Assembly (NCBI GenBank): GCA_030524475.1
Contig: JAUNGO010000006.1
Coordinates: 1-56,243 of the forward strand
Direction: 5' to 3'
Origin: Eggerthellaceae bacterium
Lineage (GTDB): Bacteria; Actinomycetota; Coriobacteriia; Coriobacteriales; Eggerthellaceae
DNA length: 56,243 nucleotides
In this document: positions 1 through 56,243 of the stretch, in pieces
How positions within the stretch are numbered: position 1 is the stretch's first letter
Layout: every line of letters starts with the position of its first letter
Translations under genes and position numbers: made by a program
The notes under the pieces: model-generated
Database searches by the model: none
What the model saw: the letters and a program-made list of their open reading frames with translations, nothing else
Told to the model about the DNA's origin: nothing

Positions 1-2130
1 CTCAACGTGGTGTACGGCGAAAACGAGGCGGGCAAAACCACGCTCGCGTCGTTTGTGGGCGGCGTGCTGTTCGGCTGGGAAGAGGCGCGCGGCGGGCGCA
101 ACACGTACAAGCCGCGCGCGTCGGAGCGGTCGGGCGCGCTGTTGTTCGCGCAGCGGGACGCGGAAGGCGAAGGCGCTGCCGACCCTTCTTCCGACCTGCT
201 GGAGCTGCGCCGCGCGCGCAACGCCGACGGCTTGCAAGGCGACGTGCACCTGGTCGACGACATCGACAAAGACACGTTCCGCACCGTGTTCTCGCTCACG
301 AGCGACGAGCTGCGGGGGCTGCGCAACACCACTGACGTGACGGCGCGGTTGCTCACGGCCGGCTCGGGCACGGGCGCGTCGCCTGCGCAAGCGCTTTCGG
401 CGGTGCAGGAGCGGCTGGCGGAGTACACCTCGCACGCGGCAAGCGCGCAGCACTCCATCGTGCAGCTCACCGAGGAGCGCGAGGACATTCGCCAGGCGCT
501 GCGCCGCGCGGCCGAAGAGGCGGAGGCGTATCGCGCGCAAGACCGCGAATTCCACGCGATCGAGCCCGAGCGGCAGGCGACGAGCGAGCAGGTGAACAGG
601 CTTAACGCCGCCATCGAGAGCCTGTCGGCGTGTCGTGCGGGGCTTGAGAAGCTCGAAAGCGAGGAAACGTCGCTCGGCGTGGAGCGCGAGCACTTGCACA
701 ACGACGAGCGTCGCGCGGTGGCGTCGCGCTGCTCGCGCGAACAGGCGGTCGGGCGCAAGCTGGCGCGCATGACGGGCGCCGAGGACCGTGCGGCGCGCGA
801 GCGCATAGAGGCGCTGTCCGAACGCGAGACGAAGGCGGCGCACCTGCTTGACGCGGCGCGCGAGAACCTTGCGAACGCGAAGGCGACTTACGAGGCGGTG
901 CAAGCTGCGCAGCAGCACGCGGAAAGCAGGCGCCCCTTCGCCCGGCGCGGCCTTCAAGTGGGCGTCCCCGCAGTGATGTTCGCGCTGCTTCTGCTGCTCG
1001 GTGTGCCGCTGTTCGTGCAGGGTCGGGCGGCCGGCAGCCTGTCGTACGCGGCGCTTGGGCTGGTTATGGTGATGTTCGCGCTGCTTTTGGCTGCGGCGGC
1101 GCTGGTGCTTCTGTTTCGCCCGAGTCGTCGCGACGAGGAGCGGCAAGACCGTGCCGACGCCGCGCATGAGGCGCAGGTCAAATGCGAGAAGCGGCTCGAG
1201 ATGTGCGAGGAGGCGCAGCGCGCGCTCGGCGTTGAGGTTGAACGCGCGCTCGCCGAGATGGGCCTTGGCGACGCGGGCGGCTCGCTTCGCCGCGCGCGGG
1301 TGCTGCTTGACGATGCGAAGGACGCGCGCGCCGAAATGGCGCTCGATCGGCAGCGTCAGCAGGCGGCAACGCAGCGCATCGAGGAGATTGAGGCGCGCTT
1401 GGGGGAGATCGCCGCGCAGCGGGCGCTTCTGTGCGAGCGCGCTGGCGTGCCTTCCGGCGTGACGCTTTCGGCGCTTGATCTTGAGATTGCGCAGCGCACC
1501 AGCGAGCGCGCCGCTCTGCTGGAGAAAACGGAAACGCTCAACCGCCGCTTCGGCGAGCTCAAGCAAGAGCTGGCGCAGGCGCGGCACATGCGCGAGTTCG
1601 ACAAACTGAAAACGCGCTACTGCGAGCTCAAGACGCGCATCGAGGAGGCGTCGGTCGATTTGGCGCGCCTGCTTCTGGCGCAGCGGATGCTTGAGGATGC
1701 CATCGCGTCGTGGAAGGCGAAAAGCCAGCCCGAGGTGTACGAGCGTGCCAGCCGGCTGCTCGCGCTTATGACCGGCGGCCGCTGGACGCGCGTGCGCGTG
1801 GACGACGACGGCACGCTGCTGGTGACCGACGAGAACCTCACCACGCGCGAGCCGAACTTGTTGTCGCTGGGCACGTGCCAGCAGCTTTACCTGGCGCTGC
1901 GCATCGCGCTTTTGCAGTGCGCGCCGAACGTGGGTCGCGCCGTGCCGGTGATCGCCGACGACGTTCTGGTGAACTTCGACGCCGAGCGGCGCCTCGGTGC
2001 GGCGCGCGCCCTCGTCGAGCTGTCCCAAACGCGCCAAGTGATTCTGCTCACCTGCCACAAAGAAGTGGTCGAAGTGCTGCAAGCCGCCGCCCAAAAAGCC
2101 GCCCGCCCCGCCAACGTGCTCGAGCTGTAA
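1..2130 (+). CDS. SMC/YhaN-like AAA ATPase, 5' end outside window
   Basis: The reading frame is open from the first base, so the gene starts upstream; the GTG at base 7 is not a real start. The Walker A motif GENEAGKTT lies at window residues 6-14. A long Glu/Arg/Ala-rich coiled coil follows, interrupted by two hydrophobic segments at about residues 319-370. An ABC-type C-terminus holds a signature-like LLSLGTCQQLYLALR and a Walker B/D-loop VIADDVLVNFD near residue 650. This is the plan of YhaN/RecF/SMC-like DNA-repair ATPases, which normally pair with a metallophosphoesterase; that partner would lie upstream and cannot be seen. The paired membrane-type helices inside the coiled coil suggest membrane attachment, as in some YhaN proteins. 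Family assignment is firm, role inferred. Confidence 0.85.
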   Translation, partial: LNVVYGENEAGKTTLASFVGGVLFGWEEARGGRNTYKPRASERSGALLFAQRDAEGEGAADPSSDLLELRRARNADGLQGDVHLVDDIDKDTFRTVFSLTSDELRGLRNTTDVTARLLTAGSGTGASPAQALSAVQERLAEYTSHAASAQHSIVQLTEEREDIRQALRRAAEEAEAYRAQDREFHAIEPERQATSEQVNRLNAAIESLSACRAGLEKLESEETSLGVEREHLHNDERRAVASRCSREQAVGRKLARMTGAEDRAARERIEALSERETKAAHLLDAARENLANAKATYEAVQAAQQHAESRRPFARRGLQVGVPAVMFALLLLLGVPLFVQGRAAGSLSYAALGLVMVMFALLLAAAALVLLFRPSRRDEERQDRADAAHEAQVKCEKRLEMCEEAQRALGVEVERALAEMGLGDAGGSLRRARVLLDDAKDARAEMALDRQRQQAATQRIEEIEARLGEIAAQRALLCERAGVPSGVTLSALDLEIAQRTSERAALLEKTETLNRRFGELKQELAQARHMREFDKLKTRYCELKTRIEEASVDLARLLLAQRMLEDAIASWKAKSQPEVYERASRLLALMTGGRWTRVRVDDDGTLLVTDENLTTREPNLLSLGTCQQLYLALRIALLQCAPNVGRAVPVIADDVLVNFDAERRLGAARALVELSQTRQVILLTCHKEVVEVLQAAAQKAARPANVLEL

Positions 2131-2209
2131 GGCGCACGAGGGCGGAACACGGGCGGCGGGGGCGGTGAGCAGGGCTGCTCCTCGTGTTCATCCAGCAGCC
2201 GCTTCCGCG

Positions 2210-3376
2210 CTATATCTTCGCCATTTCTGCGGCTACGCGGTTGTACCAGAAGTCGGCGTTGGGCGGGCAGTATTTCTGGGCACCCTCGTAGGTGAGGGTG
2301 TAGCCGTAGCCGCGTGCCAGGCCGCGTACGTGGGCGTCGATGGCTTCCTCCCAGCTGCCCCAGCTTGAGCTGCCCCAGCCCCAAGCGTTGTGCGAAGCGA
2401 AGCACGCCGCGCCCTTCGATGATTCGACGCATGAGATGGCGGGCGAGAACCGCGGGTCAACGCCGTAGTCCCATGCCGCTGCCGCGTAGTATTTTCCGCA
2501 GCCCGCCATCGGCGACCCTGCGAGGTAGGCGTCGATGCGGCCCGCCCAGCTTGCCACGAAGCTGGCCTTGTCGGACGACCAGTCGGCGTTGTCGCTCGGC
2601 GGCGGGGTGACCGCCTCGGTCGTCGAGCCCGACGAGGAAGAGCCATTCGAGGTGTTGCCGCCGGCCTCGGTTTCGGACGACGACGAAGCCGCTTCTTCTT
2701 GTGCCTTCTTCTCGGCGGCCGCTTGCTCTTCGGCGAGGCGCGCCTGCTCGGCCGCCGCTTGCGCCGCGCGTTCCTGCGCCTCGCGCTGTGCCCGCTCGCG
2801 TGCCGCTTGCGCCTCCGCGAGCGCTTGCTCGGCGCGGGCTTCTTCTGCCTTCGCCTCGTCTTTCGCGCTGGTCAGGCTCTGGCGCGTTTCCTCAAGCTCG
2901 CTCTGCATGGCCTCGAGGCGCACGATTTCCGCGTAGTTGCTGTTTTGCACGCGCATTATGTACTCGACGTTCGACAAAAAGTCGCCGATGCTTTGCGAGC
3001 CGAGCACCATGTCGACAAGCGAGCATCCTTGCTGGTTCATCTTGTAAAGCGCGCGCGTGGCGTTGGCGCTGCGCTCCTGCTGCTCAGGGAGTTGCTGCGT
3101 GATTTCGTCGATGCGCGCTTCGTTGTCGGTGATCTGCTGCTCAAGCTCGGCGACGTGAGCCGTTGCGGCCTCGTAGGCGGCCGCCGACTGCTCGATGGCG
3201 GTTTGCTCGGCGGAAGGTTCGGCCGTGGTGTCGGGATTGCTGCCCGTTTCCTCGGCAAGCGCCGAGGCGGGGAACAAAGGCGCGAACCCCCCGATGACAA
3301 GCGCGAGAGCGAGTGCGCCCGCCAACATGCGCATCGGTATGCCGATGCCGCGAGTCGCGCTGGTTTGATGCTGCAT
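2210..3376 (-). CDS. Secreted coiled-coil protein with lysozyme-like C-terminal domain
   Basis: 388 residues. An N-terminal signal peptide with a long hydrophobic run ends near ASALA at residue 41. Residues 60-235 form a PcsB/CwlO-type coiled coil rich in Ala, Glu and Gln. A Ser/Thr/Gly linker (about 237-270) leads to a C-terminal domain with CVESSKG and several Trp/Gly motifs, resembling glucosaminidase/transglycosylase-like lysozyme folds. The start ATG has AAGGA 8 bases upstream. It is likely exported and acts on, or regulates hydrolysis of, peptidoglycan; the catalytic class is inferred and could be a non-catalytic regulator. It is convergent with the upstream ATPase, 79 bases away. Confidence 0.8.
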   Translation of the reverse strand: MQHQTSATRGIGIPMRMLAGALALALVIGGFAPLFPASALAEETGSNPDTTAEPSAEQTAIEQSAAAYEAATAHVAELEQQITDNEARIDEITQQLPEQQERSANATRALYKMNQQGCSLVDMVLGSQSIGDFLSNVEYIMRVQNSNYAEIVRLEAMQSELEETRQSLTSAKDEAKAEEARAEQALAEAQAARERAQREAQERAAQAAAEQARLAEEQAAAEKKAQEEAASSSSETEAGGNTSNGSSSSGSTTEAVTPPPSDNADWSSDKASFVASWAGRIDAYLAGSPMAGCGKYYAAAAWDYGVDPRFSPAISCVESSKGAACFASHNAWGWGSSSWGSWEEAIDAHVRGLARGYGYTLTYEGAQKYCPPNADFWYNRVAAEMAKI

Positions 3377-3701
3377 TTAAAGTCCTTACGTTGCAGTCGC
3401 GCTACCAATGGCGCGGCTATTTCGCACGTTCGTTCCCAAATACCATACCTGAAATTACCGAAAAGCGCCCGAATCTCCCAAAACAAACGCAACTGGGGAG
3501 GTCGATCTTTTGGCGGTTGCGTGTGTGAACGCGAGGACGGATGAACTCGGCTACGTTCCCGCGTTCGTCCCGACCAACCGACGTGGACGAACAAGGAAAA
3601 TTTCATTCAATACCTAGTTTCCGCATATTAAATTTAAAAATTGATATATAATTTGCGCAAACATAAATTAATAGTATAGTTTACGCAGATTAAGGGAACC
3701 T
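3377..3701. other. Intergenic region, divergent promoters, AT-rich
   Basis: 325 bases between divergent genes. The right half is strikingly AT-rich against the surrounding GC-rich DNA. Two related 14-mers, TTTCCGCATATTAA (3618-3631) and TTTACGCAGATTAA (3680-3693), bracket a TTTGCGCAAA palindrome and may be operator sites for the ATPase gene that follows. The left half holds one copy of the direct repeat described at 3501. Confidence 0.4.
3501..3530 (+). repeat. Direct repeat copy 1 (flanks ATPase gene)
   Basis: GTCGATCTTTTGGCGGTTG starts here and matches GTCGATCTTTTGGTGGTCG at 5155 with two mismatches; similarity continues weakly to the GAAC about 27 bases in. The two copies bracket the ATPase gene at 3702-5123. 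Confidence 0.5.
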
Positions 3702-5123
3702 ATGGCACTTATCGGAAGACATCGAGAGCAATCTGATTTTCTGGAATGGATGTGCTCGGACGAGCCAGAGCTTGTGTGCGTGTACGGTCGCCGTCGTATA
3801 GGGAAAACCTTTTTTGTGAACGAGCTCATGCAGGATTACTATGCGTTTGACGCGAGCGGCTTGGCCGAAGGCGGGGAGGCGAGCCAGCTCAACGCGTTTC
3901 ACGCGGCGCTTACCGACTACGGCGACACCGCGAAGGCCGCTCCTGCCGATTGGTGGGAGGCTTTTCGGCGGTTGCGTGCTTTGCTCGAACGTGCGGAGTG
4001 CCCTCGCACTCCCGAGGGGAAACGGGTTGTGTTTCTTGACGAGTTCCCGTGGTTTGACACCCCGCGATCTGGGTTTATGGGCGCATTCAGCGACTTCTGG
4101 AATCGCTGGGCTCAACGCCATACAGACGTGAAGGTGGTCATTTGCGGTTCGGCCACATCATGGATTCTGCGAGAGGTATTGAAAACGGAGGGAAGCCTCA
4201 ATCGGCGTGTGACGCATTCGCTGTTCTTGTCGGCGTTCACTCTTGGGGAGGTGGAGGAGTTCCTTCGTGTCGAAAAGCGCCTTGACTGGGCGCGGCGCGA
4301 GATCATCGAATGCTACATGGTGTTTGGCGGCGTGCCGTACTACCTGCGGAAGATCCAGCCGCGATTGAGCCTGTCGCAAAACATCACGTCCCTGTGCCTG
4401 GCTCCTCAGGCCCCGCTGCGCGATGAGGCTCGCATTCTGCTTGACTCAACGCTTTCGAACAGGCCGGTTTATTACAAAGTGCTTTCCGTTTTGGGGGAGA
4501 AGAAGACAGGGCTTTCGCGCAAGGAGTTGTTGGAGGCTGTGGGCGTGAAAGATGGCCAAGGGTTTACGGCGGTCCTTATGGGGCTTGAAGAATGCGGGTA
4601 CATCAGGAAATACGAGAACCCCTATCGCAAGGGGCGGAAGGCAATGTATCAGTTGATCGACCCGTTTTTGTTGTTCAGCATGAGATTTGTCGGTGGGGAC
4701 AAGTTCGTCTCCGACTGGGCAACGTATTACGACACGCCGAGCTACAACGCATGGCGCGGTAACGCGTTCGAGATAGCGTGTCTTTGCCATTTACCCCAGA
4801 TCAAGCGATCGCTTTCCTTGTCGACCATGAGCACGCGCGATTTTCCTTGGCGCAGCTCCGCGTCAAAGAGGGGGGCACAGGTCGATTTGGTTATTGAGCG
4901 CCCCGATAGAATTACTTATTTATGCGAAATGAAGTTCACCAACGCCCCTTTTTCCTTGTCGGCCGCTGCCGTTGAGGAACTGGAAAGAAAGCGCGAGGTA
5001 TTTAAGGTCGAAACGGGAACGAAGCACAGCGTGCAGACGGTGCTTGTGTCAGCGGCTGGGGTAAAAGGACGCGTAGACGAAATTGTATCGCAGACGGTTT
5101 CAGGCGACGACCTGTTCGTTTAG
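3702..5123 (+). CDS. AAA ATPase with C-terminal DUF234-like nuclease-fold region
   Basis: 473 residues, start ATG with AAGGGAA just upstream. Walker A GRRRIGKT is at residues 29-36 and Walker B VVFLDEFPWFD near residue 110; a winged-helix-like middle (about 250-330) follows. The C-terminus carries AQVDLVIE...CEMKF near 395-415, a D-x(n)-E-x-K pattern of restriction-endonuclease-like folds. This is the COG1672/archaeal-type stand-alone ATPase plan (ATPase plus DUF234-like domain). The biological role of this family is not established. The gene stands alone, with AT-rich upstream DNA and flanking direct repeats suggesting it arrived as a cassette. Confidence 0.75.
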   Translation: MALIGRHREQSDFLEWMCSDEPELVCVYGRRRIGKTFFVNELMQDYYAFDASGLAEGGEASQLNAFHAALTDYGDTAKAAPADWWEAFRRLRALLERAECPRTPEGKRVVFLDEFPWFDTPRSGFMGAFSDFWNRWAQRHTDVKVVICGSATSWILREVLKTEGSLNRRVTHSLFLSAFTLGEVEEFLRVEKRLDWARREIIECYMVFGGVPYYLRKIQPRLSLSQNITSLCLAPQAPLRDEARILLDSTLSNRPVYYKVLSVLGEKKTGLSRKELLEAVGVKDGQGFTAVLMGLEECGYIRKYENPYRKGRKAMYQLIDPFLLFSMRFVGGDKFVSDWATYYDTPSYNAWRGNAFEIACLCHLPQIKRSLSLSTMSTRDFPWRSSASKRGAQVDLVIERPDRITYLCEMKFTNAPFSLSAAAVEELERKREVFKVETGTKHSVQTVLVSAAGVKGRVDEIVSQTVSGDDLFV

Positions 5124-5154
5124 CCCATGCGGCTCATTCGCTCGCTTATCGACC

Positions 5155-5243
5155 GTCGATCTTTTGGTGGTCGAGCATGCGAACACGGAGAGCGAACGCG
5201 GGGGCGTAGCTTTGTTGGCGAGCAAAGCTACGCCCTCGCGTTC
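5155..5243 (+). repeat. Direct repeat copy 2 plus long hairpin
   Basis: Begins with the second copy of the GTCGATCTTTTGG repeat. It is followed by a near-perfect hairpin (arms about 5194-5214 and 5223-5243, GAACGCG...GGCGTAGCTTTG with its complement) with an 8-base loop and no T-run, so more REP-like than a classic terminator. Confidence 0.5.
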
Positions 5244-5279
5244 ACCCTCCTCGAGCTTACGCCCTCCATCCCATCCAAA

Positions 5280-5322
5280 TTTTGCGGCTAATCTTATGTG
5301 TATGTTAAAATTAGCCGCAAAA
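5280..5322 (+). promoter_or_regulatory. 13-bp inverted repeat before DUF4143 ATPase
   Basis: Perfect arms TTTTGCGGCTAAT (5280-5292) and ATTAGCCGCAAAA (5310-5322) separated by 17 bases, ending 19 bases before the start codon. The position suits an operator or a 5'-UTR hairpin that could hide the ribosome binding site. Confidence 0.55.
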
Positions 5323-5341
5323 ACAACAAAGGCGGTGTCTT

Positions 5342-6568
5342 GTGGCGTACATCAAGAGAGACTTGGAGCAGGAGTTCCTGTCTTGCGCGGCTGAGTTTCC
5401 CATAGTCCTCCTTACGGGTATGCGGCAATGCGGGAAGTCGACCATGTTGGAGCATCTCGCCGAGGCTGGGCGAAACTCGGTAACATTGGACGATTTTCAA
5501 GAGCGCGCCTTGGCTCAAAGCGATCCTCAGCTTTTCCTTCAACTGCACGAGCCTCCGCTCATTATTGACGAAGTGCAGTATGCTCCCCAATTGTTTTCCT
5601 ATTTGAAGATATACGCCGACAAAAACCCCGATAAGGTGGGGGCGTTTTGGCTCATGGGGTCGCAACCGTTTTCGCTGATGAAGCTTGCGGGCGAGTCTCT
5701 TGCGGGGAGGGTGGGCATTCTGCATATGCTTCCTTTGTCTCAACATGAGTTGTACGGGTCGGGAAATCTCCTCGCGCTCGATATGTCGCTGCACGGTTTG
5801 AGCGAGAGGGTTGCCGCACAAGAACCCGCAACGCTTCCTCAGATGTATGAGCGAATTCATAACGGTTGGATGCCTGCTGTCGCGAATGGTCGAAACTCAA
5901 AGCCCGATCGCTTCTATCGAAGCTATGTTCAAACATACATTGAACGCGACGTCCGAGAGACGGACAATGCGGCAGATCTCGTGCTGTTCTCACGCTTCAT
6001 GGCTGCCGTGGCGGCGCAAATAGGACAGCTGGTCAACATCGACTCTTTGGCGAGAGACGTGGACATCACGCGCGCCAAGGCAAGCGAATGGCTAGGCATA
6101 CTTCAGCAGTCCGACATCGTGTTTCTGGTGCAGCCATACTCGAACAACGCCTTGAGCCGCGCCGTGAAGACGCCGAAGCTTTACTTCAGCGACACGGGGC
6201 TGGCTGCATGGTTGGGAAGATGGAGCACGGCGAAAACGTTGGAGGCGGGTGCGCTCAGCGGGCAAATTTTCGAGAATTTTGTTATGGCCGAGCTCATGAA
6301 GACGGTCTCCAACACGGGCGACGTTGCGTCTCTGTGGTTTTATCGCGACCGCGACGCAAAAGAGATAGATGCGGTTATAGAGCGTGACGGGGCGCTGTAT
6401 CCCGTGGAAATAAAGAAGAGCGCCAACCCTCAAAAGAAGGATGTTCGAGCGTTTCCCATCTTAGAGCGGTCTGGTCTGAAGGTTGAGCCAGGTATGTCGA
6501 TATGCATGGCCCAGAGCTTGGGGGCAATCGACGGCAGCTGCTACATTGTGCCTGCGTGGGGCGTCTAA
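5342..6568 (+). CDS. AAA_14/DUF4143 family ATPase
   Basis: 408 residues, GTG start preceded by AAAGGCGG. Walker A GMRQCGKST is at residues 26-34 and Walker B-type LIIDEVQYAP near 75-84. A DUF4143-type helical middle contains YIERDVRE. The C-terminal EIDAVIERDG...VEIKKS near 350-365 is a D-x(n)-E-x-K nuclease-like signature. Such COG1373 proteins are common orphan ATPases in gut bacteria with no proven function. A clear paralogue lies at 7447-8685, and the two flank the MazEF pair, suggesting a local duplication. Confidence 0.8.
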   Translation: MAYIKRDLEQEFLSCAAEFPIVLLTGMRQCGKSTMLEHLAEAGRNSVTLDDFQERALAQSDPQLFLQLHEPPLIIDEVQYAPQLFSYLKIYADKNPDKVGAFWLMGSQPFSLMKLAGESLAGRVGILHMLPLSQHELYGSGNLLALDMSLHGLSERVAAQEPATLPQMYERIHNGWMPAVANGRNSKPDRFYRSYVQTYIERDVRETDNAADLVLFSRFMAAVAAQIGQLVNIDSLARDVDITRAKASEWLGILQQSDIVFLVQPYSNNALSRAVKTPKLYFSDTGLAAWLGRWSTAKTLEAGALSGQIFENFVMAELMKTVSNTGDVASLWFYRDRDAKEIDAVIERDGALYPVEIKKSANPQKKDVRAFPILERSGLKVEPGMSICMAQSLGAIDGSCYIVPAWGV

Positions 6569-6620
6569 CGCGAACGCGGTTCCCGGGTTTTCTTGCTGTC
6601 TTTCCCCAGGCCGCATTCTC

Positions 6621-6668
6621 TTGACAGTATCTACCATACGGCTATACTGTATCTACTAAGGTAGATAC
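6621..6668 (+). promoter_or_regulatory. mazEF promoter with overlapping operator repeats
   Basis: TTGACA at 6621-6626 and TATACT at 6643-6648 are spaced by 16 bases. GTATCTAC occurs at 6627-6634 (inside the spacer) and 6649-6656 (just after the -10), with the inverted GTAGATAC at 6661-6668 forming a palindrome with a 4-base centre. The direct copies are 22 bases apart, about two helical turns. This layout fits autorepression by the AbrB-fold antitoxin. Confidence 0.7.
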
Positions 6669-6690
6669 ACAAAAAGAAGGGGAGGAAGGC

Positions 6691-7017
6691 ATGGGTTGTA
6701 TGGTTGCAGCTCAGCGAACGAAGGTCTCCTCGTGGGGGAATTCCGAAGCTGTGCGCATTCCCAAGAGTATTCTGCGCGCTGCGGGGCTTTCGTCGGGCGA
6801 CGACGTTGACGTGGTGGTCAACGAGAGCGGAAACATCGAGCTTGTGCCGATGGAGCGGGCGCATCGTCGCGTACGGCCTGTAAGGGGAGTCACGTACGAG
6901 ACGCTTTTTTCCGGGTACAAAGGCGACCCCATTGCCGACTCGCAGCGTGCGTGGCCCGACGCGCCGAATGGCGTTGACGGCATGGTCGGCGCCGAAAAGG
7001 CTGCGTGGGGCCTGTGA
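6691..7017 (+). CDS. mazE: MazE-type AbrB-fold antitoxin
   Basis: 108 residues. TKVSSWGNSEAVRIPKSILR followed by an LSSGDDVDVVV segment is the MazE/SpoVT-AbrB DNA-binding fold (about residues 10-55). The C-terminal tail should wrap the toxin. The start ATG has GGAGGAAGG immediately upstream; an alternative in-frame ATG lies three codons later. The stop overlaps the toxin gene. Palindromic sites over its promoter suggest autoregulation. Confidence 0.85.
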   Translation: MGCMVAAQRTKVSSWGNSEAVRIPKSILRAAGLSSGDDVDVVVNESGNIELVPMERAHRRVRPVRGVTYETLFSGYKGDPIADSQRAWPDAPNGVDGMVGAEKAAWGL

Positions 7018-7364
7018 TTTACGAGCAGGGCGACATAGTTTCCATCAATTTCGCTCCGTCAAAGGGGCACGAGCCCGCCTACCGCCACTACGGCGTGGTC
7101 TTAAGCCCTTGGCATGTCAACAAAATGTGCGCGTTGACGCTGCTTGTGCCTGTGACCTCGTTCGACAACGGCTACCCTTTGCACATCAAAATTGCGGAAG
7201 GGAATCCCATCTGCGGGTTTGTGCAGTGCGAAGCCATGCGCGCGATGGACCTTGGAATGCGTGAGGCGGAAGGGGCGGTCGAGTTGGTGGGCGCGCTTGA
7301 CGACGACACGCTCGCCAAAGTGATGGCCACCGTGCTCGTAGTTTTGGGGCTTGAAGAAATATAG
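7014..7364 (+). CDS. mazF: MazF/PemK-type mRNA interferase toxin
   Basis: 116 residues from the GTG that overlaps the antitoxin stop as GTGA; a second in-frame GTG at 7005 is also possible (AAAAGG 4 bases before it). GDIVSINFAPSKGHE...GVVLSPW, a later LVPVTS and the C-terminal LDDDTLAKVMATVLVVLG match the MazF/PemK fold, a ribosome-independent endoribonuclease. The pair sits between two paralogous DUF4143 ATPases. A cleavage sequence cannot be predicted from this alone. Confidence 0.85.
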   Translation: MIYEQGDIVSINFAPSKGHEPAYRHYGVVLSPWHVNKMCALTLLVPVTSFDNGYPLHIKIAEGNPICGFVQCEAMRAMDLGMREAEGAVELVGALDDDTLAKVMATVLVVLGLEEI

Positions 7365-7392
7365 CGAAGAGCCCCTTTCTGCAAAATAGGCG

Positions 7393-7435
7393 TTTTTCGG
7401 GTAAAATACTAGCAATATGTATTTTACCCGAAAAA
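7393..7435 (+). promoter_or_regulatory. 17-bp perfect inverted repeat before second DUF4143 ATPase
   Basis: Left arm 7393-7409 (TTTTTCGGGTAAAATAC) and right arm 7419-7435 are perfect complements with a 9-base loop, ending 11 bases before the ATG. The same layout, with a different sequence, precedes the first DUF4143 gene at 5280-5322. Confidence 0.65.
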
Positions 7436-7446
7436 TGGAGTGACCT

Positions 7447-8685
7447 ATGGAATATATAAAACGCGAGATTGAGCCTTTGGTTGCTCAGGTAGCGAATGAA
7501 TACTCTGCTGTGTTGGTGACGGGCCCTCGGCAGGTTGGCAAGTCAACCCTTCTGCGGCATGTGTTGGACAAGGTAAGCCCTCAAGCGAAAGAAGTGACGC
7601 TCGACGATCTGGTTGAGCGCCAACTTGCCACAGAAGACCCTGCGATGTTCTTCCAGCTTCACAAGCCACCCGTTCTCATCGACGAGGTTCAATATGCGCC
7701 TGAGCTGTTTGTCGAGATGAAGAAGATGATAGACAAGGGGATGCCGCCGGGTTCGTTCCTTCTTACGGGCTCGCAGCAGTTTCGCCTTATGGAGCTTGCG
7801 GGGGAGACGCTCGCCGGTCGCATAGCCATTCTCCCGCTCTCTTCGCTTTCTCAGCGCGAAGCCGAAGGGCGCGTGACTGGCAAGCCCGAGCCGTTCTCCT
7901 TTTCTTTGGATCGGTGGAAGGAACGGGCTGATCGGGTTGACGCAAAGTCGACCCCTGAAATATTCGATCGGATTTTTTGGGGCGCAATGCCGGCTGTTGT
8001 GTCGGGCGAACGCAGCAATCTCAGCATCTTCTACCAAAGCTACATCCAAACTTATATCGAGCGCGACGTACGGCGCTTGTTGGGAAGCGTAGATGCGCTT
8101 GAGTATATGGACTTCATGCGGTCGGTGGCGGCGCGATGCTCCCAAATGTTAAACGTTGCCTCGATTGCGTCCGATATTGGCATGCGTGCCGAAAAGGTAA
8201 AGGCGTGGCTTGCTGTTTTAGAGAGATCCGGCATCATTTTTTATCTCCATCCCTACTCGAACAACCAGCTCAAGCGAACGGTTAAGGCGCCGAAGCTTTA
8301 TTTTCACGATTGCGGGCTCGTTGCTCATCTCACCAAATGGCTCAGCGCGGAGACGCTTGAGGCGGGGGCGATGGGCGATGCCCTTATGGAGAACTTCGTA
8401 GTGTCGGAGATCTACAAAAGCTTTCTTAATGCAGGGATCGACGTGCCGCTTTATTACTATCGAGACCACGACGCCAAGGAGATCGACCTCGTCATAGAGT
8501 CCGACGGCGAGTTGCATCCCGTCGAGATAAAAAAGACAGCTTCTCCCAACCTGGGGATGGCGCGGGCTTTCAAAACGCTTGACAAAGCCTCCATTCCGCG
8601 CGGACGTGGGGCTATCGTATGCGCAAAGGAAGAGTTTTGCGCCCTCGACGCCAAAACGCTCGTGATACCGGTAGGGTTGCTGTAG
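7447..8685 (+). CDS. AAA_14/DUF4143 family ATPase (paralogue)
   Basis: 412 residues. Walker A GPRQVGKST is at residues 26-34, with LIDEVQYAPELF near 78-89, YIERDVRRLLGS in the middle domain and a C-terminal EIDLVIESDG...VEIKKT near 350-365. Domain order and many motifs match the gene at 5342-6568, so the two are paralogues with mazEF between them. The start ATG is preceded by GGAGTGACCT. Function in this family is unknown; the C-terminal acidic/Lys pattern resembles PD-(D/E)xK nucleases but activity is unproven. Confidence 0.8.
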   Translation: MEYIKREIEPLVAQVANEYSAVLVTGPRQVGKSTLLRHVLDKVSPQAKEVTLDDLVERQLATEDPAMFFQLHKPPVLIDEVQYAPELFVEMKKMIDKGMPPGSFLLTGSQQFRLMELAGETLAGRIAILPLSSLSQREAEGRVTGKPEPFSFSLDRWKERADRVDAKSTPEIFDRIFWGAMPAVVSGERSNLSIFYQSYIQTYIERDVRRLLGSVDALEYMDFMRSVAARCSQMLNVASIASDIGMRAEKVKAWLAVLERSGIIFYLHPYSNNQLKRTVKAPKLYFHDCGLVAHLTKWLSAETLEAGAMGDALMENFVVSEIYKSFLNAGIDVPLYYYRDHDAKEIDLVIESDGELHPVEIKKTASPNLGMARAFKTLDKASIPRGRGAIVCAKEEFCALDAKTLVIPVGLL

Positions 8686-8794
8686 GGCGTTCGCGGGCGA
8701 GAGCCTTTCGCGCACTTTCGCCCCTTTCCCCTTCCCTTCGCCTTTCCCGTCCGTTCGTTTGGAGTTGTGGCGCACCTTCCCGCCTACTCGCGCC

Positions 8795-8819
8795 TTGCCT
8801 TCCGCACCTATACTATACT
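8795..8819 (+). promoter_or_regulatory. Probable purA promoter -10 region
   Basis: Two overlapping TATACT hexamers (8809-8814 and 8814-8819) lie 77 bases before purA, with TTGCCT at 8795 as a weak, closely spaced -35. The rest of the 210-base gap is CT-rich with no gene. Confidence 0.35.
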
Positions 8820-8895
8820 GTGACTTTGCGGAACGGGGCGGTCTGCGCGCATCGGGCGCAAACGCCCGCCGTGACCAAGAGCGAAAGGACTCATC

Positions 8896-10206
8896 ATGCC
8901 GAGCACTGTGCTTGTCGGCGCCCAGTGGGGCGACGAAGGCAAGGGGAAAATCACCGACCTCATCGCCAGCGACTACGACTACGTCGTGCGCTTCCAAGGG
9001 GGCAACAACGCCGGGCACACCGTCATCCACGGCGACAAGAAGCTGGCGCTGCACCTCATGCCGTCGGGCGTCATGTACGAAAACGCGGTGCCGGTGATCG
9101 GCAACGGCGTGGTGATCGACCCGGGCGTTTTGGTGAAGGAGATGGCGATGCTCGAGGCCGAGGGCATCTCGTGCAAGCGCCTGAAGATCTCCTGCGACGC
9201 GCACGTGATCATGCCGTATCACAAAGACCTCGACGGCGCCGACGAGAAGCGCCTCGGCGAGAACCAGATCGGCACCACCAAGCGCGGCATCGGCCCGTGC
9301 TACCAAGACAAGATGGGTCGCAAGGGCATTCGCATCCAAGACCTGCTCGACGAGAAGATTTTCCGCCTGAAGCTTGAGACCGTGCTGGCGCAGAAAAACC
9401 CCATCCTGGAGAAGATCTACGGTCTGCACACCTACACGGTCGAGGAAATCTGCGAGGAATACCTGCCGTACGCGCGCATCTTGAAGCCGTACATGGCCGA
9501 AACCGCGCAGATGCTCAACGACGCTTTGCGCGAGGGCAAAAACATCCTGTTCGAGGGCGCGCAGGGCACGCTGCTCGACATCGACCACGGCACGTACCCC
9601 TACGTCACCTCGTCGTCGTGCTGCGCGGGCGGCGCGGCCACGGGCACGGGCGTGGGCCCGAAGGCCATCAGCCGCGTTTTGGGCATCCAGAAGGCGTACG
9701 TCACGCGCGTGGGCGGTGGTCCTTTCCCCACGGAGCTCACCTTCCCCGAGGACGGGGGCGTCGGCCAAGACGCCGTCGACGGCGAAACGTTGTGCCAGGT
9801 GGGGCACGAGTTCGGCGTGACCACGGGCCGCAAGCGCCGCTGCGGGTGGTTCGACGCGGTCATCGCGCGCTACGCCGCCGAGGTGAACGGCCTTACCGAC
9901 GTGGCGCTTACCAAGCTCGACGTGCTCTCGGCGTTCGACACCGTCAAGGTGTGCGTGGCCTACGAGTGCGACGGCAAGCGCTACGACTACTTCCCCATGC
10001 AGCAAAGCGTGCTGTTCCACGCGAAGCCCATCTACGAGGAGCTGCCCGGCTGGAAGGACGTCGACATCACGGGTTGCAAGACGTACGAGGAGCTGCCCGA
10101 GAACACGCGCAACTACGTGGAGTACCTGGAGAAGATCACGGGCGTGCCGATGAGCATCGTGAGCGTGGGACCCGACCGCGATCAGACGATTATGCGGAGC
10201 TGGTAG
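8896..10206 (+). CDS. purA: Adenylosuccinate synthetase
   Basis: 436 residues, the usual family length. The P-loop GDEGKGK is at residues 12-18, with NNAGHT shortly after, QLLD-type and GTTKRGIGP segments in the middle, and TGRKRRCGW plus GPDRDQT near the C-terminus. The enzyme joins IMP and aspartate using GTP in the first committed step to AMP, in the cytoplasm. GAAAGGACTC precedes the ATG. purD follows after 18 bases, so the two purine genes are probably co-transcribed. Confidence 0.97.
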   Translation: MPSTVLVGAQWGDEGKGKITDLIASDYDYVVRFQGGNNAGHTVIHGDKKLALHLMPSGVMYENAVPVIGNGVVIDPGVLVKEMAMLEAEGISCKRLKISCDAHVIMPYHKDLDGADEKRLGENQIGTTKRGIGPCYQDKMGRKGIRIQDLLDEKIFRLKLETVLAQKNPILEKIYGLHTYTVEEICEEYLPYARILKPYMAETAQMLNDALREGKNILFEGAQGTLLDIDHGTYPYVTSSSCCAGGAATGTGVGPKAISRVLGIQKAYVTRVGGGPFPTELTFPEDGGVGQDAVDGETLCQVGHEFGVTTGRKRRCGWFDAVIARYAAEVNGLTDVALTKLDVLSAFDTVKVCVAYECDGKRYDYFPMQQSVLFHAKPIYEELPGWKDVDITGCKTYEELPENTRNYVEYLEKITGVPMSIVSVGPDRDQTIMRSW

Positions 10207-10224
10207 GCGGCGAAAGGAACGAAC

Positions 10225-11514
<1,290 letters not shown>

Positions 11515-11557
11515 TTTTGTTCCGCTTGCCCTGCGGGTTTGGAGAAAGGAAAGGCGT

Positions 11558-12556
11558 ATGAAGGTAGCGGTTCTCATGGGGGGCTCGTCGTTTGAGCGCG
11601 AGTTTTCCCTCGACAGCGGCAAGAACGTGTGCGCCGCGCTCGAAGAGGCGGGGCATCGCGTGGTGCCGCTCGACACCAACGCCGAGCTGGTGCCCACGCT
11701 GCGCCGCGAGCGCCCCGACGTGGTGTACAACGCGCTTCACGGCAAGCACGGCGAAGACGGCACCATCCAAAGCCTGCTTGAGTTTTTGGGCATCCCGTTC
11801 GTCGGGTCGCCCGCGCACGTGTGCCACCGCTCGTGGAACAAAGACGGGTTGCACTCGTCGCTGGAGAAGTACCGCTCCATCACGAACGAGCCGGCCATCG
11901 CCTCGTGGCCGCAGGGCGTGTACATCGCGCGCGACGCGTTCAAGGACATGGGCGCGGCCACCGCGCTCGACCTGGTGGAAGATCGCGTGGCGGGCGGCTA
12001 CCCCGTGTGCGTGAAGCCCGCGCACGGCGGCAGCGCGCTCGGTGTGCATCGCGTCGACTCGCAGGCCGAGCTGGGCGAGGCGGTGCTCGACGCGCTTTCT
12101 TACGACGACGCGGTGAACATCGAGCAGTGGGTGGAAGGCGTGGAGCTTTCCGTGGCCGTCCTCGGCTCGGGTTGGGACGCCTACGCACTGCCGCCTGTGG
12201 AAATCGTCGCGCAAACCGACTTCTACGACGCCGAGGCGCGCATCAAGGGCCTGGTCGACTTCCATTGCCCCGTGCGCTTGGAGTCGCTTTCTTCCGACGA
12301 GGCCACGGCGCAGGGCATTCGCGCGGAAATCGAACGCGCGGCGCTTGAGGTGTACCGCGCCTACGGCGTGCGCGACATGGGCCGCGTCGACATGATCTGG
12401 GACGGCGGCGCGGCGCGCTGCTTCGAGCTCGACGTGTCGCCCGGCATGACCGAGCGCTCGCTGTTCCCGAAGGCGTGCGAGGCGGCTGGCTTAAGCCTGC
12501 CCGCCGTCCTCGACGAGCTGGTGAACCAAGCCTATGAGCGTGGAGTGGCTTTCTAG
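11558..12556 (+). CDS. ddl: D-alanine-D-alanine ligase
   Basis: 332 residues from the ATG preceded by GGAGAAAGGAAAGGC; the frame stays open upstream but the family begins at MKVAVLMGGSSFERE. ALHGKHGEDGTIQ is the N-terminal Ddl signature, PVCVKPAHGGSALGV the ATP-grasp loop, and the C-terminal DMIWDGG...ELDVSPGMTERSLFPKA matches the second Ddl signature. It makes the D-Ala-D-Ala dipeptide for peptidoglycan. It follows purD after 43 bases and may be in the same transcript. Confidence 0.92.
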   Translation: MKVAVLMGGSSFEREFSLDSGKNVCAALEEAGHRVVPLDTNAELVPTLRRERPDVVYNALHGKHGEDGTIQSLLEFLGIPFVGSPAHVCHRSWNKDGLHSSLEKYRSITNEPAIASWPQGVYIARDAFKDMGAATALDLVEDRVAGGYPVCVKPAHGGSALGVHRVDSQAELGEAVLDALSYDDAVNIEQWVEGVELSVAVLGSGWDAYALPPVEIVAQTDFYDAEARIKGLVDFHCPVRLESLSSDEATAQGIRAEIERAALEVYRAYGVRDMGRVDMIWDGGAARCFELDVSPGMTERSLFPKACEAAGLSLPAVLDELVNQAYERGVAF

Positions 12557-12586
12557 TTCCGCTTGCCCTAACGGGACAAGCGGAAC
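12556..12586 (+). repeat. Short dispersed palindrome, copy 1
   Basis: GTTCCGCTTGCCCT, a short centre, then the matching GGGACAAGCGGAAC. Related palindromes lie at 37680-37709 and, inside hypF, at 40545-40577; a half copy follows purD at 11520. Confidence 0.65.
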
Positions 12587-12727
12587 GGCTCGACGCTGCG
12601 CGGGGCTGAGGCACCCAGCCTAGCCCCTTGTTTTGAACTCGGCGCGGCGCGAAGGCCGCTTGGTCCAAAGGCGGGGCTATTCTGGGCACCTCAGCCCCGC
12701 TCGCTGACTCTACGAACGACCTGTGAC
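12587..12727 (+). repeat. MITE-like hairpin element, copy 1
   Basis: Begins GCTCGACGCTGCG and ends CGCTGACTCTACGAACGACC then TGTGAC. Between them are 28-base inverted arms (12600-12627 and 12673-12700) with four mismatches around a 45-base loop. The same end sequences recur inside hypF (41272-41455). With the adjoining palindrome it fills most of the 328-base gap after ddl. Confidence 0.6.
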
Positions 12728-12884
12728 TTGCGTTCACCCCCCTGTTCTTCCCCACTTCCTGGCAAAGTGACGCCTTGTCAACGGTGGGTTTTCGAAAACG
12801 TAGAACCCTCGTGTTTTCTGCCGTGCGTCTTGCGGGCTCGCCTATAATGAGCCCATCGACAAGCAAACTCTCAAGGAGGCAGCT

Positions 12885-13436
12885 ATGGCCAACAGGATCG
12901 GTTCTTTCATCATCGGCGGTATTGTGGGCGCGGTTGCGGCTCTGCTCGCGGCGCCGCGTTCGGGTGCCGACACCCGTGCGATGGTCGCCGACAAGGCGAA
13001 TGAGGTTCTCGACGACGCGCAAGGCTGGGGCGCTCAGGCTGCCAGCAGCGCGCAGCAGGTGTACCAGCAGGCGGCCACGAAGGGCGCCGAAGTGGTAAAC
13101 GACGTGACGGCCAAGGGCGCCGAGATCGCCGACGACGTGCGTGCCAAGGGCCAGGGCGTCGTGGAGAACGTGCAGGAAGTCGCGGGCGGCATGAAGCCCG
13201 TGTTCACCGAGAAGAACGACGAGCTGCGCGACAAGATCGAGGCGGCACGCGCGCGCATCGCTGAGCAGGTGGCGAAAAACGCCGAGGAAAGCGCGGCTGC
13301 TGCCGAGGCGGTCGAGGACGCTGCCCCCGTCGTTGCTGCCGAGGCGCAGGACGCGGTTGAGACGGTGGCCGAGAAGGTTGCCGACGCTGCGGAAGCGGTT
13401 GAGGGCAAAGCCGAGGAAGCCGCCAGCGCCGAGTAG
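12885..13436 (+). CDS. YtxH-domain membrane-anchored stress-type protein
   Basis: 183 residues. A single N-terminal membrane segment (SFIIGGIVGAVAALLAAP, about residues 7-24) is followed by RSGADTRAMVADKANEV, the YtxH pattern, then a long Ala/Glu/Val-rich amphipathic helix. AAGGAGGCAGC precedes the ATG. The PRC-barrel gene downstream shares Ala/Lys-rich helices, and a terminator separates them. Envelope or stress role is inferred from the family only. Confidence 0.75.
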   Translation: MANRIGSFIIGGIVGAVAALLAAPRSGADTRAMVADKANEVLDDAQGWGAQAASSAQQVYQQAATKGAEVVNDVTAKGAEIADDVRAKGQGVVENVQEVAGGMKPVFTEKNDELRDKIEAARARIAEQVAKNAEESAAAAEAVEDAAPVVAAEAQDAVETVAEKVADAAEAVEGKAEEAASAE

Positions 13437-13470
13437 GTTCGCGCAAGCAATTGACAAACAGTTGAGATAT

Positions 13471-13510
13471 AACGAGGTCAGACGCGCGGCACGGTCTGGC
13501 CTCGTTTTCG
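13471..13510 (+). terminator. Rho-independent terminator after YtxH gene
   Basis: Arms AACGAGGTCAGAC (13471-13483) and GTCTGGCCTCGTT (13494-13506), one wobble pair, 10-base loop, followed by TTCG. Confidence 0.75.
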
Positions 13511-13531
13511 TATGACGACGTAAGGACGACC

Positions 13532-14806
13532 ATGTCCCAGCAGTTGATATGCACCAAAGACCTTGTCGGCACGAAGGTTTGGATCGAAAAGCCCAAAAAG
13601 AAAGACCCCGACGCCACCAAAAAAATGGGGAAGGTGCGCGCGTGCGTGTTCCACCCCAAGGACAAGCGCTGCGTGGGCTTTATCGTGAAGCGCCCCGATC
13701 TGGCGCTCATGTTCCACCGAAAAGACCTGTTCGTGGCCTATAACGGCTACGACATGGTGGACGGCTCGATCGTGGTGCGCGACGCGCCCGAGGCCACCGA
13801 CAAAGGGGCGTGCAAGGCACTCGGCGTGAACTGGGACGAGTGCGTGCTGTGGGTGGGGCTGCCCGTCATGTGTCAAGACGGCACGGAGTTCGGGTTGGTG
13901 GGCTCGATCACCTACGACGCGAAAACGGGCGCCATCGTCACGCTCGACGTCACGCAGGGCGCAACCGCCAACGCGTTGCTCGGCGTGCGGCACGTGCCCG
14001 TCGACCTCATTCGCGGCTTTCGTTACGGCATGGGCGCCGAGCTTGTGGTGTCCGACCAGCAAGACGAGGAAAACGCCGTGCGCGGAGCCATCCTTGTGGA
14101 CGACGCCGTGAAGAAGCTGTCGGTTGAGGGCGGTTTGGCGGAGAAGGCGGGCGAGGCCACGGCGGTGGCGAGCGACAAAGTGCATCGCGCGGCCGACGCG
14201 GCCAAGCCGAAGGTCGACGAGGCCAAGGCGGTTGCGGGCGCGGCTGCCACAAAGGGCGCGTACGCTACGGGTCGGCAACTCAAGCGCGCGAGCCATATGT
14301 TCTCCGACTTCAAGGACGAGTTCGACCGCGCCTCGGGCAAGGACGCGGGTTCTAAGGACGCGGGCGCAAACAGCGCAAACGGGACGGCTCAAATCGCGCA
14401 TGCGGGCGAAGGTAACGATTCTGTCACGCTTTCGTCATCTTCTGGCGAGCCTGCGGAGGTAACATCGAACGAGCCTGCGGAATCGCGGTCTGCGGCGGCG
14501 CCAAGCGAGTCTACGGAAGCGGAGGTCGAGTACGTGTTCGTCGACGAGGACGGCAACGAGGTTGTCTACGTCGACGAGGACGGCAACCCCATCACCGACC
14601 CGATGCTCATCGACGAGGACTTCGAGTTCGAGGAAGACGTGGTAATCGAGGCCGGCAAGCCGTCGGGCGCGAAAGAGGCGGGATCGAAGGTCGGCACCGC
14701 CGCAACGGCGGAAGGCGCCGCGCAGGCAGTCGGCACGCATTTGAAGAAGGCGGGCGGCATGTTCGCGGCCTTCAAGGAGGAGTATGACAAAGCACGCAAC
14801 GAATAG
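13532..14806 (+). CDS. PRC-barrel domain protein with acidic tail
   Basis: 424 residues. Two PRC-barrel-like regions occupy about residues 1-85 and 95-185 (VGFIVKRPDLALMFHRKDL; GSITYDAKTGAIVTLDV). A helical segment with LKRASHMFSDFKDEFDRA near 250-270 is echoed at the very C-terminus by LKKAGGMFAAFKEEYDKA, an internal repeat. Between them lies an acidic stretch with repeated VDEDGN. PRC-barrels are protein-protein or RNA-associated modules; no specific role can be assigned. The end overlaps the next gene by 23 bases. Confidence 0.75.
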   Translation: MSQQLICTKDLVGTKVWIEKPKKKDPDATKKMGKVRACVFHPKDKRCVGFIVKRPDLALMFHRKDLFVAYNGYDMVDGSIVVRDAPEATDKGACKALGVNWDECVLWVGLPVMCQDGTEFGLVGSITYDAKTGAIVTLDVTQGATANALLGVRHVPVDLIRGFRYGMGAELVVSDQQDEENAVRGAILVDDAVKKLSVEGGLAEKAGEATAVASDKVHRAADAAKPKVDEAKAVAGAAATKGAYATGRQLKRASHMFSDFKDEFDRASGKDAGSKDAGANSANGTAQIAHAGEGNDSVTLSSSSGEPAEVTSNEPAESRSAAAPSESTEAEVEYVFVDEDGNEVVYVDEDGNPITDPMLIDEDFEFEEDVVIEAGKPSGAKEAGSKVGTAATAEGAAQAVGTHLKKAGGMFAAFKEEYDKARNE

Positions 14807-15710
14807 CGGCGTCGTGGACGAAGCCGAGCACGACCATCCGCGTCTTGACGCCCTTAAGGAGAGGTCCCAAGAAACGAAAACCGTTCGCGGCCGCACCATG
14901 AGCGCGGGCGACGTCTTCAAGTTCGCGGGCCTTGCGGTGTTTCTTGTTCTCATGGTTGTGATCGGCTTTCTGATCTGGCCTTACATCAAGGAGCTCTTCG
15001 AGCCGGGCGGCATTGAGCGCGTGATGGAGCGGGTGCAGAACGCCGGGCCCGGCGGCGTGGTCATACTGCTTGCCATCCAATTCCTGCAAATCGTGGTGGC
15101 GTTCATTCCCGGCGAGGTCGTCCAGGTGGCGGCGGGCATGCTCTACGGTCCGTGGCTCGGCGCGTTGGTGGTGTTGGCAGGTTGCGTCGTGTCGAGCGCG
15201 TTCATTTTCGTCGTCGTCCACAAGCTCGGCGCGCCGTTCGTGCAAGACATGGTGCCCACCAAATACCTCGACAAGTTCCGCAAGTTCGAGGCGTCGGGCA
15301 AGCTCAACCCGCTCGTGTTCATTCTGTTCCTCATCCCCGGGCTTCCCAAAGACGTGTTCACCTACCTCGTGCCCCTCACTGACATGCGCATGCGCACGTT
15401 TTTGCTGCTGTCGAACATCGGGCGCATTCCCGGCATCGTGGTGTCGACTTATGCGGCGGCTGGCATCGTCGAGGGCGACTACGTGCAAAGCGCCATCATC
15501 TTCGCGGTGACGGCGGTCGTGGCCGTTGCGGGCATGCTGTGCTACGAGCGCGTGATGAAGTGGTACGAGGCGCGCACGGCGGCCAAGGGCAAGGAGCCCA
15601 GGCACGCCGACGCCGTGGTCGTGCTGCCAGACGCCCGCGAAGCAATCGACCCCGAAGACTACGCCACCAGAAACAGCGGCATCATCGCAAAGAAGGGCGA
15701 GATCAAGTAG
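14784..15710 (+). CDS. VTT/TVP38-TMEM64 family membrane protein
   Basis: 308 residues with about five membrane segments. FIPGEVVQVAAGMLYGPWLG and the later FLIPGLPKDVFTYL are VTT (SNARE-associated/DedA-like) signatures, at about residues 110-205. A hydrophilic N-terminal 45 residues precede the first helix. The ATG has AAGGAGG inside the 3' end of the PRC-barrel gene, so translation is probably coupled. DedA-like proteins support membrane homeostasis or lipid flipping; the substrate here is unknown. Confidence 0.85.
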   Translation: MTKHATNSGVVDEAEHDHPRLDALKERSQETKTVRGRTMSAGDVFKFAGLAVFLVLMVVIGFLIWPYIKELFEPGGIERVMERVQNAGPGGVVILLAIQFLQIVVAFIPGEVVQVAAGMLYGPWLGALVVLAGCVVSSAFIFVVVHKLGAPFVQDMVPTKYLDKFRKFEASGKLNPLVFILFLIPGLPKDVFTYLVPLTDMRMRTFLLLSNIGRIPGIVVSTYAAAGIVEGDYVQSAIIFAVTAVVAVAGMLCYERVMKWYEARTAAKGKEPRHADAVVVLPDAREAIDPEDYATRNSGIIAKKGEIK

Positions 15711-15794
15711 CGCATTCTTTCGCGGGGTGCGCCTTTCTCCGAATCCCCCCGATTTCGACTGCCTGACCCTCGCCCTTCTTGCCGTTTTCTTCCG

Positions 15795-16436
15795 CTATTC
15801 GATCTTGCGGCGGAAGTCGTCGAGAATCTCCTTGTAGACGTCGGGGTTTTGCCGCAAGTACGCTAAACGCCGACCCAACCCGCTTATCGCTTGCCGTTGT
15901 TGCTCGACGGAAAGCCTCATGAACGTCCGGTAAAGCTTAAGCGAGAAGTCGTGCTGCTCGTCGAGCCCGTTGGTGACCACGGGGTTCATGCCGTCTTTAC
16001 GCCGCAGGTTGGTCGGTTGATGGGAGCCCCTGCCGTTTTCGTCCGGCAACACGATGCTCCCGTGCTCGATTTGGTAGAACAGGCAATCGAGTCGCGAAAG
16101 GTAGGGGTCTTTTCTGTCGTGAGGCTCCGCCATGTTGCACAGTCTTTGCAAACTGTTGAGGTTCGCGTCGCTGTCGGGCATCCAATCGAAAAGGAAGAAC
16201 AACTCGCAGAAAGCGAGAAGGGAAAGCCGCTCGCGGCGGAGTGCCTCAGTGAGTGCTTGCGGGGAGCCGTCTGCGGCTATGCGTGCGGCAAGGGTGCCTA
16301 CAATGCGGTGCAGATCGTCCTCGTCGCGCGCGCGTTTTCTGACGAGCGGCATGAGACGGGTTAGCTCGTCGGAGTAGTCCGGCTCCGACGCCGGCTTTGC
16401 GTCTTCAAGAGCGGTTGTAACGTCGTTACTGTTCAC
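15795..16436 (-). CDS. Uncharacterised protein downstream of ClpX-like gene
   Basis: 213 residues from a GTG start with AAAGGGGAA upstream; a longer frame to 16502 would run 77 bases into the ClpX-like gene and is less likely. The protein is soluble, charged and helical, without a motif I recognise; it includes LTRLMPLVRKRARDEDDLHR and a C-terminal LSVEQQRQAISGLGRRLAYL. The 11-base overlap with the ClpX-like gene and shared direction suggest a clpP-clpX-like operon accessory, for example an adaptor or substrate, but this is inference from position only. Confidence 0.6.
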   Translation of the reverse strand: MNSNDVTTALEDAKPASEPDYSDELTRLMPLVRKRARDEDDLHRIVGTLAARIAADGSPQALTEALRRERLSLLAFCELFFLFDWMPDSDANLNSLQRLCNMAEPHDRKDPYLSRLDCLFYQIEHGSIVLPDENGRGSHQPTNLRRKDGMNPVVTNGLDEQHDFSLKLYRTFMRLSVEQQRQAISGLGRRLAYLRQNPDVYKEILDDFRRKIE

Positions 16437-17592
16437 AGGATTCCCCTTTCTTGTTGTTCTTATCAGCCTCGCCCGAAGCAGATTCAACTTGAAGCTCGTC
16501 ATTGACGGCCGTGATTGTTACCTGTGTGATTTCGCCGTTGACTCGACACTCTTGCGCGGCGTGCGAGACGTAGGTCACGATTTCGCTTTCAAGCGCGCGG
16601 GCGCCCAGGTTGCTGGCAATAGCGCGCTGCGCGAGCAGGTGCGCGGCGTCGTCGTCGATGCGGAAGTCGACGCGCGGCGGCATGACGGCGGCGAAGCGGT
16701 TCTGCAAGCTGCACCGCGAGTTGTTCACCACGTCGATCAGCTGTTCCTCGGTGAGCGCCGGCAGCGGAACGATCATGCCGATGCGTCCCGTGAGCTCCGA
16801 CAAAATGCCCCAGTGCAACAGGTCGATTGTCTTGGCTTGCGTGCGCAGAAGGTTCTCGTCGTCGCTGTACGCCACCGCGCTGATCGCCTCGTCGTGCGTG
16901 CCGCCCGTAGCGTACGTCTCCTTGCGCAGACGCGGCGCCACGAAGCGTTTTCCCAGCCCTGAGAACGCGCCGGCGAACAGGAAGAGCACGCCGCTGGTGT
17001 CGAGGTCGTACGAGACGCGCGTGTTTTCGTCGTGGGCATGGTATATGCCGCCGTCGAGAAGCTTGAGCATGCTGGGCTGCGCGTTGAACCCGCCGTATTC
17101 GCGCTCGGTGCGACGGTCGATGCGCATCTTGTCGAACTCGTCGAACAGCACCACTTGCACGGCGTCGGGGTTTTCCTCTTGCGTGCGCGCCACGGGAAGA
17201 AGCTCGCTTTCGACCGAAGAGCCGCGCCAGCCTGTGCCGGTAAGCGTGGTGGAACTGACGACGGTGAGAGGGAGCCCCATTGCCTTGCAGACGGTGCGCA
17301 AGATGTAGGTCTTGCCGCTTGCGGTGGGGCCCATGAGCATGATTGAACTGAGGCGGGGCAGCTCAGATTCGTCGACCCCTTCGCGGATCCTCTGTCTCCG
17401 GTCGATCCACAGGCAGAAGTATTCGACGATTCGCCTGATCTGGTCGCGTTGGCCGACCACTTTCTCCTCGACCTCCGCCACGATTTTTTCCAGATCGTAG
17501 TTTGCCTCTTCGTACAGGTACGTTTTCAGGCATTCTTCGTTTTCCTTGTCGATGAAGCCGAACCCCTCGACGGTTTCCTTGATTACGCTCAT
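16426..17592 (-). CDS. ClpX-like AAA+ unfoldase without zinc-binding domain
   Basis: 388 residues. Walker A GPTASGKT is at 88-95, Walker B VVLFDEFDK at 147-155, the Arg-finger region LTGRIG ends at 271 and sensor 2 GARAL is at 330-334, all as in ClpX. Differences: no N-terminal Cys4 zinc domain (residues 1-45 are a unique acidic helix), the pore loop reads GWRG (121-124) where ClpX has GYVG, and I see no clear IGF-type loop for ClpP docking in the 215-245 region. It lies 14 bases downstream of a clpP-like gene, so the pair probably forms a protease, but it may be a specialised unfoldase rather than housekeeping ClpX. Confidence 0.8.
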   Translation of the reverse strand: MSVIKETVEGFGFIDKENEECLKTYLYEEANYDLEKIVAEVEEKVVGQRDQIRRIVEYFCLWIDRRQRIREGVDESELPRLSSIMLMGPTASGKTYILRTVCKAMGLPLTVVSSTTLTGTGWRGSSVESELLPVARTQEENPDAVQVVLFDEFDKMRIDRRTEREYGGFNAQPSMLKLLDGGIYHAHDENTRVSYDLDTSGVLFLFAGAFSGLGKRFVAPRLRKETYATGGTHDEAISAVAYSDDENLLRTQAKTIDLLHWGILSELTGRIGMIVPLPALTEEQLIDVVNNSRCSLQNRFAAVMPPRVDFRIDDDAAHLLAQRAIASNLGARALESEIVTYVSHAAQECRVNGEITQVTITAVNDELQVESASGEADKNNKKGESCEQ

Positions 17593-17606
17593 TTGCTTCT
17601 CCGTTC

Positions 17607-18176
17607 CTAGATGGTGTTGCTGACGCGATCGACGATGCCGAATTCGACGGCGTCTTCGGCTGAGAGCCAGTTGTTGCGATCGGTTGCTTGCTCGATCTCG
17701 TCAATGCTTCGCCCCGTCTGTTCGGCGAGCAACGCGTTGAGCTTCTTGCGCTTTCGCATGATCTCGTTCGCTGCGATGGCGATGTCGGACGCCTGGCCTC
17801 CCAAACCGTTTTGCAGGGGTTGGTGAACCATGATGTCCGCGTGGGGCGTTGCGGTGCGCTCGCCTTTCGTGCCGCACGCGAGTACGACCGCCGCCATGCT
17901 GGCCGCGGTGCCCGTGGCGCGCGTGTGCACTTCGCTTGCAAGCGAGTTCATGCAGTCGATGATGGCGAAGCCTGCCGACACCGAGCCGCCCGGCGAGTTG
18001 ATGAGCAGGAAGATGGGCGCGTGGCTTTCCTCGTCGAGGCACATGAGTTCCAGGGTGACCTCGTAGGCCTTTGCGTCGTCGATGGCGCCGTAGAGCGGCA
18101 CGATGCGGCGTTCGCGCAGGTGGTTGAGGGGGTTGACGCGCGGTGTGTAGTCGTCGTCGTAGAAGTAGTCGGGCAT
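17607..18176 (-). CDS. clpP: ClpP-family serine peptidase, divergent triad
   Basis: 189 residues. Nucleophile Ser93 sits in GTAASMAA and His118 in IMVHQPL, both canonical, but the third triad position reads Asn168 (TDRNNW) where E. coli ClpP has Asp171 in TERDRF. The oxyanion-type INSPGGSV (60-67) is intact. The ATG is preceded by GAAAGGAGCAAC. Listeria ClpP1 is a known precedent for Asn at this place; such ClpPs are weakly active alone and may work in mixed rings. The following gene encodes a ClpX-like ATPase. A canonical ClpP elsewhere in the genome is likely but not visible. Confidence 0.9.
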   Translation of the reverse strand: MPDYFYDDDYTPRVNPLNHLRERRIVPLYGAIDDAKAYEVTLELMCLDEESHAPIFLLINSPGGSVSAGFAIIDCMNSLASEVHTRATGTAASMAAVVLACGTKGERTATPHADIMVHQPLQNGLGGQASDIAIAANEIMRKRKKLNALLAEQTGRSIDEIEQATDRNNWLSAEDAVEFGIVDRVSNTI

Positions 18177-18316
18177 GGTTGCTCCTTTCGTGTGGGTTTG
18201 CTTTCTGCGGAAGGGGAAGGGAACGGGGTTGGGCGGCGTGGCGGGGCTGGCTGCAGGCTTTGCGCGGGTGCGGCTTGTGGCTCGCAGCCAGCCTTACTTA
18301 CGCGGGGAAGGTGGTT

Positions 18317-20068
18317 CTAGCGGATCGCCTTGAGGCGGCGGCGTAGGGCGACCGCCAGGGCGCTCGCCGCAGCGGCGAGAGCCGCAAAGCCTGCGAGCGG
18401 CGCGGCGTCGTCGCCCGTTTGGGGAAGGGCGCGGACGCTCGCCGCCGGCTGCTCGTCGCCTCGGGCCGGCGAGGCCTGGGCGAGCGACTGGGCGACGGCG
18501 TAGTCGGCCTGGGCGATCGCGAGGTCCTCGAGGGCCTGGTCGCGGCCGGCCTGCGCGGCGTCGACGCCGCCGCCGGCGTCGCCTTGGCCCGCCGCGGGGG
18601 AGCCCCCGGCCTGCGCGCCCTGCCCGGGCGCCGCCGGCGCGCCGATGGCGGCCCTGAGCGCGGCGACGTAGGCCTCAAGCGCGGAGGCGTACTCGTTGAC
18701 GGTCATGCCGGCGCCCGAGGGGTCGCGGTAGCCGAACTCCTCCGCCCACGCGCTGCTCGAGCTGTTGAGGGCGATGGCCGCCAGCTGGAAGTCGGCCACC
18801 GTGTTCAGGTAGTGGCCCGTCCGCGCGTAGAGGTCGGGGTAGGCCTTATACACCTCGACGGCGCTCATCTTCGCCAAGGCGGGGTTTTTCGCCACGGCCT
18901 CGTCCCACGCCCGCTTCTCGGCGTGGTACCAGCCTTGCTGGGGGTCGTCCGTGTGCGCGGCGATGTTCTCCGCGTTGCCCCAGTACAGGTTGCTGGCCTG
19001 CTCGAGGAACTGGCCGTTGTGCTCGAACCTCTGCGCTACGTAGTCGGCCTGGGCCTGGGCCATGGCCAAAAGCTCGTAGGTCACCTTGTACTCGGGCAGC
19101 CCGGCCGAGGCGCGCAGGGCGTTGAGCTCGCGCAGCTGCTCGACGGCGGCGAGCATGTTGGCGAGGCTGGTGGCGCTCGCCTCGCCGCCCCTGTCCACGT
19201 AGCCGGCGTACGCGCAGTTCTCCAGGATGTCGAGCGCGGCGTCCGCCCCGACGCTCTCGTAGAAGGCGAAGGCGCCCTGGTCGTATCGCGCCTGGGCCTG
19301 CTCGGCGGTCAGCCCGGCTGTTGCCGCCGCGCCCGCCGGGGTCGGGGCGTCGCCCGCGGCCGGCGCGTTGGTGCGGGCCTCGGCCGTTTGCTTGGCGCCG
19401 TTCGCGGCCGGCACGGCGGCGTCGGCCCCGGCCGCCGGCTGCTTGGCGCCGTCGGCTTCCTGTGCGGCGGCCTGCGCCTTCGCGCCGGCGCTCGCCGCGG
19501 CGGGCTCGGTCTCGGCGACGGCCTCGGCTTCGGCGTCGCCCTGCGCGCCTTGGGCAGCGGAAGGGGCTTCCTGCGTTGCGTCGATGCCTGCCGCCGCGGC
19601 AGCGTTCGGCGCGCCCGCCCGCCCGCCCTCGGTCGGCTCGGCGCTTTCGCTGGTCGGCTCGGCGCCCTGCGCTTCCGCGCCAGCTTGCGCGAGCTGGGCG
19701 CTGCCGGCGGCGGGTCCTTCCGCGTCGCCGGGCGCTGCCTGCGCGGCCTGCGCGGTCTGCGCCTGGCTTTCCTCTTCAGCTAAGCGTTGTTCCGCCTGGT
19801 CGTAGGCGCCCTGCGCCTCGGCGAGCCGGTCGGCGGCGTCGTCGAGCGTCAAGGGCGCCTGCCCAGAGCCCTCTTGCAGGGAGGCGGCCTCCCCTGCGTC
19901 GGGGTTGCCGCTCTCGCCGGGCTCACTGGCGAAGGCCGTATCGGCGCCGGCGATCCCCATAGGCACGAGCAGCCCCGCGGTCAGCCCCAGCGCGGCGACG
20001 CCGCGGGCGGCGCGTCTTCGAGGGGCGCGCGGGGCGGCGGCGTGGGCGGCGTGGTTTCGGTTTTGCAT
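18317..20068 (-). CDS. LPXTG-anchored CAP-domain surface protein
   Basis: 583 residues from the ATG with AAAGGAACTGCC upstream; the frame extends 15 codons further but without a ribosome site. A signal peptide (about 1-46, ending DTAFA) leads into a very Ala/Glu/Gln/Pro-rich low-complexity region (50-280). A CAP/SCP-PR1-like domain follows (about 300-460; LRELNALRASAGLPEY, RFEHNG, NIAAHT, RTGHYLN). The C-terminus has LPQTG at 548-552, a hydrophobic helix and an Arg/Lys tail, the sortase signal. It is therefore probably a wall-anchored surface protein. Ligand unknown. Confidence 0.85.
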   Translation of the reverse strand: MQNRNHAAHAAAPRAPRRRAARGVAALGLTAGLLVPMGIAGADTAFASEPGESGNPDAGEAASLQEGSGQAPLTLDDAADRLAEAQGAYDQAEQRLAEEESQAQTAQAAQAAPGDAEGPAAGSAQLAQAGAEAQGAEPTSESAEPTEGGRAGAPNAAAAAGIDATQEAPSAAQGAQGDAEAEAVAETEPAAASAGAKAQAAAQEADGAKQPAAGADAAVPAANGAKQTAEARTNAPAAGDAPTPAGAAATAGLTAEQAQARYDQGAFAFYESVGADAALDILENCAYAGYVDRGGEASATSLANMLAAVEQLRELNALRASAGLPEYKVTYELLAMAQAQADYVAQRFEHNGQFLEQASNLYWGNAENIAAHTDDPQQGWYHAEKRAWDEAVAKNPALAKMSAVEVYKAYPDLYARTGHYLNTVADFQLAAIALNSSSSAWAEEFGYRDPSGAGMTVNEYASALEAYVAALRAAIGAPAAPGQGAQAGGSPAAGQGDAGGGVDAAQAGRDQALEDLAIAQADYAVAQSLAQASPARGDEQPAASVRALPQTGDDAAPLAGFAALAAAASALAVALRRRLKAIR

Positions 20069-20245
20069 GGCAGTTCCTTTCTCTAAGGGTTGCTTTTGGC
20101 AACACCGACCCAAGCCCAGGATGTTTGGGCCGGTAGATGCTTAAGAAAATGGGAGGATGGGCGGGTTAACCGCTGGCTAGCGGCTGCGGCCAACGAGGCC
20201 GCGTCGCGCGGTCAGCCCACGTGCGGCTGTCGTCTTGCGGGAGCG

Positions 20246-20476
20246 CTACTCGCTCGACGCGGGGCGCGGCGCATCTTCGAGCGCGTCTTCAACAGCTTCG
20301 TTGAATGTCTGGACCGCTTCTTCCGACGCATCTGCGATCGCGATGATTCCGTCGTCGATGCTCGCCGGCGTTGACGTTCGGTACAGCGAGAAGCCGATTG
20401 CGAAGGCAAGAAACATCACGGCGAGCATGGTGGCCACAACGTGTTTACACTCGATGGAGAGGGGGAGGCTTTTCAT
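20246..20476 (-). CDS. Small single-pass membrane protein
   Basis: 76 residues, ATG preceded by AAAGGAACTTCCCC. One membrane helix (VVATMLAVMFLAFAIGF, about 13-29) is followed by an acidic C-terminal tail. It lies 39 bases after the 305-residue membrane protein gene, same strand, so probably the same operon. No family recognised. Confidence 0.6.
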   Translation of the reverse strand: MKSLPLSIECKHVVATMLAVMFLAFAIGFSLYRTSTPASIDDGIIAIADASEEAVQTFNEAVEDALEDAPRPASSE

Positions 20477-20515
20477 GGGGAAGTTCCTTTCGATGGTGTG
20501 GTTTCGGGCGGTTGT

Positions 20516-21433
20516 TTAAGCGTTTCGCATGGCCGCAAAGCAGAGCGGGATCATGAGGGGCAGCAGCACGACGGCAAGGGCAAGGCCGAGGATCATGACA
20601 GCGACCGAGAGGGCCAATGCCGCTGCAACAACAAGGGCGGCGATTGCTGCGGGGACGGTGATCGCAGACGTGGTCACGGCAGCGGTCAACATGACCCAGC
20701 GTGCCGTGGGTCTCATGCGCAGGGCGTTTGCGGCTCGGCGGATGCGACCGCGCTTGTTCGGTTTGCAGCGCAGCGAGCCGAAAACGGCGCAGACCACGGT
20801 GCAAACCACGATTGAGAAGAGCACAACGGCAAGGAGCTCAGCCGTGTCTTCTTGTGCGCATCCGAAGGGGTACTCGTCGTAAAAGGGAATTCCAATTAAG
20901 CGCTCGTTCAAAACGACGATGATGCGCGCGAGGACATGCAGCGTTACGCTGAGGGCGAAACCCACCGAGCTAACCCAAAGCAGGGCGGCTTGCGCGAAGC
21001 GAGCTGCTGGTTTGGCCGCGAAGGCCGCTACCCGCGCGTCTTTCGTCAGCTTCGCGGTGTTCATCACGAAGCGCATGAACAGGAAGGCCATCATCAACAG
21101 CGGAACAGCAACCTGCGTGTATCCGAGCGCGTCGGGCAAACCGTCTTCGATACCCAGAAGGTATGCGTAGAGTTGCGTGTCGGCGGCGTTGAACATGAGG
21201 ACGTCGAGGATCCACGGCAGCGAAAACGCTCCAGCGGCGAGCAACACGCCGTGTGCAGTCACAACGGCCACCTGTTTGGCGCAAGCAACGCGCTGCGCCC
21301 TCACGGCTTGAGAAGTGCCGCTGGTTGCGGCACACGTCTTCTCGACGTGCAAGATGCCGTCAGTTTCGGCACATGCCTCGAAGTTTCCCGCCTGTGCAAA
21401 GTTCAAACTCGACATTTCAGTAACACCGCTCAC
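20516..21433 (-). CDS. Uncharacterised polytopic membrane protein
   Basis: 305 residues from a GTG with GAGAGG upstream. A hydrophilic N-terminus of about 50 residues is followed by roughly six hydrophobic helices, the last two forming a long Ala/Val/Leu-rich hairpin (245-300). Composition and the Cys pair in the N-terminal part give no clear family. It heads a two-gene operon with the 76-residue protein; with the CAP protein downstream this looks like an envelope cluster. Confidence 0.6.
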   Translation of the reverse strand: MSGVTEMSSLNFAQAGNFEACAETDGILHVEKTCAATSGTSQAVRAQRVACAKQVAVVTAHGVLLAAGAFSLPWILDVLMFNAADTQLYAYLLGIEDGLPDALGYTQVAVPLLMMAFLFMRFVMNTAKLTKDARVAAFAAKPAARFAQAALLWVSSVGFALSVTLHVLARIIVVLNERLIGIPFYDEYPFGCAQEDTAELLAVVLFSIVVCTVVCAVFGSLRCKPNKRGRIRRAANALRMRPTARWVMLTAAVTTSAITVPAAIAALVVAAALALSVAVMILGLALAVVLLPLMIPLCFAAMRNA

Positions 21434-21646
21434 GACTCGCTCCTCTCGTCCTACATCCCAAAAAAGACAAAGCTAGCGCCAAGGCCAAAGGACCTTTTTC
21501 TTTTTCGTTCGATGTAATAGCTGGATGCTCTTTCTGGGAGACGGTTCTTTCGTTCCCGCTGGTCAAATTATCGATGTAAAATATGCCAAAAACAACGCAA
21601 ACTTTCTCGATCCAGTCTGTTTGGCATTTCGTGTGGAGGAAAGCGT

Positions 21647-23542
21647 ATGCTTGTATATCGCATCATTCCCGAGGTAAAGCGTGAATTCCTCTATTATGAA
21701 GACGAGAGCACAAATTCGTTTTCGCCACTAGAGCCCGAGGGGCACGGTGGCTATCCCGCAGGATACCTTTTGAATAGACTGTTCGGCATTGACACAGATG
21801 AGATGGTTGAACGACACTGCTCTCGGGTTTCCGACGAGGTCGTTTCTATTGAGAACTCATGTTTTTGTCGAATGGATTCGTTCTTCAAAAAGGTGATATC
21901 GAAAATAGACTTTGCTCGTGTGGATTCCTATGTCGACGATCATGAACTCCAAGACGTCTATGACGGCGAGTGGAAAAAAGAAAAATTAAAGAGGGACTAT
22001 CGTCACCTACTGTTCAATTATCGAAGCTTTAACCTTTTGGGCAGTGCGTTTGTGGAAGACAAGAAGCCTCTCGATAACGCAACCGAAGGATTTCTTCGCT
22101 ACTCGCTAGAGAAAATGAAAAAAATGAAGAGTTATTCCTTCGCTTCCTATCTTGAAGGCGAGGACGATTTTCAAAGGCTTCTTCAATCGGCCTTTTATTC
22201 GTTTCAAGAAGGTCTATGTACCATGGCGGAAGCGGAAAGCAAATTGGGTTTTACCGAGGACGACCTTAATGATCTTCGGGAATCGTCTTTTCAAACGGTT
22301 TCGCGCCTTTCTGGCGACAAGCTGCATATGGTTGAAGCTGGCAAAGACTTTGCGAAACTTTTTCGGGAAGTGCTCCAGCAGCATAAGCCTATCCTCGATC
22401 CCCCAGAGGTTTTTCATTGCTTTGAAGAACTCTTAGATAGCTACTGGGTTCCTGCTGGTGAGGCACATAAAAACTCTTCTCTCTGTCTGCTTAATTCGGT
22501 TGCTGAAGATTGGTCTTATGAGATGAGATCTGAAGCTCTTGTCGATTTGCAGAAGAGGAAAGAGCGCAGCCTTGCCGAAGGAACGGGAACGTACGAATTC
22601 TTTCATACGATGTTTCAAGACCCTCAGATGTTCCTCTCTTTCAAAAGTCAACATTTGTCTTTAGAGGCTCAGGAGCTTCTTCAAAAGGTGATGCAATTGC
22701 ACTCTTGGGATATCGGGGGTTATTCCGACAATGCGGTTTCCGAAGTTCTTCAATGGAAGGAAGTGGAGTCAGAAGATGGGTCGTGTGATGATCTCTTCGA
22801 CTTTGAGAGATATTTGAGCAGGTCTATCCTTGTTGCCCTTAAGGCCGACTTGCGCAATACGATGTTCAAGGTTGACGACGTGTTCGATTTGTTCGTTGTG
22901 GCTTGTTACGGAGCAAATTTGTCGAAGGTCAAGCCGCGCGAATGCAAATTGTGCCACAAGATGTTTATTGCTATGCCAGGCGAAAGTACGCCGCAGTACT
23001 GCGAAAACTATAATGAGGACCGCGGAAAAACGTGTCGAGCTGTATCGGATGATCGCGAGGTAATTCCAGGTAAGGTTGATCCTGGAAACAGGAAGACCGA
23101 CATAAAGAGAAAGGGCGATAGGGCAAAACGCAACGAAACCAAGCAATATTTCTGGGAGTTGAGCCGATTTGTTGAAAAAATGGGACAGACGTATCGGTAC
23201 GATAAGCGAATATCAGCCGAGGTGTACTCAGAGTGGCTCAGTTCGATAGGGACGCTCTACGCGAGGCCTTTCGAGAAAGAGTTTTCTGAATGCCCCGAGA
23301 AAGCACCTCACCACTTGATTTGGAGGGGCATTGTGGAAGACAACACCGAACATTTTCGGCAACAACTAGAGGCTCCTGAGGACAATATCCCTGGGCTGTC
23401 GGATTGGAATGGAAGCGTTGCGGTTCCCGCTGATCTTGCGGCAAAGATGCATCGTCTCGCCGCTATGCTGGTGAAAGAAGGGACGTATGCTGATCGCGTC
23501 AAGGGAGTTGGTTCGGGTGAAGACAATTCAAGGTCGCTTTGA
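21647..23542 (+). CDS. Large uncharacterised protein with Cys-cluster (DUF6076-like)
   Basis: 631 residues. The start ATG follows TGGAGGAAAGCGT. The protein is mostly charged and helical; near residues 430-465 it has ECKLCHKMF, later PQYCENYN and KTCRAV, a probable zinc-binding treble-clef-like group, then a basic stretch (RKTDIKRKGDRAKRNETK). This resembles the DUF6076 proteins of gut Actinobacteria and Firmicutes; the name is from memory and unverified. GC content and codon use are clearly lower than in the flanking core genes, and it opens the island that carries the restriction system. Confidence 0.6.
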   Translation: MLVYRIIPEVKREFLYYEDESTNSFSPLEPEGHGGYPAGYLLNRLFGIDTDEMVERHCSRVSDEVVSIENSCFCRMDSFFKKVISKIDFARVDSYVDDHELQDVYDGEWKKEKLKRDYRHLLFNYRSFNLLGSAFVEDKKPLDNATEGFLRYSLEKMKKMKSYSFASYLEGEDDFQRLLQSAFYSFQEGLCTMAEAESKLGFTEDDLNDLRESSFQTVSRLSGDKLHMVEAGKDFAKLFREVLQQHKPILDPPEVFHCFEELLDSYWVPAGEAHKNSSLCLLNSVAEDWSYEMRSEALVDLQKRKERSLAEGTGTYEFFHTMFQDPQMFLSFKSQHLSLEAQELLQKVMQLHSWDIGGYSDNAVSEVLQWKEVESEDGSCDDLFDFERYLSRSILVALKADLRNTMFKVDDVFDLFVVACYGANLSKVKPRECKLCHKMFIAMPGESTPQYCENYNEDRGKTCRAVSDDREVIPGKVDPGNRKTDIKRKGDRAKRNETKQYFWELSRFVEKMGQTYRYDKRISAEVYSEWLSSIGTLYARPFEKEFSECPEKAPHHLIWRGIVEDNTEHFRQQLEAPEDNIPGLSDWNGSVAVPADLAAKMHRLAAMLVKEGTYADRVKGVGSGEDNSRSL

Positions 23543-23875
23543 TCTCGGATGTTTTTGGATTGCGCACCCGTATATCGATCATCGAGGCATTTGGGATGCG
23601 TACGAATCGGGCCTTGAAGGGCAACAGCCTCTTGCTTTGGGTGCGAGAGGCTGCTATTCAGGGTTCGCGCCTCCGTGCCGGTCGTGCTAAAATGCGGTCG
23701 TTCGCAACGCCGAATGCGCCCGGTCTTATCACGTCGGCGGGAATTTCCGCCCAGGGTTTCCCGCAAAACTTAACTCCCACACATTTTCTGCCCCTGTTCT
23801 CTTCACATTAGCCTGCTATAATTAAACCTATCCGTCGGGGTCGTTTCGGACGTAAGCCCAAGGGAGCCATTAAGG
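23543..23875. other. Intergenic region between convergent genes
   Basis: 333 bases with no convincing ORF. It holds a 7-bp hairpin (AGCCTCT/AGAGGCT, about 23624-23650), a near-palindrome GGCGGGAATTTCCGCC (about 23742), and a TATAAT at 23817-23822 on the plus strand. That putative promoter would read antisense into the 3' end of the nuclease-like gene at 23876. Confidence 0.35.
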
Positions 23876-24307
23876 CTAGCACGAGGCACCCGACCGATTT
23901 TTCTTCCACATGGTTCTGATCTGCAACTTCCTTTTCCCGCGTTGGATTGTGACCACATAAATCTTTCCATCTATGTCCTTCTGTAAAAGGAATTTCTTGT
24001 TGCCAAGTTTATCGGTGTCGATCAACTCGCATGAATCAAAGTCGTTAAGCACTTTAGGTATACATGCGAAGTCATCAGGAGTGATTGTCCGCTGACCACG
24101 CTCTTCTTCTGCCACACCATGCTTTCGCTTTATATGACGTATGTCGCTATCGGTGATGAACACCAACACCAGTTCATCTTCCAGGAATGGTCGTAATGCG
24201 TCTACGAGCTTCTCGCTCACGTCAATGCCGATGTTAACTTTTGCGTCGCTGCCTTCCCAGATACTTTCAGCAGCGCCAACGAGCAATGATTCTTCGGGAT
24301 AACTCAT
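23876..24307 (-). CDS. PBECR-type (barnase/EndoU/ColicinE5-like) nuclease domain protein
   Basis: 143 residues. The pattern DSDIRHIKRKHG (53-64), ERGQRTITPDDFACIP (69-84) and the C-terminal GKRKLQIRTMWKK matches the phage barnase-EndoU-ColicinE5/D-RelE-like nuclease superfamily, with His58/His63 and the basic C-terminal residues as likely active-site elements. Such domains are normally fused to phage head or polymorphic-toxin proteins; here it is a free-standing small protein without a signal. A cognate immunity partner is not obvious; the two decayed small genes directly upstream on the same strand are candidates. Assignment from motif memory, moderate. Confidence 0.6.
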   Translation of the reverse strand: MSYPEESLLVGAAESIWEGSDAKVNIGIDVSEKLVDALRPFLEDELVLVFITDSDIRHIKRKHGVAEEERGQRTITPDDFACIPKVLNDFDSCELIDTDKLGNKKFLLQKDIDGKIYVVTIQRGKRKLQIRTMWKKNRSGASC

Positions 24308-24325
24308 GGTTTGCTCATTCTTCTA

Positions 24326-24644
24326 CTATGACAACAAACGACCGACCATTTGCGAGACAAACGGGAGAGTCGTCCTTCCTATCTTGCTTGCATTTTCTAC
24401 CATCTCAGCCACTTTCTTCAGGAGATAGCGAACTTACCTATTTTCTTTTCAGATATAGCATCATTTAATTCAGCAATGGCCATTCCTGCTTCACGCTTCT
24501 CATTTTCTTTTAAGTTGCTTTTACGAATGCATTTCATTACTGCCGTTAAGGTTATCGTGTTCGACGCCGCGGCACTTGCTTCATTCGTTGCTGCCGCTTC
24601 AATTACGGGGCTATTGTTGAACGTCGGGTTTATTGAATGTTCAT
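24326..24644 (-). pseudogene. Frameshifted small gene 2 of the LlaJI operon tail
   Basis: From an ATG at 24644 the frame stops after MNIQ, but a one-base shift opens a frame containing INPTFNNSPVIEAAATNEAS, SNLKENEKREAGMAIAELND and SEKKIGKF. A second shift continues as LKKVAEMVENASKIGRTTL...MVGRLLS to a TAG at 24326. Total length 319 is not a multiple of three. The Asn/Ser/Ala-rich start and helical end look like a small soluble protein of about 105 residues. Not recognised. It is either a decaying gene or holds indel errors in the assembly. Confidence 0.5.
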
Positions 24645-25016
24645 GGCGTTGCTCTCATCCTCTAATGTACCATCGATATAGGTTCTGGCCTCATTCGTCG
24701 GTTCATAGTTATAGACTTCATCGTCTGCCCAGAGTGCATCCGGCAAGCCGTTTCGGCTCAATCCCCGAAAGTCCTCCGTTCGGGCAACGCCTTCGTCGAA
24801 AAAGACACCTTTCCCTTCCTGCCTTATGAAGTTGTCTGTTGGTGACTACCGCGCCAATCAACTCATCGGCTTTGTCGCTGATGTATTCATATTTGCATCT
24901 TGCTTCTTTGTCTCTTGATAATGCCTTACTCTTTTGGTTGTAGCATCGAAAACGAAAATCATCACAAAGCTTTGGTCCCAATCGGTCCGCATACCATCAT
25001 TCCAAAGACCGATCAT
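24630..25016 (-). pseudogene. Frameshifted small gene 1 following LlaJI R2
   Basis: An ATG at 25016 overlaps the McrC-like stop as ATGA. The frame reads MIGLWNDGMRTDWDQS...FVMIFVFDATTKRV, then stops early. A protein-like stretch (KYEYISDKADELIGAVVTN) continues in a neighbouring frame, and the original frame resumes with DNFIRQEGKGVFFDEGVART...LPDALWADDEVYNYEPTNEA to a TAA at 24630. Start and end are in the same frame, so two compensating shifts are needed (near 24925 and 24825). The restored product is about 128 residues, not recognised. Position shows it belongs to the restriction operon. Confidence 0.55.
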
Positions 25017-26461
25017 TCTGATAACCGTCTAATCTCCTCCATCCCCATACTCTTATTCTCCAAATAGCAATCCCAAATCTTCTCTACTGGAACCAGCCAC
25101 ATCTTCACATCGTTTGTGAATGGCTCCGGCATCTGTTCAAACACATCCAAGAACTCGACCTTGCCCGCAAGACGCATATCTTCATCTTCGCAGGGCACCA
25201 AGAATGCATTCACAACGTGGTCGAAACCACAGTTCTTAATCAACTCTTTATAGGCAGACTGGTATAAATACTGCTTTGTGATGGAGCCAAGGTCGGGCAC
25301 ATTACGCGGTTTGCCTTTAAGTGAAGGGGAATAGTATTTGGCATCCAAAATGGCGAAAGTATCTGCACTATCGCCTTCGCCCCAAAGAGTCACGATGTCG
25401 GGAATCAGTGTGTCGCTCTCTCCGCTAAGCCTAAAGCCTTCGCCGTCGTATACGTACCACTTTGGGGAGGGGATGATCTCTATTAACTTTTCATCGCGTT
25501 GCTCCCGTAAACCAGATGGCAGCTTTATCGGAAGCTTGCTCAGTCGCCTGCCAGCCATGTCGTCAAAAGCTATCTTGCAACCCTCTTCCCATATGTGATA
25601 GAACGATGATGTTCCAAGGCAAGTGATGTTGTTGGACTCAACAAACGCCTCATCGTCATTGATATAACGGCGAAGCATTACCAGCAACTCCTGCTTCCAG
25701 GTTATGAACTGTACGCTGCTTTCGCGCTCAAGCTGGTAGTCTATGAATGGCTTCTCTCCGAAATCTTCCACAGGTTCGTCGCTCAACTCAATTGGGTCTA
25801 GCGCCAGAAGATCCGCAAGCCCGCTTTTTTCCATGAACTTCGAGCATTCCGTCAGTACGCTCTTGTGCAGCCTGGTCACGTAATCGGAATTGTCCTGAGT
25901 GAGTTTCCCTGTCTCATATTCAAGATAAACAGGTTTGCCGTTCTTCAAATGCGGATGATGGAAGTTGATGGTTCTATCCCAAGATATAGCGCCGCTGCCA
26001 TTTATCTCGTATTCCTTTTGATGATTGGTGTATATCCCGTATTCGCCATACATTTCCAGTAACGCCAGCATTAAGGCAACTTTGTCATTTTGGCGCAGTC
26101 CTTCTTCAGTCAGCGCGGCCATTTGGGATATGCCCCCTGATGACTTTCTGATCGCTCGCAGAACTTGGCGTATCTGCTCAAACGTCGGCTGCCTCTTCCT
26201 GAAATATTTCGGATAGACCACCAGGACAAGTTCGTCGCAAATGGCCAAGCCCACATAGACGAACTGGTATTTGCCGCGAAGGCCCTCTTCTTCGTAGATC
26301 GTCTTTAGTTCTTGCGAATCGCTCCCATTCTTCAGCTTGAGCACACCGAGCGTTGTCAGCATCTCAATGAATTGCTTTGCCCTCTCAAGCGAAACATCCA
26401 GCTTTTGGGACAGTTCTGGCGGAGTGTATGCGTCTAGTTCCCTGATGAATACCTGTCGCAT
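25013..26461 (-). CDS. LlaJI/McrC-like restriction subunit (R2)
   Basis: 482 residues. The C-terminal half carries a PD-(D/E)xK-type centre, IPDIVTLWG...AILDAKYY at about 351-375, as in McrC and LlaJI.R2. The N-terminal half is a winged-helix-like recognition part (ELSQKLDVSLERAKQFIEML). It is the nuclease subunit expected to work with the McrB-like motor directly upstream; start ATG and the upstream stop share one base (TAATG). Target choice follows the two methyltransferases in the same operon. Confidence 0.8.
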   Translation of the reverse strand: MRQVFIRELDAYTPPELSQKLDVSLERAKQFIEMLTTLGVLKLKNGSDSQELKTIYEEEGLRGKYQFVYVGLAICDELVLVVYPKYFRKRQPTFEQIRQVLRAIRKSSGGISQMAALTEEGLRQNDKVALMLALLEMYGEYGIYTNHQKEYEINGSGAISWDRTINFHHPHLKNGKPVYLEYETGKLTQDNSDYVTRLHKSVLTECSKFMEKSGLADLLALDPIELSDEPVEDFGEKPFIDYQLERESSVQFITWKQELLVMLRRYINDDEAFVESNNITCLGTSSFYHIWEEGCKIAFDDMAGRRLSKLPIKLPSGLREQRDEKLIEIIPSPKWYVYDGEGFRLSGESDTLIPDIVTLWGEGDSADTFAILDAKYYSPSLKGKPRNVPDLGSITKQYLYQSAYKELIKNCGFDHVVNAFLVPCEDEDMRLAGKVEFLDVFEQMPEPFTNDVKMWLVPVEKIWDCYLENKSMGMEEIRRLSE

Positions 26462-28110
26462 TAGTTTTGATCTGCCTCTTCAGGCTCTTCGGCTGGATCT
26501 ACGGTGTCGTCCGCAAGGATTTCATTCGTATAGCGAAGGCTTATCCCGTTGAAGATGTCTTCTCCCTCTTTGTCGAAGTTCTCAGACACCTTTGAATAGG
26601 TAACCTCGTTGCCGGTGAAAATACGCTCCGTCTTCGTCTTCGCAGCATCCTCTATGAGGTAGAGAAGCACCTTGCTCTTGAATGCTTCGGTGAAGCTGTC
26701 ATCGTCCTGGATCAGATCGGGGTCTATGAAGAAGGGTCCCAAGAGTTTGTCTTCATTCACGCGCTCTTTGAGCAACAGCCTGTTTATCTCTTTGCGGAAG
26801 TCGTTCCACTTTGCTCTGTTTCCGGTGTTGCCCAGCGGTATCTCATATCTTTCGATTACGTGCTCTCCCTCGTCTATGCCGATGTAACGGAAACTCCAGC
26901 GTCGTTTGAAGGCGGTGTCCATCGGGAAGACACCTTGGTCGGCGCTGTTCATCGTTGCCCATATATACATGTTCGGGGGGAGCGATAAGCGGTTGAGGAT
27001 CGAATCGCTATATTCTTGGAAGTCCATGTCTGGATCGTAGTGGGCTTCGATGCTTTGTCTCTCTTCTGGGCTTAACCCATCAAGTTGTTTTTTGATATAT
27101 GCGGACATTTCTTCAGGTACAAATATATAGTAGTTGCTCGTTCCCCGCGTATTCCTGTCTAGCAGTTGGAAGGTGTCTCCGAACACTCCAGCTGGATTTG
27201 CCCTGTTGATTTCCTCAACAATGAGCAAGTAATCATCATCGGGATGTGTCGCAGCATCCATGTAGGTTTTTATAAACGGTCCCGGAACGAAATCGTATCT
27301 GATGTCGTCGCCTTCCATAACGGGCTTATAGCCCCCGACGAATTGAGCATAGGTGTAATCAGGATAGAAAGTAACACGGCGTATTTTGTCTTCGTCGAAA
27401 CGCCCTTGTATCCCTTTTTCCTTATCCCCGGTCGCTCTCTGATTTAGCTGGAAGGACTTTCCCGTCCCAGGTGCTCCAAAATAAATAAGGTTGTGCGGGT
27501 CTTTATTATCGCTTTCACGCTTAGTCGCTTCTTGTACTCCCGGTTCATTGCCCGCTGGCATGAATACATTGAGATATCCACGGAATAATTCTGGTTGCAT
27601 TGCGTAGACCTTCGCACCTTCAGAATTGACATATAAGGAGATGCCGTCCAAGAATGCTTTTGCAACTGACTGTGCACTGACTTGCTTGGATATTGTTTTT
27701 TCACTGGCAGACATTGCCCAAGGCCTCCACACTACCAAGAGGCTCTTGCCGTCAATATCGTACACGCCCAATATCAAGCCTATTCCACCAGACCTATTCT
27801 CCTCATAGAGTTCATTGCTGATTGCCGGATCAATTTGTATGCGCAACTCGTCGGGTCGCATTGCGGGTCTTCCTCCGCCTGAAACGGCTTTTATTGCATA
27901 TTTGACCCTGTAATCCGTATCATCGCTATCCCTCAATATCACCTCTTTGAGTTTTCCATCAGCGTCTTCGAGATCATATTCTGCGTTAGCGAAGCCCGAA
28001 AAAGCCCGTTGTAGAGTTGCTTCCTTCTGTTCTTTATTCGCCGCACTGAAGCTTTCGTTTACTCCGACTGTACCGTCTGTAAGCGCAAAACGCTGTGTAC
28101 CCTCCATCAT
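26461..28110 (-). CDS. McrB-like AAA+ GTPase/motor subunit (LlaJI R1)
   Basis: 549 residues. An N-terminal MrcB_N/DUF3578-like region (about 60-190; IGLILGVYD, LLVVWRPWA) precedes Walker A GAPGTGKS (about 211-218), Walker B YLLIVEEINRAN (about 290-300) and the McrB hallmark ATMNSADQGV (about 383-392) followed by FKRRWSF. It is the nucleotide-driven translocase of a McrBC-like restriction enzyme. Its ATG overlaps the methyltransferase stop by four bases. Intact by length and motifs. Confidence 0.85.
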   Translation of the reverse strand: MMEGTQRFALTDGTVGVNESFSAANKEQKEATLQRAFSGFANAEYDLEDADGKLKEVILRDSDDTDYRVKYAIKAVSGGGRPAMRPDELRIQIDPAISNELYEENRSGGIGLILGVYDIDGKSLLVVWRPWAMSASEKTISKQVSAQSVAKAFLDGISLYVNSEGAKVYAMQPELFRGYLNVFMPAGNEPGVQEATKRESDNKDPHNLIYFGAPGTGKSFQLNQRATGDKEKGIQGRFDEDKIRRVTFYPDYTYAQFVGGYKPVMEGDDIRYDFVPGPFIKTYMDAATHPDDDYLLIVEEINRANPAGVFGDTFQLLDRNTRGTSNYYIFVPEEMSAYIKKQLDGLSPEERQSIEAHYDPDMDFQEYSDSILNRLSLPPNMYIWATMNSADQGVFPMDTAFKRRWSFRYIGIDEGEHVIERYEIPLGNTGNRAKWNDFRKEINRLLLKERVNEDKLLGPFFIDPDLIQDDDSFTEAFKSKVLLYLIEDAAKTKTERIFTGNEVTYSKVSENFDKEGEDIFNGISLRYTNEILADDTVDPAEEPEEADQN

Positions 28111-29177
28111 GCCTCCTTCTCGAAGACTTGCTTTGTTATCGCGTCAGCTATAAGTTCAACCATCTTTACTGGCACCGCATTTCCAACTTGCCTCCATTGG
28201 TCTTTGAAATCACCACAGAACTCATATTCATCGTCAAAAGTCTGTATGCGCTTTATTTCGCTAATGCGCAAGAACCGGTTCTTCCAATGGAATGGCCCCA
28301 TATTGTTGGAAAAACTCGCCTGAATAGTCCAAGATGGCCTTTCCGGCGAAAGCTTTAGAAGAAAAGACCAGTAGCGGGAACGCCATTTAAATTTCGGTTC
28401 GGGATATCCACGTTCCTTCGTGAAATATAAGTAATTATCTCCAGGTGGTATTTCTTTCAGCAGGTCTTTATGCTTAGACCCGGCTTCCATTTCCTTGTCT
28501 TCTGGCAGGTCTACGTCCAAATCGCTTAACACGTCACCACAGGTGACCCATGGGCTTTTCCTGACTTTTTCCTCCTCAGTTACTTTTGCATTATTGGGGT
28601 CGTAATGCGTTTCTTCGGGAAACTCAAATTTGATCCCCAAGTCCTTTCTTATCCCAACGCATATGAATCTTTCACGCGTTTGAGGAACGCCGTACATGGC
28701 GGTGTTTACGACTTTATAGGTAATGTTGTAATCAAGTTCTTCAGTCTTGGATTTGAGGAGGTCAAATGCTGCCTTATGCGGCTTGTAAACGAACCCAAAA
28801 ACATTCTCAAAAAAGAAGACCCTGGGCCTAATCTCTTCCAATGCCCTAAAGTATTCATAAAGAGTAAAGGAATTTTCGTCTTCAAGTGCACGTTTTTTGT
28901 CTTTAAGGTAAAACCGTGACTTTGAGTAGGCGGGGCATGGTGGTCCTCCCGCCAGAACATCCACATCGTCTTTTTCTAAGCCAACCGCCCCTAATTCTTT
29001 CTTATAGTCGATATTTCTTATGTCGTCACAGACCACACGTTTGCTGCCCCCATTTTTTTCAAGCGTATTGCACGCAATACCCCAATTGTCTGTGGAGAGG
29101 CATATGTCGTAACCGGCATTTCGGAATCCGCAATCTATGCCGCCTCCGCCCGAATATATGCTTACAACGTTTGGCAT
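28107..29177 (-). CDS. DNA (cytosine-5) methyltransferase 1 of LlaJI-type system
   Basis: 356 residues. Motif I VVSIYSGGGGIDCGFRNAGY, the catalytic PC motif GGPPCPAYSKS with Cys81, ENVFG (motif VI) and QTRERFICVG (motif VIII) are all present, as is a C-terminal GNAVPV motif X. It methylates one strand context of the recognition site to protect host DNA. It shares one base with the second methyltransferase upstream and four with the McrB gene. LlaJI uses two m5C enzymes because its site (GACGC in Lactococcus) is asymmetric; the site here is not known. Confidence 0.88.
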   Translation of the reverse strand: MPNVVSIYSGGGGIDCGFRNAGYDICLSTDNWGIACNTLEKNGGSKRVVCDDIRNIDYKKELGAVGLEKDDVDVLAGGPPCPAYSKSRFYLKDKKRALEDENSFTLYEYFRALEEIRPRVFFFENVFGFVYKPHKAAFDLLKSKTEELDYNITYKVVNTAMYGVPQTRERFICVGIRKDLGIKFEFPEETHYDPNNAKVTEEEKVRKSPWVTCGDVLSDLDVDLPEDKEMEAGSKHKDLLKEIPPGDNYLYFTKERGYPEPKFKWRSRYWSFLLKLSPERPSWTIQASFSNNMGPFHWKNRFLRISEIKRIQTFDDEYEFCGDFKDQWRQVGNAVPVKMVELIADAITKQVFEKEA

Positions 29178-30235
29178 TACACTAGACTCTCTTTCAGATA
29201 TTCGATCATTGCCTTTCCCATCAGTACAGGAACCGCGTTGCCGATTTGTTTTTGCACCGATCTTCTGCTTCCGTAGAACTTATAGTCCTTGGGAAAAGTT
29301 TGAATAGCGGCGATCTCGGGTACCCTCAACCTCCTGTTGTCCCAATGAAATGGACCGACCCAAGGTCCTGGCTGTGCCGTAATTGTCCACGACGGTTTGT
29401 CTGGAGACAGCTTAAGCAGAAAGGACCAAAATCTTTTGTCTGCTACGAATTTTGGATTCTCGTATCCATACCATGCAGTAAGCGCCTTATAATTCATTCC
29501 TGGTGGAACTTCTATAAGGTCGTCGTGGTATGTTCCGTTGGTCTCTTCTTCAGGCTCGTAGTATTCTGGCCCAGAAAACTCCGAAATGACTTCACCTACG
29601 TTTACGTAAGGCTTAAGCCCTTCTTTCTCAGCCATATCAGGTGGAAAATGCGTCTTTGTTGGCTCATCCGCCTTGAATTTTCCCTTGGTTCCTATGATGA
29701 AGATACGTTTTCTCTTCTGCGAAACTCCATAGTCAAGCGCGTTGGCGCGAACTACTTTGCAGTTATACCCTTCATTGGTAGCTATTTCTAAGAATTTCTC
29801 GGCAATAGCCTTATTCGTTGGATGGAGAAGGCTTTCCACATTCTCAAACACAAAACCATCAGGCTGCAAGTCTGCAAGGACACGTAGATATTCATCAATT
29901 AAGGCTGCACGTGGGTCGTTGATGCCCTTCCTCTTCTTATTAGTGACCCAATATCCTGCTTTGGAAAACGGCTGGCAGGGTGCACCACCTATTAATATCT
30001 TCTTATCGTGCGGCGTTTTTGCAAGTGCAGCCGCTAATTCTTCACTTGTAATGGTATGCAGATCGCCTTCAATTATTGAAGTATTATTGAATTGCTCATT
30101 CAACTTTAAGGTCTCGATACAATCATGGTCAAAATCTGTGCTTACAGCAACTGGTATATCTGCCATATAGCTAGCAATGTCTAGTCCGCCTGCGCCAGAA
30201 AACAGACTCACTGCAACTATATTAGTCTCTGCCAT
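29177..30235 (-). CDS. DNA (cytosine-5) methyltransferase 2 of LlaJI-type system
   Basis: 352 residues. Motif I AVSLFSGAGGLDIA, catalytic GGAPCQPFSKAGYW with Cys87, FENVESL (motif VI), SQKRKRIFIIG (motif VIII) and the C-terminal QIGNAVPV are complete. It differs clearly from the neighbouring methyltransferase, as expected for enzymes that modify opposite strands of an asymmetric site. Its start lies inside the end of the HTH gene (14-base overlap). Confidence 0.88.
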   Translation of the reverse strand: MAETNIVAVSLFSGAGGLDIASYMADIPVAVSTDFDHDCIETLKLNEQFNNTSIIEGDLHTITSEELAAALAKTPHDKKILIGGAPCQPFSKAGYWVTNKKRKGINDPRAALIDEYLRVLADLQPDGFVFENVESLLHPTNKAIAEKFLEIATNEGYNCKVVRANALDYGVSQKRKRIFIIGTKGKFKADEPTKTHFPPDMAEKEGLKPYVNVGEVISEFSGPEYYEPEEETNGTYHDDLIEVPPGMNYKALTAWYGYENPKFVADKRFWSFLLKLSPDKPSWTITAQPGPWVGPFHWDNRRLRVPEIAAIQTFPKDYKFYGSRRSVQKQIGNAVPVLMGKAMIEYLKESLV

Positions 30236-30443
30236 TTGTTAGTTTTCCTTCCAGCAAACCATCATTGCCCATTGCACTTTTCCCGCATTCAACCCAAGCG
30301 TCGACTTCGCTAACGCGAAACTTCCAGTGTCGTCCAATTTTCTTGGATGGGATCTTTCCGCTTTTAGCCCAAGTTCTTACAGTGCTGGGCTTCATGTCGA
30401 GATGACTGGCTATTTCCTCAATGCCAATCCAAGATTCGTTCAT
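30222..30443 (-). CDS. Excisionase/MerR-type HTH regulator of the restriction operon
   Basis: 73 residues. WIGIEEIASHLDMKPSTVRT and WAKSGKIPSKKIGRHWKF form the DNA-binding helix-turn-helix plus wing of excisionase-family (HTH_17) proteins, followed by VSEVDAWVECG. It is the first gene of the operon and directly follows paired direct repeats (30470-30502), so it probably controls restriction-modification expression, the role a C protein plays in other systems. The N-terminal ATG has GAGGCGG upstream. Confidence 0.8.
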   Translation of the reverse strand: MNESWIGIEEIASHLDMKPSTVRTWAKSGKIPSKKIGRHWKFRVSEVDAWVECGKSAMGNDGLLEGKLTNGRD

Positions 30444-30469
30444 AACTTTAACCGCCTCGCATATTTAAG

Positions 30470-30502
30470 TTTATTGCAGTTTGCTACACTTTACTGCAGT
30501 TT
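30470..30502 (-). promoter_or_regulatory. Direct-repeat operator of the LlaJI-type operon
   Basis: On the plus strand TTTATTGCAGTTT (30470-30482) and TTTACTGCAGTTT (30490-30502) differ by one base and are 20 bases apart; a weaker third copy TTTAAGTCACTTT follows. They sit 27-59 bases before the HTH start. Confidence 0.6.
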
Positions 30503-30588
30503 AAGTCACTTTGCACCCTCATTTTGGTTTCAGGATATCTTACGTGTTCGGCGGTAGTTGATTTAACAAAGAGTAATCATCGGGCCAG

Positions 30589-30789
30589 TTATTTGTGTAC
30601 AATAGACGGGACATTCATAGCTAGAGAACAATCTGCCCATTCTTCCACTAAATATTTCTCGTTTCCATCAGCCGTGTCCGCAACCGCAACAACCACGCAG
30701 CTGCTCAACGCAAGAATGTCTCCCATCTGCCACTTCGCGGTAGACACCACAAAACCGGCAGAGCTTACATATTCATTGGCTCTGTGCTC
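30589..30789 (-). pseudogene. Protein remnant, unknown
   Basis: An open frame without a start reads ANEYVSSAGFVVSTAKWQMG, DILALSSCVVVAVADTADG and EKYLVEEWADCSLAMNVPSI to a TAA at 30589. The sequence has protein-like composition and looks like the C-terminal end of a deleted gene. An in-frame TGA just upstream (30790-30792) separates it from FSEPL. Not recognised. Confidence 0.3.
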
Positions 30790-31059
30790 TCAAAGCGGCT
30801 CGCTAAATTCTCCGTATAGCAAAAGGCCTCGCTAACTTAGATCGCGCTTTCGGGGGCTAAAGCGGCAATCCCGCATACCCCAGCGAGTGAAGAGCGCTCG
30901 CACTCGCGCGCTTGCGCAATCGCTTTCGAGCTCTATTCGCAAGTCCGCGCAAGTGGCAATATCGTGTTTCGTTCTAATCGGTAGCGTCCCGAAAGTTGGT
31001 GTAGGATCTTGGGGCTTACACGCCATTTTAATCCCGAATCCGCCCCGTTTTCGTTGGCA

Positions 31060-31103
31060 GGTGCTACGTCGCCGGCGTGTCTTCCCGCGCGCGGCGTAGC
31101 ACC
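31060..31103. repeat. Long hairpin next to small gene
   Basis: Arms GGTGCTACG (31060-31068) and CGTAGCACC (31095-31103), extendable by four inner pairs with one wobble. It starts directly after the stop of the 39-codon gene on the minus strand and could be its terminator, though no T-run follows. Confidence 0.45.
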
Positions 31104-31104
31104 G

Positions 31105-31224
31105 CTAGGCGGTCGACTTGTCATGTCTTACGGCGCGGATGACCTTGGAGATGCTCTTCCCGTCGCGGCGCATCGTTATGATGTTCTTGCACCCGGATAG
31201 TGCAAGATGGACGTGGTGGTCCAC
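31105..31224 (-). CDS. 39-residue small protein, unknown
   Basis: A GTG start lies behind an excellent ribosome site (GGAGGAGGGAGCC then GTG). The product, MDHHVHLALSGCKNIITMRR continuing DGKSISKVIRAVRHDKSTA, is basic with a Cys near the middle. The stop is followed at once by a strong hairpin, so the unit has the parts of a real small gene. It could also be the surviving 5' end or relic of a mobile-element gene. Confidence 0.4.
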   Translation of the reverse strand: MDHHVHLALSGCKNIITMRRDGKSISKVIRAVRHDKSTA

Positions 31225-31311
31225 GGCTCCCTCCTCCGTGCAGTGTTCTAGGCAAACACCATTCTAGCGAGGGTCGTGGGCCACTGCCCGCTTTGGGACG
31301 TTGCATTTAGA

Positions 31312-31554
31312 GTGAAGATTCAAGGGCAAAAGACTGTCGTCGACGAGATTGATGAGCAGATTAGAGAAGCAGAGGAGAAGGGAAATAAACCGTTCCAGAC
31401 CGGCATAACAGGGATCGATTTCTTGCCGGAATTAGAAAACGTCGCGTTCCTGAACCCAAAAGAAAACACCAAGCCCGACGGATCGAAAAAACGCGGCTAT
31501 CACCTTGTAAGGGAAACCGTACCCGAGGCCGCCGTCGCAAAGGAATGCATTTAG
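31312..31554 (+). CDS. Small uncharacterised ORF, possible fragment
   Basis: 80 residues from a GTG (KIQGQKTVVDEIDEQIREA...), with an upstream in-frame GTG at 31276. The composition is plausible for a protein (acidic helix, then GITGIDFLPELENVAFLNP). The ribosome site is weak and no family is recognised. It may be the 3' piece of a lost gene in this decayed region. Confidence 0.35.
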   Translation: MKIQGQKTVVDEIDEQIREAEEKGNKPFQTGITGIDFLPELENVAFLNPKENTKPDGSKKRGYHLVRETVPEAAVAKECI

Positions 31555-31835
31555 CGCGTCGCCCAAGCGCTCCCCCCTAGAACCCCCATTCTTGCGTCAA
31601 GATTGGCTCGGGGTTTGCTTCGGCGGCTTGAAATTTATATCAAATTTAAAGATATAAAAATATAGATCGGTTTTGAAATATAAAACCAGCACGTATTAAT
31701 TTGCTTTGCGAGGCGGTTCAGTGACCTTCTGAAGCAGGCTTGTTCCTAGCTCGGGAAGGGTTTAGATAGCGTACAATGACCCCTCCGGCAAAGTCCGACG
31801 CGGGCGGTGCTTCTTCTTGGGAGGAGTGATCGCTA

Positions 31836-31955
31836 ATGATAGAAAAAGTTCTTTTCATTGCGGCTGCAATTGCGACCGTCGCGGGGTTCGTCCTCGAAGT
31901 GTGGAGGGAATGCAAATCGCGAGCGGATGACGGAGGGAGAAGGAAAGGGCGGTAG
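31836..31955 (+). CDS. 39-residue hydrophobic peptide, candidate type I toxin
   Basis: ATG behind GGGAGGAGTGATCGCTA. The product MIEKVLFIAAAIATVAGFVL, followed by EVW and then a run rich in Arg, Lys and Asp, has one membrane helix (about residues 4-22) and a charged tail, the plan of Fst/holin-like type I toxins. The stop codon lies inside a strong terminator hairpin, as in many such loci, and TACAAT (31772-31777) offers a -10. An antisense RNA would be expected; I cannot confirm one. Confidence 0.5.
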   Translation: MIEKVLFIAAAIATVAGFVLEVWRECKSRADDGGRRKGR

Positions 31956-31973
31956 GTGCAACTGCCGCCCTTT
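31944..31973 (+). terminator. Terminator overlapping the small peptide stop
   Basis: Arms AAAGGGCGGTAG (31944-31955) and CTGCCGCCCTTT (31962-31973), 12 pairs with one wobble, 6-base loop. Works in either direction in form. Confidence 0.65.
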
Positions 31974-32280
31974 ATAAACCGTAACCTGCGCCGCCCGTCC
32001 CTGTAAGCCAACAGCGGGCTTTGCCGGTACGTTTGCATTGTAGCATGCGATGCCGTATGCGTGAAGATGTCTTCCTTCCCCCGTCGTTCGGCGCATTTCT
32101 CGGGGGTCTTTTGCTTGCGTGCTCGCGCGGGCTTGCGTTTTCGGTAAAATGGGAACGTTACGTGGAAGGTTTGCGCTGCGGCGCGCCCCGATGCTTCGAC
32201 GCTTTGCTGCGTTGACGTTGGTTGCGCCCGCTTGCACGTGCATTGCCTTCCGTTACCAACGACGCATAAGGAGGATTCCC
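31974..32280. other. Leader region of aldolase gene
   Basis: About 300 bases with no supported gene. It includes a CAGCGGGC...GCCGG hairpin and a TAAAAT (32145-32150) as a possible -10. The open frame that enters the aldolase from 32119 lacks a ribosome site and is not part of the protein. Confidence 0.3.
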
Positions 32281-33219
32281 ATGCCGAAGATCACTCGTGA
32301 TCAGGTGAAGGTTCCGGTCGACGTCATGCCTGAGGTGCGTGACCTCTACGTTGACAACTACATGAAGGCCACGCGTGGGACGGGTCGCCTCATGCTGTTT
32401 GCGTGCGATCAGAAGATCGAGCACATGAACAAGGACTTCTACGGCGAGGGCATCGACATTGCCGACGCCGAGCCCGAGCACCTGTTCAAGATCGGCAGCG
32501 AGGGCGTGTGCGGCGTGCTGGCGGGCCAGCGCGGCTTGATCGCCCAGTACGCGGCCGACTATCCCGAGATCAACTATCTCGTGAAGATGAACTCCAAGAC
32601 CAACCTCGTGTCCACCAAGCAGGAGGACCCGTACTCCCCGCAGCTGACCGACCTCGACGCCGTGCTTGCCATGCGCGAGGCGGGCGTGAACATCGTGGGC
32701 CTGGGCTACACCATCTACCTGGGCAGCGAGTACGAGGCCACCATGATGGCCGAGGCCGGCGAGCTCATCGCCGAGGCGCACGCGAACGGCCTGCTCGTGG
32801 TGCTGTGGATTTACCCGCGCGGCAAGGCCGTCACCGCCGAGAAGGACCCCGACCTGATCGCGGGCGCCGCGGGCGTGGCGCTGTGCCTGGGCGCCGACTT
32901 CGTGAAGGTGAACCCGCCGAAGCCCGAGGACGGTCGTACGCCGGCCGAGGCGCTGAAGATCGCGTCGATGGCGTCTGGTCGCACCGGCCTTGTGTGCGCG
33001 GGCGGCTCGACGGTCGACGCCGAGACGTTCCTCACGCAGCTCTACGACCAGATCCACGTGGGCGGCGCGTGCGGCAACGCCACCGGGCGCAACATCCACC
33101 AGCGCTCGCTCGACGAGGCGGTGCGCCTGACGAAGGCCATCAGCGCCATCACGCTGGCCGACTACACGGTGGCCGATGCGTTGGCCGTGTTCAACGGCGA
33201 GAAGGAGTTCGCGCTGTAG
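32281..33219 (+). CDS. Class I fructose-bisphosphate aldolase (DhnA/DeoC type)
   Basis: 312 residues from the ATG with AAGGAGGATTCCC upstream. LMLFACDQKIEHMNKDF, GADFVKVNPPKPEDG with the likely Schiff-base Lys, and VCAGGSTVDAETFL with HVGGACGNATGRNIHQR match the DhnA-type (archaeal/FbaB-like) class I aldolases, which split fructose 1,6-bisphosphate into two triose phosphates. A related sugar-phosphate or Aro-type aldolase activity is possible. Strong codon bias suggests high expression. A strong terminator follows. Confidence 0.85.
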   Translation: MPKITRDQVKVPVDVMPEVRDLYVDNYMKATRGTGRLMLFACDQKIEHMNKDFYGEGIDIADAEPEHLFKIGSEGVCGVLAGQRGLIAQYAADYPEINYLVKMNSKTNLVSTKQEDPYSPQLTDLDAVLAMREAGVNIVGLGYTIYLGSEYEATMMAEAGELIAEAHANGLLVVLWIYPRGKAVTAEKDPDLIAGAAGVALCLGADFVKVNPPKPEDGRTPAEALKIASMASGRTGLVCAGGSTVDAETFLTQLYDQIHVGGACGNATGRNIHQRSLDEAVRLTKAISAITLADYTVADALAVFNGEKEFAL

Positions 33220-33279
33220 CTGCGACGGACAAGCGAGGGGGTGAACAAGGCTACGCCCCCTGTTCACCTTGCTCACTTT

Positions 33280-33311
33280 AGCGGGGGCGCTTCGCCGGAA
33301 GCGCCCCCGCT
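33280..33311 (+). terminator. Terminator after aldolase gene
   Basis: Arms AGCGGGGGCGCTTC (33280-33293) and GAAGCGCCCCCGCT (33298-33311), then TCTTTT. A second hairpin, GTGAACA...TGTTCAC, lies just before it at about 33241-33267. Confidence 0.85.
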
Positions 33312-33454
33312 TCTTTTCCCCACTTTCCCATAAATGATACATAATTCGTATCATTTTCAACAAACACGCCACTCTGTTCGGCGCATGAAACATTCTCGAA
33401 ACATTTCCGAAATAGAATCTCCACGCTTGTTGGTAGATTGGGGAGGATTAGCTG

Positions 33455-34063
33455 GTGAATCTGGAGGCGCAGGACGCGAAGCAGCGTGAGGACGTTGCTG
33501 CCGCTCGCGGCGGCGTGTCGCTTGCGGCAACCTCCGCGGCAACGCCTGCCGAAGACGCGAAGCAGCTGGTGCTCAAGCGGCTGCTTGCGGCGCACGAGAC
33601 GTGGTTCGACGTGTCGCGCGACCACGTGTTCGGCGGTCGCACGTTTCCGGGATACGCCGAGTTCCACTCCTCAGCCGAACAGTACGTGCTGGTAAAACGC
33701 GCGAAGCTCTGGGAAGTCAACGCCCACGAGTACCTTTTTTTCGTCACGGCCGACCGCTTAACGGCGCAACGCCTCGAAGACGAGGTGGCCTTCATGACCA
33801 CCAAGGCGCTCGACAAGGTGCAGCCGAACCCCGAGCACATGACGTCGTACCTGTCGCTTGTGGTCATCGCCGACGCGGTTGACGACGACGCGCGGCGCGC
33901 CGTCAAGAAGACGCGTTTCCGCAAGAACTTCAAGCTGGGGTTTCAGGGCTGGGCCGATCTTCGCCTGGCGGTCGTCGACCTGTCTACGTCAAGCATCATA
34001 ACCAACGCTATGGGCAAGGAGCTGCGTGCGTCGTTGGAAGCAAACGCTTTCGGCGAATCGTAG
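33455..34063 (+). CDS. Uncharacterised conserved-looking protein
   Basis: 202 residues from a GTG with GGGGAGGA upstream. An Ala-rich N-terminus (1-35) is followed by a compact domain with AHETWFDVSRDHVFGGRTFP, YLFFVTADRLTAQRLEDEV and SYLSLVVIADAVDDDARRAV. The C-terminal part is mixed alpha/beta. No enzyme motif is evident and I do not recognise the family. It lies upstream of cstA, separated by a structured leader. Confidence 0.6.
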   Translation: MNLEAQDAKQREDVAAARGGVSLAATSAATPAEDAKQLVLKRLLAAHETWFDVSRDHVFGGRTFPGYAEFHSSAEQYVLVKRAKLWEVNAHEYLFFVTADRLTAQRLEDEVAFMTTKALDKVQPNPEHMTSYLSLVVIADAVDDDARRAVKKTRFRKNFKLGFQGWADLRLAVVDLSTSSIITNAMGKELRASLEANAFGES

Positions 34064-34070
34064 GCATCTC

Positions 34071-34230
34071 TCTGGAGGTTCTTCTGCGTGAAAACGCGCA
34101 GGTGAGAGCCGTGCATGGGCGCGCAACTCGCGTCGTGCAGGAGAGTGGGCGGCTTTGAGGTCGTGACGCGCTGAGAGGGCACCATCGCACAACGGGTGCC
34201 TTGTGAGCGCAGCACAGAAGCCTTGGCGAA
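34071..34230 (+). ncRNA. Possible structured leader of cstA
   Basis: Several consecutive hairpins can be drawn: CTCTC...GAGAG enclosing CTGCG...CGCAG; TGCA...TGCA enclosing GCGCG...CGCG; and GCGCT...AGCGC enclosing GGGCACC...GGGTGCC. This density in a 226-base gap suggests a cis-regulatory RNA. I cannot match it to a named riboswitch class. Confidence 0.35.
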
Positions 34231-34289
34231 CATGCGACGCGCTGTTGCGTGGGTGCGGAGCATGCGGAAAATCAAGGAAGGATCGATTT

Positions 34290-36059
34290 ATGAACGCAAT
34301 GTTGGTTTTGCTCGTTGCGATCGTCGTCCTCGTGCTGGGCTACGTGCTCTACGGCGGATGGCTCGCAAAGCAGTGGGGCGTGGACAAAGACCGCGTCACC
34401 CCTGCACACGAGATGGAAGACGGCGTGGACTACGTTCCCGCGCCGCCGTACGTGGTGCTGGGCCACCACTTCTCGTCGATTGCCGGTGCCGGCCCCATCA
34501 ACGGCCCCATTCAGGCCGCGATTTTCGGTTGGGTGCCCGTGCTTTTGTGGGTGCTCATCGGCGGCATCTTCTTCGGCGCCATGCACGACTTCGGCGCGTT
34601 GTTCGCGTCGCTGCGCCACAAGGGCCAGACGCTCGCGCTGATCATTCGCGACAACATCGACGACACGGCGAAGAAGCTGTTCTGCATCTTCGCGTACCTC
34701 ACGCTGATCCTGGTGGTCGCGGCGTTCGCCTCCATCGTGGCGGGCACGTTCGCCGTGTCCCCCGTGCCGACCGACGACCCCGCGAAGGCGGCGGTGGTTA
34801 CCAACACCAACCTGGCGAACCAGCGCACGGCCATGATCTCGCTGTTGTTCATCGCGGTGGCGGTCGTTTGGGGTCTGGTGACGAAGGGCCGCAAGATTCC
34901 CGCCGCCCTGAACGTGGTGTGCGCCATCGTGGTTATCGTTGCGGTGGTTGCCATCGGGTACAACTTCCCCGTGATCGCGCTTGACAACACGGCGTGGATG
35001 ATCATCGTGGGCATCTACATCCTGCTGGCGTCGGTGGCGCCCGTGTGGATTTTGCTGCAGCCGCGCGACTACCTGTCGAGCTACCTGCTCTACGGCATGA
35101 TCGCGCTGGCGCTCATCGGCATCATCGGCTCGGGCATTCTGGGCGCGTCTTCGAGCCTGGACATCCCCGCGTTCGCCGGCTTTGACGCCACTTCGCTCAA
35201 GGGCGACAGCAAGGTTGCCACGACGGGTTATCTGTTCCCCGCGCTGTTCATCACCATTGCGTGCGGCGCCATTTCGGGCTTCCACAGCCTGGTGGCGTCG
35301 GGCACCACGTCTAAGCAGCTCGACCGCGAAGGTCAGGCGCAGCCTATCGCCTACGGCGGCATGCTGCTGGAGTGCCTGGTGGCGGTCATCTCGCTGTGCG
35401 CCGTGGCGTTCGTGTTCTCGAGCTACATGGACGGCACCTACGCCTCGCCGACGCAGGTGTTCGCGGGCGGCCTTTCGCAGATGCTGGCCGTGATCCCCGG
35501 CCTTGAGGGCGTGGAGTCCATCGCGTACTCGCTGCTGATCTTGGCGGTGTCGGTGTTCTGCCTGACCTCGCTCGACACGGCGACGCGCCTGGGCCGCTAT
35601 ATGTTCCAGGAGCTCTTCACGCCGAAGGGCGTGGAGCCCGGCAACGTGACGGGCTGGCGCAAGGTCATCACCAACCCGTGGGTTGCCACCGTCATCACGG
35701 TTGCCCTCGGCGTTGGCCTGGGCATGACGGGCTATCAGCTGGTGTGGCCGCTGTTCGGCGCGGCGAACCAGCTGCTGGCGGCGCTCGGCTTGCTGGCGGT
35801 GTGCGCGTGGTTGGGCAACGCTGGTCGCAACAACAAGATGTTCTACTTCCCGATGGCGTTCATGCTGCTGGTCACGCTGTGCTCGCTGGCGCTGACGGTG
35901 CAGAGCAAGGTTGTGGCGGTTATCGGCGGCGCAATTACGCTGGCGAACGTGTTGCAGCTGGTCATTGCGCTGTTGCTTATCGTGCTGGCCATCATTTTGG
36001 CCGTGAAGGGCGTGAAGGTGATCTTCGGCAAGAAGAAGGAGCCTGCCGCTCAGGCGTAA
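34290..36059 (+). CDS. cstA: Carbon starvation protein CstA (peptide/pyruvate transporter family)
   Basis: 589 residues from the ATG after CAAGGAAGGATCGATT; the frame stays open to 34203 but family start and ribosome site favour 34290. About 15 membrane helices. GHHFSSIAGAGPINGPIQAA is the CstA N-terminal signature, with FHSLVASGTTSKQL and TSLDTATRLGRYMFQE further on. Known CstA proteins import peptides or pyruvate during starvation; which one applies here is unknown. A strong terminator follows. Confidence 0.93.
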   Translation: MNAMLVLLVAIVVLVLGYVLYGGWLAKQWGVDKDRVTPAHEMEDGVDYVPAPPYVVLGHHFSSIAGAGPINGPIQAAIFGWVPVLLWVLIGGIFFGAMHDFGALFASLRHKGQTLALIIRDNIDDTAKKLFCIFAYLTLILVVAAFASIVAGTFAVSPVPTDDPAKAAVVTNTNLANQRTAMISLLFIAVAVVWGLVTKGRKIPAALNVVCAIVVIVAVVAIGYNFPVIALDNTAWMIIVGIYILLASVAPVWILLQPRDYLSSYLLYGMIALALIGIIGSGILGASSSLDIPAFAGFDATSLKGDSKVATTGYLFPALFITIACGAISGFHSLVASGTTSKQLDREGQAQPIAYGGMLLECLVAVISLCAVAFVFSSYMDGTYASPTQVFAGGLSQMLAVIPGLEGVESIAYSLLILAVSVFCLTSLDTATRLGRYMFQELFTPKGVEPGNVTGWRKVITNPWVATVITVALGVGLGMTGYQLVWPLFGAANQLLAALGLLAVCAWLGNAGRNNKMFYFPMAFMLLVTLCSLALTVQSKVVAVIGGAITLANVLQLVIALLLIVLAIILAVKGVKVIFGKKKEPAAQA

Positions 36060-36083
36060 GCGTACTGACTGTGCTTGGATAGC

Positions 36084-36123
36084 AAAGGGGGCTTCCGCAG
36101 ACGACCTGCGGAAGCCCCCTTTT
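36084..36123 (+). terminator. Terminator of cstA
   Basis: 17-base arms (36084-36100 and about 36107-36123; AAAGGGGGCTTCCGCAG and complement) with a short loop, then more T residues. Confidence 0.9.
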
Positions 36124-36179
36124 TTTGGTGCAGCGAAACGGGAGGGGTGAACGCGCAAGCGCGTCCGGGCGGCTGCCTA

Positions 36180-36202
36180 AAAACTGCCCACTGGGCAGTT
36201 TT
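36180..36202 (-). terminator. Terminator, probably of tRNA-Leu transcript
   Basis: Arms AAAACTGCCC and GGGCAGTTTT with a 3-base loop; T-runs flank on both strands. It lies 90 bases downstream of tRNA-Leu in the tRNA's direction. Confidence 0.65.
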
Positions 36203-36291
36203 CTTAACGGCGTCCGACCTCACGGTTCGAATCCCCTGAGAGCGGCGTTGTGTTGTATGGGTTTCGTTGTTGGGAGATTTCCAAAAATGAA

Positions 36292-36375
36292 TGGTGCCCG
36301 GGGTGGGATTCGAACCCACACACCTTTCGGCATCGGTTTTTGAGACCGACGTGTCTGCCGTTCCACCACCCGGGC
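36292..36375 (-). tRNA. tRNA-Leu (anticodon CAA)
   Basis: The reverse strand folds as a class II tRNA: acceptor GCCCGGG pairs with CCCGGGC, discriminator A and an encoded CCA end. The anticodon loop CTCAAAA gives CAA (reads UUG), a variable arm of leucine type is present, and the T arm has GGGTTCGAATCCC. 84 bases including CCA. Confidence 0.93.
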
Positions 36376-36428
36376 GCACCGTCGAATTATAGCGGAATGC
36401 GCCCGCCTCGCGCAAGAACGAGTAAAAC

Positions 36429-36670
36429 GCCATTTTCGATACGAAATGTGCAATCCATAAGAGTCGGCCTCGAAAAAACCCACGAAATGTGCAATTTGCA
36501 TACCAAAACGCGTTGGTTCGCATCGTGCGCACGCTTTCTTGACGCCGTTTTCCCAGGTCGCGGAAAGACATGGAGCTCGAATGCAGCGTAATGGGTTCTG
36601 GTAATTGCACATAAGGCGCACTTTTTTGAATGACGATGTGCTCGATTGCACATTTCGCGTCGAAAACGGC
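36429..36670. repeat. MITE-like element with 26-bp terminal inverted repeats
   Basis: Left end 36429-36454 and right end 36645-36670 are inverted copies with three mismatches in 26; the shared core is CGAAATGTGCAAT. A further direct copy ACGAAATGTGCAAT lies at 36482-36495 and another AATTGCACAT at 36603-36612. No ORF inside is credible. It occupies most of the gap between tRNA-Leu and the LytTR gene. Confidence 0.6.
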
Positions 36671-36904
36671 GCGAAGGCTCGTGTGCTCCAAAGGCGGCTT
36701 CGGAAAGGGTCGGGGTTTCGAGGACCTACGTCGCGGCTCGCTCCCGCGCGGCGCCGGCTTGGCGTGGCGCGCTTCGGACATGCGCGGCAAACGGCTGCCA
36801 AATGGCATCAAGCGGGCGATTTTTCGCTGCGAGCGGTAATTTTTGGTTGTGTTTTCTGCCGAAAAACACTCCACACTTTTCTGCTGAATGTCGGTGAACG
36901 GTAG

Positions 36905-36920
36905 TATAGTGCACTATAAT
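36905..36920 (+). promoter_or_regulatory. Palindromic -10 region of LytTR regulator gene
   Basis: TATAGTGCACTATA (36905-36918) is a perfect palindrome overlapping a TATAAT -10 at 36915-36920, 45 bases before the start; a dimeric regulator, perhaps the gene's own product, could bind there. Confidence 0.5.
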
Positions 36921-36964
36921 GTTTAGCTGTATTAGTTCGTGCAATTACGTGTTTGGAGGCAACC

Positions 36965-37678
36965 GTGCTCAAGGCAATCATCGTTGACGACGAAGCGCCT
37001 GCGCGCTCAGAGCTACGCTTCCTTCTGGATGAGGTCGGTCAAGTTGACGTGGTCGCCGAGGCGGCCAGCGTGCGCGAGGCCATTGAGAAGCTGAAAGAAT
37101 ATCCCTGCGACGTCATGTTCCTCGACGTGAACATGCCCGAGGCCACGGGCTTGCAATTGGCCGAGGCGTTGCAGCACTTGAAATTCCCGCCCGCCGTGGT
37201 GTTCGTGACCGCCTACAGCGAGCATGCGCTGGACGCGTTCAAGGTCAACGCCATCGACTACCTGGTGAAACCTGTCGAAACCGAGCGCTTGGCGCAGGCC
37301 ATCACGCGCGTGCGCGAGCAGGTGTCGCTGCATATGCAGGCGCAGAAGTCCGAGCGCATTCCCGTGGAAAAGGGCGGCAAGAAAATCCTCATCGGCATCG
37401 ACAAGATTCGCTTCGTCATGGCTCGCGACGACTATGCGTATCTGCAAACCGACACCGACCGCTACTTCTCCACGGTAAGCCTGGCCCAACTGGAGAAGCG
37501 CCTCGACGGGCACGGGTTCTTCCGCGTGCACCGTGGTTATCTGGTGAACCTGTCGATGGTCGAGGAAATCGAGTCGGTTTCGGGCGGCACGCTGCTGCTT
37601 ACGCTCAACGGCGTGGAGGAGAAGATCCCCGTAAGCCGCCGTCGCGTGTCGGCGCTGAAGAAGGCGCTGGGGCTTTAA
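36965..37678 (+). CDS. LytTR-family response regulator
   Basis: 237 residues from a GTG with GGAGG five bases upstream; an in-frame TTG at 36953 overlaps that ribosome site. A receiver domain (1-120) has the acidic pair DD at 8-9, phospho-acceptor Asp54 in MFLDVNMPE and the conserved Lys in DYLVKPVE. A LytTR DNA-binding domain follows (about 135-237; FFRVHRGYLVNLSMVEEIE). No sensor kinase gene is adjacent, so its signal partner is elsewhere. Members usually control envelope or uptake genes, for example pyruvate/peptide transport; proximity to cstA is suggestive only. Confidence 0.9.
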   Translation: MLKAIIVDDEAPARSELRFLLDEVGQVDVVAEAASVREAIEKLKEYPCDVMFLDVNMPEATGLQLAEALQHLKFPPAVVFVTAYSEHALDAFKVNAIDYLVKPVETERLAQAITRVREQVSLHMQAQKSERIPVEKGGKKILIGIDKIRFVMARDDYAYLQTDTDRYFSTVSLAQLEKRLDGHGFFRVHRGYLVNLSMVEEIESVSGGTLLLTLNGVEEKIPVSRRRVSALKKALGL

Positions 37679-37679
37679 G

Positions 37680-37709
37680 GTTTCGCTTGCCCTGACGGGA
37701 CAAGCGAAA
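37680..37709 (+). repeat. Short dispersed palindrome, copy 2
   Basis: GTTTCGCTTGCCCT, short centre, then GGGACAAGCGAAA; followed by ATCGACGCTGCGCGGG, which matches the left end of the MITE-like element at 12587. It directly follows the LytTR stop. Confidence 0.6.
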
Positions 37710-37761
37710 TTGATCGACGCTGCGCGGGCTTGGCGCGCCCAGCGTGTGATAATTTGCAACC

Positions 37762-37794
37762 AACGAAGGCGACCTGCGGGTCGCCTTCGTTTTT
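37762..37794 (+). terminator. Terminator of LytTR regulator gene
   Basis: AACGAAGGCGACC, TGC loop region, GGTCGCCTTCGTT, then a T-run. Confidence 0.85.
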
Positions 37795-37995
37795 CCTCCC
37801 GAAGTTTCTCTCCTCCTACATTCACATAACCGCCACACGGCGGGCCGGAAAATAGCCCCCATGCAGGCTGTTTGCTAAAATGGGTCAAATTCCATAATCG
37901 GCCTCGACAGCCTTGCGTATCATTTTTCGCGTCAAGGCGGGTGAAGCGCACCTTTGCGAGCGTGCGGCAACAAGGCCCGGGAGAAGAAGGAACTT

Positions 37996-39882
37996 ATGAT
38001 CTCTGGAGAGATTGAGAAGCTCTACCCGTCAGCGAAAACGCTGGTGAAAGAGTGCGTGGCAAGCCGCATCTTCGCGAAAGACGCTACGCTGTACGGTTTT
38101 TCCGAGCAGGCGCAGGCGTGTGCCGAGAACTTTATGGGCTGGGCCGATTTGGCCAGCCACCCGCAATGTGACGTGGCGGCGCTGCAGGCGTTTGCCGATC
38201 AGGTGGTGGCGGACGGCCTCGACACGGTCATTCTGGTGGGGCAAGGCGGCTCCACACAGGCTCCCATGACCATGACCAAGTACAACAAGCAAGACAGCAA
38301 CCGCGTGAAGTTCCGCACGCTCGATTCCGACTCGCCCGTGCGCGTGCGCGAGCTTTTGGCGTCGTGCGACCCGGCGTCCACGCTGGTGGTCATCTCGTCG
38401 AAAAGCGGCGGCACCATCGAGCCGCGCTTGCTGCTGTGCGCGCTGCGCGAGGCGTTTGCCGAGGTCATCAGCGAAGACGAGTTGCGTTCCCACCTGGTTG
38501 CCATTACTGACCCCGGCTCCGACTTGGAGAAGCAGGCGCGCGAGGAAGGCTGGCGCGCGGTGTTCTCCGGCGAGCCCACGGTGGGCGGGCGCTTCTCGGC
38601 GCTGTCGGTGTTCGGTCTGCTTCCGGCGGCGCTTGCGGGTATCGACCTTGACGCGCTGCTTGAGCACGCGCGCGAGGCCGAGCGCCAGTGCAGCGAGGAC
38701 GCCATCGACAACCCCGCCATCAACCTGGCGGCGTTCCTGTACGACAACTACTGCGCGGGTCGCAACAAGTTCTCGTTCCTCACGCCGAAGCGCGGGCGCG
38801 TGCTGGGCTTGTGGATCGAGCAGCTGGTGGCCGAGTCGGTGGGCAAGGAAGGCCAGGGCATCCTGCCGAACATCGAGATCGACTCGCTGCTTTTGACCGA
38901 CGACCCGGGCGACCGCAGCGTTATCATGTACCTCACGAAAACCGATCTGTGGGACGAGCGCCGCAACTTCGAGATGAGCCTCGCCTACATCGACCCCTCG
39001 ATTCCGCGCCAGAACTATCGTATCGACTCGGTGGAAGAGCTCGCCGAGCACTTCATCATGTGGGAGTACGCCATCGCCATGTGCGGCTACCTCATGAAGG
39101 TGTGCCCGTTCGACCAGCCCGACGTGGCGTCGGCGAAGGCGGCGGTGCTCGGCATTCTGCGCGACGGGCAGCCTGCGCCCGACTACGAAGAGGTGTTCAC
39201 CGACATGGTGAACATGGGCACGGTCGAGGTGCGCCAGGCGCCGGCGTTCGAGGGCTGCGAGGACGTGCGCTCCACGCTGTACGCGCTGCTGTCGTCGGTG
39301 CAGTCGGGCGACTTCTTCGCGCTGAACGCGTTTCTGCCGTTCACGGGCGAAGGCCGACGCGAGGCGCTGGAAGCCATTCGCCACGGCGTTGCGGAGGCGT
39401 TCGGCGTGGTGTCATGTTTGGAAGTGGGGCCGCGCTACTTGCACTCCACGGGGCAGCTGCAAAAAGGCGGGCCGAACTGCGGCGTGTTCTTGATCCTGTC
39501 GGCCGACGAGTTGAAGGACATCCCGCTGCCGCGCGAGGCCGAGTCGCTCGGCGCGCTGGCGAAGGCTCAGGCGTCGGGTGATTTGCTGACGCTGGCGGGT
39601 CGCGGACGCCGGTGCGTGCATTTGCACCTGCCCGACAACTCGGGCGTGACGCTGCGTATGCTCGCGCGCTTGATCGACGAGACGATTGCCGAGATCCTGA
39701 GCGACCGTGCGCTGGCTGAGGCGGCCGCGCGCGAAGAGGACGAGGCGGTTGAGGCTGCGAACGCCGAGGCTGCGAACGCCGAAGCGGGCGAGCGTGTGGA
39801 GGCTGCGGAGGTTGTGGAAGACGTTGTGGCCGCGGAGGCGATTGGCGTCGAAGCCGCGGCGGGGGCGGTTGCCGAAAGCTAG
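37996..39882 (+). CDS. pgi: Glucose-6-phosphate isomerase-type protein with acidic tail
   Basis: 628 residues from the ATG after GAGAAGAAGGAACTT. VILVGQGGSTQAP, VVISSKSGGTIEP and VGGRFSALSVFGLLPAAL are SIS/PGI motifs (sugar-phosphate binding), and the order matches the isomerase half of the transaldolase-PGI fusion family. It would interconvert glucose 6-phosphate and fructose 6-phosphate. The last 55 residues are an Ala/Glu/Val-rich low-complexity tail (EAANAEAANAEAG and similar), absent from typical PGIs. No transaldolase part is present. Confidence 0.8.
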   Translation: MISGEIEKLYPSAKTLVKECVASRIFAKDATLYGFSEQAQACAENFMGWADLASHPQCDVAALQAFADQVVADGLDTVILVGQGGSTQAPMTMTKYNKQDSNRVKFRTLDSDSPVRVRELLASCDPASTLVVISSKSGGTIEPRLLLCALREAFAEVISEDELRSHLVAITDPGSDLEKQAREEGWRAVFSGEPTVGGRFSALSVFGLLPAALAGIDLDALLEHAREAERQCSEDAIDNPAINLAAFLYDNYCAGRNKFSFLTPKRGRVLGLWIEQLVAESVGKEGQGILPNIEIDSLLLTDDPGDRSVIMYLTKTDLWDERRNFEMSLAYIDPSIPRQNYRIDSVEELAEHFIMWEYAIAMCGYLMKVCPFDQPDVASAKAAVLGILRDGQPAPDYEEVFTDMVNMGTVEVRQAPAFEGCEDVRSTLYALLSSVQSGDFFALNAFLPFTGEGRREALEAIRHGVAEAFGVVSCLEVGPRYLHSTGQLQKGGPNCGVFLILSADELKDIPLPREAESLGALAKAQASGDLLTLAGRGRRCVHLHLPDNSGVTLRMLARLIDETIAEILSDRALAEAAAREEDEAVEAANAEAANAEAGERVEAAEVVEDVVAAEAIGVEAAAGAVAES

Positions 39883-39984
39883 CCAGACGCCAACGGCTTC
39901 AGGTTCTTTCGCGCAGACGCGAACACATGATGCGTGCGACGAGCAAGGCGTGCTTGTCGCACGTTCGTTTTCGGGGGAGAGGCT

Positions 39985-42603
39985 ATGATCGAGGCGCTCG
40001 ACATACACGTGCAAGGCATCGTGCAAGGGGTGGGTTTCCGCCCCTTTGTCTATCGCATGGCAAAAAAATACCTGATCAACGGCTGGGTTTTGAACGCAAC
40101 CGACGGCGTGCACATCCACGCCGAGGGCGAGGGGAAGCTGCTCGACGAGTTTGTCTTGGAGTTGTCGGACAACGCGCCCGCTGCGGCCCAAGTCGAGCAA
40201 ATCGAGCTTGCGGAAGTGCCGCTGGAAGGGTTCGACACGTTCGAGATTCGCTTCTCGGACGCGGCGGAGGTCGAGCAGACCACGCTCGTGTCGCCCGACT
40301 TGGCAACGTGCGACGACTGCCTAAGCGAGCTGTTCAACCCCAACGACCGTCGGTTCCGCTACCCCTTCATCAACTGCACGAACTGCGGGCCGCGCTTCAC
40401 CATCATCGAGGGGCTGCCCTACGACCGCGCGAAAACGTCGATGCGCGCGTTTGAGATGTGCCCGCGCTGCGCCGCCGAGTACGCCGACCCGCTCGACCGC
40501 CGATTCCACGCGCAACCCGACGCGTGCTTCGAGTGTGGGCCCGTGGTTTCGTTTGCCCTGGCGGGGCAAACGAAACCGAGATTTATTTACGGGCGTACGC
40601 GGGAGGAGTCGGACGCTATCTTTGCGCGGGCGGTTGAGGTGCTGCGTGCGGGCGGCATTGTGGCGGTGAAGGGGCTCGGCGGGTTTCATTTGGTGTGCGA
40701 CGCGAACAACGCCGAGGCGGTGGCGAAGCTGCGCGCGCGGAAGCGTCGCGAGGGCAAGGCGTTCGCGGTGATGATGGCGAATGCCGACGACGTGCGCGCG
40801 GTGTGCGCGGTGAACGAAGTCGAGGAGGCGGTGCTCTCGGGCGCTCAGCGGCCGATCGTGCTGCTGCGCAAGCGCGCAGGCGTCGAGCTGGCGCCGCAAC
40901 TGGCCGACGGGTTGAGCGAGCTCGGCGTCATGCTGCCGTACACGCCCGTGCAGCATTTGCTAATGCACGACTTCTGCGCTGCCGTTGCCGCCGGCGATGC
41001 GGGCAGCGCGGACAGCGCGGATGGCCAGCGGCGTCGGAAGGGCGACACCGTGCCGCCGATGCTCGTGATGACCTCGGGGAACTTGCACGACGAGCCCATC
41101 GTGACGAGCGATGCGGAGGCCTACGAGAAGCTTGGCGACGTCGCCGACGCGTTTTTGGGGAACAACCGAGAGATTCTCACGCGCTTCGACGACTCGGTGG
41201 TGCGCGTGGTTAGCGCGGGAACCGCCGGCTATGCGGTGCAGTTTATTCGGAGAGCGAGGGGTTATGCGCCGGTTCCGCTTGTCGTTCCGTTCGTTGCTGA
41301 CGCAACGAACGGACAGCTCGACGCTGCGACGCCGCCATGCACCGAACCTTGCGGCTCCAAGTCCTCCTCGCCTACCGAAGTAGGCTTCGTCGGGCTTTCC
41401 CCGCAATCTTCGGCACCTGGTGACGCCTCGCTGACGTTACGAACGACCAGTGACGTTCCTTTCGATTCCGTGTCGCCCGTCATCTTCGCCACGGGGCCTG
41501 AGCAGAAAAACACGTTCACCTTGGCTCGGGAGGGCGAGGCGTTCGTCTCGCAGCATATCGGCGACATGGAGAACGCGGAAACCTACGACGCGTGGCTGGC
41601 CGCGAAGGCGCGCTTCGAGGCGTTGTTCGAGCTTACGCCCACGGCGGTGGCGTGCGACAAGCACCCCGAGTACCTTACCTCCAAATGGGCGCATGACCAG
41701 GCGCTTCCCGTGACCGAGGTACAGCACCACCATGCGCATATTGCATCGGCGATGGCGGAAAACGGGTTGCGCGGCCCTGTGTGCGGCATCGCGTTCGACG
41801 GCACGGGTTTCGGTGAGGACGGTGCCATCTGGGGCGGCGAGGTGCTGTTGGCGAACCTGCAGACGTTCGAGCGCTTCGCCAACTTCGCCTATGTGCCCAT
41901 GCCGGGGGGTGCTGCGGCCGTCAAGAACCCGCTGCGCATGGCGTACGGCGTGCTGTGGGCGTTCGACCTGCTGGAACATCCCGGCGTGCAGGCGGCGCTC
42001 GATGCGCTGGGCGCGCAGGCGGGTATCTGCGACGCGATGATCGAGCAGGGGCTCAACACGCCGATGACGTCGTCGGTCGGGCGCCTGTTCGACGCCGCCA
42101 GCGCCCTGCTCGGCGTGTGCACCAAGCCGAGCTACGAAGGCGAGGGCGCTTGTTTGCTCGAAGCCTTATGTTCCGTCGTTGCTGACGCCCCCGAATCCGA
42201 CGACGCCTCCGCGCGCGAGCGCTACGCCGTTGCCGTCGTGAAAAACGCGGCGAGCGAGACCAGCACGGCGCAGGACACCTCGGTGCTGCTGTTCGACGCC
42301 GCGCCCACGTTCCGCGCCCTGCTCGACGATCTGGCGGCAGACGTGCCCAAACCCGTTATCGCGCGCCGCTTCCACGACGCGATCGTCGGGGCCGTCGTGC
42401 AAACGGCCGAGTTGGTGCGCGCGCTGTACGACATAAACACGGTGGTGCTGTCGGGCGGCGTGTTCATGAACCGCTACGTGATCGAGCACGCGCTGGCGGC
42501 GCTTGAGGCCGCAGGTTTCACGGCGGCTATCAATCGCGACCTGCCGCCCAACGACGGGTGCATCTCTTACGGTCAAGCTGTGGTAGCATGGGCGGCTCGC
42601 TAA
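39985..42603 (+). CDS. hypF: Hydrogenase maturation carbamoyltransferase HypF
   Basis: 872 residues from the ATG after GGGGGAGAGGCT. An acylphosphatase domain (1-90; GIVQGVGFRPFVYR), two zinc-finger-like Cys clusters (about 105-185; CDDC, CTNCG, CPRC, CFECG), a YrdC-like domain (about 195-400; AVKGLGGFHLVCDA) and a Kae1-like C-terminal domain (about 495-872; EVQHHHAHIASAMAENGL) are in order. It makes the CN ligand precursor for [NiFe] hydrogenase from carbamoyl phosphate, with HypE. Two repeat-derived segments lie in frame (40545-40577 and 41272-41455), the second adding about 60 residues between YrdC and Kae1 parts. hypC and hypD lie 11 kb away. Confidence 0.93.
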   Translation: MIEALDIHVQGIVQGVGFRPFVYRMAKKYLINGWVLNATDGVHIHAEGEGKLLDEFVLELSDNAPAAAQVEQIELAEVPLEGFDTFEIRFSDAAEVEQTTLVSPDLATCDDCLSELFNPNDRRFRYPFINCTNCGPRFTIIEGLPYDRAKTSMRAFEMCPRCAAEYADPLDRRFHAQPDACFECGPVVSFALAGQTKPRFIYGRTREESDAIFARAVEVLRAGGIVAVKGLGGFHLVCDANNAEAVAKLRARKRREGKAFAVMMANADDVRAVCAVNEVEEAVLSGAQRPIVLLRKRAGVELAPQLADGLSELGVMLPYTPVQHLLMHDFCAAVAAGDAGSADSADGQRRRKGDTVPPMLVMTSGNLHDEPIVTSDAEAYEKLGDVADAFLGNNREILTRFDDSVVRVVSAGTAGYAVQFIRRARGYAPVPLVVPFVADATNGQLDAATPPCTEPCGSKSSSPTEVGFVGLSPQSSAPGDASLTLRTTSDVPFDSVSPVIFATGPEQKNTFTLAREGEAFVSQHIGDMENAETYDAWLAAKARFEALFELTPTAVACDKHPEYLTSKWAHDQALPVTEVQHHHAHIASAMAENGLRGPVCGIAFDGTGFGEDGAIWGGEVLLANLQTFERFANFAYVPMPGGAAAVKNPLRMAYGVLWAFDLLEHPGVQAALDALGAQAGICDAMIEQGLNTPMTSSVGRLFDAASALLGVCTKPSYEGEGACLLEALCSVVADAPESDDASARERYAVAVVKNAASETSTAQDTSVLLFDAAPTFRALLDDLAADVPKPVIARRFHDAIVGAVVQTAELVRALYDINTVVLSGGVFMNRYVIEHALAALEAAGFTAAINRDLPPNDGCISYGQAVVAWAAR
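40545..40577 (+). repeat. Short dispersed palindrome, copy 3, inside hypF
   Basis: Perfect 14-base arms GGTTTCGTTTGCCC (40545-40558) and GGGCAAACGAAACC (40564-40577). Translated in frame as VSFALAGQTKP in the linker after the second zinc finger. Confidence 0.65.
41272..41455 (+). repeat. MITE-like element, copy 2, in frame in hypF
   Basis: Starts near CCGCTTGTCG, contains a CGTTCGTTGC/GCAACGAACG hairpin and AGCTCGACGCTGCG, and ends CGCTGACGTTACGAACGACC then AGTGACG. These termini match the intergenic copy at 12587-12727. The frame stays open across it. Confidence 0.6.
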
Positions 42604-42786
42604 TAGTCTTCGCGGCAAAGTATGAGGGTGCTCGGCTTTGAAGAAAATATCCGGCAAACACCCTTCCTGTCATCTCAATTGTTGTTTTGCACAACTGCGA
42701 CTCAAGAGCATTGGACTTTTAGTTCCACACTGCCTCTTGTCGCAGCTGCATAATGGGAAGAGGAGATTGAGAAGCAAGGTGATCGA

Positions 42787-43683
42787 ATGGTTTCCTATAC
42801 ACTGCCGGGGATGACGGAATTTTCCGAGTTGAATTTATTGTTTCTATCGTTTTACCGGGACGCTCGCGATATTTTCTTCGATGATGTTGAAATCGAAAGC
42901 GTCTATGGCGGATTTCCTGGAAGCCCGCTTTGCGGCGGTCGCAACAATATTGGCGATCCGGTCTGGCTTTCCGATGTGGAGAAATGTCTTGCAAGGTATC
43001 GTGACTTAGGTACTGCCTGCAACGTCACGTTCACTAACCAATTCGCAACGGCGGATGTTATCGAGTGCGATACATATGGCCAAGGTATATTAGATATGCT
43101 CGATACGGTTTCGCCCGAGCCCAATTTGGCCAATGGGGTGATTTTGTTTTCGGACGCGATGAACGACTTTGTGCGAAGTGCCCATCCGAGGCTTCGCCGG
43201 ATATCGTCGACAACTAAACAGCTGGAGTCTATCGAGGCAACCAATCGAGAAATAAACGCCTTCGATCGCGTCGTCCTCAACTATAACTTTACCCATGACG
43301 AACAAGCTATATCGGCGATAGATCATCGAGAAAAGCTTGAGGTCATGGTGAACGAATACTGCACGCTGGGTTGTCCTTTTCGGTTGGATCATTATCGAGC
43401 AACGAGCGAATGTCAGCTCAAAGGTGTTCCCTGCGACTTCAGGTGCAGGCACAAGCCCGCGCCTCAAGTGTGGGGCTTTCTTAACGGCCTTATTGAGGGT
43501 GACGTGTTTCTAAAAAATGACCAGGTTCGACATTACGCGAACGATCTGGGTGTGGGGAGCTTTAAGATCGTGGGTCGTGGCCTTTCGCGCTATGACGTAA
43601 TCGACTCGTATCTATACTATTTAATAAAGCCTGAACATTGGTATGAAGTTCGCGATTATCTTATCCATAGGGATTATCTATAG
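42787..43683 (+). CDS. Peptidase U32-like/TIM-barrel Cys-motif protein, unknown role
   Basis: 298 residues. Motifs include SVYGGFPGSPLCGGRN, CNVTFTNQ, STTKQLES and the Cys-rich NEYCTLGCPFRLDHYRATS followed by CQLKGVPCDFRC. This pattern (GGR, FTN, STTK, C-x3-CP-x-R-x2-HY) belongs to an uncharacterised family that resembles U32/UbiU-UbiV-type barrels, where the cysteines bind an Fe-S cluster. No radical-SAM CxxxCxxC is present. GC is lower than in hypF next door. Cluster binding and function are inference. Confidence 0.55.
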   Translation: MVSYTLPGMTEFSELNLLFLSFYRDARDIFFDDVEIESVYGGFPGSPLCGGRNNIGDPVWLSDVEKCLARYRDLGTACNVTFTNQFATADVIECDTYGQGILDMLDTVSPEPNLANGVILFSDAMNDFVRSAHPRLRRISSTTKQLESIEATNREINAFDRVVLNYNFTHDEQAISAIDHREKLEVMVNEYCTLGCPFRLDHYRATSECQLKGVPCDFRCRHKPAPQVWGFLNGLIEGDVFLKNDQVRHYANDLGVGSFKIVGRGLSRYDVIDSYLYYLIKPEHWYEVRDYLIHRDYL

Positions 43684-44236
43684 ACGCCTGATGATTTCAC
43701 TGCGTTGTTTCGCGTTATGAAGTGCAGGGCTCGCTTGGCAGAGAAGCGCGTTCTGCGTTTTTTGCTCAATAAAGCGCCCTATTGTTTGTGCAGATGCACA
43801 AACCGGTGTCGTTTGATTCGCGAGAACAACCGTCTGTCGAGGAAAAGCTTTATCGCCTTGACGCGGTTTTAATTAAAAAGCCTTCGCATTTTGTCTGAAA
43901 AATGGCATTTCATCTGCGTAAATAGAACGCCCAAAGAAAAGAAGACAACTTTGGCTGTCTGCGGGCGACTTGTAACTTCGCCTGATCTCATACTGGGTCT
44001 ATCTCGAGGGGGCTTGAGGGGTTGCTGGTGGCGATGTGCCGTTGCTGCAACGAAGGGTGTCGCCACGCAAGTTGGTCGTCAATGACGCTTCTCAGCTCAA
44101 GAGGGAGACTTCCCCTGCGAGTGATAGAAGGTGGGTGTCGTGCGTTCTAGTTGTGCTTTGGCTCGGCGCTGTCTTTTTGTCGCCTTCGAAAGCCCGTCGT
44201 GGATGGTTTCAATCGAAGAAGAGAGAGGAGAAAGGC
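43684..44236. other. 553-base upstream region of the Mo-enzyme cluster
   Basis: No supported gene. It holds the 20-base palindrome at 43784-43803, a TTTTAATTAAAA palindrome near 43867, and AT-rich segments that may contain the promoter. The frame open into the oxidoreductase from 44036 lacks a ribosome site. Confidence 0.4.
43784..43803 (+). promoter_or_regulatory. Perfect inverted repeat, putative operator
   Basis: GTTTGTGCA and TGCACAAAC separated by GA, in the region before the molybdenum oxidoreductase operon. Could bind the PucR-type regulator of the cluster or another dimer. Confidence 0.45.
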
Positions 44237-46633
44237 ATGGAACGAAAGAATCTCGAAGAGCTCTATCACAAGGGCGAACTCGAGTGGGAAGAGGGCGAAT
44301 ACACGGTTTGCCGTGGATTCCAATGGACCCCTCCTGGATGCCACAACAGTTGCGGCATCCTGTACTACCTGAAAGATGGCGTGATGGATCATGCCGAAGG
44401 CGATCCGCTGTTCCCCTACAACAACGGTCGCTTGTGCGCACGCTGCCTGAACCTGCACGAGGCTGGCTACCAAGAAAACCGCCTGAAGTACCCGCTGCTT
44501 CGCAAGAAAGAAGACCGCGGCAACATCGACGCCTTCAAGCGCATCAGCTGGGATGAAGCGCTCGACTACATCGCCAACTACGTGAAGAACGAAATTGACG
44601 GCAAAGGTTACGGCCGCGAGTCGATCTTCGGCATGGTGGGTACGGGCCGCAACATCTGCTGGCAGGTTCCGTGGATTATCAACAATGCGTTCGGTTCTCC
44701 GAATACTTTCTGCGCATTGTTCTCCGGCGACTCGTGCGCCGTCCCGCGTACGGCTGCAACTGTGGCGCTTATGGGCGGTTATCCGGTTTCCGACTTTGGC
44801 CAGTTCAACGAGCAAATGATGGATTACCCCGACTTCACTGTTCCGGGAACCATTCTTATTTGGGGCGCCAATCCGCTGCGCTCTAATGCCGACTGCTTCC
44901 AGGGCTTCTGGATCACCGACGCCATGAAGCGCGGTTCTCAACTTGTGGTGATCGATCCGATGATCAACTGGATGTCGGCAAAGGCGGCTGTGCAAATTCA
45001 GATTCGTCCTGGCACCGATGCGGCAGTTGCGATGGCTATGAATCATGTCGTCATGGAGGAAGACCTATACGACCACGACTTTGTTGACAAATGGTGCTAC
45101 GGTTTTGACGAGTGGCGTGAGCGTTGTGCGGAGTGGACGCCTGAAAAGGCTGCCGAAGTTGCCTGGTGCGAAGCCGACGACATTCGTGCTGCTGCTCGCT
45201 TTATCGCCACAAACGGCGCATGTGCTGCTCCTTTTGGGGTTTCAAACGACCAAAAGCGCAACGGGGTTGCTGCTTATCAGTCTATTTTCAACATGCTTGC
45301 CATCACCGGCAACTACGAAAACCCTGGCGGCAATACCATTGCTTATGACCCGTGGGGCACGGTCATGTCCTATATTGCAGGTTGGGATGAGGGCGTGCTC
45401 ACTCCCGAGATGAAGGCGAAGCGCTTGGGTGACAAGGAGTTCCCGCTGCATTCCGTGGGGTTCTCCGCGCTTGGTCAACCCGACATTCTCTTGAAGGCGC
45501 TCGAAACCAACAACCCCCCGATGCGCATGAGCTTTTGCATGGGCACGAATCCTTTCGTGAACATGGCTCCCGATGCGTCGCGCGCCTACCATGCGCTCAT
45601 GAATGTCGATTTCGCCGTTGCATGCGACTACCGCATGACGCCCTATATTGCCGGTTGCGTCGACTTGGTTCTTCCTATTGCCATGAATTGGGAGCGCAAT
45701 ACGCTTCGTTGCTGGTTTACTCCTATGCGCGCCAACCGCAAAATCTCGACGTATTACGAGGCTAAGTCTGACGAGGAGATCGTGGTGCTCTTGGGCAACA
45801 AGATGAATCCCGAGTTCTTCCAGTCGAAGGGTATCAGTACCGACATGGACATGCTTGAGTACATTGTGCAGCAGGCCCCGAACCACACATGGAGCTTCCA
45901 AGATCTCTACGATGGCAAGGCCGACGGCAAAAACTACGATTGGCCTGATCGTCCATACTATCAGTATAAGACGGGTGGTTTGCGCCCCGACGGCCAGCCT
46001 GGTTTTGCCACCGCGACAGGTCGCATTGAGCTGTGGTGCACCATGTTCGCCAACCTTGGCCTCGAACCTATGCCCAAGTACGAGGAGCCGGCGGAAAGCC
46101 CTGTTTCTACGCCTGAGTTGTTCGAGAAGTATCCGCTCGTCCTTACCACTGGGGCGCGAAACTTCGAGTTCTTCCACTCCGAGCAGCGCGAGCAGGCGCA
46201 TATGCGCGCGACATATCCCGATCCGCGCGTTCGAATCAACCCCGAAGACGCTAAGGAATTGGGTGTTTCCGACAACGAATGGGTATGGATTGAAGGCGTG
46301 CGTGGTCGTTGCCGCCAACGTGCTCTCGTCACCGAGGGAATTATGAAAGGCGTCGTTGAGGCCGACCACGGTTGGTGGTTCCCCGAACAAGACGGAAACG
46401 CTCCCCATTTGTTTGGCGCGTTCGATTCGAACATCAACAACCTCACGGAGAACTGCAATCCTGGGCCTTATAGCTTCGGTGCTGATTTCCGCAGCACGCT
46501 GTGCAAGATTTATCCCTGCACGCCAGAGAACAGCGAAGTTATGCCTGGCGTCGAAGTCGTGATCAATGGCGGCTTCACGAAAACCCCCGTGTATGGGAAC
46601 CCGGCAGTCGCCGCATACGGTGAGCAACAGTAA
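44237..46633 (+). CDS. Molybdopterin oxidoreductase, catechol dehydroxylase/transhydroxylase-like (1)
   Basis: 798 residues from the ATG after GAGGAGAAAGGC. DMSO-reductase superfamily: Fe-S segment with Cys35, Cys39 and Cys67 (PGCHNSCG; GRLCARC), then FSGDSCAVPRTA at 162-173 near the Mo site, and a C-terminal domain with NINNLTENCNPGPYSFGADF. No Tat signal, so cytoplasmic. The start WTPPGCHNSCGILYYLKDG and the partner arrangement resemble pyrogallol transhydroxylase large subunits and gut catechol dehydroxylases. A 4Fe-4S partner follows after 15 bases, then an MFS carrier. Substrate unknown; aromatic reduction is inference. Confidence 0.85.
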   Translation: MERKNLEELYHKGELEWEEGEYTVCRGFQWTPPGCHNSCGILYYLKDGVMDHAEGDPLFPYNNGRLCARCLNLHEAGYQENRLKYPLLRKKEDRGNIDAFKRISWDEALDYIANYVKNEIDGKGYGRESIFGMVGTGRNICWQVPWIINNAFGSPNTFCALFSGDSCAVPRTAATVALMGGYPVSDFGQFNEQMMDYPDFTVPGTILIWGANPLRSNADCFQGFWITDAMKRGSQLVVIDPMINWMSAKAAVQIQIRPGTDAAVAMAMNHVVMEEDLYDHDFVDKWCYGFDEWRERCAEWTPEKAAEVAWCEADDIRAAARFIATNGACAAPFGVSNDQKRNGVAAYQSIFNMLAITGNYENPGGNTIAYDPWGTVMSYIAGWDEGVLTPEMKAKRLGDKEFPLHSVGFSALGQPDILLKALETNNPPMRMSFCMGTNPFVNMAPDASRAYHALMNVDFAVACDYRMTPYIAGCVDLVLPIAMNWERNTLRCWFTPMRANRKISTYYEAKSDEEIVVLLGNKMNPEFFQSKGISTDMDMLEYIVQQAPNHTWSFQDLYDGKADGKNYDWPDRPYYQYKTGGLRPDGQPGFATATGRIELWCTMFANLGLEPMPKYEEPAESPVSTPELFEKYPLVLTTGARNFEFFHSEQREQAHMRATYPDPRVRINPEDAKELGVSDNEWVWIEGVRGRCRQRALVTEGIMKGVVEADHGWWFPEQDGNAPHLFGAFDSNINNLTENCNPGPYSFGADFRSTLCKIYPCTPENSEVMPGVEVVINGGFTKTPVYGNPAVAAYGEQQ

Positions 46634-46648
46634 GAGAGGGGGACAGAA

Positions 46649-46984
46649 ATGAGCAAAATGGGTCTTTTTATCAACTATGACATCTGTTTCGGATGCCACG
46701 CCTGTGAGATGGCGTGTTCTCAAGAGAAAAAGCTCCCTGCGGGTGAGTTTGGCATCAAGATTGCCCAATATGGTCCGCATAAGAACATCAACGGTGACTG
46801 GGAATACACCTACCTTCCTATTCCAACCAAACTCTGCGATCTGTGCGCCGAGCGCACGGATATCGGCAAACTTCCCAGTTGCGTGCATCATTGCGAGGCT
46901 GCATGCATGGAGTATGGCGACATGGAGGAGCTTTCTAAACGGCTTGTCGAGCAACCGCGCTCCGTTGTTTTTTCGCTTGACTAA
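46649..46984 (+). CDS. Small 4Fe-4S electron-transfer protein (1)
   Basis: 111 residues. MGLFINYDICFGCHACEMAC gives a CxxCxxCxxxC cluster; CDLCAE...CVHHCEAACMEYG gives a second set. It resembles a cut-down DmsB/HybA-type subunit (normally about 200 residues with four clusters). GAGAGGGGG precedes the ATG. It probably passes electrons to the oxidoreductase upstream; the small size matches partners found in gut catechol dehydroxylase operons. Confidence 0.85.
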   Translation: MSKMGLFINYDICFGCHACEMACSQEKKLPAGEFGIKIAQYGPHKNINGDWEYTYLPIPTKLCDLCAERTDIGKLPSCVHHCEAACMEYGDMEELSKRLVEQPRSVVFSLD

Positions 46985-47007
46985 TCGGTTCGGCCATATT
47001 GCGTTTT

Positions 47008-47030
47008 GCCAGCACCTTTCGGGTGCCGGC
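47008..47030 (+). terminator. Hairpin between 4Fe-4S gene and MFS gene
   Basis: GCCAGCACC (47008-47016) and GGGTGCCGGC (47021-47030), 4-base loop, no T-run; possible attenuator or RNA-stability element within the operon. Confidence 0.45.
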
Positions 47031-47118
47031 AAGCAGGGGGGTTGACAGCATCACACGGTGTCGCTTCGCCGATGCGCGTGGGGCTGTATCGACGAGGTGC
47101 AACAACGAAAGGGGAAAA

Positions 47119-48375
47119 ATGAATTACAAAATTATCGACGGCGAAAAAGTGTACGGCTATCGCTGGGTTATCTTGGCGCTCATGGGCCTTGCCTGTATCG
47201 TCGTGAACGGATCTACTCTTGTGTTTGCTGGTATGGCGGGTATTCTTTTGAATCCTGTGGGGCAATGGGCCTTCGATGCCCAACAGTTCATGATGCTTAC
47301 GAGTTGTTCGTATTTGACGGGCTTTTTGTTCTGTATGGTGACCGGCACGATGGCCGACCGTATGGGTATCAAAAAGGTGCTCATTGTCGGTTTGGCGATT
47401 TCTGCAGTCGGTGCTATTTTGCGCATCTTCTGGGGCGGATTCGCTGGCATGTTTGCGACATCGGTTATTTTCGGTTTCGGCCTGGCGGCTCTGAACGCGA
47501 ACTCTGCTAAGATCATCAGCCTATGGTTTCCTGGCAAGATGGTTAGCGTTGCCATGGGAGTTTACCTGTGTTGCGCCACTGTCGGTTGTGCCCTCGCCGT
47601 GCCCCTGGCCGGCATGGCAGCCGAGCCGACCCCTGTTTTCATTGCGGTCGCTGTTCTTTCTGTAGCCGTCGTTGTGTTGTGGGCGGTACTCTATAAGAAG
47701 CATCCCGACAACGAACAGCGCATTGTCGAGCCCGTTATGAAGCATCTCGGCGTTGTCGTGAAATCGAAGAACTTGTGGGTTGCCTGCCTCGTCATCGGCT
47801 TCGTCATGGCTGCCGGTGCGGTCAACAACGGTTATCTCGTTGCTGCTCTTTCGGGTGATCCCGCAGTTGGTGGCAAGGCGCTTGACTACACTTTCGCAAC
47901 GCTTACGTCTTCTGTGTGCAACATTACCTGCTCGGTCGGTGGCATCATGTTCCCGCTCATTTTCTCGAAGACTCATAACGAGAAATGGTGGCTCGTCGGG
48001 CTGTGCGCTGCCGTCATCGTTGGCATCGGCATCTACTGGTTCATGCTCGACGGCGTCGCTACCGCCGTGGGCGTCATGATCGTGTCCGTGCTCGTCGGCG
48101 GCGTGCTTCCGTTGGCGAAGGCTCTTCCCGCTCAGCTTCCCGACATCAGCCGCGAGCACATGGGCGCTGCGGGTGGTCTGCACTCCACTATTCAGAACGC
48201 GTTCGCGTTTCTCATTCCGTCTTATGTGGTGGCACCGATCTGCGGTCTGAACTACGACCTGCTTAATGGCGCGGCATATGCAATTCTGACGGCGCTTGTT
48301 CTTGTGTCTGCGATATTCCTTCCAAAGCTCGTTACGGGAAATCGCGCGCCTGTAGCTGAAGAATCTGAAAAGTAA
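47119..48375 (+). CDS. MFS transporter
   Basis: 418 residues from the ATG after GAAAGGGGAAAA; the longer frame to 46999 is not supported. Twelve hydrophobic helices, with GTMADRMGIKKVL between helices 2 and 3 as the MFS signature loop and a charged C-terminus. Its place between two Mo-oxidoreductase gene pairs suggests uptake or export of the aromatic substrate or product. Oxalate/formate-type MFS proteins have a similar plan. Confidence 0.88.
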   Translation: MNYKIIDGEKVYGYRWVILALMGLACIVVNGSTLVFAGMAGILLNPVGQWAFDAQQFMMLTSCSYLTGFLFCMVTGTMADRMGIKKVLIVGLAISAVGAILRIFWGGFAGMFATSVIFGFGLAALNANSAKIISLWFPGKMVSVAMGVYLCCATVGCALAVPLAGMAAEPTPVFIAVAVLSVAVVVLWAVLYKKHPDNEQRIVEPVMKHLGVVVKSKNLWVACLVIGFVMAAGAVNNGYLVAALSGDPAVGGKALDYTFATLTSSVCNITCSVGGIMFPLIFSKTHNEKWWLVGLCAAVIVGIGIYWFMLDGVATAVGVMIVSVLVGGVLPLAKALPAQLPDISREHMGAAGGLHSTIQNAFAFLIPSYVVAPICGLNYDLLNGAAYAILTALVLVSAIFLPKLVTGNRAPVAEESEK

Positions 48376-48385
48376 GACACCGTTT

Positions 48386-48426
48386 GCCTCTCCCCAATGC
48401 GTACCCCCTGTGTGTTGGGGAGAGGC
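48386..48426 (+). terminator. Hairpin after MFS gene
   Basis: Perfect 12-base arms GCCTCTCCCCAA (48386-48397) and TTGGGGAGAGGC (48415-48426), 17-base loop; no T-run, so termination strength uncertain. Confidence 0.5.
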
Positions 48427-48486
48427 CTGATTCCTCGCGGGTGGGGCTTCGGAGTGGAAGTCCCACCCTGCTGTGCAGGAGGCTTC

Positions 48487-48801
48487 ATGTGTTGGGCGTG
48501 CAACCCTGTATGCGGAAGATGCAAGCCGCCGAAGCAGAAAGTTGCGACATGCTCGTCATGCGGCGCGGTCTCGTTCTTCTCGCGTGAGGCGGTACTTTCG
48601 AAAAATGATCTCGTGTGTTCTCGATGCGGCTGCAATCTGACAGAGCAGCTCGTGGCGACTCCTGTTTTATGCAAGCGCAGCGGGGTATGGTGCGCTTGGC
48701 CTTGCGGGCAAAGCGACAAAATGCCGGAGTCAGGCTATGCGGATTGCCCGTACAACACGCCGATTCCGCGGCAAGAGGCGGTCGGCGAGTCGAAGTGGTG
48801 A
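48487..48801 (+). CDS. Cys-rich zinc-ribbon-like small protein
   Basis: 104 residues from the ATG behind CAGGAGGCTTC. Cysteines occur in MCWACNPVCGRCKPP, CSSCGAVSFF, CSRCGCNL, and later C-x6-C and C-x3-C pairs, about 14 in total, suggesting two zinc or Fe-S sites. No membrane or signal segment. It sits between the MFS gene and the second oxidoreductase on the same strand and may be an insertion or maturation chaperone or a redox/sensor protein. No family recognised with certainty. Confidence 0.6.
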   Translation: MCWACNPVCGRCKPPKQKVATCSSCGAVSFFSREAVLSKNDLVCSRCGCNLTEQLVATPVLCKRSGVWCAWPCGQSDKMPESGYADCPYNTPIPRQEAVGESKW

Positions 48802-48830
48802 GAGAGAAGAGGAAAGAAGAGGAGATGACG

Positions 48831-51224
48831 ATGAAGAAATACAGCGAAGAACTCTATCGAACGGATCGCCACTGGAAAGAGGGAGGCTTCGATGTGTACC
48901 GCTCAACTCATTGGTCGGCACCGGGTTGTCACAACGGGTGTGGTCTGGTGTACTACGTGAAAAACGGCAAGCTCGATCATGTCGAGGGCGATCCGAACGC
49001 CGCTTTCAATCAAGGTCGCTTATGCATTCGATGCTTGAATCAACTTGAGGCGATTTACAGTGAGGACAGGATCGTTCATCCCATGCGACGCGATCCCGAA
49101 AGGCGCGGCGACGACGACGCGTGGGAGCAGTGCAGTTGGGACGAGGCGTACGACCTCATCGAGGAGAATGTACGCCGCATTCAGCAAGAATACGGTTCTG
49201 AATCCATTGTTGGCCTTGTCGGCACTGGACGTGACGTGAACTGCCAATTGGCGTTGACCTGCTACGTTGCGTTTAAGACGCCCAATCTGGCGTGCGGGTT
49301 TTTGACGGGAGACTCGTGCATGCTTCCTCGTATGGCGGGAACGATGATCACGCACGGCGACTGCCCTGTTGCCGATATGTCGCAGTTTTCTGAACTACGC
49401 TACGACGACCCTCGATACGAATGGCCAGAAGTGTGTTTGATTTGGGGCAATAATCCGATTGTCTCCAACGGCGACGGCTTTTTTGGACACTGGATCGTCG
49501 ACGCAATGAGGCGAGGTGGTACGAAGCTCGTTGTCGTCGACCCTGAGGTCACGTGGCTCGCGGCGCACGCCGAGGTTCTTTTGCAGGTTCGCCCCGCAAC
49601 TGATGCGGCGCTCGCTATGTCGATGATTAACGTGGTCATTGAAGAGGACCTGTATGATCATGACTTTGTCGAGAGGTGGACATACGGGTTCGATGAACTT
49701 TCCGAACGCGTGAGAGACTGGACACCCGAGCGTGCTGCGGAGATATGCGGCATCGATGCGGAGGGCATCCGACGTGCAGCTCGTCTTTTTGGCTCCGCGC
49801 GGCCTGCGGCACTGCAATGGGGCTTGGCAACCGATGCTCATGCGAACGGCGTTCACGAGGTGCATGCTATCATGGCGCTTTCGGCGTTGACGGGAAATCT
49901 CGAGGTACCTGGCGGGATGCGCATGGCGCGTTTGCCCTGGGATATGGAGCTTTCCTATTCATGTGGGTGGAAATGGCTTGATCCGGAGCTTCAGGCGAAG
50001 AGGCTCGGCAACACCATGTCTCCTATGCACCAGTTTGGCGTCACCGCTTGTGCCCAGGCGGATTGCATGCTCAATGCCATCGAGACGGGCGATCCGTACC
50101 CTATCAAGATGCTCTATCTTGAAGGAACGAACCCAATTGCGAATATGGGCGCCGAAGCACCGCGTGTGTACGAAGCGATGATGAAGATGGATTTCAACGT
50201 GGTGCTTGATTATGTGCTGACGCCAACGGCGAGTGCTGCCTGCGATCTGTTCCTGCCGATCGCAATGGCTGCCGAGCGGACTTCCATTCGCGAATGGTGG
50301 GCTCCAACTCGTGCGTGCATGCCCGTTGTCGATCCGCAAGGCGAAGCGCGATCGGACAATCAAATCACCATCGATTTGATAAATCGACTGAATCCCGAGC
50401 TTGCGCATGAGGTGTTTCACGACATCACCACTGAGGCCGAGCTTTGCCAGTGGCAGATAACCTACAATGCGCACAATGCGCCGGAAGGCCAAACTTTCGC
50501 CGACCAAGTCGAAAAGGTTGCAACATGGCCGCAAGTTGAATATTTCCGCCATGAGAAAGGGTTGTTGAGGACGGATGGCAAGCCAGGATTTAATACGGCG
50601 ACGGGTCGGATAGAACTTTACTCGCCAGCGTTTGCTTCGTTCGGCTTAGATCCTCTGCCGAAGTACGAAGAACCCTGGGAAAGCCCAATCAGTAGCCCCG
50701 AGAAGTTCGAGGAGTATCCGGTCATTATCACGACGGGGCATCGTTCTTGGGAGTTCTTCCACTCCGAGGGGCGTAACCAGGAGACGATGCGCGAACTTCA
50801 TCCGGATCCCTTGTTCGATGTGAACCCCGAAACCGCCGAGTTGTATGGCATTGGGGAGGGAGATTGGTGCTGGATCGAGAACGGTCGGGGTCGTTGTCGT
50901 CAACGCGCTCATCTGACGCCTCAGATGGAGCCGGGTGTCATTAATGCTGAGCATGGTTGGTGGTTCCCGGAGACTGAGGCGAACGCTCCGAATTTGTTTG
51001 GCGTATTCGACTCGAACATCAACAATCTTACCACTCAAATGGCATACGGCGAGACGGGCTATGGCGCGCCATACAAGGGCTTCTTGTGCAAGATATATCG
51101 CTGCACGCCCGAAAACAGCACGCCGACCCCAACCGAGGTGATAGCAAATGGAGGCTGGGATTACGAACGTATCACTATGTCCAACCACGACAAAATAGTC
51201 CGTTCATCTGAGAGGGCGTGCTAG
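48831..51224 (+). CDS. Molybdopterin oxidoreductase, catechol dehydroxylase/transhydroxylase-like (2)
   Basis: 797 residues from the ATG at 48831, where GGAG lies 6 bases upstream; another ATG six bases earlier is in frame. Paralogous to the oxidoreductase at 44237 along its length: PGCHNGCGLVYYVKNG with Cys33, Cys37 and GRLC Cys65, LTGDSCMLPRMA near the Mo site, and FDSNINNLTTQMAYGETGYG near the end. No Tat signal. Its own 4Fe-4S partner follows after 8 bases. The two enzymes differ enough to suggest different substrates or steps. Confidence 0.85.
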   Translation: MKKYSEELYRTDRHWKEGGFDVYRSTHWSAPGCHNGCGLVYYVKNGKLDHVEGDPNAAFNQGRLCIRCLNQLEAIYSEDRIVHPMRRDPERRGDDDAWEQCSWDEAYDLIEENVRRIQQEYGSESIVGLVGTGRDVNCQLALTCYVAFKTPNLACGFLTGDSCMLPRMAGTMITHGDCPVADMSQFSELRYDDPRYEWPEVCLIWGNNPIVSNGDGFFGHWIVDAMRRGGTKLVVVDPEVTWLAAHAEVLLQVRPATDAALAMSMINVVIEEDLYDHDFVERWTYGFDELSERVRDWTPERAAEICGIDAEGIRRAARLFGSARPAALQWGLATDAHANGVHEVHAIMALSALTGNLEVPGGMRMARLPWDMELSYSCGWKWLDPELQAKRLGNTMSPMHQFGVTACAQADCMLNAIETGDPYPIKMLYLEGTNPIANMGAEAPRVYEAMMKMDFNVVLDYVLTPTASAACDLFLPIAMAAERTSIREWWAPTRACMPVVDPQGEARSDNQITIDLINRLNPELAHEVFHDITTEAELCQWQITYNAHNAPEGQTFADQVEKVATWPQVEYFRHEKGLLRTDGKPGFNTATGRIELYSPAFASFGLDPLPKYEEPWESPISSPEKFEEYPVIITTGHRSWEFFHSEGRNQETMRELHPDPLFDVNPETAELYGIGEGDWCWIENGRGRCRQRAHLTPQMEPGVINAEHGWWFPETEANAPNLFGVFDSNINNLTTQMAYGETGYGAPYKGFLCKIYRCTPENSTPTPTEVIANGGWDYERITMSNHDKIVRSSERAC

Positions 51225-51232
51225 GGGGCATC

Positions 51233-51571
51233 ATGACATACGGTCTTTTCATTGATTATGGGTATTGCACGGGATGCCACACCTGTGAGGTTGCGTGCAA
51301 GAAGGAGCATCACCTGAAAAAGGGGCAGTGGGGTATTCACGTTCTGCAAGATGGCCCCCGGCAAAAGGAGGACGGCTCTTGGGAGTTTACCTACATTCCG
51401 CTGCCAACAAGCCTCTGCGACCTTTGCGGGGAGCGTGTCGGCGTGGGTCGGCTTCCGATGTGTGTTCATCACTGCCAAGCGGGGGTAATGGAGTTCGGGG
51501 AACTTGAGGAGTTGGTGAAGCTTCAGAGTCGCACACCGAACTCGGTTGTGTTTCGTCCTGCTGTTGGATAG
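51233..51571 (+). CDS. Small 4Fe-4S electron-transfer protein (2)
   Basis: 112 residues from the ATG after CTAGGGGGCATC. YGYCTGCHTCEVACKKEHHL gives the first Cys set; CDLCGE...MCVHHCQAGVMEFG gives the second, which has one Cys fewer than in the first ferredoxin (QAG for EAAC). It pairs with the oxidoreductase just upstream. The missing Cys suggests a changed or 3Fe-4S second cluster. Confidence 0.85.
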   Translation: MTYGLFIDYGYCTGCHTCEVACKKEHHLKKGQWGIHVLQDGPRQKEDGSWEFTYIPLPTSLCDLCGERVGVGRLPMCVHHCQAGVMEFGELEELVKLQSRTPNSVVFRPAVG

Positions 51572-51611
51572 GTGCGTGAATCTGCTCTCACAATCGTAGC
51601 GAAGATCTCGG

Positions 51612-51644
51612 CAAAGGGCTTTGCTCGCAGGAGCAGGCCCTTTT
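51612..51644 (+). terminator. Terminator of second oxidoreductase operon
   Basis: AAAGGGC...TTGCTC, GCAG loop, GAGCA...GCCCTTTT; lies between convergent genes and can serve both. Confidence 0.75.
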
Positions 51645-51666
51645 CTGTTCCTGTCGAAGCAAAGAC

Positions 51667-53334
51667 TTAGACAAGCAGCTGGCGAAACTTGTTTGAGGTG
51701 AGTATTTTGTATCGGTAGTAGCTGATCAGGCGCTCTCTCACGCTAAATTGCTCCAAATTGATGCCGAACTTCTTTTCAATGCTGTTAATGCGATAGAGCA
51801 CGTTATTGCGATGCATATGAAGTTGTTGAGCTGTGGGCGTGGTTTTTCGTTCATTGAACAGGTAGTAATACAGCAGTTTTATATCACTTGTGCTATGTCC
51901 TGGCTCGGCTGCGGCGATGTCGTCCAGTATGGTATGACTCATGCAAAACGACCATAAATCGGAGTCTTGATCACGGGCGTCGAGGCAGTAATACGCGAAA
52001 GCGTCGCTGAAGTGGATGACGCGTCGGCTGTCAATGTTGTCGAGCGGGCGCAGCTCGATATCGATACATGATTTGTAAGTGCGAGCGATGCGGGCTTGCG
52101 CGAGCGCAAAACGAAGGTCGCGCAACCGCTCGAATGCGTCAGATGTGTATCCCATGCATTTCATCTCGCGACAGAAAGCGTTGAGCTTGTCGAAATCTTC
52201 CTTACGTCGGCTGACGTGTTTATCTTTGTAGAAACTGAGCACAAGCAAGGAGTCTTCATAGGAAAAGACAAAGCGATCGGGATAGGCTTTTTGCAGCATG
52301 GACGCGATCCATGACGGCTGCTCGACATATTCGCCGACTCGGTAGTCGATCATCTCGAGGCTAAACCATCCTCTTGTCTCGAGATTGAGCAGAGCTGACT
52401 GCTCGTCGAGATAGGCCTGGGTGAGTCGCGCGTCATCGATGACTTTTCTGAGGAAGAGCGCAGTGGGGGATTCGTTGAAAAGGGCGCTGCTCACGACTTG
52501 TTGACAAGCGCTCGAAAGAATTTTGAACAGATCGAGCGTTCCGGGCGTTACGTCGTGGTTGCTGCAAACCATAACGACATGGCCTGCATAAGAGTTGCCG
52601 CTTCTCAGCACGCTTGTGACATATTGGTATGGGGCAATGGAATCCGGCCCAAACACATGCACCTCTTTTTGGTCACGCCATTCTTCGATTGCTCCGATCG
52701 AGTCGGCTGTTTTAATGGTGTCGATGTCGTGGTAGCCGAGGCGCACGAGTTCCGTTGAAAGGGGGTCGACAGGTTCAATGTTTTTGGTACATGCGACGAG
52801 GCTATATGTCGAGTCGTTCACGTCGATGAAGTTGTCGAATATGAACTCGCTTGCGTCGATGATCTCTTGGACGGTTCCTTTCCTCGCAACGATACGTGCA
52901 AGGTCGTCGGCCCATTTTCGTGTCGTGAAAATGCGCAGGTAAATTGCCGACATGGCGATCGCTTGCAGCTTCGCTCTATCACCTGGTATTTTGCTTCGAA
53001 CAATGACGAGCTTGCGAGCAAGGTCGGGCGCAAAAGGCGGGGCATCGACAGAGAAGGGTTCGTCTTGTTGCAGAACAATTAGACCCATGGCGTGTGGATG
53101 TTGCATGAAGAGCACATCTACGTCAGTCAGCCCGACGACGTAAAGAGTTACGCGATCGTCGTAGGTGGAGAATTGCTTCCCGGACGAAGGGGGCGCAGTG
53201 CACCATGAGATCGTGCGACTCGGATTGTCGGGTAGTGAAACGATTTCAAAATCATCGAGCTTGTCGAGAACTACGTTAACGGTTGTTGCTCCAGCAAAGC
53301 CTCGTGAAGAAGGCGTTTGGACGTCGGTATTCAT
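51667..53334 (-). CDS. PucR/CdaR-type transcriptional regulator
   Basis: 555 residues from the ATG after GGGGGGCTT (an in-frame TTG lies six codons upstream). The C-terminal YYLFNERKTTPTAQQLHMHR followed by NNVLYRINSIEKKFGINL is the PucR HTH_30 motif. The N-terminal two-thirds hold a PucR-like N-domain and a GGDEF-like central part (FSYEDSLLVLSF). PucR/CdaR proteins respond to small catabolites. Convergent with the Mo-enzyme cluster, it is the obvious candidate regulator for it. Confidence 0.85.
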   Translation of the reverse strand: MNTDVQTPSSRGFAGATTVNVVLDKLDDFEIVSLPDNPSRTISWCTAPPSSGKQFSTYDDRVTLYVVGLTDVDVLFMQHPHAMGLIVLQQDEPFSVDAPPFAPDLARKLVIVRSKIPGDRAKLQAIAMSAIYLRIFTTRKWADDLARIVARKGTVQEIIDASEFIFDNFIDVNDSTYSLVACTKNIEPVDPLSTELVRLGYHDIDTIKTADSIGAIEEWRDQKEVHVFGPDSIAPYQYVTSVLRSGNSYAGHVVMVCSNHDVTPGTLDLFKILSSACQQVVSSALFNESPTALFLRKVIDDARLTQAYLDEQSALLNLETRGWFSLEMIDYRVGEYVEQPSWIASMLQKAYPDRFVFSYEDSLLVLSFYKDKHVSRRKEDFDKLNAFCREMKCMGYTSDAFERLRDLRFALAQARIARTYKSCIDIELRPLDNIDSRRVIHFSDAFAYYCLDARDQDSDLWSFCMSHTILDDIAAAEPGHSTSDIKLLYYYLFNERKTTPTAQQLHMHRNNVLYRINSIEKKFGINLEQFSVRERLISYYRYKILTSNKFRQLLV

Positions 53335-53722
53335 AAGCCCCCCGTATCGCAATGATATTTACCATGCTAGCAGGAAAAACTGGAAAAGAGTTGAAGCGAT
53401 TGCAAAAAATATTGCGTCCTTCAATACCAATCAACACCGATGCCGATGGCTTGGTCTGTATCTGTGCGTTGTCGGAGGAGATGCGAGTTTTCGTATGGCG
53501 CAAATAAGAAGTTGGCGTGATGGTGTGTGACGGTTTTGGCCGAAGGCTGCACGGGTGCTTATGATACGGGTATTTGGTGGGCCTATTGCTCAAAGTCGTT
53601 GGCATGCTCTGCGAGGTAGATCGCCAATTGTAGGTAGTTGCCGATATGTTGCTGACTTGTCGTGGCGAACCTGCGAAAATGGCATTAGGCAAAACGGGGG
53701 TAATTGAAAGAAGGTATGACGT
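53335..53722. other. Divergent intergenic region, pucR-type gene and hypC
   Basis: 388 bases, no supported gene. It contains GCGATTGCAAAAAATATTGC near 53395, a loose inverted repeat, and AT-rich stretches near each start. GAAAGAAGG precedes hypC. Confidence 0.35.
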
Positions 53723-53998
53723 ATGTGTTTGGCGATTCCCGCGAAAATCGTTGAAATCGAAGGCGACGGGTTGGCGACGGTCGACATCTTGGGCGTGACG
53801 CGCTCGATCTCGGTCGACCTCACGCCGAGCGCGCAGGTGGGCAGCTACGTGCTGGTGCATGCCGGCTTCGCCATCGAAGTGGTTGACGAGCAGTACGCGC
53901 AGGAAACCATCGAGCTCATCAAGCAGTTCCCCGACCTTGTCGGCGAGGACCTGGGCATCGGCCCCGAGGAGCTTGCCACGGCCGGTGCAAGCGCGTAG
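53723..53998 (+). CDS. hypC: Hydrogenase maturation chaperone HypC
   Basis: 91 residues, family length. The N-terminal MCLAIPAKIVEIEG with Cys2 is the HypC signature; the OB-like fold continues through VGSYVLVHAGFAIEVVDEQ. With HypD it assembles the Fe(CN)2CO unit and delivers it to the hydrogenase large subunit. GAAAGAAGG precedes the ATG. hypD follows after 44 bases. Confidence 0.95.
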   Translation: MCLAIPAKIVEIEGDGLATVDILGVTRSISVDLTPSAQVGSYVLVHAGFAIEVVDEQYAQETIELIKQFPDLVGEDLGIGPEELATAGASA

Positions 53999-54042
53999 CG
54001 GCTCCAGCTGCTTCAATGAGACGACAACCTGCGAGGGGTTTC

Positions 54043-55137
54043 ATGACAGACCTTCAACAAGAACTCAAAGCGTTCAAAGATCCCGAGCTCGCGCGCGGGC
54101 TCATCGACTCGATTCGCGCGCTGGCGCCTGAGGGCGGCGCCACGCTCATGGAGGTGTGCGGCACGCATACGGTGGCCATCGCGCGCAACGGCATTCGCGG
54201 TCTCATGCCCGAGGGCACGCGCCTTGCCAGCGGCCCGGGTTGCCCGGTGTGCGTGACCTCGAACCACGACCTCGACAAGGTGATAGCGCTCGCGCGCGTT
54301 CCCGGCGTGACCATCGCCACGTTCGGCGACATGACGCGCGTGCCGGGCTCGACGTCGAGCCTGCTTGCCGAGCAGGCGGCCGGCCGCTCGGTGGAAATCG
54401 TGTACTCGCCGCTCGACGCGCTGCGCCTGGCGCAGGAAAACTCCGAGCGCGAGGTGGTGTTCGTGGGCGTGGGCTTCGAGACGACCACGCCGCTGGTGGC
54501 GATGGCTATCAAACGCGCGAAGGCGGCGGGCCTCAAAAACTTCAGCGTATACGCGGCCCACAAGAACATGCCGGGCGCGTTGGAGGCCATCGTGAACGAC
54601 CCGGCTCTCAAGGTCGACGCGCTCATCTTGCCGGGGCACGTGAGCACCATCATCGGCGTGGAGCCGTACCGTTTCCTGGCCGAGAAGTACGGCATCCCCG
54701 GCGTGATCACGGGTTTTGAGCCGGTGGACGTGCTGCAGGGCATCGCCATGATTATGCGGCAGCTGCACGAAGGCCGCGCCGACATCGAGATCGCCTACGC
54801 GCGCGGCGTGATGCCCGAGGGCAACCCCGTGGCGCTCGCCGCCATCGACGAGGTGTTCGAAACGTGCACGTCGACGTGGCGCGGCTTGGGCGAGATTCCC
54901 GGCTCGGGCTATCGCATCCGTGACGAGCTCGCGGAATTTGACGCCATGCGCCGCTTCGCGCCCGAGGTGGAACCGACGGTCGAGCACAAAGGCTGCCGCT
55001 GCGGCGACGTGCTGCGCGGCGTCATGCCGCCGAGCGAGTGCCCGCTGTTCCGCACCGTGTGCAGCCCCGAGAACCCCGTGGGCCCCTGCATGGTGTCAAG
55101 CGAAGGCAGCTGCGCCGCCTACTACCGCTACTACTAA
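54043..55137 (+). CDS. hypD: Hydrogenase maturation protein HypD
   Basis: 364 residues from the ATG after GAGGGGTTTC. LMEVCGTHTVAIARNGIRGL (catalytic Cys), LASGPGCPVCVTS, FVGVGFETTTP and the C-terminal 4Fe-4S region GCRCGDVLRG...ECPLFRTVC...GPCMVSSEGSC are all present. It is the scaffold where the Fe ligands are assembled, working with HypC. hypE is not in the window; hypF is at 39985. Confidence 0.95.
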   Translation: MTDLQQELKAFKDPELARGLIDSIRALAPEGGATLMEVCGTHTVAIARNGIRGLMPEGTRLASGPGCPVCVTSNHDLDKVIALARVPGVTIATFGDMTRVPGSTSSLLAEQAAGRSVEIVYSPLDALRLAQENSEREVVFVGVGFETTTPLVAMAIKRAKAAGLKNFSVYAAHKNMPGALEAIVNDPALKVDALILPGHVSTIIGVEPYRFLAEKYGIPGVITGFEPVDVLQGIAMIMRQLHEGRADIEIAYARGVMPEGNPVALAAIDEVFETCTSTWRGLGEIPGSGYRIRDELAEFDAMRRFAPEVEPTVEHKGCRCGDVLRGVMPPSECPLFRTVCSPENPVGPCMVSSEGSCAAYYRYY

Positions 55138-55145
55138 CGAAGCCG

Positions 55146-55177
55146 AGGGGGCGAGGCGAGCTTCCGACTTGCCCCCT
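55146..55177 (+). terminator. Hairpin after hypD
   Basis: AGGGGGCGAG (55146-55155) and CTTGCCCCCT (55168-55177), one wobble pair, no T-run. Confidence 0.45.
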
Positions 55178-55332
55178 GCATTCGCCCCCACTCGCCGCGC
55201 TTGGCGAATGTGGTAGCGTAAACGTTAATCGCAAAACTAGGTTCTCCGCTGCGTTCATATTGAGCAAACAGCCTCGAAACGAGCCAACTTCGTGATTCTG
55301 ACGTTTCTGGGCTGCATCATTTAGGGCTGTGG

Positions 55333-55390
55333 TATGATTGCAGCAGTAAACCCGCCGGCCTCTCAACGATGCTCACTGGCGGGTCTTTCT
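55333..55390 (+). ncRNA. Candidate small RNA in front of Abi gene
   Basis: TATGAT (55333-55338) suits a -10. The short downstream stretch contains a hairpin with arms ACCCGCC (55350-55356) and GGCGGGT (55378-55384) around a 21-base loop, then CTTTCT, just before the Abi ribosome site. AbiF-type toxins are reported to have adjacent structured RNA antitoxins; this could be one, or simply an attenuator. Confidence 0.45.
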
Positions 55391-55407
55391 GTATTCGGAG
55401 GGCAGCG

Positions 55408-56135
55408 ATGGAGTTTGCAAAGCCGTTTCTGACATTGAAGAGCAGGCGGATCTGCTTATCTCGCGTGGCATGATCGTTGACAAGAGCGTACTCATCGAGC
55501 ATTTGGAAGACGTGGGCTACTATCGTTTGAGTGGGTATTGGCACATCTTCCGCAATGCCGACGAGACGCTGCGCAAGGACACAACGTTTGAGCGCGTATG
55601 GGATCTTTACGTCTTCGACCGGCAACTCAGGCTTGTCGTGTTGGATGCGATAGAGCGTGTCGAGATTTACTTCAGAACCCAGTTGGCTCACATGCTGGCT
55701 AGAGATACTGGTCAGTTCGGCTATCTAGACAATTCGGGGTTGCCAAGACTTGAGGCCAGACATTACGAGCGGTTCATGAGTCGCGTCGAGAACGCATTTA
55801 TGCGCTCTCGTGAGCCCTTTGCCATTCACTTTCGCGAGAAATACGGGGACTGTCACAGCATGCCGCCCTATTGGATGCTCGTAAATGTCATCGATTTCGG
55901 CATCATGCTCTCGATGTACAAGGGAGCTTCTGTGAGCATCAGAAACGAACTTGCTGCGAAGGTGGGTGTTTCTGCGAGGGTGCTCGAATCGTGGCTCGTC
56001 TCCTTGAACACTACAAGGAACATCTGCGCACATCATGGCAGACTTTGGAACAGAATAGCTGGTACAGTTGCGAGAAACTGCCCGGTGATTTGGCAAGCGG
56101 CCTTTGCTGAGCTCTCTGCCGCATTGGTAGCGTGA
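55408..56135 (+). CDS. Abi (AbiD/AbiF-like) HEPN protein, N-terminal frameshift
   Basis: The long frame is 55470-56135 (221 residues). The family's usual start lies upstream: ATG at 55408 after CGGAGGGCAGCG reads MEFAKPFLT, then a one-base shift near 55434 is needed to join IEEQADLLISRGMIVDK. The restored protein is about 242 residues. YYRLSGYWHIFR and TTRNICAHHGRLWNR are Abi_2 signatures, the latter holding the R-x4-H of a HEPN RNase. Abi proteins abort phage infection or act as RNase toxins. The missing base is either a real inactivating change or an assembly error; translation from 55470 would lack the family's N-terminal segment. Confidence 0.75.
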
Positions 56136-56156
56136 ACACGTCCCCGCGTTCACGCT
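56129..56156 (+). repeat. Hairpin overlapping the Abi stop
   Basis: AGCGTGAAC (56129-56137) and GTTCACGCT (56148-56156), 10-base loop. Similar GTGAAC...GTTCAC hairpins occur near 5194-5243 and 33241-33267. The remaining 87 bases of the window show no gene. Confidence 0.5.
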
Positions 56157-56243
56157 GTGTCATACGTGGAAGGGCGGCTCCCGCCGGGGCTCGGGCGCCG
56201 CCCGTACACGCGACCACGCCCTGGCTCGGTGTGACAAGGCCCG

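What the first reader, a model, noticed from the sequence alone, without database searches (positions are those of the whole stretch)
43684..53352. Twin cytoplasmic Mo-oxidoreductase cluster resembling catechol dehydroxylases
Seen: two full-length paralogous bis-MGD enzymes without Tat signals, each followed within 15 bases by a 111-112-residue 4Fe-4S protein, with one MFS transporter and a Cys-rich protein between them and a convergent PucR-type regulator. Known: Eggerthellaceae catechol dehydroxylases and pyrogallol transhydroxylase belong to this superfamily, and some dehydroxylase loci pair the enzyme with a small ferredoxin-like protein and an MFS carrier. Inference: this is a two-enzyme module for reductive use of a plant- or host-derived aromatic, perhaps acting in sequence or on related substrates. 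The substrate is undescribed as far as I can judge.
Basis: partly seen in the sequence, partly recalled or inferred. Interest (0 to 1): 0.72.

Follow-up and report, generated by a model that had tools for sequence, protein, structure and literature searches.

The report
Inserted twin catechol-dehydroxylase-type gene cassette
A bacterium related to the gut species Ellagibacter isourolithinifaciens carries an 11-kilobase inserted block of genes with two molybdenum enzymes of the catechol-dehydroxylase type, each beside a small iron-sulfur protein, which are predicted to strip hydroxyl groups from a still unknown aromatic compound, likely one from plants or the host.

Summary
CdhA1 (798 aa) and CdhA2 (797 aa) share 48% identity, lack a Tat signal, and are each followed within 15 bp by a 111-112 aa 4Fe-4S protein; an MFS transporter and a Cys-rich protein lie between, and a PucR regulator is convergent. 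They match soluble, Gordonibacter-type catechol dehydroxylases (nearest solved structure acetylene hydratase, not pyrogallol transhydroxylase), but no characterised enzyme that I could place is an orthologue: eam-like enzymes stand elsewhere in the same genome at 38-43% identity, and hits in five genomes taken as Gordonibacter reach 54%.

New: (1) genes 42787-53352 fill an 11,110-bp insertion between hypF and hypC, uninterrupted in four relatives; the same set stands elsewhere in E. isourolithinifaciens DSM 104140. (2) PucR lies at 10 of 12 loci of this enzyme clade against 2 of 45 other loci; published loci mostly use LuxR. (3) The Cys-rich protein belongs to a zinc-ribbon-like family with a soluble dehydroxylase within 7 kb at 35 of 40 sites. 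(4) A palindrome upstream of CdhA1 has one exact match per genome in two genomes, but not in a third. Substrate and order of action are untested. New variant of a known kind.

The parts
42595..53704 (.). 11,110-bp insertion (by alignment ends) between hypF and hypC that holds the whole cassette
   Evidence: 43-45 bp separate the hypF-side and hypC-side alignments in the two same-genus genomes G030 and G031; hypF-hypC-hypD are also contiguous in G057 and G115; HypF, HypC and HypD confirmed by Pfam
42686..42694 (+). TTTGCACAA, half of the palindrome, 92 bp before the U32-fold gene; its only occurrence in the window; same place in Ellagibacter
42787..43683 (+). U32-fold protein, 298 aa, of unknown role; orthologue near CdhA1 in all 3 of 138 family genomes that have CdhA1
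43738..43756 (+). terminator-like stem-loop after the U32-fold gene
   Evidence: consensus scan only; 17 such sites in the region against 12.0 (sd 4.0) in shuffles
43786..43801 (.). palindrome TTGTGCA-N2-TGCACAA, candidate regulator site
   Evidence: one exact match in all of G000 and one in all of G001, both upstream of cdhA1 in otherwise diverged DNA; no exact match in G115
44237..46633 (+). CdhA1, bis-MGD catalytic subunit, 798 aa, metal-ligand Cys167 by alignment
46649..46984 (+). FeS1 (CdhB1), 111 aa, two predicted 4Fe-4S motifs (C13/16/19/23 and C63/66/78/82)
47119..48375 (+). MFS transporter, 418 aa, predicted carrier of substrate or product
   Evidence: PF07690
48487..48801 (+). Cys-rich, zinc-ribbon-like protein, 104 aa (MCWACNPVCGRCKPPK...)
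48831..51224 (+). CdhA2, bis-MGD catalytic subunit, 797 aa, metal-ligand Cys163 by alignment
51233..51571 (+). FeS2 (CdhB2), 112 aa
51620..51637 (+). terminator-like stem-loop after FeS2
   Evidence: consensus scan only
51667..53352 (-). PucR-type regulator with HTH_30 domain, convergent
   Evidence: PF13556, E 9e-10

Best explanation
This is an 11.1-kb inserted gene cassette that encodes two soluble, Gordonibacter-type molybdenum enzymes of the catechol-dehydroxylase kind, each with a small 4Fe-4S partner, which are predicted to remove ring hydroxyls from an imported aromatic, likely under control of the cassette's PucR-type regulator. Proposed working (inferred): the MFS protein brings a catechol or pyrogallol into the cell; PucR senses it and acts at the palindrome at 43786-43801, switching on cdhA1-B1-MFS-Cys-cdhA2-B2 as one transcript; FeS1 and FeS2 pass electrons to the bis-MGD centre of CdhA1 and CdhA2, each of which reduces off one catecholic hydroxyl, probably at two positions of one compound or at two steps of one path, with the compound serving as electron acceptor. 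The zinc-ribbon-like protein is probably an assembly or maturation aid for the enzymes, and the U32-fold protein an accessory of CdhA1. Shown: gene content, families, purifying selection, insertion, clade, conserved neighbours, palindrome. Inferred: substrate class, operon, sensing, order of reactions, and the roles of the Cys-rich and U32-fold proteins.
For: Pfam domains and missing Tat motif. Nearest solved structure acetylene hydratase for both, the relation reported for catechol dehydroxylases (PMC7028382, passages). Architecture equals the published Gordonibacter type: no Tat, smaller, small 4Fe-4S protein, adjacent MFS. The Cys aligned with the metal ligand of acetylene hydratase is invariant in 110 of 110 aligned rows (the window's two included); the Asp13 position is His in 109 of 110 (one gap). 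One 20-row clade, support 100/99 in the careful tree. Two published precedents for paired soluble dehydroxylases on one compound. The same A-B-MFS-A-B plus convergent PucR layout recurs in G030 with diverged enzymes. HTH_30 confirmed at eight further dehydroxylase loci of the clade.
Against: No substrate, expression or activity data. One genome (G115/SIG38) has CdhA1, MFS, U32-fold and PucR but no CdhA2 within its 22-kb locus, so the pair is not obligatory; the same genome has no exact palindrome, and its one-mismatch site is on another contig, so the palindrome is not general even among CdhA1 loci. No sigma-70-like promoter was found on the + strand before cdhA1, and two terminator-like sites (43852, 44153) lie between palindrome and cdhA1, though such sites are near chance level. 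A CdhA1+CdhA2 clade is neither supported nor rejected (p-AU 0.12). PucR is not confined to this clade: 2 of 45 other loci have it, and one search places PucR near further enzymes. Gut bacteria also do 21-dehydroxylation of steroids (search listing; that a related molybdoenzyme does it is recalled), so an aromatic substrate is likely, not certain. The palindrome was noticed in the alignment before its count.
Confidence: 0.66

Rival explanations
1. The two enzymes act on two unrelated catechols and are merely stored side by side, as in the Eggerthella clusters where each dehydroxylase has its own regulator and substrate.
For: CdhA1 and CdhA2 are only 48% identical, far under the 72% used for isofunctional clusters; CdhA1 occurs without CdhA2 in G115; E. 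lenta clusters hold enzymes with separate substrates.
Against: There is one regulator and one MFS, and on the + strand no terminator-like site between FeS1 and CdhA2 except two inside the MFS gene (consensus only); the published pair Eadh1/Eadh2 works in sequence although the two eam-like enzymes that G000 and Ellagibacter share, named here by synteny, are also only 43% identical.
Confidence: 0.3
2. The enzymes reduce or dehydroxylate a non-aromatic substrate, for example a steroid side chain, and only resemble catechol dehydroxylases.
For: 21-dehydroxylation by gut bacteria including Gordonibacter is discussed in papers seen in a search listing; all sequence evidence here is about kinship, not substrate.
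Against: The soluble enzymes whose chemistry I read about (Eadh1-3, (+)-Eldh1/2, Gp Hcdh) act on catechols, and for the Eadh enzymes the removed hydroxyl had to belong to a catechol.
Confidence: 0.12
3. The cassette is a diverged copy of the ellagic acid (eam) pathway.
For: Two soluble dehydroxylases with MFS, in another genus of the family of the known isourolithin A producer.
Against: No Amidohydro_2 (Eah-like) hit in the window and no LuxR found in the cassette; an eam-like cluster with Amidohydro_2 protein, LuxR and two dehydroxylases is on G000 contig 17, and Ellagibacter has a three-enzyme version on contig 1; identity of the cassette's enzymes to those is 38-43%.
Confidence: 0.03
4. Acetylene hydratase or pyrogallol transhydroxylase activity rather than reductive dehydroxylation.
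For: Acetylene hydratase is the closest solved structure.
Against: Its catalytic Asp13 (number and role recalled) is His in both enzymes; the iron-sulfur partner speaks for electron transfer; transhydroxylase is a marginal hit (E 4e-5 and 5e-8).
Confidence: 0.03

Closest known systems
Gordonibacter-type catechol dehydroxylases (Dodh, Cldh/(-)-Eddh, Gp Hcdh, (+)-Eldh1/2, Eadh1-3)
   Same: Soluble bis-MGD subunit without Tat, small 4Fe-4S partner gene, adjacent MFS, colocalised enzyme pairs
   Different: Identity to eam-like enzymes (named here by synteny) 38-43%, to the pair inferred to be (+)-Eldh1/2 44-52%; PucR instead of LuxR; Cys-rich and U32-fold neighbours are not mentioned in the passages I read
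eam gene cluster (Eah, Eadh1, Eadh2, Eadh3) of Gordonibacter and Ellagibacter
   Same: Two or three soluble dehydroxylases with MFS carriers in one cluster
   Different: No Eah-like protein, no LuxR; an eam-like cluster is elsewhere in the same genome
Eggerthella-type catechol dehydroxylases (Dadh, Hcdh, Cadh)
   Same: Same superfamily and proposed chemistry
   Different: Those have Tat, a membrane anchor and a larger catalytic subunit
Acetylene hydratase (2e7z)
   Same: Closest solved structure; metal-ligand Cys conserved
   Different: Asp13 replaced by His; the Fe-S motif is C-x3-C...C-x2-C, without a Cys three residues before the first of these; dedicated 4Fe-4S partner
Pyrogallol transhydroxylase AthL (4v4c)
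   Same: bis-MGD enzyme of aromatic rings
   Different: Only a marginal sequence match

Membership tests
Gordonibacter-type catechol dehydroxylase | bis-MGD catalytic subunit closer to acetylene hydratase than to other DMSO-reductase members | tested here: met
   2e7z is the best of the solved-structure matches for both enzymes
Gordonibacter-type catechol dehydroxylase | no Tat signal, smaller catalytic subunit | tested here: met
   798 and 797 aa, no RR in first 45 residues
Gordonibacter-type catechol dehydroxylase | adjacent gene for a small 4Fe-4S protein | tested here: met
   FeS1 and FeS2 at 15 and 8 bp
Gordonibacter-type catechol dehydroxylase | adjacent MFS transporter (usual) | tested here: met
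   47119-48375
Gordonibacter-type catechol dehydroxylase | groups with characterised soluble enzymes in a tree | tested here: inconclusive
   Both join one clade of soluble enzymes near the inferred (+)-Eldh1/2, but the deep forks to eam-like enzymes and to the four longer outgroup rows are open or long-branched; Dodh and Gp Hcdh could not be identified
Gordonibacter-type catechol dehydroxylase | membrane LuxR regulator nearby (common, not defining) | tested here: not met
   PucR instead; LuxR at 0 of 12 clade loci
Gordonibacter-type catechol dehydroxylase | reductive removal of a catecholic hydroxyl, induced by the substrate | not testable with these tools
   needs culture or enzyme assay
eam ellagic-acid cluster | Eah decarboxylase in the cluster and orthologous Eadh | tested here: not met
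   The one Amidohydro_2 hit of G000 lies on contig 17, not in the window; 38-43% identity
Acetylene hydratase | catalytic Asp13 (recalled) | tested here: not met
   His in both by alignment
Pyrogallol transhydroxylase | AthL as nearest relative | tested here: not met
   4v4c E 4e-5 and 5e-8 against 1e-69 and 2e-74 for 2e7z
U32 family (gene 42787-43683) | U32 fold | tested here: met
   5d88 best by Foldseek and VIA; Pfam U32 reaches at best E 0.0063, in 6 of 35 aligned homologues, and does not match the window protein

The most novel reading that the evidence does not exclude
A PucR-governed, mobile twin-dehydroxylase cassette: a further subtype of soluble catechol dehydroxylase loci that carries its own zinc-ribbon assembly factor and a U32-type metal-binding helper, and takes two hydroxyls off one pyrogallol or bis-catechol compound; the MCW-motif protein family would be a general, so far undescribed maturation factor of gut catechol dehydroxylases.
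Probability: 0.3. Interest if true: 0.72.

Novelty: new variant of a known kind. Interest (0 to 1): 0.52.

Why it matters
Of the 126 gut catechol-dehydroxylase clusters in PMC11585353 (2024), 121 had no known function then. This cassette gives a compact, testable pair: a copy with enzymes 93-97% identical sits in a named type strain, E. isourolithinifaciens DSM 104140. The PucR regulator and the palindrome offer a route to the substrate by reporter screening, as was suggested for LuxR loci. The Cys-rich family, found beside soluble dehydroxylases across Eggerthellaceae, is a candidate missing factor for making such enzymes in other hosts; Dadh and its kin have been hard to express.

Tried and rejected
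Rejected: selenocysteine or broken dehydroxylases in Gordonibacter-like genomes (in-frame stops flagged). Where I read the hits (L157-L162 and L203), the only stops were at the C-terminal end of the match.

Rejected: eam membership. Rejected: AthL kinship.

Corrected: I first counted PucR at 0 of 45 loci outside the clade (motif and tblastn). A whole-genome family search showed this was a detection failure, and a profile gave 2 of 45, L140 and L168 (HTH_30 confirmed). The Fisher p rests on the wrong count and is not used. The LuxR profile had three seeds, so 20 of 45 is a lower bound.
Full report
What is there. Both large subunits have the three bis-MGD domains over Pfam's cut-offs and no twin arginine in the first 45 residues. 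They are 48% identical, and the FeS proteins 55%. FeS1 carries two four-Cys sets, consistent with two 4Fe-4S clusters.

Whose genome. The one scan of named genomes returned two loci for CdhA1 (records of the window's own genome may be left out): Ellagibacter isourolithinifaciens DSM 104140 (97%) and the MAG SIG38 (78%). The Ellagibacter copy is syntenic: CdhA2 93%, MFS 95%, PucR 72%, U32-fold 81%, Cys-rich 66%. SIG38 has CdhA1, FeS1, MFS (64%), U32-fold (52%) and PucR (34%), but no CdhA2 in its 22-kb locus. Of 138 genomes of the family searched, 3 have a CdhA1 hit above 60% and 2 a CdhA2 hit above 60%; the next CdhA2 relatives are at 58-59%. In both searches at most the seven best candidates per genome were scored. 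dN/dS against Ellagibacter is 0.003-0.09 for the enzymes, FeS proteins, MFS and PucR and 0.27 for the Cys-rich gene; synonymous sites of the U32-fold gene are saturated.

An inserted cassette. hypF and hypC-hypD (Pfam) flank the block. In G030 and G031 (same genus) 43-45 bp separate the hypF-side and hypC-side alignments, and hypF-hypC-hypD are also contiguous in Ellagibacter (G057) and SIG38 (G115), where the cassette lies on other contigs. The window therefore carries an insertion of about 11,110 bp, 42595-53704 by alignment ends. G030 and G031 have no U32-fold, CdhA1 or CdhA2 orthologue above 60%. I found no shared repeat of 9 bp or more at the ends, and no recombinase among the genes named above, so how it moved is unknown.

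What the enzymes are. The closest solved structure for both is acetylene hydratase, E 1e-69 and 2e-74; the paper that defined the class reports the same relation, and describes the Gordonibacter enzymes as smaller, without Tat, beside a small 4Fe-4S gene and an MFS gene (PMC7028382, passages). In an alignment of 110 rows, the window's two included (four longer, distant bis-MGD rows of the same genome were set aside as outgroup; their Tat signals were not tested), the Cys at the metal position (167 in CdhA1, 163 in CdhA2) is present in 110 of 110. The acetylene hydratase Asp13 position is His in 109 of 110, the remaining row being a gap (number and role of Asp13 and of the metal-ligand Cys are recalled). 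The Fe-S ligands read C-x3-C...C-x2-C.

Placement. In a quick tree of 114 rows both enzymes fall in one 20-row clade (SH-aLRT 98) inside a 25-row clade (99). A careful tree of 33 chosen rows gives the 20-row clade 100/99, the next fork out 94/97. CdhA1 and CdhA2 as sisters are not rejected (p-AU 0.12). I could name two characterised sets, both by inference. The eam-like enzymes, identified by a neighbouring Amidohydro_2 protein and, in G000, a Pfam-confirmed LuxR, are 38-43% identical to the cassette's enzymes. The pair P0066/P0046, whose copies stand side by side in g26 genomes, is 74.1% identical and one member is named Gordonibacter pamelaeae; the paper gives 74% for the colocalised (+)-Eldh1/(+)-Eldh2 (PMC11887054, sections 9 and 10), so I infer that they are these. 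The five genomes of that genus (G066-G070, taken as Gordonibacter through P0066) have no CdhA2 hit over 54% and no CdhA1 hit at E 1e-240. The published isofunctional cut is 72% (PMC11585353, section 6 part 1 of 2), so neither enzyme has an orthologue in those five genomes. Deep forks in the trees are open and long-branched, so I do not claim the rooted order.

Regulator. Published dehydroxylase loci mostly use membrane LuxR regulators; dadh has a LysR gene as well (PMC9734109 passages; PMC12771579 section 5). I compared 12 loci of the 25-row clade, the window included (one, L238, is not in the tree: its enzyme is cut by the contig end and it was assigned by its 53% match to CdhA2 and the close kinship of its PucR to that of L143), with 45 other loci that carry a soluble enzyme. 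PucR lies within 8 kb of the enzyme gene at 10 of 12 and LuxR at 0 of 12; L162 and L165 have neither, and L165 is cut by a contig end. At the 45 others PucR is at 2 (L140, L168), LuxR at 20 and neither at 23. The loci are related and not independent. The 12 genomes searched with PF13556 hold 4-13 matches each, some near further dehydroxylases that I did not fetch (for example on both sides of the G067 enzyme at C1:269206-271533), so PucR is enriched in this clade, not private to it. HTH_30 was confirmed by Pfam in 8 of 8 further clade proteins tested and at L140 and L168. A search for PucR with catechol dehydroxylase found 0 papers in the open-access library. Any two of PucR, Gordonibacter, Eggerthella lenta and Ellagibacter gave 223 papers; none of the 10 listed held PucR. 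This is not proof that nothing is in print.

Candidate operator. TTGTGCA-N2-TGCACAA at 43786-43801 has one exact match in the whole of G000 and one in the whole of G001, both upstream of cdhA1 in intergenic DNA that otherwise aligns poorly. G000 has one further site with one mismatch, on contig 82. The half-site TTTGCACAA occurs once in the window (42686) and once on that strand of L031, each time about 90 bp before the U32-fold gene. Against it: the motif was seen first and counted afterwards; SIG38, which has cdhA1 and PucR, has no exact match; and it is absent from the cdhA2 upstream and from the six other PucR loci scanned. Terminator-like sites lie after the U32-fold gene and after FeS2; on the + strand those between FeS1 and cdhA2 are two inside the MFS gene, and two lie between palindrome and cdhA1; the scan as a whole is near chance (17 against 12.0, sd 4.0), and it shows no + strand promoter before cdhA1. 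One transcript cdhA1 to FeS2 is therefore plausible, not shown.

Cys-rich family. Homologues begin MCWACNPxCGRCKPPK; 12 Cys are invariant in the 15 aligned rows. 38 of 138 family genomes have a match, 68 rows in all by my count. I fetched 40 sites, nearly all of the better-scoring ones not already in hand: 35 have a soluble dehydroxylase in the fetched stretch, all within 7 kb, 32 within 5 kb and 15 within 2 kb. The misses are L222, L223, L230, L236 and L239; four of them (all but L223) lie within 4 kb of a contig end. Ten more sites were in hand because of the enzyme and are not counted; the remaining low-scoring or split rows were not examined. As a rough control, of 24 sites of the distant U32 paralogues listed I fetched 11; none has a match of soluble-dehydroxylase strength within about 10 kb, though six show weaker bis-MGD matches. 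In SIG38 the same N-terminal motif is fused to the U32-fold protein (P0161). Function is unknown; assembly or maturation is my inference.

U32-fold protein. Its model is confident (pLDDT 92.6), and U32 peptidase MK0906 is the clear best match. Three Cys are invariant in the 35 aligned sequences. Homologues of 46% and more are more numerous in the protein search than CdhA1 homologues of 60% and more, so it probably also occurs apart from CdhA1. That some U32 relatives are Fe-S hydroxylation proteins (UbiU/UbiV) is recalled, not from a call.

How it likely works, and limits. See Best explanation. [quoted passage not shown] Eadh1/Eadh2 and (+)-Eldh1/2 are precedents for paired soluble enzymes on one compound (PMC12771579 sections 5 and 6; PMC11887054 section 9). 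Nothing here shows the substrate, the expression, or the order of the two reactions.

Noticed in passing
window 25013-30235: LlaJI-like restriction endonuclease, an AAA/MTaX1 protein and two C5-cytosine methylases in a stretch of 0.45-0.50 GC, against 0.57 and 0.63 on either side.
   Followed up: no
L031 1141-2314 (minus): Remnant of a third dehydroxylase catalytic gene, several parts missing, beside an intact-looking FeS gene, about 6 kb upstream of the cassette in Ellagibacter.
   Followed up: partly
L218, L219, L227, L229, L235 and L047, L221, L224, L226: Nine of 110 aligned soluble dehydroxylase rows have lost all four Fe-S cluster Cys, as two patterns (EWSF and SYNN), while keeping the metal-ligand Cys.
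   Followed up: partly
L160 (G030 C5): Same layout enzyme-FeS-MFS-enzyme-FeS with convergent PucR in the same genus, but with different, diverged enzymes.
   Followed up: partly
L032 14248-15222 (P0161): MCWLCNPLCGKC motif of the Cys-rich family fused to the N-terminus of the U32-fold protein.
   Followed up: no
window 39979-42603 and 53723-55137: The insertion splits a hydrogenase-maturation set (hypF | hypC-hypD); a comment seen in a search listing links H2 to 21-dehydroxylation, so a functional tie is possible but untested.
   Followed up: no
G000 whole genome: About ten soluble dehydroxylase-like enzymes among 56 match rows (some are halves of one gene) to CdhA1 in 2.3 Mb.
   Followed up: no
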